A DNA stretch of 64,000 bases, taken from Stenocarpella maydis. Taxonomy: Eukaryota; Ascomycota; Sordariomycetes; Diaporthales; Diaporthaceae. Every line of letters begins with the position of its first letter. Within the stretch, counting starts at the first letter, position 1. The notes beneath the pieces were generated by a model. That model was not told where the DNA came from. It made no database searches and saw nothing but the letters and a program-made list of their open reading frames with translations. Made by a program: the position numbers and the translations under genes. The stretch spans positions 87,600-151,599 of the forward strand of contig NQMI01000111.1 of NCBI GenBank assembly GCA_002270565.1, written 5' to 3'. Shown here in pieces: positions 1-64,000 of the stretch.

Positions 1-1802
1 TGGCCCGCGATCAGCTGGCAACCGCGACCTTACCTCCGAGTATCAGTTCTCCGACATCATCACGAGCAACACCGGCCACGCCGCCATGCCAAAACGGGTC
101 TCGCAGGGGAACAAGAAGCCGGCCCAGCCCACCCCTTCCGCAATGTCCCACCTTGTGCGCGGTGGCGATGTCAGCAGGATCCCACTCCCGGGCGACTCCA
201 GGGGCCGCCACTCCATCGCTGGGCCTGGCATGCGTATTGGGAGCAAGTCGCGATCGCCTCACTCCCGACTCGGCATACGGTCAAGCTCACCTGCCGCCAA
301 CTTGCTGTCTGGCAGGCACCTTAGTCCGGCAGGGAGGGCCTTCGTGGAGGAGACGTACGGCGTGGACATGAGCAACGCCTACCGTAGGCTCTCGGACGCG
401 AACCTCCTCCGGTCAGGCGGGACTCTTGCCGAGATTGGGCGCAAGAAGAAGAGCGAGGACAACCCGGACGGCGGAAGGCTAGCCAAGGATTATCTCACTC
501 CCGACGGTGACGACCTGTACGACGATAGTAGCGACGACCAGGACGATTCGAACGCCGATGAGGGGGAGCGCGGCCGCAAGGCAGCCAGAAGCTTCGACGG
601 GCTGTCGACTGACTCTGGCAAGGCAGGGACCGACAAGGACAGGACAGCGCGGAGCTTGCTGGCAGCTGCCGAGCAAGAACGCATCGAGGTCTCCAAGAAC
701 CCTCGCGTCAAGTACCAGTACAGGTCACTCCTGGACGAACCCCAAATCACGGTTACAGGGCCTGCCGGCCACGCAGAGAAGACAAAGCATTCCAAGGGGT
801 CTTCGGTACACCCTGCGACCAGCTTCGACGATGGCCCGCCCTCCGGCGCCAGGACGCCCATGGACTCTGATACAGAGGCTGACCTCACTGATATCAGGCG
901 GGCCCAAAAGCTTTCGCTTTTCCAGACACCCATCAAGGACACGCCGAATGCTGCCCGTGCGGTGCGCATCATCTACCGTGGTGACTGGCGCAAGGTCGTC
1001 CAGGAAGCCAAGGAGGAACAGAGAACCCTTCGCAAGTACATTGTTGCATCTGATCTCAGCGACGAGGCAACGCATGCCCTCGAGTGGGCCGTCGGCACCG
1101 TCCTCCGAGATGGCGACACCATGATCTGCCTCTACTGCGTCGACGAAGAGGCTGGCATTGCTCCAGCTGATGACGCCAAGTCCGTCAGAGACCAAGGCGC
1201 CGCACTGAACGTGGTGGCCGACACCAAGGCCTCTGTCACGCCTAGTGGAAGCTCCGTGGACCTGCACAAAGCCGACCGGAGCTCGGAATCCCTGGCAACG
1301 CCAGTCAAGTCGAAAGCCGATGAAGAGCGACACAGGGCCGTGCAGGATATCACAGACAGGGTCGAGAAGCTTCTTCGTAAGACGAAGCTGCAGGTCCGCG
1401 TCATCGTCGAGGTCTTGCACTGCAAGAACCCGAAGCACCAGATCCTGGAGATAATCGATGTGGTCAACCCGACTCTTGTTGTCCTGGGCAGTCGGGGCCA
1501 GAGCGCACTGAAGGGGTAAGTGCAACCCCCCCCCCCCCCCCCCAAAAGAAAGAAAAAAAAAAGAAAAGAAGAAAAGAAAAAAAAAAGAGCCCTCTTGCAA
1601 ACAGGAAGTAGCTAACAACACTTGCAGGGTTATTCTTGGCTCGTTTTCTAACTATCTAGTGACCAAGAGCTCCGTCCCTGTCATGGTCGCTCGGAAGAAG
1701 CTCCGGAAGCAATCCAAGTATAAGAAGCTCTCGATGATGACGCAAGTCAACAACATCAACAGCCCAATGGCAAGAACACTCGCGAACGCAAAAGTCGACT
1801 AG
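1..1802 (+). CDS. Universal stress protein (USP) domain protein, 5'-partial
   Basis: The reading frame is open from the left edge, so the true start may lie outside the window; the first ATG inside is at 86. Exon 1 ends at 1515, an intron (1516-1627, GTAAGT...TTGCAG) follows, and exon 2 is 1628-1802. The N-terminal about 300 residues are Ser/Arg/Asp-rich and probably disordered. The USP fold starts near residue 315 (counted from the ATG) with KYIVASDLSDEATHALEWAV and ends across the splice with VLGSRGQSALKG and SSVPVMVARKK. That is the usual USP C-terminal strand with a G-rich ATP/phosphate-binding loop. USP proteins act in stress signalling; the exact role in filamentous fungi is unclear. 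The intron contains an 18-base C run followed by a purine-rich tract. Splice phase and domain continuity make the model firm; only the 5' end is unknown. Confidence 0.85.
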
Positions 1803-2570
1803 AGGTCGCAGCCTGCAGAACTCTACCTCAGGGGAGGCACGGGGCGCTCCAAGCGTCTTGGACGGTCCTTGAAGGAGCTCGGACGCCGCTTGAGAAGGAA
1901 CAACGGTGTCGAGATCCTAAACCAGAATCAGAATCAGAAAGCGGGGGAGGACCAAACCGAGCCTGGGACGCAGCAGCCCTCCGCGGGAGAATCCAGTACA
2001 CAGCAGAGTCAGCAAGGCGCGACTCAAGGCCCAAATCAGGATCAGGCACAAGGCTCAAGTCAGGATCGGGCACAAGACCATCGACACGACGGGAATGGCG
2101 ATGAGCAACCGAACCGCCGACTGCGACGGCTACGGGAAGGCACTGCTGACGTCTTGCTTCTGCGAGAGCCTCGCGCGAAATTGTTGACCCGGATATACCG
2201 GAGGAAGGCGAAGCATCAAGCCTCACTCCCTAATGAGAATAATTTCGCGATGTGGAATGACCGTATCAACAGAACCCGTGGCATCAAAAGCCGGAGCGAT
2301 CCTAGATACGTGGAACATGTTCATCCTGCGTTTGACGATAATCTTCCGCAGCTCCTACAGCGCCAGCAGGAAGGCAGGCAGGAAGAGCGGTTCTTGAACA
2401 AACTCCAGAATGAGCGCGAACGAAATCTCAATCCACCGTTGCTGGGTTCGAGGCGCGCGCAGAGTGTCTCAACAGGTCAAGGTCAGAATCCCGCGGCGCA
2501 GGCTGGTGCCTCTACACAACCTGGCCCCTCTACGCAGCCTGGCCCCTCGTCCATGCTTGGTCCCTTTTGA
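1803..2570 (+). CDS. In-frame open extension after the USP stop codon (uncertain gene or alternative 3' exon)
   Basis: The frame of the USP gene stays open for 255 codons after its single TAG (1800-1802), ending at TGA 2568-2570. The peptide is rich in Q, N, D and R (for example QNQNQK, TQQPSAGESSTQQSQQGA). It has an Arg-rich middle and a C-terminal repeat STQPGPSTQPGPSS. No ATG occurs in frame before about 2250, so it is a poor stand-alone gene. It could be an alternative 3' exon: an intron from GTATAA at 1718 to CCTCAG at 1831 would skip the TAG in frame. It could also be 3' UTR or a relic. No known family is recognised. Confidence 0.3.
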   Translation, partial: RSQPAELYLRGGTGRSKRLGRSLKELGRRLRRNNGVEILNQNQNQKAGEDQTEPGTQQPSAGESSTQQSQQGATQGPNQDQAQGSSQDRAQDHRHDGNGDEQPNRRLRRLREGTADVLLLREPRAKLLTRIYRRKAKHQASLPNENNFAMWNDRINRTRGIKSRSDPRYVEHVHPAFDDNLPQLLQRQQEGRQEERFLNKLQNERERNLNPPLLGSRRAQSVSTGQGQNPAAQAGASTQPGPSTQPGPSSMLGPF

Positions 2571-5535
2571 CGATAAGCATGGTCCCTCTCCATAGCAGCA
2601 AGGTTCTCCGTCGCAGTAGAGACCCCACTCTCACTCGACTCTTAACATCAAGCGAGCTCATTGATACCTCAGCGTAGTTTTAATACAAATGTTTTGGGAG
2701 CCGGTCACTCTGACTCGTTGCTTTTGCGCTGTGCCGTGTGCTATAGTGGCATGGTCGGGTACAGAGATACATTCAGGCGTACCAACCACTGCCAATTCTC
2801 ATCAACACGCAGCCATGGACTCCCAATCCACAGCAACTACTCTTATAATCAAGCCACTCTCTGACGCCCGCTCCCACAACTCTTGACAACACCTACTCCT
2901 ATAATGCTCGCTCCCAGCACACCTAACTTTAGAAACCCACGCCCATGACACTCACTACCGTTCTCCCATGGCGCACACTCTTACAACACTTAGCCATGAC
3001 AATGCATAACACCCTGCCAGACCGACATGTCCAGACCTATGATACTCTCTTACAATAATCAACAACACCAGTGCTTACAACACCCTAAGTTACATCCCTA
3101 GACCTATGATACTTAGACCCATAAAACTCACCTATAACAACACATAATGCCTAGGCCTCTGATACCCTGACTTATATACCCGGATCTATAACCAGTTAAA
3201 ACAATGCATAACACCCAGACCTATATACCCATCTGGGCCTGCGTCAGGGACGCATTAGGACCCCGGCGTGCGACCTGGCCACCCCGCGACGGGGTCACCA
3301 GCTCCATGATCACCTGCTAAGTGGTCGGGGTGCAAGCAACGAGAGGCTACTCGTCATCACTGGTCAGGTCGACGACCGGGCCACAGACATGAGAGGCAGA
3401 GGCCAAGGCAGGGCGAGACGTGGTTTAGCTCAGAATGTGGGAGCGAGGACCTACATGGCCGGACCTACAACACCCAGAGCCACCACTTGTGGCCAATCTA
3501 CATACCTACTGAAATTAATAAACCATCTTAGTATCAGCACTCAGCTAGGAGTTATGATTTAGGCTCTGCGAAGTATTGATATACATACTACTGAGGGACT
3601 CTATGTAGACTACCGCCTTATCACCCGTTTTATACTCTGCGGATATGCCTTAACCCCCCCTCCTCCCCCACACCCCCTTCCTTGAAAAATACTTCTCAGC
3701 CCACAGAATGTTTCTGGGGCATGACGTTTTAAGTGTTGTAGCGGAGATCGTGTGCTGCTGCTCCTATATGAGCCACCCGAGAACGCATGGGATTATCCCG
3801 GGGGGGGGGCTTAAGCTGTGTAGGTGCGTCCTGTGGCTTTTTTGGTCATCGGTGGATTTAATTAACTTCGTATAACTCCCCAAAGGCTCTTGGTGGGCTC
3901 AGTGGTAGTTGGTCTTTTGTATTCTGTCTTGTGCCGTGACAGGGTCTCGGTCGGTTGTTGTCATTGAGAGATAGACTTCTCTTGCATGCAACCCTTGGGC
4001 ATTCTCGAGACATACTTGATGGTTTCATGCGGGCCTTCTTAGGAGGTCGGGAGGCCAGAGTCACAACGTATAGTATTATTTGGTGCCTTGGTCTCTTGCA
4101 TCTTCGTGTGGTGCTTCTGCTCAGCCTTTCGCCAGCTTTGCAGTTTCGTATACTTGTGTCCAATAACCTGGTTATAAAATGCACGCCCTGACGCACATCA
4201 TGGTATAGTTAGTGTGGTGCCTGCGAGCTTGCCAACCCTGGAACATGCATGTATTTGGGCCCCGTATATTCAGCACATATCTGTGAGGGCCAGTCATCAT
4301 CTGGGAATGGTTTGATTACACAGCTCTCTGAAAACCCAGTCAAGTCGTTTGCTGTAGGCGATTGTAATGTAGAGACACCACACCACCTTTGGTGATGTCA
4401 AGCGGAAAGAAGACTCCTGCCGCCTGTGTGGGCTCCTCTCTCGTTCTGTGAAGAGATACAGCGCAGGCAACGTTCACGATACGTCAATGATTTTCCTGAC
4501 GTGGAAGATTATTAAACTCGCGATACAGCCAATACTTTGGTGATTCATTTCCATACGGATGTCACCGGGGCCCCTGTCGTGGACCCTACCGATATACTTA
4601 GTAGGGAGCATCCATCCGTTTATCCACCATATCCGCCGCCACGCATAGAACTGGCGTCAGATGAAACAGCGAGTTCAAGTGATACAGATTATTGGACAAC
4701 AGCTCAAGAAGCCATCAGCGAGGGCGACCTTGATTCCGGAAGACCGCGGAGACATCCAGACAAGTCCGGCATTCTGTTCTCCAAAATCATCCCAGACAAC
4801 CCCTTTGGGACGACACGCGAGCCGTTCTCCGAGGACCAACTAAAACATGAATACACTCGTGCAATGCCCATATTACATTTTTTCACATGGCACACTTGGC
4901 TCTACGTCTGACGTGCAGAAACAGCGGGGCCGTTTTTCTCTGGTATTGGTGACTCGAGGCTTTCTCACTTAGGACATCATCGACAAAGACGGATGACTGG
5001 TGCGGTTCCATCACGCTCCCGAACGACGCCAGTCATGCGGCGTTACAGGACACAGTTCACGAGGGAAGAGTGCCCGAAATGGAACTAATATATCCCCAAA
5101 GAGAGAGATGAGTCAGATTGGGATTTGTACTACGTTTTGCTTCTGCGCCAGCATGGACAATGACAGGGAGGGCTTTGTGACATGAGTTCGGTCTTTGTGC
5201 TCATCTTCATCACCATCAAAGGGATGATAATGCGTTCTTAGTGGTTATTAATAGCCATTGTCATCTAAAATCTGGTTTAAATGGCCCCCAAAAATTAGTG
5301 CAAAATATAGCCAAACATTCCCACTCTTCCCTCGCCTCCGAAGCTTCCCACAGCTAGCGACCAACACGACGGCACTCATCCACGCCTCTCAGATACTGTG
5401 CGCTGTTAGTAATCTGTGCCCGCAAGCTCACCTGTCAGACTGATTCGACAGAGGGCAAACAGGTGTTGTGTAAAATTACCCAAAACCTGATCCTTGAGCA
5501 AAAGCTGGAAGATTTAACGCTAACATAGGGTGGCC
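2571..5535. other. Intergenic region with low-complexity DNA, no convincing gene
   Basis: About 2880-3240 is a degenerate run built on motifs such as acctatgatac, acaacacc and cctataa, which looks like a decayed repeat. About 3240-3480 is a short GC-richer island (gcgtgcgacctggccaccc...), possibly a transposon scrap. C-rich and G-rich runs lie at 3653-3677 and 3801-3809. A frame of 124 codons (4537-4911) opens with TTG and lacks a recognisable domain, so I do not call it a gene. Confidence 0.5.
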
Positions 5536-6465
5536 ATGAGCGAAGCCAAGAAGGTCTATATCTGGGTCCTATCCGTCGCTGGATTCATCGTCATCCTAGC
5601 TGTTATGCCAGTATTGGTCTCGTGCTGCTGTCCTCCGAAACGACCATGCTGGCTTACCCGCTGCATATTTCCTTCTGACAGGCACGACGACCTTGGCGGC
5701 ACCGCGAGCGACTTTGAGCTTGGTGATCTGGAGCGCGAGCGCCAGCGTGGCGAGCAAGCACGACAACGGGATCGCAAGCTTGACCGTGGGCGTTTTATAA
5801 AGCCAATAATACGTAAGCCCAAGCGGGGCCGCGGCTGGGGACGCGATAGAGGAATTACGCGCGAGGAGGACTTTGACCTCTTCATTAACCCCTGGTTGAA
5901 TCGATCCTTGGACTCGGTCTCGATCCCCGAGTCGGTGGGCACGCGCGACTCGGGCGGACTGCTCTCCCGCGGCCTGGCCGCCGAATACTACAATTACACT
6001 GAGTCCCGAGGGTCTCTGGATCTCCCGGATCCTGACAGGTTCAACATTCCTGCCGAGGGGGATGGGAACCCCTTCGCGGACTCCACCGCTCCGGAACCTC
6101 CTTCCCCGGTCTTCCGGGCCGTGGCCTCCGTGGGCACACGCTTGCGCCAATGCAAGGCGGATGCGCTGAACGCTGACAGGAGACAAGAAGCCAAAGATAA
6201 GAATCCCAATACCACAACTCCCGCATCCTCAGCCGAAGGCCCAAACTCGGCGGCCCTCTCAGGCGCGGCGGGGGCGGCGAAGAAGGTGGTAGCTTCCAAG
6301 CCTTACGATCCACTCCCGCTGTGGCTCATCACCCCCAAGGCATCCGCGGGCCCGAGGGCCGCGCGCTTCTTTGAAGTCGACGTCGGCGGAGAGGCCGTGC
6401 CGGACTTCGCCCCGATGGAGGCTCCCATCACGCCGAGTCCTAAGATTGTAAAGGGGAAGACTTGA
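5536..6465 (+). CDS. Hypothetical single-pass membrane protein
   Basis: This is a single-exon frame of 309 residues from ATG 5536 (a GTG two codons upstream is ignored). Residues about 7-31 form one hydrophobic helix (VYIWVLSVAGFIVILAVMPV) followed at once by a cysteine/proline cluster (CCCPPKRPC), which suits membrane anchoring and perhaps palmitoylation. The rest is charged and probably disordered: an Asp/Glu/Arg-rich stretch, an RGRGWGRDRG patch and an Ala/Pro-rich C-terminus. There is no catalytic motif. The pattern resembles lineage-specific fungal membrane proteins of unknown role. Codon use is GC-rich like neighbouring genes, which supports a real gene. Confidence 0.7.
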   Translation: MSEAKKVYIWVLSVAGFIVILAVMPVLVSCCCPPKRPCWLTRCIFPSDRHDDLGGTASDFELGDLERERQRGEQARQRDRKLDRGRFIKPIIRKPKRGRGWGRDRGITREEDFDLFINPWLNRSLDSVSIPESVGTRDSGGLLSRGLAAEYYNYTESRGSLDLPDPDRFNIPAEGDGNPFADSTAPEPPSPVFRAVASVGTRLRQCKADALNADRRQEAKDKNPNTTTPASSAEGPNSAALSGAAGAAKKVVASKPYDPLPLWLITPKASAGPRAARFFEVDVGGEAVPDFAPMEAPITPSPKIVKGKT

Positions 6466-7072
6466 AATGCCACATGGGATGCCGGCGATGAGCCCCTCTC
6501 AGCCGGTGGTGGCACATCACAGCTTTGCTGTATGAGTAAGTGCATGTGCTCTTGTGCTTTTAGCTCATGTTGGGAGTTTTAGGTTTGGCCATTCCCTGGT
6601 GGCTGTCATCGAGTGGTGAGACGGTTGTTTATGGTCCCTGGCATTTACTTGAAATCTCTTTTTTTTTTATTTGGGGGGGAAGGGGGGTCACAGCTTTGGA
6701 TATTGAATTTGGACATAGAGTGCTTTAAGATGGGTGAATAGGATAAAAGAGTATGAATATAAAATCGAATATTCGCAACCGCATGATTGCAGTGTAAATC
6801 GGTACATCGTCCACCAATTGTCAAGACATGTCTGTATTCCTTTATTGTTCAAGTAAGAACCTGTAGATCACGTTTTCAAAAATTTGTACACAGGATAATA
6901 ATCCCTAAAGCCCTACACTGTATTCCTCACTTAAAACAGGTACTGTCAATGCAGTTTATACTGGGTAGATAGGCAGTTACAACTCATATATCGCAGCTGG
7001 CCGGCCCCTTCCAAACCTTCCTATCTACTCAGCGAGCGCTACGCTCGGTACCAGCACTCTAGCTGTCTAGAT
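6466..7072. other. Convergent intergenic spacer
   Basis: The spacer lies between two convergent genes and is AT-rich beyond 6700. It has a T9 run near 6660 and no supported feature. Confidence 0.6.
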
Positions 7073-8791
7073 TCACATTACCAGAACGCGCGTCAAATCC
7101 GGAAGACAGCTTGTCCACTTCTGGCCAGGCTCTCTCATCCATATCCTCTGAAGTGATTGCACAGCAGCAGGGATATTGCGGAAGTGTGTCCGTTCATATA
7201 TCTCTTTCATGCGATTGACGAAGAACTCCCTATACTGCGGGTTGTCGGTCTCGGCTCCTGCCATGAAACAAACCCAAACGAGAGCGTGGGCTACCCCGGA
7301 ATCGATGTCGATTTGTTCAAGAAGTTCCTTCAGACGCGTGATTGACATTTCCTGTTCGTGGTCTCTGGTGGCCCGCCCCACGTAAATACTGCAAGCTTCC
7401 GCAAAGCACTGTCTAATCAGGATCACGTTGCGTCTATCCTGGCAGTCCGGCGGTAGTTCCTCGCATGGGAGCCAGTCAGTATAACCGTCAAAGGCTTGCT
7501 GTATGAATTTCACTGCGCCCTTTTCCTCGAGCACCGGCTGCCCTAGCATTGTGAACCTTGAGATGGTGTCAGGCGCCCAGTTCACACACAAGACTGCGAA
7601 TGTGGGCAAACGGAATAGACTCACATGTGGGTCTGGGCCCTCAGGAATTGAGTTAATGGCGACTGTTTCGTTCGGATGACATCGTCTTTTGCCAGGCACT
7701 GCAACATCTGGACAAGGAAGCTGTAATCGGCATTTCCGGTGACAGTCTCGCCAACGAGGAGAACTATCAGGGTGGCCCATGTGAACTCGTTGAAGACTTG
7801 CGAGGCAAGTGATGCGTCCCGTCGCAGTCGTGAGATCACCGCCGTGCGGCCCTTTTCGGCTGCCAATTCAAGAGCAGGCTGACCTTGGCCGAGATGTTGG
7901 GCGGCCACGACAGCAACCGCTCTGCACAGCACCTCGTCTTGAAGAGCCATTGGTAGGATGAGCTCTCGATATCCATTTGATACTTTATCCAGGATGACCA
8001 TGACTGGAGCTACCGCTTCTGAGACTGAACAAGAAGTCAGCTTCGTGGTGAGACGGTTAAAATGCCATAGTTTCTGCTCACAATGGTAGAATAGCGCTCT
8101 CGTTTCTGAAGCTATGGGCGCAATCCATGGCACGATGCGGTGTAAGTGGTCTATCTGTCGAGTGGGGTGTGGCCAGGAGCTCAGTTGGAGACTTGTCTCT
8201 GTCTCATTGCTATAATCTTCGACCTCCGTCCGTGGTTCCGGCTCTGCTGACTGTTCATGGGAGATGTCAGATGTCGGTGATGATATTTCCATACGCTGGG
8301 CCGCTATAACAGGTTCTAAAAGCAGATTTGGTGAGGCTCCAGGCGGTTGCAACCCAAGTTGCTCCGAAGTAGACTTCACTCGTCTTTTGGACACGCCAGC
8401 CCGTTGAGAGTGTCCACTCAGGTATGGACTGAATGTGTGCCATCGGATCTTGGGAAACGTCACCTCCGTCGGAAGTGAATTCCAAATTTTCCCATTTTGT
8501 TCGTCGATTTCAGGAACAGGGATCGGGCAGTTCTTCAATCGGCCACGGCGGGCAACACCCTGGTTGAAGCGAATCCTGGCAAGGCCGGAGCATTCGATAC
8601 CTTTCTTGATGCACTTGCCACATGATGGCTCAGCCCTGTCGCATATGATTCTTCTCTTGGAGCATTGAAAGCAGCCTATAAGTCAGATCAGCAAGGCACT
8701 CTCATCGAACTAGGAGTAGTTGCTGGGCCTCGGGCACCAGGGAGCACTGCATGTTACCTCGTTCTGGTTTGGTGCGGAGTTCCACGGGCAT
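7073..8791 (-). CDS. Zn2Cys6 fungal-specific transcription factor
   Basis: Three exons read on the minus strand: 8791-8758, 8675-7625 and 7556-7073 (introns of 82 and 68 bp), giving 522 residues. The N-terminus MPVELRTKPERG runs straight into the binuclear zinc cluster: CFQC, CDRAEPSC, CIKKGIEC, the six-cysteine pattern C-x2-C-x6-C-x6-C-x2-C-x6-C. It is followed by an Arg/Lys linker. The second intron uses GTGAGT with branch CCTGAC and acceptor CTCAAG; only this choice restores frame. The remainder (about 200-520) is helical and resembles the Fungal_trans_2 type activation/regulatory domain, with ALFYHCEQKLWHFN and the C-terminal FRNIPAAVQSLQRIW. The protein should be a nuclear DNA-binding regulator. 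The target is unknown, and no biosynthetic gene is adjacent. Confidence 0.88.
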
Positions 8792-10230
8792 ATTGGATCC
8801 ACATGTGCACTTAAAAACGTCAAAGCAGTTTCCCGGAGCTGGAGACAGCAGAGCAGGGGCGAAGGCCACCAGTGTAGTGACAGAGTCCACTGACCGTGAT
8901 GCAGCTGTTCCGAAAGTAGTTGCAAATGGGAGAAAGAAGCCGACCGCCCAATGCTGGTGGGACAGAGGTTAAGCTCGTCTCCACTATCACTTAAACACCA
9001 AATCCCGGTCCGAGCCGGGGTCTTGGGCAGTCCAGGGATCTGAGTGGGACGTTTTCTCCGAATAATGCCCATTTTGGGACGAGCAGGCTTTGGTAGTCCA
9101 GGTCAGATATCTGATGCGGACCGATAAAGATGGCCTCGCACAGCACTACCCTTCGCAGTTTATGGCATATTCTTCTTAATGATACTTGTATCCTGGAATC
9201 CTTAGATCCTCTCAGATGATTTTTCGCGACGGCTACTCCAAGACCAAATCCTCCAGTCTTAAGCAAGGGGTGCCATTTATAGTTGTCATCTCTCCTCCTA
9301 CTAACCCCTCATCCACAGTATCCAGTACCATGTCACAGCCAGTTCTGCAGGCTATTGCAGTCTTACTGCTGCACGGAATCCTGAAATTGAGGATCTATAA
9401 TTGCTACCCCTGGAGGGCAGAGACCGCATTGGTGGCCGGTATTGGTCGTCCAATCTAGGCGCTTATCTAAGGATCTATATAAGCGTTGTACTCTGCACAC
9501 TTGCAACGATTTTACACTTATGCAGATTATCCGTTTGATATAGGTGATACATGGGGGTATTGGGTGGCCAAGCAAATGTCTGGACAGAAATCACCAGGTC
9601 CTACGCTATCGGTGTGGACCGGCGGGCTTAGCTACCATTGCGTTACCATTTGAACGCAAATCAAAGTCTCATCTTAGAATTCCACTTTCGTAAAGGACCT
9701 CAAAGTTCAAAATATCAACCATTCCACTTAATAGTAGCCCTGATGAAATGAGGACTGAAGTGAGTGCAAACACCCTCTAGTTCGAGAAACATGTGTATCC
9801 GATATCGGAGACTCCGAAGTGTTAATTGTCTATGTGTTGAGATATCATATAAATCTATCCAATTATCAATCTATTCCTTGTTTGTTTACATAGCGCCCGC
9901 GCTTGCTGTTCTGGTATGTGCCCTGTGGTACCTAGGTAGAAAGGCCGGACCGAGTCCCTCGGCTAGATGGTATTAAAGTGAGTGTCACTCGTAATTCGAT
10001 ATATAACGTCGAGGCGATAATAAATTATATTATACTCAGCCCTTTCACAAACCTGAAAAGTCTCATGCAGGGCAAAGGAGCAAAGTCATGTCAAGGCAAG
10101 TGTGAATTATTCAGCGAATATCAATAACTACCTATCAGTTCAACCAAAAGGATATGAGATCTGGGCAAAACTTTGTTTATATTCCGCGCTCATAGTCGAA
10201 GTGGCGGCGGAGGTGTGAATGATTTTGCGA
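8792..10230. other. Intergenic region upstream of the transcription factor
   Basis: I see no supported gene. Frames here are short and unlike conserved proteins. A perfect TACCTAGGTA palindrome lies at 9929-9938. The segment from about 9650 to 10200 is AT-rich. Confidence 0.5.
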
Positions 10231-11284
10231 TCAATGGCTACCTAGCTCGAGCATCAGCTTGACAGGCAGTCCCTCTTTCTCGAATCGAATTGCGTCTTCC
10301 CTCCGCATCTCGGTTATATGACTCCCCTGCAGCTTTGAGCCCTTCAGTTGAAGCCATGTAGTGTCACGGATGACGGTTTCCGGTTGGAAATGGGTGAAGC
10401 GCCCTTCTGGCTTAAGGTCCGTGACGATGATGATAGGTGAACGTGTGTACACGACCGCCTCGTCGTGGCCGTAGAGATCACCGTCCCAGGCGAATGAATG
10501 GCGCAACGCCCTATATTCCGTCTCCCAGAACCCCCCCTTTGGAAAAGTAGTGATTTCCGAGATCAGTCGGGCGCCAATCGTGGATCACCGCCCCGTACGG
10601 CAGGCCGTACTTTCTTGGTAAGTTGATCAACTCATGGGCGATGAAGCGGCTTGTGAGGTTAGTGATCATGAACTCAAGATCCGGCCGGCCAACAACGGAT
10701 GGCAACAGACGGAGGCTAGCAAACATTCTGCTTTCTGTCTCATGGGACGGGATCGCAACCTGGATCCAGCCCTTGCTGATATTGGTAAACTCTTCCCTTC
10801 GAAACCGTGAAACCAGAAGGACACCGCAATTGGCTTCCGGGATAAAGTCCGCCGGGTGTTTGTCTTCGAATTCAGCATTATAGGGCCCACTGTTTGAGCA
10901 GACGACTACATATGACCCTGAAGGAATGTCAGCGATCGCTTGGCGGAAAGCCTTTGCGACTTCATCCCAGATAATAGCTCTGCGAGTGGCAAAGGCGTTA
11001 GGTGGGGTTGGAGGGTTCAGCGTACGCTCCAGGACACAGTCTGCCAGGTTGTGAAGGCCACGAAATCGGGGCTCCCTTCGACCAGGGTGGAAATCATTGG
11101 CGCGATACATCGAATCCGACTTCAGCATGCTAAACCCGTCTTTGGCGATCACAGTCTCCATCTTGGTCTCTTCCTTCGAAACCCCCGGGGATGGTGCTGT
11201 GATCATGCCCTGGAGGCCAAACATGCCTCCAGGGTACAGTATCGTGGTTGAAACGCCTGCGGTATTTGGTGAACCGGTAGACAT
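10231..11284 (-). pseudogene. Unknown protein gene interrupted by a one-base frameshift in a G run
   Basis: The gene starts at ATG 11284 and reads 257 codons to a stop at 10511. The protein clearly continues in the next frame to 10231. Removing one base from the C7 run at 10531-10537 (plus strand) joins NHYFSKGG to FWETEYRAL and then HSFAWDGDLYGHDEA without loss, giving about 350 residues. No splice donor is present at the junction. The sequence may be a homopolymer error in the assembly or a genuine recent mutation. I recognise no domain. The N-terminus is Gly/Thr/Pro-rich, a segment PSGSYVVVCSNSGPYNAE looks like a buried strand and turn, and the C-terminus predicts mixed alpha/beta. Function is unknown. 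Confidence 0.65.
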
Positions 11285-13088
11285 CTTGATTATCTCAACG
11301 AGGCAAAGAATATACTCCGATGATTGTATGGCAAGTGATCTACCACAGGGCTTATGACTGAAGCTAGACTATTAAGATTTTACCTCGTGATGTGGGTTGA
11401 AAGTTGCTTGTTGCTCAAGTGTAAATTCTGCAAAATCTGGTTCATCCCCATTGTATTTATGTTGTGAAATCAACACAGATAGAAGCGGCGTTGGACAATG
11501 TATATTACTTTACTACAAAGCTCATTGTTTATTAGTTTTATTCTTGGCTGTCTTTGTGCTCACCCACAATCATCAACTGGTGACAACTCTTTGTGCATCT
11601 CTGCCTTCATTATACCTAGTTATTCTCTCACAGGCTGGGCCTTGATAACATCCCCCAGGAGAGTTCAACCAACTACACGCGTGAATGTTCCAGGTGCAGC
11701 AAAAGCAAAAGTAGATTAGCTCTATTTGTCATCATTAATTCTGTGCTAAAAGTAGAAAAGCTTAGATCAAGTCATTTTGGAGTACAATTCTCTATACTTC
11801 TTTAGGTATCCACAGAGAATGTGCTATGCCACTCAGTGGCTCGATGGCGGAGGACAAAAGCAAAGTTGCAGCTCCTTTCTTGTAGTCTAATAACTCGTAC
11901 ACGTCGCACACTGCTTATCGGGCCGAAAGCCCTTATCACTCCAGACAGTGTTTTATTACTGTATACGTTAATCTTGAGGAAGATCTACTGGGAATTCTCA
12001 TTGGATGGGACTGCACGTGAGAAGGAAGCTGTGCAAGCTGGACTGAGTGTAAATATGTATCTGATAAACCTCGTCAGTAATAACTCACCGACATTTGCCA
12101 TATTTCGTGGTCCCAACTGCTCCAAATCACCGTCAGCAATCGCTACGCCGTAGTCTGTCTGGATTATTGCCATGCCATGACAGTATGAGGCTAGCACAGC
12201 CTTGTCTTGGGTGGCAATTCTAGGAAGACTAATGCATTAGAAACTCTATGCTCAAGCATTTGCCAGCTCAGCTTGGTCCGGGAATCCCGGCACATGGCCA
12301 AGACTCGCAGTTGGTGAGTCTGTTTGGACAATTCCGTTAGTGCGCACGGCATCCATGGCGACGGACGTTTACCTTCCGTAGACCCATAATGGTTCTGCCA
12401 ACCGCTTCGGGCACCAGGACAAGGGCTCCGAACCTTTCCATTGTGCTTCTGTTTTTTAAGTGTAGCATGCGTGAAAATAGTCATCGCCGGATGATATGGG
12501 AGGAAATGTCTGATGAGTCCCTGGTAGATGTCGAATTTGGAATGCTCAAGGGACACTTGAACAAGCTTCAGTGTAGTGAAGCATGGAAGGTCAGCGCTCA
12601 GAGATATGATAATAAGGTTGACAGCACCTGGGCATAGGTGACGTCCTTTTCACTATCTCACCCCTCTGGGCACACCGTAAGCCCGCACGGTCATAGCGCC
12701 AACCAGACATTTGAACGTGGCGCCTATCCAAAATAAATTGATCCATCTATTCTCAACATGCAAACGCTTTTACCCATCCAATAAACTGCCAAGACAGCCT
12801 CGTCCTTGCTTGATATGTATGTTCTGTAGGACCGCTCGGCCCATGATTCCGAGTCAAGTGTGCGTCAACTGACGTCCATGGCCACGATGGGCCATCGAGA
12901 TAGAATGGATATTTCACATATATAAAGGGAAACGCCTGGGTCTAGTTGTGCCAAGAAACCCTTAAGCTACACAATGCAGTAACTCCCGCGTGGCTTTGAT
13001 TGACCCGAAGAGCCTCAAGCTGCTTACTATTTTCGTTTGCATCATCGCCTTGAAGCTACAGCAAGAGTACGATCGTGTCCCACTCGAG
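11285..13088. other. Intergenic region, possible decayed coding sequence
   Basis: There is no intact gene. Minus-strand frames at 12191-12556 and 11985-12197 have protein-like composition but no start, domain or shared splice sites, so they may be a relic. The last 200 bases are the AA9 promoter. Confidence 0.4.
12918..12927 (+). promoter_or_regulatory. TATA box of the AA9 gene
   Basis: The string atatataaag lies about 160 bp upstream of the AA9 start codon. That spacing suits a core promoter with a short leader in a strongly regulated secreted enzyme gene. The call rests on motif and position only. Confidence 0.45.
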
Positions 13089-14117
13089 ATGCAGATCTTC
13101 ACCACCATCCTCGTGGCGGCGTCCGCCGTCACTGCTCACTGTCAGTATACATCATGATACGTTTCTCCGACTGCTCTCAGCCGCCGGTTAACCAAGGCTT
13201 GTCACTTCCCTAGATACCCTGCCTTCTGTCCAGAACAGTGCCGCCTGGACCGCCGTCCGCCAGGCGAAGAACTGGCAGGACAATGGTTTCGTGGGGAACG
13301 TACAGAGCAGTGATATCCGTTGCAACCAGCTCAAGGTACGTACATTCGCGCAAAGCGTGGACGGACGTGCTACATTGTCACTCTTTTCCGGGCTTTTCTG
13401 TCTCCTGGAGAAGAAGGCCAAATTCAATTAGCCCATTCAGTCCTCAAACACACCTCAACTCAGATGACACACCCGCTGAATCATAAAATAGGCCGGAAAC
13501 TCGACCGTCACTGTTGCGGCTGGAAGCTCCGTGAGCGTCAGCATCAACCCGAGTATCTATCACCCGGGCCCCTTCCAGTCATACCTTGCCAAGATCCCTG
13601 ACGGCCAGGACGTCAACACCTGGGACCCGACCAATGCAGTGTGGTTCAGAATCTACGCGGACCAGCCCACGTTCGGCAGCCAGCTGACGTGGCCCTCGAA
13701 TGGTGAGTTGAAAACAGAGAAGAATATGACCCCGGGGATAGCCCAGATGTCGAAGTGATACTAACTTCCGCACAGGCAAGTCCACAATGTCCGTCACCAT
13801 CCCGAAGTGCATCCCGGCCGGTACCTACCTCATGCGTAATGAGCACATTGGGCTGCACGTGGCGCAGAGCCAGGGCGGGGCACAGTTCTGTGAGCAGCCT
13901 CCCAGTCCTTCGAAGTCTGGTCTGAGCTAATACATTCTCCCTAATAGACCTCAGCTGTGCGCAGCTGACCGTCACCGGCGGAGGGAGCACCCAGCCACAG
14001 AACCTGGTTGCGTTCCCTGGGGCGTACAGCGCCACGGACCCGGGCATCTTGATCAACATCAACTACCCCGTCCCGACGTCCTATAAAAACCCCGGCCCGC
14101 CCACCTTCACCTGCTAA
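13089..14117 (+). CDS. Secreted AA9 lytic polysaccharide monooxygenase (former GH61)
   Basis: Five exons (13089-13140, 13214-13335, 13492-13702, 13776-13889, 13948-14117) encode 222 residues. The signal peptide MQIFTTILVAASAVTA is cleaved before His17, so the mature protein begins HYTLPSV, with the N-terminal histidine that forms half of the copper histidine brace. The second ligand is His82 in YHPGPF. Later family motifs are EHIGLHVAQ, GGAQF joined to YLSCAQL across the last splice (axial tyrosine), and the C-terminal PGPPTFTC. There is no cellulose-binding module. AA9 enzymes oxidatively cleave cellulose or hemicellulose outside the cell, using copper and a peroxide or oxygen co-substrate. 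Five short phased introns are typical. This implies a plant-biomass-degrading lifestyle. Confidence 0.95.
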
Positions 14118-14711
14118 GATCAAGAAATGTGCGGATCGTTTCATGGCGGCGCAGAGGAGCCATGGAGACTTGGCTAGACGACTCATAAGCAGAACTGTAT
14201 ATAGCTCATTCGTTACATGTACATAAAACCCAGACAGCACCATTGCCCGCAAATGAAAGAATGGCCATCCTGTTCGCATTTAGGCCTCATTGTGCCTGTC
14301 CGTTTATTGGTGGACATGCGTTTAGAACTTTGGAGCCAAGTGTAGCAAGAAAGAACATTTGTATGGAGTAGGGCCCGGTTGTTGTGGCCGTTATGGGGTG
14401 TGCCGGGCTTCTTTAAACCACATAGCTGTGCGATACCATAATCAGCCCAATCAGTAGTGGTGGGTTGGACTCGGAACCCTTTCAGTTTGATTGGACCCAT
14501 GCTTGATCGGTCTCTTTTTCGGGCAGCAAAGGGATTAGTACTGAGTTCTCGCAACGTAGGATCCGCGGTTCGTACCCCAAAAACTTGGTGAGTGCATTGC
14601 AAGGCATGAATTTCGTCCACAGAAATTAAAATCTGATTCAATCAAAACGCTCCTCGCCACAACTAGACACAGATGACAGGAAAATCAACAGAGAAAAAAG
14701 CCAGCCAGACC
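14118..14711. other. Convergent intergenic spacer
   Basis: The spacer between the AA9 and MsrB 3' ends contains no supported gene. A GGTTCGTACCCC string near 14570 recalls a tRNA T-arm, but no cloverleaf forms. Confidence 0.55.
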
Positions 14712-15425
14712 CTACTCCTTCTTTGCCTCGCCGCCCCCAGCCTTCTGCACGGGCGCGTCCTCTGGGCTGAAGTTGAGGCTGACGCTGTTGACGCAGTGGC
14801 GCTCGTCGGTGGGGGTGGGGAACCCCTCGCCCTGGAAGACGTGGCCAAGGTGGCCCCCGCAGTTTGCGCAGACGATCTCGATGCGCTTCATGAAGAGGCT
14901 GTTGTCCTCGAAACGCTTGACGGCGCCCGGGATGCTGTCGAAGTAGGCGGGCCAGCCGCAGCCGCTGCTGAACTTGTGCGAGGCCTTGTACAGGGGCGCG
15001 TCGCACCCGGCGCACGTGTAGACGCCCGACGAGGGGGCGTGCTTGTCAAACTTGCCGGACCCGGGGGGCTCGGTGCCCTTCTCGCGGAGGATCCGGAATT
15101 GCTCTGGCCGGGGTGTTAGGTCCATGAGGATGGGAGAGATTGCGCCTAAGGGAGGCGGGAAGGGGAGGGGGGAAGGGTGGTAAATACCTTTGTTCAGCAC
15201 GGCGCGCCACTCGTCGTCGGACTTCTGGACGGGGTAGGACATGTTGCTGGTGTCGCTGGCCTTGGAACTGAAGAGACCGCCGATAAGGGGGATGTGCATT
15301 GATCTGAGCGAGGTGGCCCGGTAAGGTGATGAGTTCAGCAGTGGTGTTGGATGCGAAGCTCGGGCTCGAGTCAGGCTTGAGAGGGTGTACAGAGTGCGCA
15401 GTACGCTTGAGAGGTGGAAGCGCAT
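14712..15425 (-). CDS. Peptide methionine-R-sulfoxide reductase (MsrB)
   Basis: Two exons, 15425-15188 and 15103-14712, are separated by an 84-bp intron. The intron is a multiple of three without a stop, but splicing joins AVLNK to EQFRILREKGTEPPG, the family consensus. The product is 209 residues. The first about 75 residues are Ser/Arg/Leu-rich (MRFHLSSVLRTLYTLSSLTRA) and look like a mitochondrial presequence; internal methionines at MHIPLIGG or MSYPVQKS could give a cytosolic form. Zinc is held by two CxxC pairs (CAGC, CANC). The catalytic cysteine is in RHCVNSVSLNF. MsrB reduces methionine-R-sulfoxide in oxidised proteins with thioredoxin. Confidence 0.93.
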   Translation of the reverse strand: MRFHLSSVLRTLYTLSSLTRARASHPTPLLNSSPYRATSLRSMHIPLIGGLFSSKASDTSNMSYPVQKSDDEWRAVLNKGIYHPSPLPFPPPLGAISPILMDLTPRPEQFRILREKGTEPPGSGKFDKHAPSSGVYTCAGCDAPLYKASHKFSSGCGWPAYFDSIPGAVKRFEDNSLFMKRIEIVCANCGGHLGHVFQGEGFPTPTDERHCVNSVSLNFSPEDAPVQKAGGGEAKKE

Positions 15426-16155
15426 GGAGAAGATATACTCGTGTCTAAGGCACACTCGACACTCGCAAAGCCGTTGATGAGTGATCTTCTTCTGGTCGAT
15501 GGAGTCAAGATATGTAGGGGATGTAATTAGTGGGAGGAGCTGCAGCTCAGCCACTAAAGGTACAGATACCTGAGGCTAAGGCTGAGATGCGGGAGGATGG
15601 CGTCTGGCTTGTGTTCAATTCCAAATGTATTGATTATGATATCAACGATAGCCGCTACGGAACCACAACGATGGAGCGACGTCACAGATCTGGAACGGTT
15701 CCGCTGAAACGCAGGCGGCTGACCAAGGCTCCTCAGTTGTGCCCGGACTTGAGGTACATTGGTACATGTGTACCTGGTTCCTGAGGCCGCTACTTTGATA
15801 GTCTAAGGAGCACTCAAACCTCACGCCAGATAGCCTGCCTACACATGTACCGATGTCAGCTCATCAATTGGCGCCCAAAGCGGGACTCGGTCGGCTACCT
15901 ACCAAGAACCCTGCGAGCTCTGGCCCCAGCAAGGCCTAAGCGCACTCAACCCTGTCAATTCTTCTGTAATCTGTACAGACAGACCTCAGCGTCAACACTT
16001 ACTCCCTTATTTCCAACCTCACTCTCCAAATCCGGCATCAACAGCCAACCTCGACCCAACACCCTCCTCACTCGACCTGCCAGCTCCTCCCTCTCCATTC
16101 GATACCTCTAGCACCGTTGGAACCTGTCGAGTACATCGGTGCACAGTAAGCAATT
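15426..16155. other. Divergent intergenic region (MsrB / ArfGAP promoters)
   Basis: There is no gene. The last 200 bases before 16156 are C/T-rich, as is common in fungal promoters and leaders. Confidence 0.55.
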
Positions 16156-17957
16156 ATGTCGAGGCGGCCGCCGAACCCCGCTGCCGAGCGGGCAGCAAAG
16201 AACCAGGCGACCATCAAGTCGCTTTTGAAGTTGGAACCCAACAAGATGTGCTCCGACTGCAAGAGGAACAAGCGTACGTCGCCTGATATTTCCAAGGACG
16301 GTATCCTCGGGGGTGCGCCTCGTACTGACATTCTTCGTGCACAGATCCGCGGTGGGCAAGTTGGAACCTGGGCGTCTTCATCTGCATCCGCTGCTCTGGC
16401 ATCCACCGTAGTATGGGAGTCCACATCAGCAGGGTAAAGTCTGTCGACCTCGATTCCTGGACCGACGAACAACTCCAGAGCGTCCTGAACTGGGGCAACG
16501 CACGAGCGAACAAGTACTGGGAGGCGAAGCTGGCACCTGGCCACGTGCCCTCCGAGGCCAAGATCGAGAACTTTATACGCACCAAATATGAGCTCAAGAG
16601 ATGGGTCATGGACGGGCCAATGCCCGATCCATCTACACTGGGCGCCGACGCCGACGACGACGTGCCTCTCAGCATCGTCAAGGAGAAACAGACCATCGAG
16701 AGGAAGCAGTCCCTGAAGACACACCCCGGCTATCCGTCGGCCGCTGCCCGACCAGCTCCACCAGTCGACCTAATCGGCGGTGACGATCCTATCCCTCGTG
16801 CAAGCACAGCTGGCCCCGTGGCCGGCAAGGTACCGCCGAAGGCCGAGCCCGCGCCACCAAAATCGACGAGCGCCAACAACTCGCTGCTCGGGCTGGATTT
16901 CCTGGGCTCACAACCGTCGCCGCCGCCTCGACCTGCCAGCACCACTGGCTCTGGTGGAGTGGGTGGTGGCCAGTCGCGTCCCGACCTGAAGCAGTCCATC
17001 CTCTCCCTCTACGCCACGGCTCCTAGAACCCAGCAGGCAGCCCACGGCCACTCGCATTCCGGCTCATTTGGGAGCTTGGGGTCCCCTACCGCAGCACCAC
17101 CACAGATGACCCAGCAGCCCAGCCAGCCTTCCGGGGCGGGACTGAGCGACGCATTCAGCAACCTGAGCTTCTCCAACATCTCCAGCCCCAAGAGCCCCCA
17201 GCACTCGGCCTTCTCCAACCTGAACCCCGTATCGAGTAACAGGTCGACGCCTCAGCCACAGCAATCGTCGTCCGCATTCTCAGGCCTCGGCGGTGGTGGG
17301 TTCTTCGACTCCAAGCCGGCACCCGCCCCGGCCAGCAAGCCTGCGCCGTCCAACAGCGGTTTTGGTGGCTTCGACGGTTTCGGCAACTTCTCTTCCCCGG
17401 CGCCGAGCCAGCCCAAGCCGGCAGCCCCGGCGTCGTCCGCGATGAATGACCTCTTCGACTTCTCGTCCCCCGCCCCCGCGGCGCCGGCGCCAGCAGCACC
17501 CGCAGCAGCCGCCCCAGTGGTGTCCAGCTCCTCCAACTCCGTCTTCAACCTCTCCCAGCCCAAGTCCCCAGCTGTGCCCGCATCCACGACCATGGCCAGT
17601 CCACTCAGCACAATGGGCGGAGGCTCGAGCGGCGGAGGCTTCTCGGGCGCAGACGTGTGGGGCGGCAACGCGTGGGCCGACCCGGCGCCCGCCCCCGCGG
17701 CCAGCAAGCCGGCGGCGCCTGTGATGAGCCCCCAGCCTTCCGACGACTTTGGGGCATGGGGGAGTAGCACCGGTGGTGGGAGCACCATGGGGTCGTTTGC
17801 CAACACGGCGATTGTCCCTGGAGCGTCGGGAGGGCTGGTGACACAGCCCAAGGTATCGGCAGACGAGGAGTTTGGCGGGTGGACGAGCAGCACTGCGCCG
17901 CCGGTGACTGGGTCAGCCAAGGGGAGCGAGGATCTTTTCTCGAATGTGTGGCAGTAG
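16156..17957 (+). CDS. ArfGAP-domain GTPase-activating protein (AGE2/SMAP type)
   Basis: Two exons, 16156-16273 and 16345-17957 (71-bp intron), give 576 residues. The ArfGAP zinc finger spans residues about 15-130: CSDC, then HPRWASWNLGVFICIRC and SGIHRSMGVHISRVKS. The arginine finger is the Arg of HRSMG, and NWGNARANKYWEA follows. The intron splits the zinc finger after NK, where splicing completes the His of HPRW. The remaining about 430 residues are Pro/Ala/Ser/Gln-rich and disordered with repeated FGG/FDGF and SNLSFSNISS motifs, as in fungal Age2-like proteins. ArfGAPs stimulate GTP hydrolysis on Arf1 and act in vesicle formation at the trans-Golgi and endosomes. Confidence 0.93.
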
Positions 17958-18855
17958 GGAGTTGTAAAGAAGTAGAGGTGTGACGATGGCTGTGTGGGGA
18001 GGTGGTACCTAGGTAGGGAATGAGGCGGTGGGGATCGGCGTTGCGCTGTATAGAGATGGGCCGTGGGCGCTTGCTAGAGTGTGTGGTGGTGTCACAAGCA
18101 TAACACGGTAGGAAAGAACAACAAGTACAGCAACAGTTGCAAGAATCGGTTAGCATGTTGGTGAGGGTGTGGATGGGACGTGTGGCGCGTATGATGATGG
18201 ATGGCAATGAAGATAGTTGAGATGACATAAGTAAATGGACAGATGAATTATTAGACCTCTCAGGACCCATTGTTTCCCTTCCTTCACCTTCCTTTCCGCT
18301 ACTGAATGTAGAAATGTGCAAGTCGCCCTACCCGGGGCAACACCATAAGTGACCCTTTAACGCCTATTTCTATGCCTCCCTTTCCCAGTCCTCCCCGCCC
18401 ACCCAATTTCACGAAACATTGTCTTCGCCCGGCGAACCTGTAAATCCTGGCTCGGCTGTGCCTCGTCGTCGCCTTGACCTGCCATGTTGCCCAATATTGA
18501 TGGCACACGATTTGTCCATCCCATCTGACCCGCGCATGCGGAACAGTCAGTTGCTCTCTACCGACCGGCCGACATGTTACCCCCCCCTCCAATGTCCCCG
18601 CCTTCCGCGGGTCTCTGCCGGTTCCTCTGCCCCACGGCGTGCTTCATGAGGGCATGTCATGCCCCCCCATAGTCCGCTTCATCGCTCGGGAATCACCTCC
18701 ACTCGGGCCAAGACTCGGCGTGTCTTGTACTCCCAGTGTGTTTTCTATTGGTATCGCATCGTATCGTATCGTAATCGCTGGGGGGGGGGCACCCCTTCCA
18801 CTATCACCCACCAGCTCAACTCTTCTTTTTTTCTCCCTCTTTTCCTCTGACTTCT
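17958..18855. other. Convergent intergenic spacer
   Basis: It carries the 3' ends of two convergent genes and a perfect TACCTAGGTA at 18006-18015. A short run tatcgcatcgtatcgtatcg lies near 18750, with a G10 run just after it. There is no gene. Confidence 0.55.
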
Positions 18856-19273
18856 TTAGACAAACATCTTCCACCCGTAGTAGAGCACCAGCACGATCCC
18901 GATGAGGATGCCCGACAGCTTGAGGATGGCGACCTTGTTGCCCGCCGCAGCCATGCGGCCGAGGCGGCCCGCGGAGCCGGTGAGCTGGGTTCGCATCGTG
19001 GAGAAGGTATCGGACTGGGGAGAGGGTCCCGTCATGTTAGCATAATCTTCATTTTTCGCAGTGGTTTTTTGTGTTTTATATATGTCCGCAGTTCCTGGGG
19101 TGGAGCAAGCAGGAGGGGGCGGGGGGGCGGGCACTCACGGTGTTGTCGATGACGTCCTGGGCGCGCGCGTTGTCGTAGATGTCGATGGTGACGCCGCGCA
19201 GGGCAGACACCTTGGCGGACAGCTCGTCCAGGCGAGAATTGTTCTGGCGCTCGCGCTCGTAGGCTTCGGACAT
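18856..19273 (-). CDS. sft1: Sft1/Bet1-like Qc-SNARE
   Basis: Two exons, 19273-19139 and 19014-18856, are separated by a 124-bp intron (GTGAGT, branch TGCTAAC, acceptor CCCCAG). The product is 97 residues, the same size as yeast Sft1. It starts MSEAYERERQNNSRLDELSAK. A single SNARE coiled coil (about 10-65) crosses the splice at VIDNT/SDTFSTM, followed by a C-terminal membrane anchor (VAILKLSGILIGIVLVLYYG). It is tail-anchored and should act in intra-Golgi retrograde fusion with Sed5-type partners. Bet1 is the alternative, but Bet1 proteins are usually longer. A (CG)-rich tract interrupts the intron. Confidence 0.88.
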
Positions 19274-20663
19274 GGTGGGCGGGCGGGCGGGCGGGCTTGA
19301 TGGTGTGCGGGTGAAGGTGGTGATGGGTCTAAGGGACGGTCTTCTTCCCTCGGCTCGGTCTCGACTTTGGAGTAGTTGGGCTCGTCGACTGGGCTGTTCC
19401 GAGGCAATCGACTTTCTGAATTGGTCCTTGTTGGTTTCGCAATGACTTTTGCGTCTCTGCTATGGGGGGATTCGTATGGGTCGCAGTCAAAGAAAGGAGG
19501 CGGGTGAGTGGTCGTGATGGGATGGTTCCCTAAGTTGAAACCCGGGTTGCGGCGGGCTGGGGTCCTGATGGTGCAGCACTACTCCGTACACGAGACAGTG
19601 CGGTACGGTACGTCGCACGGGCCATATGGGAAACGGAGGATGACGATGATAAACGGCGATCTCAAAGAGAGAATCATCTTAAAAACTCAGACAAAGAATA
19701 AGCGGGTAAAAAGGTTTGGCTTATTAAAATTATATGGTTTTTCTGTGCCTCTAGGGGATTAATGGTTTAGTCCTGGCTCTGATCCTCTTATGTTTGTGAT
19801 ATTGCGTAGCTTCGCACTCAAGGGGTCTACACACTAGACATGGAGAGAGAAGGGGAAAACTACAGTGGCCTGGCCCACATTGAAGACAATTGGGGACTCG
19901 GCAGGCCGGGGATACTGACTGGGCGAGCCTGTTTAGAGAGGGGACGAGGTTGCCTAGCAGGGTGCACAGCCATCCAAGCTGGCTGAGAAGGCGATCAAAT
20001 GAGATGGGTGATTGCGCGTTCTGTGGCGTTGGGAGGCCGTTGCGGAGGTCGTTGTAGTGACTACTCGAGTATCGATGGAGAGCAGCACATTCTAGGGCGG
20101 CTGCACTTGTGCATCCCGTGGTGTCTTGCATGTACGATGTCTGCGTGTAGTGAGTGTACAGCGTGATCCCATGTTTCTAACTGCCCCGGGTCCTACCCTA
20201 GAGGCAGAGACTGTTTGTTGCAGCTTGTTAGTGTTGTTGTTGATCGAGGAGACAGACAGACAAGTCCATCATGTCCCATACAAGTGGGTTAATACCACAA
20301 ATACAAGTACACACATACCCCTCACCGCCTGCAACCATCATCGTCAGCTGCAGCTGCGCCTCTCGGGAAGCTTGGGGTGACAGGGTGACAGGGTGACTGG
20401 CAGAGCTGCCCAGCCTCTTCTTGGCCTTCTCCAAATCATCCCTGCCTTTCCCATGCCAATCCCTACGCCATTCACAAGTCCCCGACATACCGTACTCCGT
20501 ACTTTACATACATAGCGGCCGTATCTTCGTGTGATCTCATCCACACGAGCCTCGCTCCCCTGCTTTTCTTTTCCTGCCTTCACCTCTTTACTCCCTTCCT
20601 CCCCTCTCTGGCATCAATCCTCCATTCCTCCTCCCGCCCTGCCCAGCCACCAGCGTCGCAAGG
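19274..20663. other. Divergent intergenic region
   Basis: No gene is supported. The segment before 20663 is pyrimidine-rich and serves as promoter and leader of the YSC84-like gene. Confidence 0.5.
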
Positions 20664-22195
20664 ATGGGTATCAACAACCCACTCCCGTCGTCCATGGCGT
20701 GTAAGTCCACCGCTCCCGAACAGACCCCCGCACTCCCAAGCCCGTTCTCGTCCAGTACCGGCCATCCGGGTCTCGGAATCACGGCCTGCTACCCTACAAG
20801 AAACCAGCTTGACTAATGCGACATTTCTTTTAATTAGCGGAGTGCAAGAAGTGTGGGAAGATCCTGGCGTCATTCGTCGATCCTCGCCAAGCATTCGGCC
20901 CCGACAAAGTCATTCCACCAGCCGTCCTAGCCTCAGCAAAGGCAAGCAAGCCCTCCCCCACCTCGACTCTCGAGTTGCCAGTCCTCCAAATACCGTGGCA
21001 CTGCTAACAGACACTCGGCGCTCCTGCAGGGCCTGGCAATCCTCACAGTCATCAAGGCCGGTTTCCTCGGCTCCGCGCGCTTCGGCTCAGGCCTCGTTGT
21101 CGCCCGCCTGCCCGACGGCTCCTGGTCCGCCCCCACCGCCATCGCGACCGGCGGCGCCGGCTTCGGTGGCCAGATCGGCTTCGAGCTGACCGACTTCGTC
21201 TTCATCCTCAACGATGCCTCGGCAGTCAAGACCTTTGCCCAGGCCGGCTCGCTCACCCTCGGCGGCAACGTCTCCATCGCCGCGGGGCCCGTGGGCCGCA
21301 ACGCCGAGGCGGCCGGTGCCGCGAGCCTGCGCAGCGTGGCCGGAATTTTCAGCTACAGCAAGACCAAGGGCCTCTTCGCTGGCGTCAGCCTCGAGGGGAG
21401 CGCCATAATAGAGCGCAAGGACGCAAACGCCAAGCTCTACGGCCGCCCCGTCAGCGCAAAGGACCTGCTCAACGGCGCAGAGAGGCCCCCGCCCCAGGCC
21501 GCGCCGCTGTACAACATCCTCAACTCGCGCGCCTTCGCGGGGACGCGCTCGGGCAACTTCGACGACAGCATGTACAACGACGTCCCCGTCTACGACGACC
21601 GCCACGACGATGTCGTCTGGAACGGCCAGCGGGGGAGCGCATACGGCGAGGGCCAGGCCAACAACAACAGCGGCGCGAGGCACAGTATGTACGGCGGGGC
21701 GGCCCCCGCGCCGAACAGCAGCGGGGACTCTTTTGGGGCTCCCCGGCGTGCGGCCACGTGGCAGGACGATGTCTACGACAACCCGCGGCAGTTCGACGCC
21801 GGGTCGCGGTCCAGCACCTTCCAGGAGGCCGCCGTGCAGAGGCAGTACACGGGCCAGCAGCCGTCCGGGTTCCCCGGGGACAAGAAGGTCGGGCCCGGGC
21901 GGCCAGCTGCGCCCAAGCCCAACTTTACCAGCAAGCAGGCGCTGATGAAGAAGAACGAGGCCGTCGCGCTGTACACCTTCGAGGCGGAGCAGCCTGGTGA
22001 CCTGGGCTTCAAGAAGGGGGATGTCATAACGGTGCTGAAGAAGACTGAGAGCGATAACGATTGGTGGTATGTTTCCTGTGGCCCACAATTTTGCGGGCGC
22101 GCTGTTGAACTTCTTACTGACTTTGATGTAGGACCGGCATGATCGGTACGAAACACGGCACATTCCCCAGCAATTACGTCAAGATGAAGGAGTAG
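20664..22195 (+). CDS. YSC84/LSB3-like actin-patch protein with C-terminal SH3 domain
   Basis: Four exons (20664-20700, 20838-20941, 21030-22066, 22132-22195) give 413 residues. The N-terminal SYLF/Ysc84 domain (about 1-215) begins MGINNPLPSSMASECKKCGK and contains PPAVLASAKGLAILTV and GGAGFGGQIGFELTDFVFIL. That domain binds lipids and bundles actin. A disordered Asn/Gly/Ala linker follows. The SH3 domain (about 355-413) reads AVALYTFEAEQPGDLGFKKG, SDNDWW joined by the last splice to TGMIG, then GTFPSNYVKM with the expected ALYDF-type, WW and SNYV motifs. Intron 2 (20942-21029) is a non-canonical GC-AG intron, AAG|GCAAGC...CTGCAG with branch GCTAAC. The protein acts at cortical actin patches in endocytosis. 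Confidence 0.94.
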
Positions 22196-23425
22196 GAGGA
22201 CAAGACAGCCAGAAACACCACCCGAGTACTTCCGCAACTCCGGAGGGGTCCGAAATGGGAGCAACTGGTCCGCGCAGGATCTCGTTCTATGCAGGCCACC
22301 ACAAGCCAGACCGAGACAAAGAACCGGATCCGCAGGTGAAACTGGGATGGCAGGAAGCGTCCGAGGAAACTGGAGACAGAATCGACCGGCTCTGTCACTG
22401 GTCTCGTGTTCCGGCGGCGATGGTGTCTTACCTGTGTGCGGAGATTCTGCGACGACTTCCGAGGACACACGGGACGGACGAACCCCACGCTCTTGCCACA
22501 CATTTTCCTAGCAACAACGTCCCCCAACCGACTGTTAGCATGCGTGCGCAAGTATGGCGTTAAGGAACAGGATTATACACCTTGGCGAATCCATGGCGAA
22601 CTGTTTTACTTCTCAACGACCCAACACACACACACACATAAAGCGTCTGCGAATTGACTTTTTCCGCTGTGTTGCTATTCGTCTCTGTGGTGGCAGGCCG
22701 GCGTTGGGCGGGGTCTAGGGGCAGCAAGGAGCTTGCTTGCCCCCTTTTTTCCCTTTTCTCTTCCAGAAGGCTTAAATGACTTGATGTCTGTTTTCCTTAC
22801 TAGCAGCGTTTTCGGATACCTCTAGGTCGCAGTCTCTTTCCGGGGGGCAAATGAAAATCCGTTGATTTGGCCTTGGGCCGTCTGGTAGATTACGGGGTCG
22901 ACATTTTGTTGGAATGCTGTGCCATGTCGTCTGCTACCTCGGTCGAGTGCCAGGAGCAAAGATGGGATTGTGTTGCCGCGTCGTACCTTCAGGTCGGCTG
23001 TAGTTCCTGGTCCCTTAACTCGTTGTCAATATTGTTGAGAGTACCACAGGCGTAACAGACACGGGATTATTGCGACGCAACTGCAATCACTTCATAACCA
23101 ATGCGTACGTCAGCGAGGGGTCTTGGGTCATCCTCTCGACCTGCCACAAGCAGAACGGCCCCCGTGGTCATACCAACCTTTGACCGAGAGCTGGTGTCAC
23201 CCCCGTGGGAGTCATTTCCCCTTTCTGGCCTGTCATACTATTTATCCGTGGGCTGAAGGGCAAGCGGTGTTTTCTAATTACCCGCGCTCCGGGTTTCTTA
23301 GGTCCACTGACATTCGGCGGTCATGCTAAACTCGTAGCACATAGTTGTCTTGAATCAAGTAGGCCTCTTTAAAGTTGGGCCTGGTGCTCCGGGTATTTGT
23401 TTAACTATGTATGAATATCTGCATT
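22196..23425. other. Intergenic region
   Basis: There is a (CA)n microsatellite near 22624-22638. No gene is visible, and composition becomes ordinary intergenic towards the ABC fragment. Confidence 0.5.
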
Positions 23426-23877
23426 TTATCCTTGCGGACTGGCCCGCTGCACACTTAGCATTTCTGCATACAGGCCACCACTCGCCACCAGGTCATCATG
23501 ACTTCCAGCCTCGACCACGGCGCCGTCAGCCACGACATAGATGCAGTCAGAGTCGCGCCCCATGCTCAGCCGCTGCGCCACGGCAATCGTGGTCCGGCCC
23601 TCAGCGGCATGTCGTAGCGCTGCCTGCACTGTGAGCTCGGACGCCGAGTCCAGCGCCGACATGGCCTCGTCGAGGAGCAGGACGCTCGGCCTCGACACGA
23701 CAGCCCGCGCGATGGCGATGCGCTGGCGCTGGCCGCCCGAGAGCTCCAAGCCCCTGTACCCCACGTGAGTGCTGAGGCTCTCCGGCAGCGACGCGACGAC
23801 GTCCTCGAGCGGCGCGGCGCGCATGGCAGCCTGCAGGTCGCTGTCCGGCACGGCGGACGGGTCGGGGCACGCGAGGA

Positions 23878-23908
<31 letters not shown>

Positions 23909-23945
23909 CGTCGTCTCCTGGGTGATCAGGGCCATCATTGGAGTC
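23426..23945 (-). pseudogene. ABC transporter fragment: C-terminal part of one nucleotide-binding domain
   Basis: Read on the minus strand, the fragment holds the Q-loop ([18 protein letters not shown]), the ABC signature ([16 protein letters not shown]), Walker B ([14 protein letters not shown]) and the switch region. It ends VQRASPQG at a stop. It belongs to the multidrug/peptide exporter (ABCB, MDR) type, probably NBD2. The Walker A P-loop and all membrane helices are missing: homology stops near 23940, exactly where the polyketide synthase homology begins on the other strand. The switch histidine is replaced by glutamine (AQRLSM in place of AHRLS). It cannot work alone; it is probably the remnant of a cluster transporter cut by the rearrangement. 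Confidence 0.85.
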
Positions 23946-26900
23946 TCTGGTCGCTTCCCTGGGTCTGAAAGCGTCGACGGATTCTGGGAGTCGCTCATGG
24001 AGGGCAAAGAACAGCACAGAAGAGTGCCCGAGAGCCGTTCCGCCCTCGACGCGTGGCAGCATGCGCTCGGCCCGGAGGCACAGCTTCCATATGGGTGTTT
24101 CCAGCGGCCCGGCCAATTCGACGCCCGCCTGTTCGCAATCTAGCCACGCGAGGCTGCGCAAATGGACACCATCCACCGGCTGGTCATGGTGACGACGTGG
24201 GAGGCCCTGGAGGCGGCTGGCTACAGCCTGGGCCGCGAGGACCTTAGGCGCATTAGTGCCTTTGTGGCACAGAGCTCGGACGACTGGCGAGACTTTGAGC
24301 ACCAGCACGGCGTCGACAACTACTACGTGCCCTCCATCACGCGTGCCTTTGGGTCTGGGCGGTTGCACTACTTCAAGTGGGAGGCGCCGGCCTTCAATGT
24401 CGACGCGGCATGTGGGTCGAGCGCCGTGGCTATTACATTGGCGTGCGAGAAGCTAGTCAACGGGCAGTGTGACATGGCTGTGGCGGCTGGAGGTATGCTG
24501 GCTTGTTCGCCGGACGCATACGCTGGCCTGGCAAAAGGCCAATTCTCCTCGCCGACTGGGGGTTGCAAGGTTTTCAGAGCAGACGTCGATGGGTACGCCA
24601 GGGTAAGGCCAATCCTGCGCCCGAAAGACTCAACCACGATGATTTGTTGGCTGACAAGTGAACCCAAACAGGGAGAATCCGTGTCTGCCGTGGTGTTGAA
24701 GCGGCTGGAAGATGCCGAGATGAGCAATGACAATATCCTGGCAGTAATCGACAGTAAGCATTGACATTGTCCGACCTGAAGGCGCCCAATTCCCTGTTTT
24801 TCGACCGAGGTGAAATGTCACTGCATTTGATAGTATGTTGATTGTAGATAGGCTTTGCGCGCAACCACTCAGCACATGCCTCATCTATAACACGTAAGTG
24901 TCGTGCGCGACCACTGACCCCAGACATTAGAACCTCGCGCGAGGTTCTCGCCTTAAAGGTATAAGAACTGAAGCCCATTTCCTTCGCTAGATCCACACCA
25001 GGAGACCCAGGAAAGAGTCTTCAGACAGGCCTTGATGGCCGCCGGTGCGGAGCCTCGCGAAGTTGGCTACGCCGAGCTGCATGGCATAGGTTGGTTTCGA
25101 CTTTTCTTATTACCAATTCGGCCCCTTGACATGCCGTCCAACCCCAAACGCCATGACCACACGCTACCTTTGTAGCTTCTGACTCCACGTAGGCACCTCT
25201 GCAGGAGATAAGTGCGAAGTAGGGGCCGTGGCCAACGTTTTATCCGAGAGGAGAGACGGTCCGCTGGTCCTCGGAGCCGTCAAGGCAAACGTGAGTGATA
25301 TCCCGAGATTGCCTTGTTCTAGTTCGTCACCCCCAAGTTAACATATTTCCAGATCAACCATGGAGAGGCGGGTGCCTGCCTCGCCGCTCTCATCAAGGTC
25401 GCCATGGTTTTGAAGAATCAAGGCACCGTCCCGCCACAACCTGGCTTCAACAACCCCGTCAACCCGCCACAATTGAACCCCGAGTTCCCCTCTCTGGGGA
25501 GCCTTGATATACGCGTCGCCGACGGGAAGCGACGCCTGGAGACAGGCAAGAAGGTCCTCCTGAACTTCTTCGACGCGAGCGGTGGGAATACGTGTAAGGT
25601 TCTGTCGGTGCCCCCTCGGGAGCGAGCAACGAGAGACAAGGATGGAGATGGCCGGACCCACCACGTCGTTGTCTGCTCCGGTCACACCTTCAAAGCCATG
25701 AAGGGGAATGAGCGGCGCATCCTTGGCTATGCCATGGCCCACAAAGACGAGAGCCCCAGCCATCTGGCATACACCACCACGGCGCGGCGCATCAAGCACC
25801 ACCAGCATCGGACGGCCTGGGTCGTCTAGGACATGAAGGACCTGTGAAAACAGCTACTGCAGTCGTCTCCGCGGTTCCGAGACCAAATCAGGGCCTGCCA
25901 GGCCGTGTGCAACATGAGCGGTTTCCCTTTTGTCCTCGAATACATCAACGGAACCGGTCCTCGGTCTCAGGCGCAGCCGGTGCAGGAACAGCTAGCGCTC
26001 GCTACGATCCAGATAGCTTTGGTACATCTACTGCGCTCGTGGGGCCTCCAGCCCGACCTCGTGCTAGGGCACAGCATTGGCGAATATGCCGCTCTACACA
26101 CCGCCGGCGTACTATCTCTTTCCGACACGCTCTACCTTGTTGGCCGGCGCGCCCTGCTTGTCGACGAGCAATGCCATGCAGACAGGTACGGCATGCTGGT
26201 GCTGCCCATGGCCAGTGACCAAGCACAGGCGCTGCTGGACAAGTTTGGACTGGTAGACTGCTCCGTCGCCAGAGGATTGCGGAAGCTGGCAGAGGACGCA
26301 GCACGGTTTTCAACCCCCAATGTCCCTGTGGCGTCAACGCTCCAGGGCAGGGTAGTTTCCGCGGGCAGTGAGGACGTGTTTGGACCTGAATATCTCGCCC
26401 GCCACACTCTAGAGCCTGTCGAGTTTGTCGCTGTCGTGCAGGATGCCCAGAGCCAGGGTCTCGTCGACGACAACACGCTCTGGCTCGAAATTGGCCCGGA
26501 CCAAGCCACCACATCCATGGTTCGCGAGGTGCTAATCGTTAAGGAGAACAGCCGTCTATTGCCGGCACTCAAGTCGAATCAAGGCTGCTGGGCTACGCTG
26601 GGGTACTTGGTCGCGTCAGCCTATACTAGGGACACGAAATTGACTGGAACGCATACCACATTGACCATGAAGCGTCCAACGCACTACGCCTGGTTGACCT
26701 GCCGCGCTATGCGTTTGAGCTTGCAGACCACTGGTGGCCCTACGTCCACTCAAAGCCCGTGCAGGTGCAAGCACAAGACTCGGCCGCCCGGACTGCCGTT
26801 CAAGATCAAGTCAGCGGGGCTACACTCCAGAGTCTCCAGTATATTGGGCCGTTTTTGCAATATGTCGTCGACGCGTCGGTGGGCAGCAATGACACCGTCA

Positions 26901-29345
26901 CGGCAGAGTTTGTCTCCAGAGTCAACCGCCCAGACATGATGGCCGCAGCAGCCGGGCACCTAGTGGACGGCAGGCCAATCTTCCCAGGCTCCGCCTTTTG
27001 TGAAATGGCTTACGCAGCTGCCGAGTACCTTGTGCCCAAGCATCGACAGCTACCCTCCGCTCCGCACATTTCCTCCCTGGTCCTCGGCAAGCTCGACATG
27101 CGTCGCCCGCTGATCATCACCACGGCGGCGGATGACTCCATAGTCCGTACGCGGACCGTCTGCAGCAGCGAGGGCGTCAGCGTCGAGTTCTTCCACGAGG
27201 CGAGCCCACACAATGTGACACCGCTGGGCAGCGTCGTGATCCGCTTCGAGCGCAGCCCCTCGCTGCGGGCCAAGACCGGCCCTACGGCCGCGTTCTTAGT
27301 GCAGGCACGCTGCGAGGCGCTGATCAAGGCTGTCAGGAGCGGCGAGGAGGGCCACGTGCTACGAAAGTCGCTGCTATATCAGCTCTTTCAGCGCTACATC
27401 GGCTACTGCAAAGGGTTCCAGGGCATCCAGGGGTGTTTCCTCGGCGGTGGCGTGACCGAGGCGGCATATGTGATCCGGCTACCGCCTAGTCCCTCGGCAA
27501 CGGGCGACCGTGCAGCATTTAACATGTACTGGTGTGATTGTGTTTTTCAGTTTCATGCTCAACAGACACCCGGACGGTCCCTCGGACAAGGCGAGCATTG
27601 CCGTTGCTGTCGAGGAGATCCTCTTTGGGGATGAGCTGAACGCCGTCGACACCTACACGGTTTATACACACATGACCCCGACTGATAACGGCCATGTAGG
27701 TGACGTGTACGTATTCCAGGGCCAGAGGTTAGTGGCGCTGTGCTCGAACATGGTATACCACACCATGGCATCTGGACACGCGAAAACAGGACGACAGCCA
27801 CCCCGATCATCTACTCAGACCGAGACTCGGCACGAAAATTTTGCTACACCTCTCGCCTAGCCGAAGCCCCAGCCTCCAGTTCAGCCTCTTGCTCGTGTAG
27901 AGAGTTATGCCCAGCCCAAGGCCTATCACCAGCCACAGCCGCTGTCTGAGATGCAGGCTCCATCTCAACCCCGAGCAAACAACATCGACGCGGCACAGGG
28001 TGGCATGGAACAAATAGCTAAACAAAAGGAAGACGTTTCGGGACTCATTCTTCAGCTCATTGCGGCAGAAACTGGCTGGCCCGTTGAAGACCTGCACGAC
28101 GATACGGCTGTCGCCGACTTGGGCGTTGACTCGCTAATGAACATTGCGCTGGTCTCCAGGCTCCGCTCAGAGAAGAGCATCGACATATCGCCTGCGAAGT
28201 TCCGACAATGTGTTACTGTGGCGGATATCAGGAAGGCCTTTGGAAACTCAGCAGGCGATGTCGGTCCGGAGCAAGGAAACAAGAAGAGGCTTGTCGAGGT
28301 GAACAATCAGGAGTCCGATCTCGCCCACAGCTTAGACAGCTCGAGCACCCTCTCCTCAAACTCCCTGTCGGACAGAAGTGCCAGTCCGAATGCCATGACT
28401 TCTAACACAGACCCCCGGTCAGTGTCGTCAGGGACATCCCCAGTCCCCGAGATGGTCGATATGAAAGGCTCCATGGGCCTCGCACACACCGCCGCCGACG
28501 AGGCGGCTGGGATGCCCGACGAGCTCAAAGACACCACAGTCGAGGTGTTCCTCATCCAAGGCGAGCCAAGCCCTACCGAGCCACCGCTTTTCCTTGTACC
28601 CGACGGTTCCGGCTCGATCGCCTCGTTCCTCCAGCTCCCCAACCTCCAACGCAACATCTGCGTCTACGGCCTGCACAGCCCATGGGTGGATAACCCAGCG
28701 GGCTTCACCTGCACGATCGAGCAGGCCTCGCAGCTGTACGTGGCCGCGATCCGTGAGCGGCAGCCCCACGGCCCGTACCTCCTGGGCGCCTGGTCATCGG
28801 GCTGCGTGTTCGCGTACGAGGCGGCCCGCGTCCTGTCTGAGGACCACGGCGAGGAGGTGCTGGGCCTCATCATCATCGACATGCACCGGCCCAAGCCCCT
28901 GCTCGACTGGATCAAGACGACCAAGGAGCTGTGGGAGTACTGATGCGAGACGACAGGGCTCGCCAACGTCTTTGCTCCCCTGCCCGATGCCCAGGACCTT
29001 GAGAAGCACCTGATCTGTAACTTCCGGGCGCTGAACCGCTACAACCCGAAGCCCATGCGGCCCGGAAAGGCACCCAAATACGGCACCTTGATGGTGTGGG
29101 CCAAGAAGGGCATGGGCAATGGTTTGAAAAGAGAGGACTACGCGGACCTGCCCGACCCGCTCGAGATTGGGACATGGTTCTGATTCGACAGGACTGATTT
29201 CGGCCCAAATGGCTGGGACGAGCTGGTAGGCGATAACGTCCAGACGGTGGCGATTGATGGCCACCACCGGAGCATCATGGTGCCACCTAATGCGGGCTGC
29301 CTTGTAAAGGTCATTGATGAGGCCCTGGAAAGGTTCTTGGCCTAG
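23925..29345 (+). pseudogene. Non-reducing polyketide synthase relic (KS-AT-PT-ACP-TE), N-terminally truncated
   Basis: Homology starts abruptly at the KS beginning ([11 protein letters not shown]), so the SAT domain expected in this class is gone. KS: active Cys in VDAACGSSA (24411), ELHGIG and NINHGEAG histidines. Five KS introns still have good splice sites (24603-24671, 24754-24851, 24894-24990, 25090-25192, 25291-25352). AT (25848-26640): GHSIGEYAAL is kept, but the GQGSQ and GFHS regions are deleted. PT (about 26640-27780): GHLVDGRPIFPGS with catalytic His and a WCD motif. ACP: DLGVDSLMN, Ser codon 28131. TE: GAWSSG. In-frame stops are at 24141, 25827, 25845, 27858, 28941 and 29181. Frameshifts are near 26635 and 27550. 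The order SAT-KS-AT-PT-ACP-TE is known for aromatic polyketide synthases; the former product cannot be told. Intact introns suggest recent death. Confidence 0.9.
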
Positions 29346-29360
29346 AGCTAGGTACCCAAG

Positions 29361-29370
29361 TACCTAGGTA
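29361..29370. repeat. TACCTAGGTA palindrome in a ggtac/taggta-rich stretch
   Basis: It lies just past the polyketide synthase relic inside a 40-bp run of related GTAC/CCTAGG units. It is one of six perfect copies in the window (9929, 18006, 29361, 40502, 40718, 57126). Confidence 0.6.
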
Positions 29371-29540
29371 CTTAAGTAGGTATATGAGGAAAGTTGTACC
29401 ATCAGTTGATAGTTATTATGTTTTAGGATAATGCTCGTTTGTATCATACGAGCTGCGATTTATAGATACTTGGATAGTGCCACCCGGGGCCATTTCGCGG
29501 GGCTGGAGGAAGGGGGAGGGGAGCCACATGGACTTCTTTG

Positions 29541-31501
29541 TTATCGCAGCTCCCCCTGCACCACCTCCTTGTCGAAGTCGATGAGAGATCCAGGCATGCG
29601 TCCGACTCCAACCCGATTGTAAAACGTGGACGCCTCTTTACCTTGTGCCTCTGTGGGTGTAACCAGAAGAACGTAATGAGTCCTCGGGTTTTGCACCTCA
29701 TCTTTTGACTTGCCCAGAACCACACACTTCAGAAATGGCTCTAACTCATCCTTCCTGTCAGGATCATCCAGTATGATGCAGCCGCTGGCACTACTCAACT
29801 TCCTCGCTGCCTGCAAGTCAAACGGACGTCCATACACACTCAGTTCCAATGGGCACGTCAAGCAGTCCCCGCTGTAGCTCCAGGAATTCCCACTGTCAGA
29901 CGACCATCGCGAGCATATGTCATATTCCTCCCACTCCACCTCGTTGAAAGGCAGATTCAGATAGCTGATGGCCCCTTTGTAGGCCATCCACGACCACGAG
30001 GGCGGCGGAATAATGTCTAAAGCCCCACCTTTGGGCGACTCGAATTCGATTCTTTTCATCCCACTCGGTGAGTCTTCTGCGCGCTGCCACAGCAGACTTC
30101 GCCATAACAGGCCACAGGCTCCATCATCAAGGACACCAAACCCTCCTCGGACACTGAAACTGGATATCAGGTGTTTCTCGATACCCGCAATAGCGACTGG
30201 TCGGTCGGCATCATACGACAGCTCCAAGCGTGAGTACTTCGAGTATAGATCTTGGTACAGGCGAATCTTGCCTCCGTGAGTCGTTTTCATTCCAACTTCA
30301 GGAAATCTGGAGTCACCGAGGAATGAAGCGAGTTTACTGGATTCTCTTTGCTTAGCCCCATGATTCTTGTTCACAGAGTTTTGAAAATACTTACTTGTTC
30401 ATTCTCATGGTGGTCTCGCATCGGACACCGGCCCCACACTCCCAATACGTCTGCTTCTCGGTGAAGAAAATCGTACGTCGAGCCAGTACTCTTTCTTGCA
30501 ATACCCAACCTCTCCTATTGAGATGACTGTCCAGTGCATGTTGTTCAAAGTTGTCAATGAAGTCGCATGCATATATGGGAGGACGGTCAGCGATATTCTG
30601 ATGAATCTTCCAGCAAGCTCTCTCATCCCTAGGCTTCATGAATCCGTCGTGTTGGCCAGCAGCACAACTTGCAGCCAGTACGCAGTACGCATTTCGAAAT
30701 ATACTCTCCATATGCTTCGCCTGTTCATTGAAGTCGCCCTCTGGGCCCTGAATTATGCAAATTGAATCGATCCATAAGTATTGTTGGTACAGGCTTCTTG
30801 TCACCTCCACCGCGTCTTGGAACGTCTGCGGAAGATTTTCAAGGAGAATCCCCTGGCGGTGGTGGGCTAGGTTCTCTGGAGACGTGCAGAAATGCGACGT
30901 GCGGTTAGGCCCCCAAGGATGAGACAGAGCAAGATACTCGAATGAATCGCCATCCTGGGTCTCATAGAGCCTCACTCCGGCGTGTCCCGTCTTGCCCACG
31001 TCTAAGAGTCTTGTGGGAAATCGAGAGGTGGGATCCTTTAAGGGCCTGCAGTCTTCGTGGCGCCGATCGCACTCGTCTAGCCAGTGGCGAATTATGGTGA
31101 AATGTGCTTCACTTCCAACTCGTGGAGGTTTGGGCAGACCAACTTGGGGCCAGGAATCCAAGAAATTGCTCGATCCGGGCTCGAAATCTCCGAATCGGCT
31201 CTGTGTTAGTAGCCTAGCTGCCACCAATTGTCTGGGCAACCATTCAACCACCGCGCCGGCGAAGAAACTCACCTGAGTCTTGATGGCAGGCCAGAAGGCT
31301 GATGACCGGTCGGCGATTCAGTTGTAAGTCGGAATCAACTAAGTCGAATACAAGAACTAGAGCTTGGTCGGAAAATAAGTTCTTCCCAAAGCGCCACCGC
31401 ATGTTACAGAAGTCACAAATACTAGCATCCCTTCTCAATTCCCGCAATCTGTCGGTGATTTGGAAACTTTTTGTATAGAAGTCCATTCCCTCACATTTCA
31501 T
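29541..31501 (-). CDS. HET-domain (heterokaryon incompatibility) protein
   Basis: Three exons, 31501-31273, 31187-30395 and 30306-29541 (introns of 85 and 88 bp), give 595 residues. The first intron has branch CTACTAAC. The second uses GTAAGT to GACTCCAG, the one choice found that keeps frame and rejoins FPEVGMK. The HET domain shows its three blocks: EYLALSHPWG (about residue 160), LWIDSICIIQ (about 220) and RRGWVLQERVLARR (about 310). The C-terminal half carries LELSYDADRPVAIAGI and WSWMAYKG, the usual post-HET segment. A CxxC (CDFC) lies near the N-terminus. HET proteins trigger cell death on fusion of unlike mycelia or act in fungal innate immunity. It sits next to two kinase-like genes. 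Confidence 0.9.
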
Positions 31502-32132
31502 GCATAGCTTTGCTTTGGGAACTGCACCTGTTTGTATTATACCCCGCAGTTCAGGACAACTGAGCAGTGTAAAAACAAAAGTCTTGTCTGCAGCTCTGAT
31601 CCAGGTAGTGTTCAGCTACAAAATATCAGTTAAAAACGGGGGCTTCCGACTGCTGGCCACCGAGAAAGCTCACGGTCTGGGAGTGGTCAGCAGTTTCCAG
31701 TACCGAAGTAGACGAAAGTTATTGTGGTAATTACCGTCTGCAAAATGAGAATCATCACCCAGCCTATCAATGCAAGCAGCCTGCCAAAGGAGGATGCCAG
31801 AACAACTTGACTCACATGCTGGATATATAGATATGTCAGGGCTTATTGTAATTATCGATGAATGATTCTGCAGTGCTCCAATTGTTAAAGGACTTACATT
31901 CTTCAGATTTCAAGGAAATATTTACTGAATTAGCGAATGTGCTTAAAAGCAGATATTGGGACGAGTCCTATCTCACATACTGTGCGCCACGTCAGTCCTT
32001 GTCTCCATCAATTAGCGTTGTGTCTTCCTACTCACGTCCTGCATCAAGATTAGTATTAATCTTAATTTGGACCTAGATTTTGAAGCATGGATCTCTAGAC
32101 GATTAAGAGCCATCAATATCGCATGCTACTAC
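31502..32132. other. Intergenic region
   Basis: I see no supported feature between the HET gene and the kinase-like gene; both are on the minus strand. Confidence 0.5.
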
Positions 32133-33924
32133 CTAGAAATCTAAAGAGGCAGGACTTACTTTGTTTCCCCTTCCAGCACCCAGACTCTGTTCGTGTGAGA
32201 CTTGCAGGCGACTTGCATGTTTGACGATATCATCCTGAGGAACCCAATACCGTGGATCCCGGCATCTGGTCTCTATTTGGTTTAGAGATTCATGAAGATC
32301 CCTAGCGTTGGTTCGACAACCCGACTCCCAGGCTATCGTAGCGTTTCGTGGGAGATTGGCGACCAGAAGCTTGTCCTCGATGATGCACAACAGATCTTGT
32401 AGAGCCTGCGAGCTTCGGAGTACACGTTTCATTTCTGCAATGTGTGTCTTGACATTAGGGTGAATACCGGGGTTGTCATAGCCTATTTCCGGCTTGTACC
32501 CTGCGGTCCAGTAGGAACTGTCGCCTCTCATGGATTTGGTCTTCTTGGTGAGCTTCGTTATTCCCTCAGTTCCATAGATTATCCACGTCATTAGCTGCAG
32601 GATAATGCAGCCCATTGACCAGATATCGGATAACCTCGAGGTTGGTGAGATTCCGGCTTTCAAAGTTTCAGGTGGTAGATATGACCTCGTACCGGCCCCC
32701 GAATTTGTCGACTCAACGATAAGTCTCTCACCAGTCGCTGCGATGTGGTATTTGGCAAGCCCCCAGTCAGCCAACTTCCAGACACCAAGTGGGAAACTTT
32801 GACTATTGCTGTCGAATACGAGAATATTCTCAGGTTTCAAGTCCCCGTGCCGGTAGGAATCTGCCTTGCCGTGCTTAAAAGTGTGCAGTTCTTTCAGTAC
32901 ATATGCTAGGCCGACGAGTTGGCTCACGATACTGGCTATATGTTGACGAGCAATTTTGGAACGGCTGTGGTAATTGTTGTGTTTCTCCCAGAGGTTGGAG
33001 AGGTTGCCTTCATCTGCCCAGGGGAAAATGAAATATTGCGCCATGTCAGTGGAAATCAGAGCTGTAATTTCCACTACATTCGGGAGACCAAGCCGGCAAA
33101 TTGCCTGCAGAGCCCTAACTTCTCTCTCCCAGGCCCTTTTTCCTTCAGAATTCTTGATGGACTTTTTGAGTTCTTTGATAGCAACCACACCTCCTGCCTA
33201 AATAGACTCTGCATCAGCTGATCATAACTTTTCTATATTCAACAATAGACAGATACAAATATGAGCAAGCCCTTGATCGAGCGTGTGCAGAGACTGGAAT
33301 AACAATGTGTATACTGAAACAAGGCACTCTCATTGAATTTCATCATACCTTGCGGATTGGATCATCGACATCCAGGAATTCTTTGTGGATTTTGGCCTTG
33401 TAGACGACACCGAAATGACCACTAGTTTCAACTGCGCTGGACACATCGATCATTGGAAGTGCAATACCTGGCTCAAGTTTAATGACGGAGAATCGGTTCT
33501 GCCTTGGAAAAGATGGGGCCCTGAAGATATACTGAGTTTGTCGGAAATTGCGTCTCCTCCCTGTGTCTTCAGGCCAGATCTGTTCGATTTCGGCTTTTGA
33601 AATTGGGAGACTCTTGTCCGATTTACGAATTCTGTTGAACCGCCGCATCATGGTTTCCAACTCCGGGCCCTTGACACCCAAACAGATTCCAATGGCGAAA
33701 ATCTCTTTGGCACGGCTACTGGTAAACTGCACGAGACTCTTGGCCTCACTAGACAGATGGTCGAATGACTTTGATTTGTTCCATATCGTTTCGGTAACGG
33801 AGGAGTTCGTAATCTGGCTAAGAGCGCTTTTTGGTGCGAAGTATGTTCCATGGTGAGATGGGAACATGGACTGTGTCAGAGCGCCGTTGATATGCTCATC
33901 CAGACTTTCGGCCTTTCTTGACAT
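32133..33924 (-). CDS. Protein kinase-like protein with atypical catalytic motifs (A)
   Basis: Two exons, 33924-33349 and 33197-32133 (151-bp intron), give 546 residues. About 165 residues of unknown N-terminal domain precede the kinase. Motifs: glycine loop SGHFGVVYKAKI, then VVAIKELKKS with the ATP-binding Lys, YFIFPWADEGNL at the hinge, RHGDLKPENIL as catalytic loop (HGD in place of HRD), LADWGLAKY (DWG in place of DFG), TRSYLPPE and SRLSDIWSMGCIILQLMTW. The hinge and HGD motifs are seen in expanded ascomycete kinases near HET genes. Most catalytic residues remain, so activity is possible. A short frame at 34214-34277 (MDFSRQTESLEAST..., ending at a GTGAGC donor) might be an extra 5' exon. 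Confidence 0.85.
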
Positions 33925-36126
33925 CGTGGTCGTTCTCCCAAGTGGGTGGTAGGGAACTTACAGGACTTAATTTGGGATATTTAGTTAGAGTCCGCCCAGT
34001 AGGTGCGTGATATATATATCCACAGAAAAAGTGGTGTTCGTTGGGAAGTGGGAAGAGAGCAAATGCGGCTCTGCGGCCAGATTAGGTTGTCATCGTGGGG
34101 AGAGCTGGTAAACTTGCTCAAGTACCTATTGTACCAAGGTTCTACCCGTAGTGAGTCAGCGTATGTAACGTAAAAGAGGCGAGAATTACGCGAGGTGTGG
34201 GTGTGGAGCTCACCGGTGTAGTCTTTGGGTGTGAATGTGGACGCCTCCAAGCTCTCTGTCTGCCGGCTAAAATCCATTCGATCCTACGATACCATGAGTG
34301 GTGTGGTAAGATTATTTCCGACAGTAGTTTACCTGGCTGATGATTCGCCCGGCTGCTGTACCCGAGGACTGCTTCCTCAGCCTGTCTACGAGGCACCGCG
34401 TTTGAGCAGCCACCGTCAATGGCTCAACGCCGCCACGAGGCTCCGGTGCTCAGCACCTAAGAGTCTGAGTGGAGGCGGCATGCTACAAGATGGGATGGGC
34501 TTATGCAAAAGGAGGCCTAGATAAGTATGCATGCAATCGCCAGGGTTGGCAGCCACCATCATCCCCTGCGAAGGGCCGGTGTGTGGGACGCAAAATGGTC
34601 GACCGAGAACAACTGGAGTCATCTCGCCCGGTGGAAGGCACTGAGGGGATTTCTGTCTTCTGAATGGTCACCCACCTTTTTCAGTGAGAATTACTTTGGA
34701 GAGCCGGGGTCTAATGCTGCCTACTGGACACGGGCTAGTCAATAGCTCGATGCAGGATGGAGGTCAACCAGATGATGATGACCTCGGCTTTTTCATCAGG
34801 AAGGTTGTGGTGCCATGTACTACCACCCTGCTCCGGATTTTGCCACTGATAAACACAGACCGTCTTTATCCGAAAGCTCGCCCGCTGATCAATCTTCATC
34901 GCTGACTTGCTGACCTAGAAACCTTAACTATTGGATGTACACATGGTCTCAACCACGATGTACAAATTCACGCAAATTGGTCACTCTGGCTATCTCCAAA
35001 CCTTTGGCCCTGATACTAATAACGAAATAGGCGCGAAGGGGTTCTGTTCGAGAGGCTATCGGACATAAGACGAATGAGCAGCGTGTTGCGTCCCACAAAC
35101 CGTATGCTGTATCCGCCTCTAATGTGAGGTAGTAACTACAACGCTGTTTAAGCCCAAGTCACCGGCTGATGCAATATTTCAGAATTCATTATTAAGGTTT
35201 CTCAGACATTGGATCGATTTGGTACTTTGGTCTCCCTTCCGTGTTGTTTGAAAACAGAAGTAGGAGAATTCCTGCTCTAATTACAGCTAATATTCTGACT
35301 TACTAGGTTATTTGGCCTGCTCAGTGAGTGCGCTGAACCTCAACTTCATGATCCTCAAACCTTTGGCAATTGCGTGAATAGAATTGCCGTAATTCGCAGC
35401 CTAAGGTAACCCTCTTAGACTTGGGTAATACCGGCGTGGCCAAGGCAGAATCACGCGCGTTTGGTAGCTTACGTGAGAGGGACCTTGCTTTGCAAGCTGT
35501 ACTGGGCACCTGAGGAACTAAGAGGGCGTTTGCTGAGGCTCTGTGACTCCCGTGCGTTTGGCCCCCAAAGGCTTCAAAGTGCACCCACTCACTGCGCCTC
35601 CAACGAGCTGAGGGAAATTAAGCCTCGCTGTAAAATATGCTTTTTACACAGCGATCTAGGCAGACTTAAAAGGCCTAGGAGGCCTAATTCAAGGCTGTGG
35701 GAAGTAGCATCGTACTTTTATTTAAGACGTCTCCCATTTGAGCTGTCAGGCCAGCAAGAACTTGGGGATCATGTTTTTTTATCCCCATAGCGAATTCAGT
35801 ATCGACAAGTCACGACCAACAGTCCCAAAAGTTTCTCTGACCTGCAAATTTTAATCCAATTTCTTTGCTCTACTGTAGCAATCAGAGTCACTTGATTCAA
35901 GCCATTCTTGAGGTGCACTGAGTTTCCATTGGAGGGGATAACAGTCAATAACAACAATCTGTGTGCGCTGGAGACGGGTGTCGGAGAAGTACCGGGTAAA
36001 CATACCGCAATTCAGTCTTCAATTCAGTCTTCAATTCCCGTGAGATTTGGACACACTGGCCAGAAGATGTGAGACTAATGCAAATTGGGAACTATAGGAT
36101 ACAGCATTCGGACATTGCAAGTAGCC
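33925..36126. other. Divergent intergenic region between the two kinase-like genes
   Basis: It covers 2.2 kb with no convincing gene apart from the possible short 5' exon at 34214-34277 (minus strand). A palindromic run aaaggcctaggaggcct lies near 35670. Frames here are short and lack family features. Confidence 0.45.
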
Positions 36127-38254
36127 ATGTTGATGCCGAAGTTAACCATCACGAGCGACCAGTCGCAGACTGGAAGAACCTCAAAGTCATCCAGCTCCAG
36201 TACAGGCTCTTCTCCAACCTGTTCGGATTTTCCGTCCTCTGCTACAAACGCGACACATCTTTCCGTACGGACCGAATATACCTCTGACGGGTTTGAATTT
36301 CTTGATGATGGAGACGATAACTTGGGAGTAAGTTACATTCATGTATCCCACTGTTTCTCAATATGTATTTCTTAAGGCCATGGTGAAATAAACCAGCTAA
36401 GAGTTTCTTGTCGCAGTCTGAGTCCCAGGCCGCACCAAGTAGCGATATCCTAAATGGGGTGGAAAGACCATCGGCTAAATTCCAGGACATTCTATTGAGC
36501 TCTCTAATAGAATGCGACGATCAGGGGAGAGATAAAGGATTCTTCCCCAAAAGCACATTTACAGCGCTCATCACTCAGGAAACTGTCGGCCAAGAGTTGC
36601 ACCGTGGGCGCGAATTTCGACGTCTGGGTTCTGCCCACCTTGACAGAATTACGCGGCGTATTTGCAAAGATTCTTCGTTCAAGAAGATTTTTGCGCTCTT
36701 GGTGCTTGCAAATGAGCTAACTCATATTGAAACATTCATTAAAGACGACATAACGGACAATGATCTACCTCTTTGCAAGGTCTTCCTCCCTGGGTCCCAT
36801 CTGTTTGGACTTGGTCGGAAGGGTAACCAACACTATGCGTTGGGCTGCTTTGCGTCCTGGACCCATTCATCCATCAGGTCGTTCGAGGAGTGGCAGTGGA
36901 CAATGCTGGCCCCCACTTTTGAAAAAGGTCAGCGCAGAGACGTCAAGCATGTGGTTTTGAGCCACAGACATCCACTTCCCTTCACAAGGGACAGCCGCCT
37001 TGATCCGGACGATAAAACCTCACGGCATGGCGGTCACAGCACCGTTTTTAAGGTCCGAATCCATCCAGATCACCATAACTTCAATACAACAATGGTAGGT
37101 CGATCGCTCATGAAGTCCCCATAAAATTCCTTCTGTATAGCATAGCCGGCTCACATTTCTAGAAGGAGGGAACCAATGCCTGCACCAGCTTCGCTGTGAA
37201 ATGCCTCTCCTCTCGGGACATAGCCCGTTTCAAACAAGAAGTGGATATGCTTACCACCTTCAGCGGTGATTCTGATAAACACCTCATCTCCTTACTGGCT
37301 ACATATCAACAGGGGAATGAGTACTACTTGATTTTCCCCTGGGCCGGTGGGGATCTGAGGTCCTACTGGAGGGACATCAACCCCGAGCCCACAGCAAACC
37401 AGGAGACAATGAAGTGGCTGGCCGAGCAATGTTATGGACTCGCTAAAGGCCTTTACAAGATACACCAACACGAGACGAGATATTTGAGGGGGTCAACTGA
37501 TCATCCATTTATTCCAAAGGAGTTTACCGATGCAAGCGCTCGAAGTGGATCGCTGAAGCTTTTCGGGCGCCATGGAGACATCAAGCCGCAGAACATCCTG
37601 TGGTTTGATGGACAGAGCAATCAAAATGGAAGGCCAATCTTAAAAATCACCGATCTAGGACTGGCTGAGTTCAAGACAAGTATTGCCCAAATATACAAAT
37701 CGCCTGATAAGGTCTCGATGACCGCAGCTTACCGTCCGCCAGAATACGACACAGAGAACGGGAAGGTCGGTCAGTCTCATGACATCTGGGCTCTTGGGTG
37801 CCTATACTTGGAAATGATTGCCTGGGTTCTCGGAGGCTGGAAGCTGGTACAAGAATTTGAACGGCTGCGCGTCACTGAGAATACGGGTCCTCGCTCACCC
37901 GTGGCTGCGGAGGGCACGTTCTTCAAGGTGAATAGTATCAATGAATATGGCGTGTGGGAAGTTGTCCTCAACCCGACGGTCAAAAATGTAAGTTGATCAG
38001 TCTCCACGAATCTCGCTCAATACCTATTCCGAAGTACTCGATTCGATGTTCACATAGTAACCTCCCTGTTCAAGTTTATCGAGAGGATGCATAGCCTTCC
38101 AGCCTGCGGCAAATATTTGCATCTGTTTCTGGATCTTATCAAAGAGGAGATGCTCGTAATCAAGGCAACAGACTCAGCCGAGAAAAGCCGTATAAGCGCT
38201 GCTGCGCTCACATTCAGACTTGGCAGCATGATTAAACTACGTACGCATACATAG
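36127..38254 (+). CDS. Protein kinase-like protein with atypical catalytic motifs (B)
   Basis: Four exons (36127-36327, 36417-37094, 37163-37987, 38075-38254; introns of 89, 68 and 87 bp) give about 627 residues. The start is the first ATG after an in-frame stop and may be revised. The N-terminus is Ser/Thr-rich, then a domain like that of the neighbouring paralogue precedes the kinase: glycine-loop remnant GGHSTVFKVRI, SFAVKCLSS with the ATP Lys, YYLIFPWAGGDLRSYW at the hinge, RHGDIKPQNIL catalytic loop, ITDLGLAEF (DLG in place of DFG), TAAYRPPEYD and SHDIWALGCLYLEMIAW. The last exon uses acceptor TTCAAG and continues the helical C-lobe (FIERMHSLPACGKYLHLFLD). Divergently placed paralogue of kinase-like A. 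Activity uncertain. Confidence 0.82.
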
Positions 38255-38421
38255 AGCTAGGTTTGGGACTATTCGCCGATATGTGAATCTTGGAGAGAGT
38301 CCCAGATGATGGAAATGTGTTTTCAGCTATCTCCTTGACAGAAATCTTCTGCTCTCAATTCGTTATCTATTCCTATACCACGGCCATAATAAGTGCCTGC
38401 CATTAGAAGTAGGCAAGGTGA

Positions 38422-40346
38422 TAAGTCGCAGCACCGTTTCACGCACCACCCCCTTCAGGTATACTCGATTTTTCGACCTCCTTAAGAACCAACCCCTATT
38501 TCAACACTTAATTTCTCAATAACCATTAAAGCTATTCACAATCAGATAATAACCCCTCGCTCTCTAAAGCGTGCACTACAATACATTCCATTTCCTTAAC
38601 CTTATCGTTATCCCCTGACTCGTCGTCTTCAAGTGTTTTAGGGGGCTCCTCCTTTAAGAGTCCCATTATAGCCCTTTCCTTTATAATAGCCGCAATACTA
38701 ATGAAGGCTTTATTTGGGTCCGGGACCACCCTCCTCTTCTTCTTCAGCTTCTGCTGCTCTAGGGTAGCTATAAGAACCTGATTTTCAGCCTCTATAGTAA
38801 TAGCACAAGTAGCTAACTTATTAAGCCCCTTGCAGACCTTGCGAAAGAGGAGGCAAATAGTAGGGGATTTATAAATATTGCTAATGCTATATAATTCCGA
38901 TTGAATTACTATAATGTGCCTAGAGGAATATAGTATTTTTAAATTAATTACAGCTAATTGCAAGTTAATTATATTATTCTCTAGCTTGCTAGCATTATTA
39001 ATAATAATAGTATTATTATTTTAGGCTATTAGTTGAGAGTTTTTACTTTTATTTGGTCCCTAGGCTAAATTCCTATTATAACTTATACCTTCTTAATAAT
39101 AATAGTCTTTATAATGCTATTCTAAGACTTTTTATAAGTATCAAGGAAGAATTCTTTACTAGATTCCTTAGTGCTATACTATATTACTAACAGGGCTAAA
39201 TTTTAATAATATTACTTCTTTAAAAGAGAGAATATATTAATGTTAAGGGGTTAAAGGATGTAGGAAGTATGGGCGGGAAGAAATATAGCCTAAATCTTTA
39301 ATTTAAAGTAATGCTATATAAACTCTTTAGTAATATGCAAGATATAGCTATTGAAAGAGGAAACCTATTATAAGGGATTGGAGGGATAGGTATTTAGCTT
39401 GAATATTATTATAAGCTATAAAAGACCTATCTAATTATTCATTCAGCCTATTTCTAAGGTTATAAATAACTAATTTCTAAATTCTTAAGTTTATTAAAGG
39501 AAACTATTATTATTATACTAATTTGCCCCTAAAGATAACGAGAGGGCTGAGAGCATTACTACCCTATTAATGCACTTAATTGAGGTATACTATATGCGAT
39601 TAAGGGCTGCTTTTTTAATAATTAAATTAACTACTGAAGAGCCTATTATAAGGTGATTCTTCCTATTGTCTTCCTAGAAGCCTATCTTATTAGCATTATG
39701 CTAGAATTTAAGAGGAATATTAAGGAGCTTAGGTTTGTTAAGGCGGTTAAAAAAGAGGTTAATATTCTTATATATAGCTGCATTTATATATTTATATTTA
39801 ATATATATAGCCTTAAGGGTTTTTATTAAGGGATTTCTTATTAGGAATCATATTATCTAATTCTTTCCTAGTGGGTGGTAGTTGGTAATATTGGGAATAG
39901 TATTATTGGTGATATGGGTTGTAAGGCGCTGGAGAGCTGTATGTAATGGGGGATGGCTCAGACGGCCCTGAAGAAGGGCCCAGCTAGCCAAAATTGACTC
40001 CTAAGTATATGATAGCTTCTGGTGAGTTAAATTATACTCCTTACGAGTGGGCATTCCTTGAAGGCGATGGTGTAGGCTATACCTGGAAATATAGTGGTCT
40101 CTAGATGCTTGTTGTTGGGATGTCCTATTAAGGAGGTTAGTAGTAGCAGCTAGGTATTGTGAAATAGAGATATAAGGTATACTGGAGTATAGAGAAGAGG
40201 ATGAGGATTTAAATGGTATAATTGATGAGAATATAGCATTTAAATAGAGGTTAGAATCATTAAGTGTAGTAGGGGTGGTTAAGAAATCGGTGTCTGAAAC
40301 CGGATGTGCGGGAAGGGGGTGGTGCGTGAAACGGTGCTGCGACTTA
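38422..40346. mobile_element. Pogo/Fot1-like DNA transposon, RIP-damaged
   Basis: Perfect 33-bp terminal inverted repeats lie at 38424-38456 and 40312-40344, starting AGTCGCAGCACCGTTTCACG. Each is bordered outside by TA (38422-38423 and 40345-40346), the target duplication of the Tc1/mariner-pogo superfamily. The body is 1921 bp, the usual Fot1 size. The 38532-38963 minus-strand frame resembles the C-terminal tail of Fot1/pogo transposases. The rest of the interior is extremely AT-rich with TA-rich, CA/TG-poor composition and dense stops, as expected after RIP. The perfect ends against a decayed body suggest recent insertion followed by RIP that spared the GC-rich termini. Confidence 0.88.
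38532..38963 (-). pseudogene. Transposase C-terminal fragment (pogo/Fot1 type)
   Basis: A 143-codon frame is left inside the transposon. Its Leu/Lys-rich segment (IATLEQQKLKKKRRVVPDPN, then KAFISIAAIIKERAI) matches the basic coiled tail that follows the DDE domain in Fot1-like transposases. The catalytic part upstream, towards higher coordinates, is destroyed. It has no independent function. Confidence 0.6.
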
Positions 40347-41473
40347 CCTAGGTGCTTGGCCCAGTGAATCGACCATATAATCTTTAACTACCCGATTTCA
40401 ATCCAGTACAGCCAACTCGAGTGGGATATGATCCAGAAGCTCTCGGACCTCTCGATGGAGACATAGGGTCTTATTAACATTTATTCAGCACTTCTGTCTT
40501 ATACCTAGGTAAATTAGACTATCAGTGTATCTGAATGTTATGACTTATTATGGAGGCTCGGGGTTGATGGTCACTAATTATTGGGTATGAAGCAGCTTTT
40601 GCGAAGGAACTAATTGTATCAGTTAACGTTCACCCACCCCGCTTTTCAGGACCTTCCTAGGTACCCAACTTTTAATATCAGCCCACCCAGTATAAGGAAT
40701 TAAGTGTGCACTCTACCTACCTAGGTAGGTGTATAACTTTTCATAGACCCTCTAAATTACCCCGCCTCAGAGCCCCTTAACGCGTCCTTGCCTTGCCGTA
40801 AAGCCCCTTCGTGGGGGCCTTCGTGTACTTAGAGGAAGGGCGCTTCAAGGGCCAAGAGGAAGCCCCTCTACGCGCCCATAGGTACTTCCTCCAGATAGGT
40901 GAATGGACCTTCCTCTGGGTATTCGGAGAGTCCTTCCTCCGGGTGCTCAGAGGGTCTTCGTGGAGGGGCTTCCTCTGGGTGTGTAGAGGGGCTTTGGGGC
41001 GGGGTAATTCAGAGGACACTGAAGGTACGACATATTATATGAGCCTAAACGCTTACTAGTTTGTATTGGGTGAGCTAATTTTTAAAGCTGGTTGGGCGGA
41101 CTTTGACTTGCTTGAAACTGATGCCATGTACAACTGCGAGAACGGAGGAAGTAAACTTCAGAGATCATCGTAGCGGTTAACACCATAGAATTCATCAGAA
41201 CATCATCGTCTTAAATACAATGGTCTTGGGTATTTAATAAATATTTACTACATATAATTACACTGTGAGCAGATTAAAATACAAAGGATTGAATCGAGCT
41301 CCTAGCATCTGGAATTTCAAGATGAGCGTATGTGGTCAGACTCTCACAAATTCTTTAGTTCATGATTTCATATCGTCCCGACACCATTACCAAGTCAAGA
41401 ACATATCAATTGTGGTTTTAAACCATCACTGAACCCACGCGAACTCGAAACTCATGCGCAGTACTGGCGAAGC
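40347..41473. other. Repeat-rich intergenic region
   Basis: It contains two perfect TACCTAGGTA palindromes (40502, 40718) and a foldback element (40749-41015). There is no gene. Confidence 0.6.
40749..41015. mobile_element. Small foldback (MITE-like) element
   Basis: The left arm 40749-40777 (CCTCTAAATTACCCCGCC...) and right arm 40987-41015 are inverted copies with 26 of 29 matching positions. The GC-rich interior holds further inverted and tandem units of cttcctctgggt/agaggaagccc type, so the whole 267 bp can fold back. No coding capacity and no clear target duplication were found. It lies about 400 bp from the Fot1-like element but has different ends, so it is not its simple derivative. 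Confidence 0.6.
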
Positions 41474-42875
41474 TTACGCCCATTCCCCTCTATTTCCATG
41501 TGTGGCATCCTTCGGGCCGAGGCGGACTTCAATGTTGGTAGTCGCGGCAATCTGCCCCATTGGAGGTTCCTGAATGGGCAATGAATGCTCCGTCTCGCTA
41601 GTCTCCGTCTTCAAGGAATGCTTGGCCGAACTAGTGCCACGCCAGGCGCTGCGGCGAAACCTGCTGGAGGGTGGCGATCCTCCACTGTAGCCCCCGGACC
41701 CCTTGAGTGGCGTGCGCCCATAAGAAGCGTCGAGCTTGTGCGTCACGTAGCGGTCCCAGAGAGGCTGTAACGGCGGCATGTTGCCACAGAAGATCATCAC
41801 GAAGGCCTCGGCGCCGGTCCACATTTGGATGTCATAGGCGCTCCCTATGCGTGTATTTGTCAGCCAAGCGTTCTGGAAACGGGATATGTCTAACGACTTA
41901 CATGTGAAATCACTTCGTGAGGTGAGGTCGACGATGTACCGCACTTTAATGCCGCTGAAAAGTGCGGCGCTGCGGATACATGTTAGCAACATGGCATGGG
42001 AAGATATAGCACTGGACCCAACCCACATGACACCAAGACCAAGCAATAGACAAAGTGCAATCTTCTTTCCGCGCTGCAGGTTCAGTCCGCCGATAATCGT
42101 TGCTGGCAAAACGGCGAGGACTAAGTCGGCCGTAATGTTCCAAGCTGTGATAATGTTAGCAACGGTCATCATCCCTCCCTGTAAATGAAGCAGTGGCTCG
42201 TAGATGAGAAGGGTTCCTAGCAACTCACAGGCAAGGAAGTAGTTATAATTCTGCTGCACCGAAGGGTCCCAGCAGTTTGCCTTGATGGTCGGATTCCAAA
42301 GAGCGCGCGGCGGGTCGCATTGGACAAACGTGAAAATGCACCCCAACGAGTTGACGATGAATATGGTCACGATAATGAAATAGAGCAGGGCTCTGCGCCA
42401 GACCGTGTTCCGGGACATGAAGCGAAGTATGAGGATGGCCACGGAAGCCTTGCCTGTAGCGAACAGGAAGATAGCCCACGGCTGGGAGATCCAACTCCAC
42501 TTGACTGCCTCCATCGTCTGCTCTGGGCTCAGATAGAACACATGGCGAGCTCCTCCAATGCTGGCCATATACGTCACGAAACATGCTGTGATGACGAAGA
42601 GGATCTATTGCGTTGCCACATAACTAATTAGTTGACTGTGATGCTCGGAAGGTCTACCTGAGTACCTAGGATAAGGTTGAGCATACCACAGTGATCAACA
42701 TCATCCAGTCGTCCCATCCTAGGCCTCTGATTTTGACACGGGCATAAAACCGGAGACACAGCATAAGCATGGACACAGCTGACCACGTCCAGTACGCCGC
42801 TTCGAGCCTAGGTCCACGGTCCTCATCCGGAGGTAGTGGACCCTGCATAGGAGGGGGAGGCCCGCCAGACGACAT
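41474..42875 (-). CDS. Pth11-like/rhodopsin-fold integral membrane protein
   Basis: Four exons (42875-42687, 42604-42229, 42144-41902, 41844-41474; introns of 82, 84 and 57 bp) give 392 residues. The N-terminus is Pro/Gly-rich. About seven hydrophobic helices follow, including AAYWTWSAVSMLMLCLRFYA, WDDWMMLITVILFVITACF, WISQPWAIFLFATGKASVAI, ADLVLAVLPATIIGG and IALCLLLGLGVMWVGSSA. Family landmarks are RLEA, LRFYARVKIRGLGWDDW, the FVQCDPPRALW loop with a conserved Cys, and SDFTW rebuilt by splicing before SAYDIQMWTGAEAFVMIFCG. The Ser/Thr-rich C-tail is cytoplasmic. Such proteins are common in plant-associated ascomycetes and some sense surface cues; the ligand is unknown. Confidence 0.88.
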
Positions 42876-44212
42876 GATTTGTCTGCGTCTTTCCGTGACT
42901 GGAATATGACAGGTGTGAGTTACACTGCAGTGTCGAATTGATTATGATGCAGGCTGGGCGATATTGGCGTTGTCCTTGACAGAAGGCGCATAGACGGGTG
43001 AATGTTGTGAAATATGCAGGGTGATGACCATAATTTAGATCAACTTCCAGGACTGAATTATCATACTTCACAGTCTACATCACGATCGAGGCGTCAAAAA
43101 TAGAAGTTCCGCATTTGGACATGCCCATGGCGGAACCGCCTAGGATTCAATGTTTGATCCAAGTCACAATCCTTTGGCCAGACTATTGCCACTCCCTCAG
43201 CTGCGCTATGATTCTGTGTGGTATTACCTTTCGAGGTTACGTACAATAATCGAAAACCCCGACATGGAAATATGGCAGAGGATACCCCAGAAAAGAAATA
43301 TTTGTAGTCAAGTGCTAATTTAGGTAACGGGGGTCCTCTTGTAAATGCATCCAGCTTCTCCTGCCGTGATCAACAGTTGCATCATGCGAGTCATACATGC
43401 ATGCATGGAGCCGAGTTGCCGTTCAAGGAACGAAAGCCCGAACCAAGTATCAACCGTCATTCTGGCCCCCACCCTCTAGTGCTTAGTAGAGAACATTGCC
43501 AATATTTCAAGAGCATACATGACCGATTGTGATGGTGTGTGTGCATGCGGGGAAATCATACGTGAGAAGGACTAGGCTGATTTCTTGCAGTGATAGTAAG
43601 GTAGGATTGTCAGACTAGTGAAGCAACAAACTTGATTTAAAGGTTGCTGGCACGCATACCTAGGTGTAGAGTGGATCGAAGGATTGCGTGGTGCCTGAGA
43701 AAACGTCGGAGCGACCACGTCTCTGGCAGTAAACCCCGACCCAGAGCATGACTTTGATAATGCCGATCCGGGGACTGCCCCACTGATTGCAAGCTACCCA
43801 CTAGATAGACTTCAGGAGGATCAGGGCAAGGTTCAGATAAGGCTGCCGTTGAGTGTTGCCTGAGCAAGTGCGTGTGATTGCATGGATAGTCCTTGGTTTG
43901 TTGAAACATGAAGGAAGCAAACAAGTGCACACTACGATCACTAACACTGCGTTTTCTTTGCACACTTAATCAGGACGAGTTAAACTAGGCATTCAGTGCT
44001 GTTTACCAAAAATAAAAAAAAAAAAAAATAAAAAAAAAAAACCATCAAGCTTTGGGAAACACCTTGTATTGTAATGAATCCATCATCTAACGTCTCATTG
44101 ATGCAGACGACTGCATGGGAGATACGGCCTGGGGCTATGGGAAACAACTTGAGTTAATCCTTCAGAAACCAACCCAACATCCGCCGCCACCTCCACATTG
44201 AATTCCATCCAG
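42876..44212. other. Intergenic region
   Basis: No gene is supported. A nearly pure A tract interrupted by T lies at about 44010-44041. It separates the receptor gene from the peptide cluster. Confidence 0.5.
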
Positions 44213-44449
44213 CTAGTCGTCGGTGTAAAGGTCCGGGTAGATGATCCCCGAGTCCGGGTCAGGCTCTGGGTACACAATACCATCGTCGACGTCCGGCTCG
44301 GGGTAGACGATGATGTCGTCGACGTCGCCTTTTTTGGCATTAGCAAGGGTCGGCAGAGGTCAATGTAGGTTCGCTCACTACATACCGGGAACTGGGCTGG
44401 CCAGCACGCTCATGGCTGCTGCCATGAGAATCAAAAGTGCAGACTTCAT
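44213..44449 (-). CDS. Candidate RiPP precursor peptide with repeated I-(V/I)-Y-P core
   Basis: Two exons, 44449-44386 and 44328-44213 (57-bp intron GTATGT...AAAAAG), encode 59 residues. A clear signal peptide, MKSALLILMAAAMSVLAS, is followed by PVPG and then three near-tandem units: DVDDIIVYPEP, DVDDGIVYPEP and DPDSGIIYPDLYTDD. Each unit has an acidic spacer and a hydrophobic core with one Tyr-Pro. Secreted multi-core peptides with Tyr in each core, beside UstYa/DUF3328 genes, are the hallmark of ustiloxin/phomopsin-type RiPPs. Unlike those, no Lys-Arg Kex2 site separates the cores; the only basic residue is Lys2. A TATA box sits upstream. The alternative is a small secreted effector unrelated to the cluster. 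Structure is seen; function is inferred. Confidence 0.72.
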
Positions 44450-44563
44450 GATGACGGTGGATCGCTTCTCTTGTGGCTTTGAGCTGGGCGAGAACCAGTC
44501 GAGGAGAGCCGATGGGGGATGGCTGTCCCTCGGGTTGATTTTGATGGAAAGAAGCGCGCAAGG

Positions 44564-44572
44564 CTTTATACG
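44564..44572 (-). promoter_or_regulatory. TATA box of the candidate precursor gene
   Basis: The minus-strand string gcgtataaagcc lies about 115 bp upstream of the precursor ATG, a normal spacing for a strongly expressed fungal gene. Confidence 0.45.
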
Positions 44573-45007
44573 CCGCACCAAAGACCAAGCGTAAGCGGCA
44601 TCGTGTCCACATCCACCGGAACATTGCTACGCTGTAGTGCCCCACAATGGATCGATACACATGTGTGGGATGCAGAGGCCTGCTCGGCGGTTCTATCTGT
44701 AGGCAACCCCTACCACTCAGGGCTAGGAACGAAACCAGCTACGCAGGAAGAAAGCTAATGCAATCCTTCCGCTGACAAGCGTATTAGACATCATATGACA
44801 TGACGTCCACATCAAGACGAGATATGAGTTCGTGGATGGCACGCAGCCGAGACGCTCTCCGAAGTCATCCTGTCGCCCCTTCTCCAAGTCTCCCGGACCG
44901 CCCTTCATCCCAACCTTTCTCACTCTATGCGCATCCGTTCTCGGTTGCGGGCTATCATCGTATCAGTACACATTCACAATTGGAGCCACACATCACACCG
45001 CTGGAAG

Positions 45008-45283
45008 ATGTCTGCTCATGAGAAAGAGCTCCTTCTCGAGGGCGATTGTGATGATGCCAGCAGTACTGTTGCTAGTCACTATGAAGTCAACAACCACACG
45101 AGGCCATCCTCACGTCGACGGTGGATATGGGCAATAGCTCTACAAGTCTTACTCATCACCATGTACACTGCCGTTTCCTACGCGGTGATTCGACACAGCG
45201 CCGGTCCGGGATCTGAGCCCGATATTCACGGTATGTTTGTCCAGCGCCAGCCCTCACTTCCACACCTGAGCCCCCCCCCCCCC
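45008..45283 (+). CDS. UstYa/DUF3328 family protein A, 3' part lost in the assembly gap
   Basis: Exon 1 (45008-45230) starts MSAHEKELLLEGDCDD, a short polar cytoplasmic tail, then SSRRRW and one membrane helix (IWAIALQVLLITMYTAVSYA) followed by a luminal stretch ending PDIH. It stops at a GTATGT donor (45231), the usual first-exon pattern of DUF3328 genes. The intron runs into a C13 tract and 20 N (45284-45303). The two HxxHC motifs that should follow are not found on the far side, so they fall in the gap or are missing. If intact it would be a type-II membrane oxidase that cyclises or hydroxylates peptides in the secretory pathway. Family assignment rests on the N-terminal layout and neighbours only. 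Confidence 0.55.
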
Positions 45284-45303
45284 NNNNNNNNNNNNNNNNN
45301 NNN
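45284..45303. other. Assembly gap (20 N) after a C13 tract
   Basis: N characters occupy these bases directly after a 13-base C run (45271-45283). The number of N is probably a placeholder, so the true amount of missing DNA is unknown. The gap interrupts UstYa-like gene A. Confidence 0.95.
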
Positions 45304-45491
45304 TTGACAGAAACGTAAATTTACATTGCTTTGCGCCACAACAACAACCACATTGGAGGCGAGAAATTGGCAGAAAGGTATTCAATTCAATTCATGACCG
45401 TCAACTAATAATACTAAAGCCTCAAGAATCCGCACCCATACATGTCCACTTCGATGGCCGACAGGCTCAAACACTAGACCAAACCCTCCCT

Positions 45492-46804
45492 CTATTTCGG
45501 CACAGCCTGGATGATAGAGTCCTGGCGGCGGGGCAGGTAGGTGTGGACCTGCTGGATCTTGAGGCCAGCCTGGTCGAGGAGGGCAGTCCACTCCTTGATT
45601 GTACGCTCGCGCGAGCCCAGCGACGCCATCATGGTGAGATCGATGGTGGCCGCCTCCCAGGTGACACCGGCATCGGGCAGTACCATCTCGTCGATGAGGA
45701 TCTGAGACTTGGGGCCTGACGCCGCGATAAGCTGCCTCAGGATGGCGACACACTTGTCGTCGGGCCAGTCGTGCAGGACCTGGCGCAGGTAGTAGAAGCG
45801 GGCTGCCTTGATCGGCTGCTCCTGGAAGAAGTCATGGCCAAGGGCCTCGATGCCCTCGGGGATGGCCATGCCAGGGGGGAGGTGGGCCAGGGCCTGCGGG
45901 AGATCCTCGAGCACGAGCCTGCCCTTGAGCTGCGGGAAGGCGGCGAGCAGGGCCGCGCACTGGTGGCCGAAGCCGCCCCCAACGTCGACGAGGACGTGCT
46001 GGCCGTCAAAGCCAGCCAGCTCCCGCTCGAGGGGGAAGACGGTGAACCAGGGGACGCCGACGGCGCCCTGGACCGTCATGACCTGCTGCAGGGGGCCGAA
46101 GCGCTCGGGCTGGGTGGGCAGCCACATGAAGGCAGGCAGCTCGGTTGGGAAGGCCTTCTGGAACGCCGTGTGGGCGGCATCGGTGACGTCCTGGTACTTG
46201 GTCTCGGCCAGGAAGGCCGGGAGGGCCTGGAAGACGGGCCCACAGTTGTCAAAGAAGTGGTAGATGCCGCCCCGGTAGCCAGGCTGTGCCAGCGTCCTGG
46301 TCAGCGCGTTGGCGGCGAAGGAGTCTGGGCCCGCCTCGGAGACCATGCCAACAGACGCCAGATAGCGAAGGATGCGGCCTAGAGGAGATGACGCGACGTC
46401 GGGATCAGTCCCAATAGTTCATCCTGCGGCGGGTAGCGACAGGCAATATAGCGGGACTCACTAGTCAACAACGGCGAGGCGGCCTTCTTGGACGCCAGGT
46501 CAGCTGACGTCAAGGGCGACTCGGAGCTGGCCAGGGTCTCGAAGATGTCGAGATCCTCGGCGATCCGGGCTGCCGTGATCTCAAGGTGCTGGGCCAGGTG
46601 TCAGCAGTCTTCTTGGCTTCGGCCTCTCGTGTCTTTCCCGGATGAGATGGATTCCGCACATACCAGTCCTGAGTAGCGAGACAGGGCGTCGTGCGGGCTC
46701 TCGAGCTTGAGCTGGAGGCTCCGCAGGAAGTCGAGCACCTTGTGCCGCCCTGCAGCATCGGCCTGCAGCGCGGCGGTCTGGATCTGCTGGAGCAGGCTAT
46801 CCAT
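45492..46804 (-). CDS. O-methyltransferase 1 (SAM-dependent, plant-COMT-like family)
   Basis: Three exons, 46804-46664, 46588-46462 and 46378-45492 (introns of 75 and 83 bp), give 384 residues. The N-terminal helical dimerisation region includes ITAARIAEDLDIFETL, and the second splice rebuilds SRILRYLASVGMVSEAG. The SAM site is VLVDVGGGFGHQCAALLA, followed by LVLEDLP, the DFF motif and YYLRQVLHDWPDDKC with the catalytic-base His. A C-terminal SREERTIKEW-like segment (SRERTIKEWTALL) is also typical. The enzyme methylates hydroxyl groups of small molecules. Within this cluster it could modify a hydroxylated or tyrosine-derived residue of the peptide; that is inference. It diverges from O-methyltransferase 2. 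Confidence 0.92.
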
Positions 46805-47744
46805 CTTAGCGTGCTTGAGATGTTTTCGACGATGTGTTTTGAGGGAAGAAGGGTCCGGGGCAGTCGTCCTGGCACCTCAGCGACTGCATCCCATCACCAG
46901 CCGCGGTCAGTGGATATAAATGTGACTAGCTTTTTGCCAACGCCGTGGAGGAGCCGTTGCCAACGCCTCGCTTGGCACCGGGCTATTCCTATTAGCGTGG
47001 AAGGATCCTGTAGCCGCTGACTGCGTCTCGCAATACGACCGTTGGTCGGTTAGGCGCGGGGTGAGATGAATGGCTGCGTTGCAACAGGCGCAGTGTTATT
47101 GATGGCATCGTCAATATTACACTAGCGCTGAATCCTCGGCACATGCAACCAGGCACCGGCTCGACCGGCTACAGTCAAGTCGATGGCCCCCCGGGCTGCA
47201 TGAATCCTTCAGGCTGCCAACATCGAGATGGCATGGTGCAGAAGGATCTACCTCTTTCGGTGGGCAACTATCGAAAGCGTCACACCCTCGACGCAACAGT
47301 TGTGCGCCTCAGCAGGCTGGTGGTAATGGAGATGGATGGAAATCCTAGAGGAACCTCCAGCTTATTAGGAACATTAATTGCAGGGGTAGGTCCACTTAGG
47401 ATGACTATATGCTAAGCACTTACAAATGTTGGTCGGATAGTTGGAAATCTGCATAATTACAAACGACACCCAAGCCTCGGGAATCGCATATCGGCAGCAA
47501 CGCCCACCGTGAATGGCACTCCGTAAGTGACCACTCCGTCAGGTCCGTGGGCAGAACCTCCGGGGATAAAGGCGTGCCACCTAGGGACGTGGCTTTGGTA
47601 AATCGAGATATACGGCAGCAGTCTTCCATTCCGAGGTTCAAGCCGAACAGGTCATTGCCTGCATCTGTCGGCCGTCTAAACGGACAGCCCGCTGCATCAA
47701 TCCTTCTGTACTACCCCAGCTTTCAGCCTTAGTTACTTCTAGTT
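46805..47744. promoter_or_regulatory. Bidirectional promoter region between the two O-methyltransferases
   Basis: It is 940 bp with no gene, read outward on both sides. A CGG-N5-CCG site (47157-47167, cggctcgaccg) fits a Zn2Cys6 dimer site in form; no cluster-specific regulator gene is seen in the window, so this is weak. A TTTATATC string near 46913-46920 could be the TATA element of O-methyltransferase 1. Confidence 0.35.
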
Positions 47745-49163
47745 ATGGATTCGACAATTTCCAATGCGAGAACAGTGCAGCTCGCCGCATCGATCTTGCA
47801 GCACACCACCGAGATCGAGACGTACCTCGCCCAGAACAACCTGCCCAGCCCGTCCTTCGCACCAGGAACCCCACCGAAGCTGCCTCTTCCGCCGGGGATA
47901 CAGAGCTCTCTTGATGCTGCGTTGTCGGCTGTGGACGAGCTGCAAGCCCTCCTGCTGGGACCCCTGGGGAAGCTAGTCAGCCAGGTTAGCTATGCTGTAC
48001 GATCGACTGAGTGCCTGACGATCCCAGTTATGTAGGTATTTGCAGCTAATTGAAATACACCAAACCAGTACGACATGGCCAGCCTACACGCCTTGTACAG
48101 GTTCAAGGTCCCGGAAGCCATACCACTGGATGGCGATATTCCCATCCGGGAAATTGCACAACGATGCAACGCACGGGAAGACCCCATGACGCGCTTGTTA
48201 GAGCACGCCGTGGCCAACTACGTCCTCGCCCGGCCGCGCCCAGGCCATGTCGCGCACACGGCCCTGTCAGCCATGCTGGCCACTTCGCCACCCCTGATGG
48301 ACTGGGTCGGCAGCGCATGCGAGGACATGTGGCCAGCCGCACCTCACGTGGTGACTGCGCTGAGCAAGTGGCCTGGCGGCCCCATACTCCCGCACCAGAC
48401 AGGACACAATATCTCAGAGCGCACCGATGTGCCCTTCTTCAGGACCCTGGCTGGCGATCCCGAGCGAGCCGCCCGGTTTGCGGGGGCCATGAGCTTCATG
48501 CAGAATATGCCCGGCTTCCAGCCGTCTGCCGCCCTGGACGCGTATGACTGGGGGGCTATTGCCTCGGCATCCGAGACTGCGGTGGTGGTAGACGTCGGGG
48601 GCTCGCGCGGGGACTTTGCCTTTGCGCTGGCAGACAAACACCCTTCCCTGCAGGTCGTTGTCCAGGACATGCCAGACGTTGTCGAGCAGGGGCGTGTGAT
48701 CCTGGCGGGCCGTGACGTCCCTTGTAACGTGACGTTCCAAGCTCACGACTTTTTCGGCCCGCAGCCGGTAAGGGGAGCAGATGCGTACTTCCTCCGCATG
48801 ATACTTCACGACTGGCCTGATGAGTTGTGTTTGGAGATTATCCGCAACATAATTCCAGCGCTGAAGCCTGGAGCGCGACTCATTCTCAATGATCATTGTA
48901 TTTCTTCCTCTGAGGAGGTTTCGCGATATCAGGAACGACAAGCCAGGTAAGCATGCAAGTATTCCGGGATTTGGTCGAATGGAGAACTAATCGGAAACAG
49001 GTGCCAGGATATAGCCATGATGGCCATGTTCAATAGCAAAGAACGGTCGGAGGTCGAGTGGAGGAAACTCATAAAAGAAGCAGATCCCAGGTTCAACTTT
49101 GCATCCATAAAGCGGCTGGCGCCATCACCATTGGCAGTGATGGAAATAGTTTGGCTGCCTTGA
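47745..49163 (+). CDS. O-methyltransferase 2 (SAM-dependent)
   Basis: Three exons, 47745-47984, 48069-48946 and 49001-49163 (introns of 84 and 54 bp), give 426 residues. The N-terminus (MDSTISNARTVQLAASILQH) and the following proline-rich stretch are typical of fungal O-methyltransferases that open with a helical bundle. The SAM motif is VVVDVGGSRGDFAFAL, followed by LQVVVQDMPDVV, HDFFGPQPVRGADAYFLRMI, LHDWPDELC with the catalytic His and LKPGARLILNDH. The C-terminus ends SPLAVMEIVWLP. It is clearly different from O-methyltransferase 1, so this is not a recent tandem duplicate. Its 3' end lies 45 bp from the convergent UstYa gene B. Substrate unknown. Confidence 0.92.
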
Positions 49164-49208
49164 AAAAAAAAAAATTATTTGATGTACTTTAGAGCTCAAT
49201 AGACCCCT

Positions 49209-49974
49209 TCAAGAATGCGGCTTCTTGGTTTCCCACTCTGTTGTCCATGAGAACAATGAATCCCAGTCAACGCATTGATGCTCTGTGCCAAAACCATGGA
49301 CCCCACCAGCTTCATCGTCCTTGACCTCCACCGTCAAGTCTGCATTGCACATCAGACTCTGCCGAAGCAGATCAATGCAGTGTCGTATATGCGGTGGCGA
49401 GATCATCATTGGCAAATCACCGTCTTTGAGTGGGGTGTCACCCGCCACTGCAACATCGTGAACAGCCCAGTACCCTTGGCGGATTCCATTCTGGTCAATT
49501 GGATTCTGTTAGTCGTCTCTGAGCCCAGAGCGATATGATCCATGGGCTCCAGGTGGAGGAAATGAGCATACCAAGCAGTGCAGGAGATGGAAGACAGAAA
49601 AGGTCGATCGGTGGGGCGCGATAGTGGGATGAGTGAAGTAGCCGGCTTGTTCAGGGAACAGCGTGTCCCAGGCGGCATCGGATTGCGGGCTGCTCTCAGC
49701 GAAAGTGCGATTGTACGTGAAAGTGTATCGACTGTGATCCACTGTGATCATGGTCAGGACTTCGTGCCACCTACGCCGACCACTCGACGTGCTTACACGA
49801 GGGTACTCCTGATACAACGGATTTTTCGGCCGATGAACGTCCGAGAAAGAAACTCGTTGTCGAAAACACCAGGATTGCGACTAGGACGAGCACAGGTGAT
49901 CGGCCTGAATTTTTGGGTTGAGGGCCAGGATTGCCGTCAAGCAGGGAATACGGCGAGCGAGAGAACCACTTCAT
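49209..49974 (-). CDS. UstYa/DUF3328 family oxidase B
   Basis: Three exons, 49974-49797, 49741-49572 and 49490-49209 (introns of 55 and 81 bp), give 209 residues. There is a short cytoplasmic N-terminus (MKWFSRSPYSLLDGNPG), one membrane helix (SPVLVLVAILVFSTTSFFLG), then the family body: YTFTYNRTFAESSPQSDAAW, first HxxHC motif in VFHLLHC, IRQGYWAVHDVAV, second motif HIRHCIDLLRQSLMC, and VHGFGTEHQCVDWDSLFSW. Both HxxHC motifs, thought to bind copper or another metal, are intact. UstYa-type enzymes make ether or C-C crosslinks in ustiloxin-type peptides and also hydroxylate or chlorinate in other pathways (for example cyclochlorotine), so the family alone does not prove a RiPP. It is probably in the Golgi lumen. 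Confidence 0.9.
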
Positions 49975-50356
49975 TGTTACATCCAAGACACAAGAAAGAT
50001 GCTAGCAGAGTCCAGAAAATTGAGTGTGCAAAAGGGAAATGGAAATGGACCACCAAAAGTAAGCGAGGCGAAGCGAAGGGCCGAGGTACATGAAAGTGAG
50101 CCCCCTTAAAACAATACATTGGATATATGAATATGGAAATATTAGATTCTGACGTGACTGCCAAGTGACCATGATTTTGACTTGAATGAATCGTCGAAAC
50201 CAGATCACGTGTTACGATCAGGCATCGAGGTATCGAGAAAGAATCTTGCCACAAACAGAGAGCTGTTGACTGGCGTGCTTCAATTCGGTAGGCAGCCTTG
50301 ACTGCAACATAATCAAGTATCTAATTACTAGTTAGGAGTTATTGAGGAGACCCGAC
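49975..50356. other. Intergenic region
   Basis: It holds the promoter of UstYa-like gene B and the 3' end of the monooxygenase gene. No further feature is seen. Confidence 0.5.
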
Positions 50357-51689
50357 TCAAAGCCAAGCCTGATGCGCCTCCTTCGCAGCGTCATACGAAT
50401 ACATCCAGTTCTGGAACTCAGGGTCAAGCCATGGGATAACAAACCCCGGCTTCAACTCGGCATTCATGAGCTCCTGATCCCGCTTCTGCTGCTCGGGCCC
50501 GTCGTGCATGCAATACACATCTCGCAGCTTCATGCTGGCCTCCTTGAGTCTACGGCACCGTGGCTCGCGTATCTCTTGGAAGATCCGTAGAGCTCGGGGG
50601 ACGTCCGCGCCTCCGGCGACGTGCGAGAGCAAGGCGCCCAGGGCAACTGCATCCTCTATTCCCTGCGCTGCCCCCTGGGCCAGGTACGGAGTCATGGCGT
50701 GCGCTGCGTCGCCCAGCAGGACAAAGCGGCCGGACGATGAGCCCCAGCCGTCATCCAGCAGCGCCGTGGCCGTCGATGTCCACTTGACGCAGCCGACGGA
50801 GAGGTCGACGAGCCTGGAGATCCTGGGGTCCCAGGACTGGAAAACATGCTTGATTTCCTCCCTTGTCGCCGGAACCGGGGGGCCTTGCACGGGGGCGTCC
50901 TCGGGCTCAGGGAGACCGCCCATCAGATTCATGTGCTGGGCTGGCCCACCCGGGATTGTGCCGATGGCCATCGTGCCGGGGCCCAGCCACCAACGCGTCC
51001 CCGGGTCCCCGGCCAGATCAGCAAGGGAGGCATCTTCTCTCAGGTCTGACAGTGCGATCTGGCACGAAAAGACCTTGTGCCCGAAGTGAAAGGGCGGGTC
51101 TGGCCGTCCCAGAAGCAAGGCGCGGCACTGCGAGCCCTCGCCGTCTGCGCCGACGACAAGATCGGCTTCGAGCACTCGGCCGTCCGCAAGAGTCACGGAG
51201 GGCGCGTCGAGGTCGATCGAAGTGAACGTACAGCCGTACTCAATGACACAGCCGGCTCCCACCGCGGCGTCCAGCAGGGCGCGGTGCAGAGGCACGCGCC
51301 CGACGCTGAGGTACGGCAGCCCGTACTTGGCTTGCATGTCCGGTACCAGGCCCATCCGCTTCAAGACGGTGCCCTCGGAATAGCCCATGAGCGTGATGTG
51401 GTGCTCCTCGAACGCCTCTCTTTGACAGGCTGGCAGCATGCCCAGAGACTGGAGCGCCCTGCACGCATTGGGAGGCAGGTGTATCGCCCCGCCAAACTTG
51501 ATTGGCACACTTTAGCTGTCGCCCGGCATTTGCGATGGCGGATGAGATACATACGTTTTGGAACTCTGGCATGCGCTCAAGAATGGTTGTCTTGTGACCG
51601 GCGCGTTGCAGTGCCAACGCCGTCGTCATGCCTGCGAGACCACCGCCGATAATAACGACTCGGCATGACTTGGTGCTGTTGAGGGACAT
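50357..51689 (-). CDS. FAD-dependent monooxygenase (salicylate-hydroxylase-like)
   Basis: Two exons, 51689-51555 and 51496-50357 (58-bp intron), give 424 residues. The start is the first ATG; an upstream TTG is ignored. FAD motifs: CRVVIIGGGLAGMTTALAL (GxGxxG), VVGADGEGSQCRALL (the DG motif that contacts FAD and NAD(P)H) and FVLLGDAAHAMTPYLAQGAA (GD motif). The intron acceptor CAATCAAG joins ERMPEFQN to FGGAIHLPPNACRAL, the usual post-Rossmann block. Class A flavin monooxygenases hydroxylate aromatic or amine groups. In ustiloxin and related pathways flavin monooxygenases oxidise peptide side groups, so a tailoring role here is plausible but unproved. Confidence 0.92.
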
Positions 51690-52380
51690 TGTGATTGGTG
51701 ATTTCAAGTAGCAGATCGATATAAGCGACGAGCTACTACAGAGGTCAAAATCTTCACGGCTTTGGGGGCCGCGCCACGGTTAATAGTATTCCCATGCGCA
51801 TCACAACATGACTGGCTGCTTGTAGGCAGGAATAAGTCTTTCGTGGGAGCCTATCTCGCTAATTACATATTTGTCTAGACAGATGGTAACTGTTTCTATA
51901 AATATTCCAGCGTAGCATTTCGTGGGATTTGGCCAGATTCCTTGGCGCCGATAAGTAGCCCCTCTTAGAAGCAAGGGTCACGGAGAGCAGGGTGGGTTGG
52001 AAGGAATGCCCTAGTCTTCGATTCACTCATTCATCAGCCGATATGCGATTTGCAAGCCGTTGATATCGGACTGTTCAGATTAGCCCAGGTTCAGTACCCT
52101 GCAACCTTTCAAGTTTCAATGTTATTAGAAGACGACGGATGTTAGAACGCACAGCATTACCAATGGACTTTAGACGTCCTCTTGACATGACACAGAGGTC
52201 ACAAGTCGCGTAGAGTTCGACACATCCATTCTTTGAACTTCGAAAAAAGGAGGCAGAAGCTCTCCGCGGCTTCGTACTACCGGCACATGCGGATGGAAAA
52301 GTGTATCTGATTCTGAGGGGGTAGGACTTGGGGAGTGAGATAAACCGATATTCAATGATTGATTAGCTCTGGTTCCCGTA
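51690..52380. other. Intergenic region between monooxygenase and amidase genes
   Basis: It holds the monooxygenase promoter. A cttatatcg string (minus strand, about 51716-51724) may be its TATA element. No gene is seen. Confidence 0.5.
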
Positions 52381-54321
52381 CTATGGGTATAGCCTAGGGC
52401 CAGCAGCCACGGGTCGAAGGATCCCCTGCTCCTCCAGCTTTTCTACCAAGTCGGCAAGGACGTAGTCGCAGCCCCTAGCCATCCTGATTGCCATTGACAC
52501 AGGTAGATACTCGACCTGCAGGGACTTTGTGCTGTTATATGGCACCTCGCCGATAGGAACGACAACCTCAGGTGCGCCAGCAATAACAGCGACCCGTGAG
52601 TCGCTCATGCCCAAGGGTGGGCTCGTGGGGGGCTCCAGATACTCGTCACGGTACGAGGGCTGGCCGTCCTTAAAGAGATAGGTGTACACACTCTCGGAAC
52701 AGGACTCTGTGTCGTGGCGGCCGTAGCCCTCAGTGGTGTACCACTCCGTGAAGATGGAAATGTTGCGGAGTGCCTCGGCGTAGACCTCATCGGGAGCGTT
52801 GACCTGCCCCCACTGCCAGCGCACCAGGGGGCCCGGGTTGATATACGGCTGGCGGCCGCCGTTCTTGGCGGCGTAGTCCTCGAAGAAGGGCTTGCCGAGC
52901 ACCTGCCACTGGTCGTGGGACACGAAGACGGCATATGTCAGGTTCAGCATCTCGTCGACGGCAGGCGCACTGCCAGCGGTGTCGGCCCACAGCTGCGTGT
53001 AGTTGCCCGGGAGGGCCTCGGTGCCGAGGAAGCCACCTAGCTTCTGGACAAAGGTCTCCGCCAGCGCTGCAGCGTCGGCGCCTGTACCGCCGGTGGCGGG
53101 AGAGCTGTAGAGCTTCTTGGGAAGCGCGGTCCAGTTTGAGTGCAGGCTGGGATAGTAAGCCTTCGTTGCCTTGGCCCAGAGGCTTCCGCTGCGGGCAAAC
53201 AGGCCGGCTGTGTCGGAGACAGGGCTCAGTGGGATGACATGGTCGAGTGAGATGGCACCGGTCGAGGGTCTGTTGCCAAAGATGCCTTGGGCGCCTGCGG
53301 GACCACGCATCGAACCGCCAGTATCGCTGCCAACGGACAGATCCAGCCACTCATAGGCACCTATGCCGGCACCCGGCCCAGTGGAAGAGCCGCTGGGGTC
53401 TTGGTAGCCGTCACCACGAGGGTTGAATGGGGCATGTAGGTCGACCCAGTCAGCAGTAGGCCTGTCGCCATTGGCAAATTGAACGGTTCCCATCTTGCCG
53501 ACGAGGACGGCGCCGAGGTCGATGAGACGCTGCACAGCCGGAGCTGTGTGGTTTTGAGTGCCGTAGTGATAAAAATAGGCGCGGTTGCCGCCGCTGGTAC
53601 TGATTCCCTTGACGTGGAAGATATCCTTGACGCCGAAACGCAGTCCGGCAAGGGGTTGCTCCTTGGTAGCGCTGTAATAGAGCCGGGAGGGCACAGCGAT
53701 ACTCTTGGCCATGACGTTCTCTGTGACAGCCGGCAGGGACATGTAGGCACCCTGCTCGTCGCTGATAATCCCCTGGACGAAGGCAAGGTTGTTGTCATCG
53801 TACAGTCGGTGAGCCTTATAGACATATCCACTGTAGGCTGAGACGAAATAGGGTCCCTTGGGAAGAGAGGGAGTGATCGTGCTGGTCACGACAGACGGCG
53901 ACTGTGCCGATGCTTTGCCGGGGGTAATTAGGAGCCTGACCTCCAACTCACTCAGAACAGATTGCGCAGACGCGGTATCGACCTCAGATACGTTATTGTC
54001 GCCCGTGGGCTGGAGGTAGACAGTCTGAAGGAACGCCAGCTGGAAGACGTCGTCCATCTCATCGTACTCAGCGGTGATATCAACAATTTGCTGGGCACTG
54101 AAGCTCCCCGATGAGGTCTCAACAACGGTCAGCGGAAATAAGTCGTAGCCATCGGTGGTGGCGGCGGCGATCGCTTCACGAGTGTCATTGATGTCGAGAC
54201 GGGCGATCGGAGTGCCCCCGGCGTAGTACGGAACTCCTTGTAAATCGATGACACGCCCCTTGTCGACGGCCAGCCCGGAGGCATGGCCAATGATAGCTAG
54301 ACTGAGCAGGGCAGACCGCAT
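52381..54321 (-). CDS. Secreted amidase-signature hydrolase
   Basis: This is a single exon of 646 residues, intact. The signal peptide [18 protein letters not shown] is followed by a fungal-specific N-terminal domain of about 200 residues. The amidase signature follows: Lys of the Ser-cisSer-Lys triad in [16 protein letters not shown], the glycine/serine loop [18 protein letters not shown], and the nucleophile region [16 protein letters not shown]-glycosylation sites (NHT, NWT, NYT, NIS) fit secretion. These enzymes cleave C-N bonds of amides. Next to the candidate precursor it might trim or release a peptide, or it may be an unrelated extracellular enzyme at the cluster edge. Confidence 0.9.
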
Positions 54322-56086
54322 TGCGTGTCACGCGTAGGAGCGGACGTAGGAGTAATACAGACTGTGGTGCCTAGGATAACAGCGGGTTCGATTTGTGAGC
54401 GGAGTCGCCGACGTTGCTACTACGCGGTCGGACACAGTCGACTTTTTACGTAGAATTCAGGAACACTTCAATGTTGACGTTTAAGCTACCCCATATCGAC
54501 TGCCCGGGATGCCCGGATCTTATCCTATGTCCCAGCCCGCCTGACAGTAGGGCCTAACTTGCAGAACCACAATGTGCGCTGAAGAGGTTACTACAAACCC
54601 ACTGGCTACTCGTTCATCTTTCGATATATTAAGTTTAAACTAAATTTTCTTTCATAGCGTTCATTTTAGTCATAAAATGTTAATTTCGTTTTTAAAATTG
54701 CTCACCAATGCATGGTCTGGTCTACTATGATCCCGAGGTCACTACCTTAGCTCCGGCAAGTGCTACATCTTGCCGTGGATGGTTTTGGAAATCGGCTTGT
54801 TTAGTGGATTCCGATGCCCGGATGCTGATCGCCTTGCCCGTTTTTGCAGATAAGGATGGGGATCGCTTATAGGTAGTCTTGGCCGGGCACACAAAGGCCA
54901 GCGCGGAAGTGGGGCAAAGTACAAAGGAGGATGTCTGTTATCAGACGGTGTAAAGATGCGCTTCCTAGCTAGGTAGGTAGAGATCCCGTCATCAGATACA
55001 CAGAAAGACAGAGAGTGTGACTCTGTACTGCAAGAACGAGAGACTGGGACAGAGATGAGCAATGGACGTCATAACCCTCCCTTAGCTGTAGCATCGCTCC
55101 TCTGGGTGTGGTATAGCCTTCTTTTGGCGTGATATATTCCTTTTTTTTTTTTTTGGGGGGGGGTGGTGGTGGTAGATACCCTTCCCTTTGTTGTCCCTTT
55201 GGAACCTCCCTCTCGGTGTTTTGTATATATCCCCCTGGGTGTGGTATAGCTCTCTCTTTAGACGTGGTATAACCGTTGCTCTCTCTGGGTGTGGTGGACC
55301 TCCCCCTTTACGTGGTGTAACGCTTTGGCTAGGTATGTTAGTGGAAGATTTAATTATAATTAAAATCATAGTGTTTTTATTAGTTGAGTATGGTAAGTAT
55401 AATAATGATTTAAATTTCTAGATAGTGCTCGCTAGAGACCTCCGTATTAAAGCTCTAATAACCGCATTCCAGTCATCCAGCTGACCTCTTGGCGACGGAC
55501 TTCTCGGAATGTTTACAACCTAATGATCACGTCCAGTTCTTCGAGCACAACTGCTCGTTGAACTATCGTAACCAACAATCCCCCTTTCCCCTTCGCTCCC
55601 CCCAGATATTACGTCCATGTATCTTAGAACTGAACTCAGCTAATTTGTCCTCGAGGCTTTCCGGCTTGTAATCCATACTCAAATACTTTTGTCCCCCCGT
55701 ATTGAACATGATTTCTAGCTTCGTAGCAAGAGAGTGATCACCCACTTCCCAACTGTTAAGGTTGCGCGGCTAACCTCACCTCTGCCATCTCATTATTGAG
55801 GTCTTTCGCATAATGCTTGGGCCTTCGTATTTTCTTGGTCACAGCGCAGTTGCGTTAATACGCAAGCTTCAGTTCTTCACGTGGTGCGGGGGATGTTCCA
55901 AATCAGGAGACACAATGCCCATCGCCTCATCGAACAATATAATTGGAGACTTCGCACAAGTAGTAGAATGCTGAAAGCGGTGTTGAAATTTCAGGGGGCA
56001 GAGGCTACCCAGATGAGAAGCCTACCACCATGCTCGAAGCTTCGTATATTTTTCTATAGTTGTCGTCCTGGCGTTCCGTATGCACT
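54322..56086. other. Repeat-containing intergenic region
   Basis: AT-rich DNA (54600-54700) is followed by a minisatellite-like stretch (55085-55330) and more AT-rich sequence. A minus-strand frame at 55563-55745 may be the tail of the pseudogene that lies to its right. There is no intact gene. Confidence 0.5.
55085..55330. repeat. Degenerate minisatellite-like repeat with homopolymers
   Basis: Units of the form ctctgggtgtggtatag...cgtggtgtaac recur about five times with poor conservation (near 55098, 55210, 55232, 55262 and 55284). They surround a T16 run followed by G9 and (TGG)n at 55139-55173. No reading frame is likely. Confidence 0.5.
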
Positions 56087-56640
56087 CTATCTATCGACCT
56101 GTAGCAACTCACAGGCCAACACCTTGAAATCATACCTTGGAGGAGTGTAATACCAGTCTTCCCAGTACTCCTCTTCCCTATCAGGCGTGGAATAGTATTG
56201 ACGGTCAAGCAGCCTCCGTACGAACTCGAATGCTTCGTACCCGTCCGCGTCCGCCTCGGTGCCTGCCACACGCAACCCAGGGTCGCCCAAATCAACCTCA
56301 GCAAGCCTTTGGCCCATAGCGTTGAAGACCTTCGGATCTTTCTGGAGGTCTATACTCTTTTCTAGCCTCATGCCCTCTGGATCCAGTTGGAGCCCATAAT
56401 CAATAAACCATAGTGTGTCAACCTCCTTCATATCAACAGCACCTTAACATTGTCTGAAAAGATACTTGTTGACCTGTTCCATCCACTTTCGTTCAGATTT
56501 GATAGCGATATTCCTTGGCCAGCATTCAATGCCATGCGGCGAGGACCAGGTGAGGAATAGGGTCTAGGAAAGATGCTGCCATAGCTCATCAATTTGAGGG
56601 CAAATCACGTCATCAATATTTCAATCAAATGAAATGCATG
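56087..56640 (-). pseudogene. Hypothetical fungal gene with two in-frame stops
   Basis: Read on the minus strand, one continuous frame carries ELWQHLS, a TAG, TLFLTWSSPHGIECWPRNIA, KSERKWMEQVNKYLF, then a TAA, and a further 110 codons (MKEVDTLWFIDYGLQLDPEG..., ending at a GTGAGT donor). The frame has protein-like composition with no gaps, so the two stops look like point mutations. This layout recalls abundant ascomycete proteins of unknown role that contain a WFIDYG-type block. A downstream exon may lie in 55563-56000. No function can be given. Confidence 0.55.
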
Positions 56641-57884
56641 AGTCTGGACGTGGCTCAATTATTATGAGGTCCCTCACTGGTTGTACTGTGAAATATTGCC
56701 GTTCGCCGCCATCTCTTTGTAGGACCTCTGTCACTGTCGCAGCGCCAAGGATCACAGGGCCATGCTTCTCCCAGCTGCTGCTGCGACGATTGGTTTCATA
56801 TGGACGGAATTATGTCACGAAGTTCTTCCGGGTGGTCGGAGAATCTGGCCATTTCTGATAACCTGAAAGAGTGAAGGGTCAAAGGGTATGGAGGTTGGTG
56901 CTTTTGAAGATTTTGTGCGGTAACGGACAATCTAATAAACGGTGGTGCGTCACGAAGAGAAATCCTTGAGTCATCGAGCCAATTTAAAATATCTGTCAGG
57001 GAAAGATGAATGGAATATGAAAAGGTCGGTTCTTCGCCGTATAATTGTTCGTCGGTTTCTAGTCTACGCGCGGCTTATGGTTCGTCCCGACTAGCCTCAT
57101 CACGAGGCCCTCACTATTTCCTTAGTACCTAGGTAACCACATATGAAGGGCCCGCCGCAGCTCCTTTCTTTCTTCTTTTAGGGAATTGTGACCGCATTGA
57201 AAATGAAACCAGCTTAGTAACTACATCTGTGTTCTGTTTTGAACCTGATATCATTAACACCGTTTGTTCTCCAATGCTGAGTCTTCTAGCATTTACTACC
57301 TAGGCATTGTATGAAGGGCTCGCCTGGAGCTGTTTGTCTTTTATTTTATTGTAATAATATTGAAAACAAAACCAGCCAAGCACATTTGGTCTCCATTTAG
57401 ACACCGATAACCCCACTGGACTCTGATGCCGCCAGATGCCGCCAGATGCCTTGCACTTGAGTATAAAATGCAGTTTTTTGGCAGAACTGGTAAAGGAATG
57501 GAAGAGGAGATTGAGGACGAAGATAATGTTGAGGGTGGAATGTAAAGATGAAGTCGTTTCTTACTCTTGGGCACTGGTTGGATCGACAAATCCAATGAAA
57601 TTCATTTGTGCTGCGCAGAGATTATCCCCCCCAATGGCTGCGTTTTACCATAGACCATATAGCAAGGGTTAGGGTTAAGGGGTTAGGGTCAGATCTGAAC
57701 CCTGCATCAAATCTGCTTCTCCGACTTCATCGAAAACCTCTCCGTTCACCCTGATGTTCTCATCAATCTCACCCTTTTCATCCTAACCACGGCCGTTAGC
57801 ACCCTATGCTGTCCTAGAGCCTAGAGCCTTACTTCAGCTCCGGGAGTCCCCCGGCCGCCGCCCAACGCCAGCCTAGCGCCCAAA
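56641..57884. other. Intergenic region with telomere-like tract
   Basis: It is mostly AT-rich. It holds TACCTAGGTA at 57126-57135, a duplicated gatgccgcca (57426-57445) and the telomere-like tract at 57666-57688. There is no gene before the HNH-like gene. Confidence 0.5.
57666..57688 (+). repeat. Interstitial telomere-like TTAGGG tract
   Basis: Three TTAGGG-type units occur in 23 bp with one degenerate spacer (gggttagggttaagggg then ttaggg). TTAGGG is the telomere unit of most filamentous ascomycetes. Confidence 0.7.
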
Positions 57885-59074
57885 ATGTCCAACCCCGTCA
57901 AGCATCCAAATGGTCTGTCCATCCAGCCTCCTCGGAGATGGACGCCACGATCGCTGATGGTGATGTTCCTGCCGCACCTCTTCCGCAAGATGAGACACTA
58001 CCAGGAGGCGACCGGGCCCTCCACGGAAAAGGTCCCGGTGGACGCGGACGTGCAACAGTACTTCATCAAGAGCAGGACAAAGAAAATGAAGAAGGCAATA
58101 TGCCAGAATTTCCAGATTACCAACTCAAAGCCCCGAGACGTACCGAGAGGGGCAGCGTGGAGCATTGCCACTGGCGAATGGGTCGACCAGACCTCGCTGT
58201 GGCTCGAGTACATCTTCCCGTTTTCCCTCGGGCCGACGATCGCACACCAAGTCTCGCCGCGGATCCAGTGGCGGGGAGGGGACAATGGAATGCTGGTTCC
58301 CCGTACTGTCGGGCAGGCATTCAACGACGTAAGTACCGCGCCCAATGCCAAGTCATCCAAGTCCTTGTGGAGCAGAGCATGGGTCAATTCAAGCTGGCCT
58401 CCCTAATATGTACCAAATATGGTGACCATCAGTGGTCTCCCCCCCCCTTTTTTCTCCTTCCTTTCTTTTTGTTCCTGGGTGGGGAAAGGATTTGGAGTCT
58501 GGTAAGTTCGTGGCTAATGCTTTTCTCCTCGCAGTGGTCACTTGTCATCGCGCCTGATAAAGGCGACCGTAGGGAGAGGAAGCCGCGCTCTTATGTGTTC
58601 CAACTGCTAGAGACGGACAAAGAGAGTCTCCTGGCACCAGTACACCTCGGCCAGACCCCGGCGGTGCGAGATCTCCACGGGGAGAAGCTCCATTTCAGGC
58701 CCACGAGCACTGCGAGGCTAAACCCTGACTCCTGCTACTTCCACAGCTGCTGTGCCATGTGGAAGTCAACATTCCTGGAAGACCCGAGCAGAACGCCGGA
58801 GCAGTTCTGGGAGCGTTTCCAAATCAGAATGTCAGACCTGTGGGGTACCCAGAAGGACAGGGACAGGATACTTCTCATTTTCAAGCCCTCGGAACTCGTC
58901 AAGGCAGAGGAGGCGGCGGACGCAGGGACGGGATTGACACTAGAGGTGGATCACTCGGAAGGGGGAGGCGAAACCGGAGGCTCCTCATCTGTCGACGGTG
59001 ACACAGCCCTTGGCCAGTCCGAAGGGAAACGCGAAGAAGTAGCCGCGGAGGAAAGGACCAAACCGTCGGCCTGA
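57885..59074 (+). CDS. Hypothetical protein resembling fungal HNH-nuclease-domain proteins
   Basis: Two exons, 57885-58328 and 58535-59074 (206-bp intron GTAAGT...CTCGCAG), give 327 residues. A second frame from 57938 also stays open across the intron, but the exon 1 frame from 57885 has the better protein. The conserved-looking core is SLWLEYIFPFSLGPTIAH, then GGDNGMLVPRTVGQAFND joined to WSLVIAP. That pattern (PFSLG..., NG-L-hydrophobic, -AFD) occurs in fungal HNH endonuclease-like proteins, where it follows the HNH histidines. The classic HNH histidine pair itself is not evident here, so catalytic activity is doubtful. The C-terminus is Glu/Gly-rich and disordered. Confidence 0.65.
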
Positions 59075-59487
59075 CAGCGAGGCGTCAAGGCTCACACAGG
59101 CACCGGAGCATCGATTCTCGCCTCCCCAAGCACAGAGGCGGGTTCTGGCCAGTATGCCACTAGAGCTTTGGCGGACATTCGTCGAGACTAGGCCTCAGCC
59201 TTGTCAGGTCCGTCGATGGACCGTGGCAGGCACCGGCGGCTATTGGACGACACCAGAGACAGAACAAGTACGATCGAGCCACTACTGGGCCTCGTGTGCT
59301 GCGCTTGTTCGAGCCACTGCTCGACGGTTCCTCATCGAAGCATCCATGTATGCGTGTACAATTTCTCGGATTTGGGATTTAAGCCGTGCCTGATCTCCGT
59401 CTCAGCTCAAAACTTTCTCAATACCCTTCCAGCTTCCTATTCATTCCTGCATACAAAGCCCCGTCAGAGCAAAGTCCAACAACATAT
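59075..59487. other. Intergenic spacer / leader
   Basis: It lies between two genes on the same strand. It stays open in the frame of the downstream gene from a GTG at 59386, but the first ATG is at 59488. Confidence 0.5.
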
Positions 59488-61338
59488 ATGTCTTCACGCA
59501 CTGCCGGCCATCGCCGCCCCAATCGAGCCACCCCACGACGACAAGCCATGCAACCGCACAACACGACCAGCACGCCCAAAACCCCGGGCATGAAAACCCC
59601 CAACCCCACCGCCAGGCCGGCATCGCCCCCCGTCGGCCACACACCCGGCTGCCTGCTCCCAGAAGCAGCCAGGAAGGCCCACGCGGCGGCCCACTGCGTG
59701 TGCAGGGCGCAGAACCCGCTGGCGTCGGGAGGGGGCAGGCCCGCCGAGGACGGCGACGACGTGGAGATGCTCGAGTACGCGCGCTTCCACGTCGTCTACC
59801 TCGCACGCCAGATGGACGCCGCCATCCACCGCATGCAGCAGGCCCGGCGGGCGGGCCGGCCCCCCAGCGGCGACGACGAGTGGATCGTCAACGAGGCCGG
59901 GTCCCTCATGGCGCACGTCACGCCGCGCATCTCGCCAGACCCCGAGGGCTTCTACCTCGACGCCGGGAGGCTCTTCATCGCCGCCACCCCCATGCCACCC
60001 CGGGGGCCGCGCCGCGCTGTGGACCGCCGCGGCGAGGAGGCGCGCCGCGCCATGGCCGATGTCTCCCACGACGTGGAGACGCGCCTCCACACGACGAGGA
60101 CGAGGCTGCGGCGCGAGCTGCTGCGACCCGTCTTCGGCAGCAACCCTGCTCTGCGTCAGGCCCATCCGCAACGCTCCCCGCCATACCCGGGTGAAAACCA
60201 GGCCTCGGCCCAGCAGCCCTTCGCTGCGTCCAACACGTGCCCGCCCTGTGGTCCGGGAGCGTACGCGCAACCGTCACACAGCCAGTCATTACACGGACAT
60301 GCGCCGTATGAACCGCAACCCGGGTCCCAGTGGCCTCAGCAGACGTATCAGGGGTCGCCGGCCCAAGAGCAAGTCCAGCCGCGGCACGCCCAGCCCCTGC
60401 AGCAGCCAAGCACCCCCAGGCGCCCAGCCACGGCCACATCCACAGCCACCTCCCCCAACCTCCCGGCGCCCCTCAGGGCCGACGAGTCGGGCCGGGCCCG
60501 CGCCGGGGACGACAAGGCCCAGGAAGAAGCCCGGTTGTGGCTGGACGGGCTGAAGCGGCAGCTGGAGCAGGAGGAAGAGAAGAGTCAGAAGCAGGAACAG
60601 GAACATGAGACGGAGGGGTGGCCCCACTGCGTGCTGCCGCGCCTCCGGCCGGCGCCACCTCCGCGCACGCTCCCGGGAGAGCACCCCCCACGGGCCACCA
60701 CGGTCGCATCGTCGTCAAACCCCTGGAGCGTGCCTTCAAAGCAGTCCTCTGCGGAACCGTCACCGACTCCCAAGGCCGCGCTTCCTCTGGCCGTGGGACA
60801 CAATGTGCCCAAGAGGGAAGGACGGGAACGGCCCGCGTGGCTCGGCGACTTCCAGCGGGTTTTGGACGAGCAACAGTCCCAGGAGGAGGAGAATAAGCAG
60901 CAGCAGCAGCAGCATCAGTCCCAGCCAGCACCCGCGCCCGCTCCCGCGCCCGCCCCCAGGCCAACACTGCCCTCCCCGGTCGAGAGCTTCAACCAGTACA
61001 TCGAGGACATGATGGCGAAGCAGCCGCCCGTCCGGCTCTGGGACTCTTTCAACAAGCTCAACAAGCTCAACCTCAGCTTTGGATCAGCCGCCCCAGCCCC
61101 CGCCCCGCGCGCCCCGGCCAGCTCCTTCNCCTCCTCCTCCTCCCCCTCACTCTCAACCTTGTACTCCCTCTTCGCCTCCTCCTCCTCCTCCTCCCCCCGG
61201 CAGCGGCAGCGGCAGCAGCAGCCTTCCCCGCGGTCGGAGCGCGGAGGAGGGTGGGGGGACGACAATGCCGCCATGGCCGGCTCGTGGCATCTTGTGCGCG
61301 CCAACCAGGACGGCGACGCCCCCATCCCCGCGCCCTAA
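59488..61338 (+). CDS. Large low-complexity hypothetical protein
   Basis: A single exon of about 616 residues from ATG 59488. A folded segment (about 45-175) carries CVCRAQNPLASGGG, EDGDDVEMLEYARFHVVYLA and DDEWIVNEAGSLMAHVTPRI. The rest is Pro/Gln/Ser/Ala-rich and disordered. A short Glu/Gln coiled-coil stretch (KRQLEQEEEKSQKQEQEHE), a poly-Gln run, an (AP)n run and Ser runs encoded by CTC/TCC repeats occur. One N at 61129 makes a residue undefined within a Ser run. No enzyme motif is visible. The frame is GC-rich and long, so it is probably a real gene; function unknown. Confidence 0.65.
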   Translation: MSSRTAGHRRPNRATPRRQAMQPHNTTSTPKTPGMKTPNPTARPASPPVGHTPGCLLPEAARKAHAAAHCVCRAQNPLASGGGRPAEDGDDVEMLEYARFHVVYLARQMDAAIHRMQQARRAGRPPSGDDEWIVNEAGSLMAHVTPRISPDPEGFYLDAGRLFIAATPMPPRGPRRAVDRRGEEARRAMADVSHDVETRLHTTRTRLRRELLRPVFGSNPALRQAHPQRSPPYPGENQASAQQPFAASNTCPPCGPGAYAQPSHSQSLHGHAPYEPQPGSQWPQQTYQGSPAQEQVQPRHAQPLQQPSTPRRPATATSTATSPNLPAPLRADESGRARAGDDKAQEEARLWLDGLKRQLEQEEEKSQKQEQEHETEGWPHCVLPRLRPAPPPRTLPGEHPPRATTVASSSNPWSVPSKQSSAEPSPTPKAALPLAVGHNVPKREGRERPAWLGDFQRVLDEQQSQEEENKQQQQQHQSQPAPAPAPAPAPRPTLPSPVESFNQYIEDMMAKQPPVRLWDSFNKLNKLNLSFGSAAPAPAPRAPASSFXSSSSPSLSTLYSLFASSSSSSPRQRQRQQQPSPRSERGGGWGDDNAAMAGSWHLVRANQDGDAPIPAP

Positions 61339-64000
61339 GGCCATGGTTTAATCTCCCATTGACGGCGCATGCGTGTTTCCTTTCGCCTTTGGCGCTGGGG
61401 ACGAGGGGTGGGTTGGCCAGGTCGATTCGGGCCACGATGACATGAGACATTTGGTGATTTTGTTTAATGATTTCGGTGCCGCGTCGACTCATGAATTCTT
61501 CGTCTTAAGGGCCGTCTCTGTCTGCATGGATGGGTCGCAACGGGTCAAGGGCACCAAGATACTAATTGCACACCCCTATTTGGCTTCTGTTGGTTCTGTA
61601 TTCGATTGTGCAGGAAGTGTGGAGAGGTTGTGTACCTATGATGCTCTCTTGTAACGGGGCGTTGTGGGCGGCTCCACACTTGGATACCATTCTTGCCGAG
61701 CCACTAGAGTAGGTAGAGTATGGTGCGCAACAGCAGCAACTTTCCAAAAACCCCAAAACCACTTAGAATCACACCCACCTAATCAGACCCCTAAGGTCAT
61801 CTAAATAGATATACAGATAGAAACAATCAATTGCCCCTTTAGAGTCATTAACAAGTCTATAATTCCACCAGCTAATTAAAGCATAAAGCATGCTAATAGG
61901 TAAGGCTACCACTTAAGCTCAAATAGCTATAGCAGCCCTAATTCTAAATCGCTTTCTTTCCATTAAAAACAACTACTTTTATATATATTAAAACACCCTA
62001 AATAATACCCTATAGCCCATAAGACTATTCCCATTTAATTCATTTTATACTAAAGTATACCCCTATATACTTTTTTTTCTTAAAAATAGTATTAGTTTTA
62101 TTATATTAAGGTATATTATTTCATATAGCTATATTTATATCGCTCTAGGGGTCTATAGGGGAGTTTAATGCGCTAAGCTTACTAATGTTTCTATAGATCC
62201 TTCTGCCCCTATATAGCATAGTATAGGCCTCTACCACCATAGGCAAGACTTACCAGCCTCCCAAGCAAGCCCTTAAAATAAAGGATATTAATACTAATCC
62301 CGCTAACCCTATTTAAGATAGTATAAAGCTAGTTATTAATAATAATTAAACTACCAACCTAAAGGACCTTATCCTATCCCACCCCACTATAAATAGCTAT
62401 AATAAGGAGGATCTTGAGGAGGAGGGCTCTAGATATACCGCTTTACCCATATATAATGATAATAAGAGCACTATAAAGACTCTATAGGAGCATATAGAGT
62501 ATACTAAGGCTAAGGTAATCCTAAAGAAGTTTGATTCCCTCCATATATAATAGGCTAACCCTCTCCAGCCTAAGAGCTAGAAGTATAATAGTAATCTGCT
62601 TCCTCTAGCCCCAATTAGCATTAATATTAGTAGTATGGATTAAGAGGTTACCTTATACTACCCTATAAAGGTCTTTAAGCAAAAATATAATAATATTACT
62701 TATATTATTTAGAATACTACTAGTTAGATAATATATATATAATCTAATATAGGTCTTTATATATATATACTAATATTATTATAGAAGATTAAGTATCTAC
62801 TAAATATTACCTATATTAGCTAGCTTAATAAGCCTAATTACTATAAGTTTAAGCCTATTTATTAGCAGTAATTCTTAGGCATTACTAGATATATCTTTAT
62901 AAAGCTGGATGGCCCTATATAGGGCCCCTATAAGACCTATAAGAAGTCTCCGCAGCCGTTCTAGAGTTATATATCTAGTTCAGCCCTATTTAATAATACC
63001 TATACTAATTACTAGGCTAAATCAACCGCCAAAGACTACAGCTATAAGAGTATAGAATTCTATACCCCTATATAAAGCTATACTAATATATTTACAGCTA
63101 TGCTATATAAGACCCCTGCTACCATTAAGCTAGATAGTAATAATAATAATGATTTAGTAGAGAACAAAAGTAATTAGGAGCTTATAGTCCCCACTAAGCA
63201 TAGCTAGAAGTCTTAGGGTACTCGCTAGAGCAGTTTAAAGCGCACTAAGGCTATATAAGCCCCTTTAGCCCCCATTAAGCATTATGCCGTGCTAACCACC
63301 CCCACTATATGCCGTACTCCCGTGATAGATACTGCCAGACTTATAACCAGCCCCTAATGGGCTTACCCGCTCCCATATAGTAGTATTTAGGCCCATACTG
63401 CTATTACCAATCCCCTATAGGCTTATCCAATCCCCACCACCCCTAATTGGGTGCAGTTAGCTAGTAATAAGTACATTCTGGCCCTATCTAGAGAGCTCTA
63501 TTATAAGTATAACTCGCATAGCCTATTTAATTATAATCCGGCCTAGGGCTATAATAGTATAACTAGTATAAATGGGGACTATAATAATAAGGAGTGATCA
63601 TCTCTATAGAGATATAGACAGGCATATTTAGCATTTTTCAGGCATTTCCAAATGATACCCAAGGGTTCTCAAAAGTCTTTAGGTCTATAAACAAAGAGTT
63701 ATATATAAATAGGTTTTAATAGGGTTGGATACATCTAGAGAGCTCTATACAGGGTCAAATAAGGCCCTACAACAAGTCTCCATATAATACTCCTATACTA
63801 TTAGATAGCTATAATACAAATAATACTAATTAATAATTTCATATATAAAAAGTAGTAAAAAATATTTTAATTATTTATTAATTATTATTATTTATTTTTA
63901 TTTTATTATTTATAAAATAAATTATTTTATATTTACTAAAGAATTTATATTAATATTATAATTAATTTATTATTTTATAATTATATATATTATCAAAGTA
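61339..64000. mobile_element. RIP-like AT-rich repeat block, no genes
   Basis: Beyond about 61750 the sequence turns TA-rich with frequent TAG/TAA in every frame and very few CA/TG dinucleotides in long stretches (for example none in 62281-62340). Islands such as gcccctataagacctataag resemble former coding DNA. The final 200 bases are almost pure A/T. This is the footprint of RIP on transposons. No terminal repeats or intact domain could be assigned, so the family is unknown and the block continues past the window. Confidence 0.65.

Follow-up and report, generated by a model that had tools for sequence, protein, structure and literature searches.

Does the segment at positions 44,213-54,321 of a 64,000-nt stretch of Stenocarpella maydis DNA (the window; contig NQMI01000111.1) encode a new ribosomal peptide pathway, and if so, which of its genes belong to it? 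An earlier note had proposed a dikaritin-like cluster of the UstYa type, in which a secreted repeat peptide, two UstYa/DUF3328 proteins, two O-methyltransferases, a flavin monooxygenase and a secreted amidase act together. Our analysis makes it probable that the locus is a UstYa-type RiPP-like cluster with a conserved core of precursor, UstYa1 and an O-methyltransferase at 44.2-50.0 kb (Table 1).

Table 1. Features of the locus, with positions in the window.
Feature	Position	Strand	Description
Precursor gene	44213..44449	-	Exons 44449-44386 and 44328-44213 (stop included); based on splice model, relatives and conserved repeat part
Possible second UstYa, N-terminal fragment	45008..45232	+	75 aa, one hydrophobic segment
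Assembly gap	45284..45303	.	20 N, after poly-C run
OMT1, LepI-like O-methyltransferase	45492..46804	-	384 aa, three exons; PF00891
OMT2, O-methyltransferase	47745..49163	+	426 aa, three exons; PF00891; conserved partner of precursor and UstYa1
UstYa1 (DUF3328/PF11807)	49209..49974	-	Exons 49974-49797, 49741-49572 and 49490-49209; 209 aa
FAD monooxygenase	50357..51689	-	424 aa; PF01494; like decarboxylating 4-hydroxybenzoate/vanillate 1-hydroxylases
Amidase	52381..54321	-	646 aa; PF01425; hydrophobic N-terminus

The repeat peptide precursor

The proposed secreted repeat peptide gene was borne out by a two-exon model with a 57-nt GT..AG intron, by three repeats and by eight relatives in the protein database (E 2e-19 to 5e-11), which belong to Sordariales and Xylariales and include two metagenome proteins. 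Because of these relatives the gene is judged to be a real gene and no chance open reading frame. Its 59-aa product begins with a signal-peptide-like N-terminus (a hydrophobic leader, with a putative signal peptide), continues with three 11-residue repeats of the pattern D-x-D-x-x-[IV]-[IV]-Y-P-[ED]-x and ends in LYTDD. When the repeats of the precursor and its relatives were located via their Y-P, isoleucine or valine occupied positions -2 and -1 of Y-P in 27 of 27 repeats, and D or E followed Y-P equally often (27/27). The repeat part measures 37 aa with a repeat spacing of 11/11 in all nine sequences, and over the seven sequences with a leader-like N-terminus its mean identity is 88% (81-100%) vs 51% (27-88%) for the leader. 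A conserved biological role of the three-repeat peptide is suggested, since 27 alignment positions are invariant in nine sequences across Diaporthales, Sordariales and Xylariales.

The peptide is very acidic, and its repeat part contains neither K or R nor any of the dibasic pairs KR, RR, KK or RK (0/9 sequences each). Judged from these sequences, Kex2-type excision of cores inside the repeat part is excluded, since the segment has no basic residue and is fixed in length and order. Instead of being kept as one 37-mer, the repeats might be cut apart into short cyclic peptides by a protease other than Kex2, as in multi-core dikaritins, a reading to which we give not far from even prospects. Such a release would suit the repeat architecture as well as the multiple cores that are described as typical of dikaritin precursors (PMC9233826), and the first two repeats of one species resemble each other (85% identity) about as closely as corresponding repeats do between species (85-89%). 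However, copy number, order and spacing are invariant in 9/9 sequences, whereas in free multi-core arrays one would expect copies to come and go, and repeat 3 is a conserved version of its own, 85% identical across species but 45-46% identical to the other two repeats of the same species.

No paralogue of the precursor was detected in the same genome, where its sole match was the precursor itself. Between 40 and 58 kb no second repeat precursor appeared as an open stretch of at least 40 aa with a 5-mer occurring three times, a crude filter that skips the known precursor too. That the core is new fits the searches made, as its letters are absent from the main texts of open-access PMC papers.

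Putative modifying enzymes and their linkage in relatives

UstYa1 carries a hydrophobic N-terminal segment and two intact HxxHC motifs (HLLHC and HIRHC), and two HxxHC motifs are present in 22 of 23 aligned sequences. Its match to PF11807 (E 1.1e-23) was obtained with a 214-aa model, which has five extra residues owing to a misplaced splice acceptor and also underlies the relatives search, the solved-structure search and the alignment. In a structure model of a Podospora relative (pLDDT 75, pTM 0.56) the hydrophobic helix 30-55 is presumably a membrane segment, and the HxxHC motifs are predicted to sit in helices 118-141 and 157-173. This would resemble CctR, the DUF3328 copper hydroxylase of cyclochlorotine, for which an N-terminal helix and HxxHC(x)nHxxHC in two helices are described (PMC12435403). 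Searches for a related solved structure gave no match to UstYa1 by sequence and a best E of 1.1 by fold with the Podospora model. While this gene confirms one of the two UstYa/DUF3328 genes that had been proposed, the other is an unsupported member: the candidate N-terminal fragment near the precursor has no PF11807 match, matches itself alone in the genome, and runs into the poly-C run and assembly gap, where its remainder falls.

The two O-methyltransferases both belong to PF00891 and are indeed distinct, with 28% identity to each other. OMT1 matches LepI (E 9e-84) and OMT2 matches PDB 7bqj (E 1.8e-45), which we take to be the pericyclase PdxI; LepI is likewise a pericyclase, and both are methyltransferase-fold enzymes. 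OMT1 may nevertheless be a true methyltransferase, since HDW takes the place of RDF when it is aligned with LepI. It is a possible member of the cluster, and a relative with 63% identity in Rhypophila lies on the presumed same contig as precursor and UstYa matches. A literature search found no paper that names LepI and UstYa jointly.

Linkage was assessed by assigning matches to the same contig where species (or source) and contig size were equal, the genomes themselves not being read. On this basis the precursor shares a contig with UstYa1 in three of its eight matches, all from Sordariales species and one pair with locus tags two apart, and with an O-methyltransferase match in five of eight (among the matches listed). 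At least one of these partners accompanies the precursor in five of the eight matches, and three have none. These associations are mostly in favour of a precursor placed beside UstYa genes in relatives, and because of them the assignment to the UstYa type is supported. Among 53 UstYa matches, eight share a presumed contig with an OMT2-like and one with an OMT1-like protein (among the matches listed). Consecutive locus tags were found for precursor and OMT2 in Parahypoxylon (AAE478_008743/008744), for UstYa1 and OMT2 in Diaporthe amygdali (N8I77_006591/006592), and for a protein with UstYa and HET domains and OMT2 in Cytospora schulzeri (VMCG_01226/01225). Metagenome contigs, again recognised by equal size, combine precursor and OMT2 (6.7 kb) or UstYa1 and OMT2 (2.7 kb). 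The set is not complete everywhere: Parahypoxylon yielded no UstYa1 match, Diaporthe amygdali no precursor match and Rhypophila no OMT2-like match among the 120 matches listed, and of the two contigs with the precursor in Lasiosphaeria, the longer one is not the UstYa1/OMT2 contig.

The monooxygenase, the amidase and the wider neighbourhood

The flavin monooxygenase gene is present as had been stated, and it aligns over residues 4-423 of 424 with the 4-hydroxybenzoate decarboxylase 8gsm (E 2.4e-96) and also matches the vanillate 1-hydroxylase 8x38 (E 1.2e-57). Hydroxylases of this kind are catabolic. None of the 25 NCBIfam families listed for the protein reached its cut-off. These matches argue against the reading that the entire 10 kb is one pathway with monooxygenase and amidase as further tailoring enzymes; we consider this reading unlikely even though both genes directly adjoin UstYa1 on the same strand and ustiloxin-type clusters can include flavin monooxygenases and peptidases (PMC12048977). 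The FAD monooxygenase is probably outside the pathway. Of the parts that the earlier note had joined in one pathway, precursor, UstYa1 and O-methyltransferase show partial linkage in relatives, and the second UstYa and the monooxygenase lack such support. The amidase gene was confirmed and is at most a candidate member; in the subset of small open reading frames scanned it was the one candidate for a peptidase or transporter beside the core, and no protease or transporter belonging to the set was identified.

The absence of an NRPS core was upheld, with no Condensation domain match on the contig at E 0.001 (43 genome-wide), and tyrosinase (PF00264) likewise has no match on the contig (27 genome-wide). 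A PKS core is likewise absent from the 10 kb itself, although pieces of a PKS of the non-reducing type are present some 15 kb from the cluster, at about 23.9-28.9 kb of the window. A rival reading, which we regard as quite improbable, gives UstYa1 and the methyltransferase a different substrate, e.g. a polyketide, and makes the secreted peptide a neighbour with a role of its own as signal or effector. In its favour, DUF3328 proteins also serve non-ribosomal pathways, the PKS fragments are not far away, the closest solved relatives of the methyltransferases include small-molecule enzymes, and UstYa1 and OMT2 are also paired in sources that gave no precursor match, such as Periconia (Pleosporales). 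Against it, the PKS pieces run in shifting frames with a stop codon in one of them, the linkage of the precursor described above points the other way, and every repeat has its tyrosine after two beta-branched residues, which is what a UstYa substrate should show. The substrate of CctR is described as a non-ribosomal peptide (PMC12435403), whereas the neighbour here is a ribosomal peptide gene.

Relation to known systems and proposed product

A five-gene definition of dikaritins comprises a precursor with leader and repeated cores, a tyrosinase, a methyltransferase, multiple DUF3328 proteins and a transporter or peptidase (as given in PMC12048977). Here the 59-aa gene has an N-terminal leader and repeated core motifs, a methyltransferase shares presumed contigs of relatives with precursor or UstYa1, and a tyrosinase gene is missing from the cluster. 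The locus fits a later definition, which asks for a ribosomal precursor accompanied by a DUF3328 protein that has two HxxHC motifs. With ustiloxins, phomopsins and asperipin-2a it shares a secreted precursor in which Tyr-containing cores recur, a UstYa/DUF3328 enzyme close by and a methyltransferase nearby, but it differs in its single intact UstYa and its fixed three-repeat segment across orders. The label dikaritin-like is only partly right, because Kex2 sites and a tyrosinase on the contig are lacking. Dikaritin cores were set apart from this core by the earlier note, by the descriptions in papers and by a literature search, not by sequence alignment.

In epichloecyclins, isoleucine likewise precedes tyrosine in the core, in the order of their crosslink, and their precursor GigA is described as a likely Kex2-processed multi-core protein that yields cyclic nonapeptides (PMC9233826); compared by description only, our precursor differs in its 11-aa repeats and in having no dibasic site. 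Kex2-processed repeat proteins (KEPs) resemble it in their signal-peptide-like leader, internal repeats and nearby DUF3328 gene, the latter reported for 22% of KEPs (PMC7329392), but their repeats are separated by dibasic sites, in contrast to the base-free repeat part found here.

We propose that the precursor would enter the secretory pathway via its signal peptide, where UstYa1, as a copper enzyme anchored in the membrane and turned towards the lumen, might oxidise the three [IV]-[IV]-Y-P sites. Most likely it would form a bond between each Tyr ring and the beta-carbon of an Ile or Val that stands one or two residues earlier, in the arrangement described for epichloecyclins, where Ile is N-terminal and Tyr internal. 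DUF3328 enzymes are also described to hydroxylate and halogenate (PMC12435403). The methyltransferase could methylate a phenol or else an acidic group in a side chain or at a terminus. We infer that the product is likely to be an acidic, O-methylated peptide crosslinked between Tyr and Ile/Val, which either retains all 37 residues and at most three crosslinks or is released in pieces by another protease. Our more tentative suggestion, which we hold at clearly less than even, is a separate class of UstYa peptides, in which the acidic, base-free segment stays in one piece, is stiffened by at most three Ile/Val-to-Tyr crosslinks and is conserved across several Sordariomycetes orders for a role in the fungus's own biology, and not as a fast-evolving toxin. 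KEP types, by contrast, are reported to be largely genus-specific (PMC7329392).

Kex2 sites between repeats are described as a selection criterion of two large surveys of peptide precursors in fungi (PMC7329392, PMC6339444). The three-repeat family has no such sites and therefore points to UstYa substrates that are invisible to these filters; a class that keeps the 37-mer, if real, would be missed by any survey requiring them. With one 59-aa precursor, one UstYa and one methyltransferase, the locus would also offer a very small system for probing a single DUF3328 copper enzyme on a ribosomal peptide.

Gene set and its linkage in relatives

Our analysis supports well, at the sequence level, a UstYa-type RiPP cluster with a conserved gene set and a putative chemistry. 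Neither the second UstYa fragment nor the flavin monooxygenase is supported as a core gene, and the amidase is a candidate neighbour that we did not count in the core.

Features of the window, with positions and strands
Feature	Position	Strand	Description
Precursor	44449-44386 + 44328-44213	minus	57-nt GT..AG intron, product 59 aa
Second UstYa fragment	45008-45232	plus	
OMT1	46804-45492	minus	PF00891 methyltransferase
OMT2	47745-49163	plus	PF00891 methyltransferase
UstYa1	49974-49209	minus	209 aa, motifs HLLHC and HIRHC
Flavin monooxygenase	50357-51689	minus	
Amidase	52381-54321	minus	
PKS pieces	23931-28943	plus	non-reducing type
HET-domain gene	30394-31317	minus	

The best UstYa1 match was found in Diaporthe amygdali (88% identity over 72%), and the same species gave the top-identity OMT2-like match among those listed (83% over 69%). 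In an alignment of the window sequence with 22 of 53 UstYa1 matches, both HxxHC motifs were kept in 22 of 23 sequences, the sole exception being a relative (P0016) whose second motif reads HIRRC. The predicted structure of the Podospora relative (27 sequences, mean pLDDT 75, pTM 0.56) would place a helix at 30-55 and the motifs within helices 118-141 and 157-173, which is the layout described for CctR in the work that revealed DUF3328 as a binuclear copper family (PMC12435403). The claim of two distinct O-methyltransferases in the earlier note holds, as both encode PF00891 and share 28% identity. The nearest solved relatives are LepI for OMT1 (E 9e-84) and 7bqj for OMT2 (E 1.8e-45). LepI has RDF whereas OMT1 has HDW at the aligned place, and OMT1 may therefore be a methylating cousin of LepI.

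Co-location was defined as same species or source plus equal-sized contig (the longest per match), with locus tags for some matches. The comparison took in 8 precursor, 53 UstYa1 and 120 of 136 methyltransferase matches, the latter sorted by BLAST into 31 OMT1 and 89 OMT2. At least 11 contig sizes carried two or more gene kinds: precursor, UstYa1 and OMT2 in Podospora didyma and Echria; precursor, UstYa1 and an OMT1-like gene in Rhypophila (312-kb contig size), with no OMT2-like gene among the matches listed; precursor and OMT2 in Parahypoxylon and on a 6.7-kb metagenome contig; and UstYa1 and OMT2 in at least six more, including D. amygdali, Cytospora schulzeri, Lasiosphaeria, Xylariaceae FL1651, Periconia macrospinosa and one 2.7-kb metagenome contig. 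Equal size of large contigs would be little proof, and we place weight on short contigs and locus tags. Directly successive tags belong to precursor and OMT2 in Parahypoxylon (008743/008744), to UstYa1 and OMT2 in D. amygdali (006591/006592), and to a protein with both UstYa and HET domains and OMT2 in C. schulzeri (01226/01225); the Podospora UstYa1 and precursor tags (519590/519592) lie two apart, in a numbering that may not follow gene order. The expected pairing of precursor and UstYa appeared in P. didyma, Echria and Rhypophila but not in Parahypoxylon, with no hit among the 53 UstYa1 matches, or in D. amygdali, with no precursor match in the protein search; a gene of 59 aa is easily missed in annotation. 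Three of the eight precursor matches had no UstYa1 partner, and no methyltransferase partner among the matches listed, on an equal-sized contig; in Lasiosphaeria the precursor's longest contig differs in size from that of UstYa1 and OMT2. C. schulzeri has its OMT1-like gene (VMCG_09989) on a contig that differs in size from that of its UstYa1, which makes OMT1 a variable cluster member at best.

Precursor peptide and its repeats

Searching 5.8 billion proteins yielded eight precursor candidates, all of them relatives (E 2e-19 to 5e-11), namely Rhypophila, Echria, Podospora didyma and Lasiosphaeria (Sordariales), Parahypoxylon and Xylaria (Xylariales), and two metagenome proteins. The search detects only relatives with common 5-residue words, so that further relatives may exist. 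The core sequence was not found in open-access full texts, and a looser form matched 20 papers of the open-access literature, with no fungal-peptide title among the ten listed.

The hydrophobic N-terminus (Kyte-Doolittle mean 2.3 across residues 3-17) appears signal-peptide-like, and the leader is followed by three 11-aa repeats spaced by 33 nt in the DNA. The acidic repeat part is 37 aa long with 11/11 spacing and zero basic residues in all nine sequences, and every one of the 27 invariant alignment columns lies inside it. Mean identity was 88% in the repeat part versus 51% in the leader (seven sequences with a leader-like N-terminus). With each repeat positioned via its own Y-P, all 27 repeats have I/V at -2 and -1 of the Tyr and D/E following Y-P, the -2 residue being Ile in 23. 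Across species repeat 3 is 85% identical, whereas its identity with repeats 1 and 2 of its own species is 45-46%; repeats 1 and 2 of one species are, however, 85% identical to each other. Weighed against this likeness of repeats 1 and 2, the fixed length and spacing and the distinct repeat 3 make the repeat part look, on balance, like a constrained ordered segment and not a shuffling array.

Putative chemistry

DUF3328 proteins are reported to be indispensable for Tyr-mediated cyclization of ustiloxins, phomopsins and asperipin-2a (PMC7329392), and epichloecyclins have an N-terminal Ile and an internal Tyr (PMC9233826). Given I/V at both positions before Tyr in every repeat, a Tyr-to-Ile/Val crosslink in the epichloecyclin order would be the most economical guess. 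The zero basic residues rule out Kex2 excision within the repeat part, judging from the peptide as encoded; the product might be the 37-mer kept whole, or be cut by a different protease. The likely share of a methyltransferase would be a methyl group on phenol or carboxylate. We infer crosslink, methylation and product form from these observed sequence features.

Neighbouring genes and genome context

Of two UstYa genes proposed earlier, UstYa1 is intact with both motifs, whereas the second is an N-terminal stretch of 75 aa that stops at an assembly gap and is without Pfam support. The flavin monooxygenase aligns nearly full-length to decarboxylating 4-hydroxybenzoate hydroxylase (E 2.4e-96), a presumably catabolic type, and is also very like vanillate 1-hydroxylases. 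Neither a tyrosinase nor a Condensation domain was found on contig NQMI01000111.1, the latter in agreement with the proposed lack of an NRPS core. The PKS pieces comprise a KS containing TAG, AT, PKS_DH_N, ACP and TE with frames shifting, and on their 5′ side they directly adjoin an opposite-strand ABC transporter, at its end; a general scan saw no starter (SAT) domain in the scanned stretches. They represent either a rearranged remnant or a many-intron gene.

The genome (53.5 Mb, 312 contigs) holds 62 PF11807 matches, counted exon by exon and including those of the window. Contigs C20, C67, C219, C240, C150 and C23 carry such matches, several tightly grouped (e.g. C240, 316-331 kb), suggesting additional UstYa clusters. 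The window also carries a HET-domain gene, and in C. schulzeri a UstYa1-like segment and a HET domain are annotated as a single protein (P0056), perhaps a fused gene model. G+C falls sharply at 38001-40000 (0.356) and 62001-64000 (0.314), the remaining 2-kb bins ranging from 0.470 to 0.634, and these drops possibly reflect repeat-induced mutation or old transposons.
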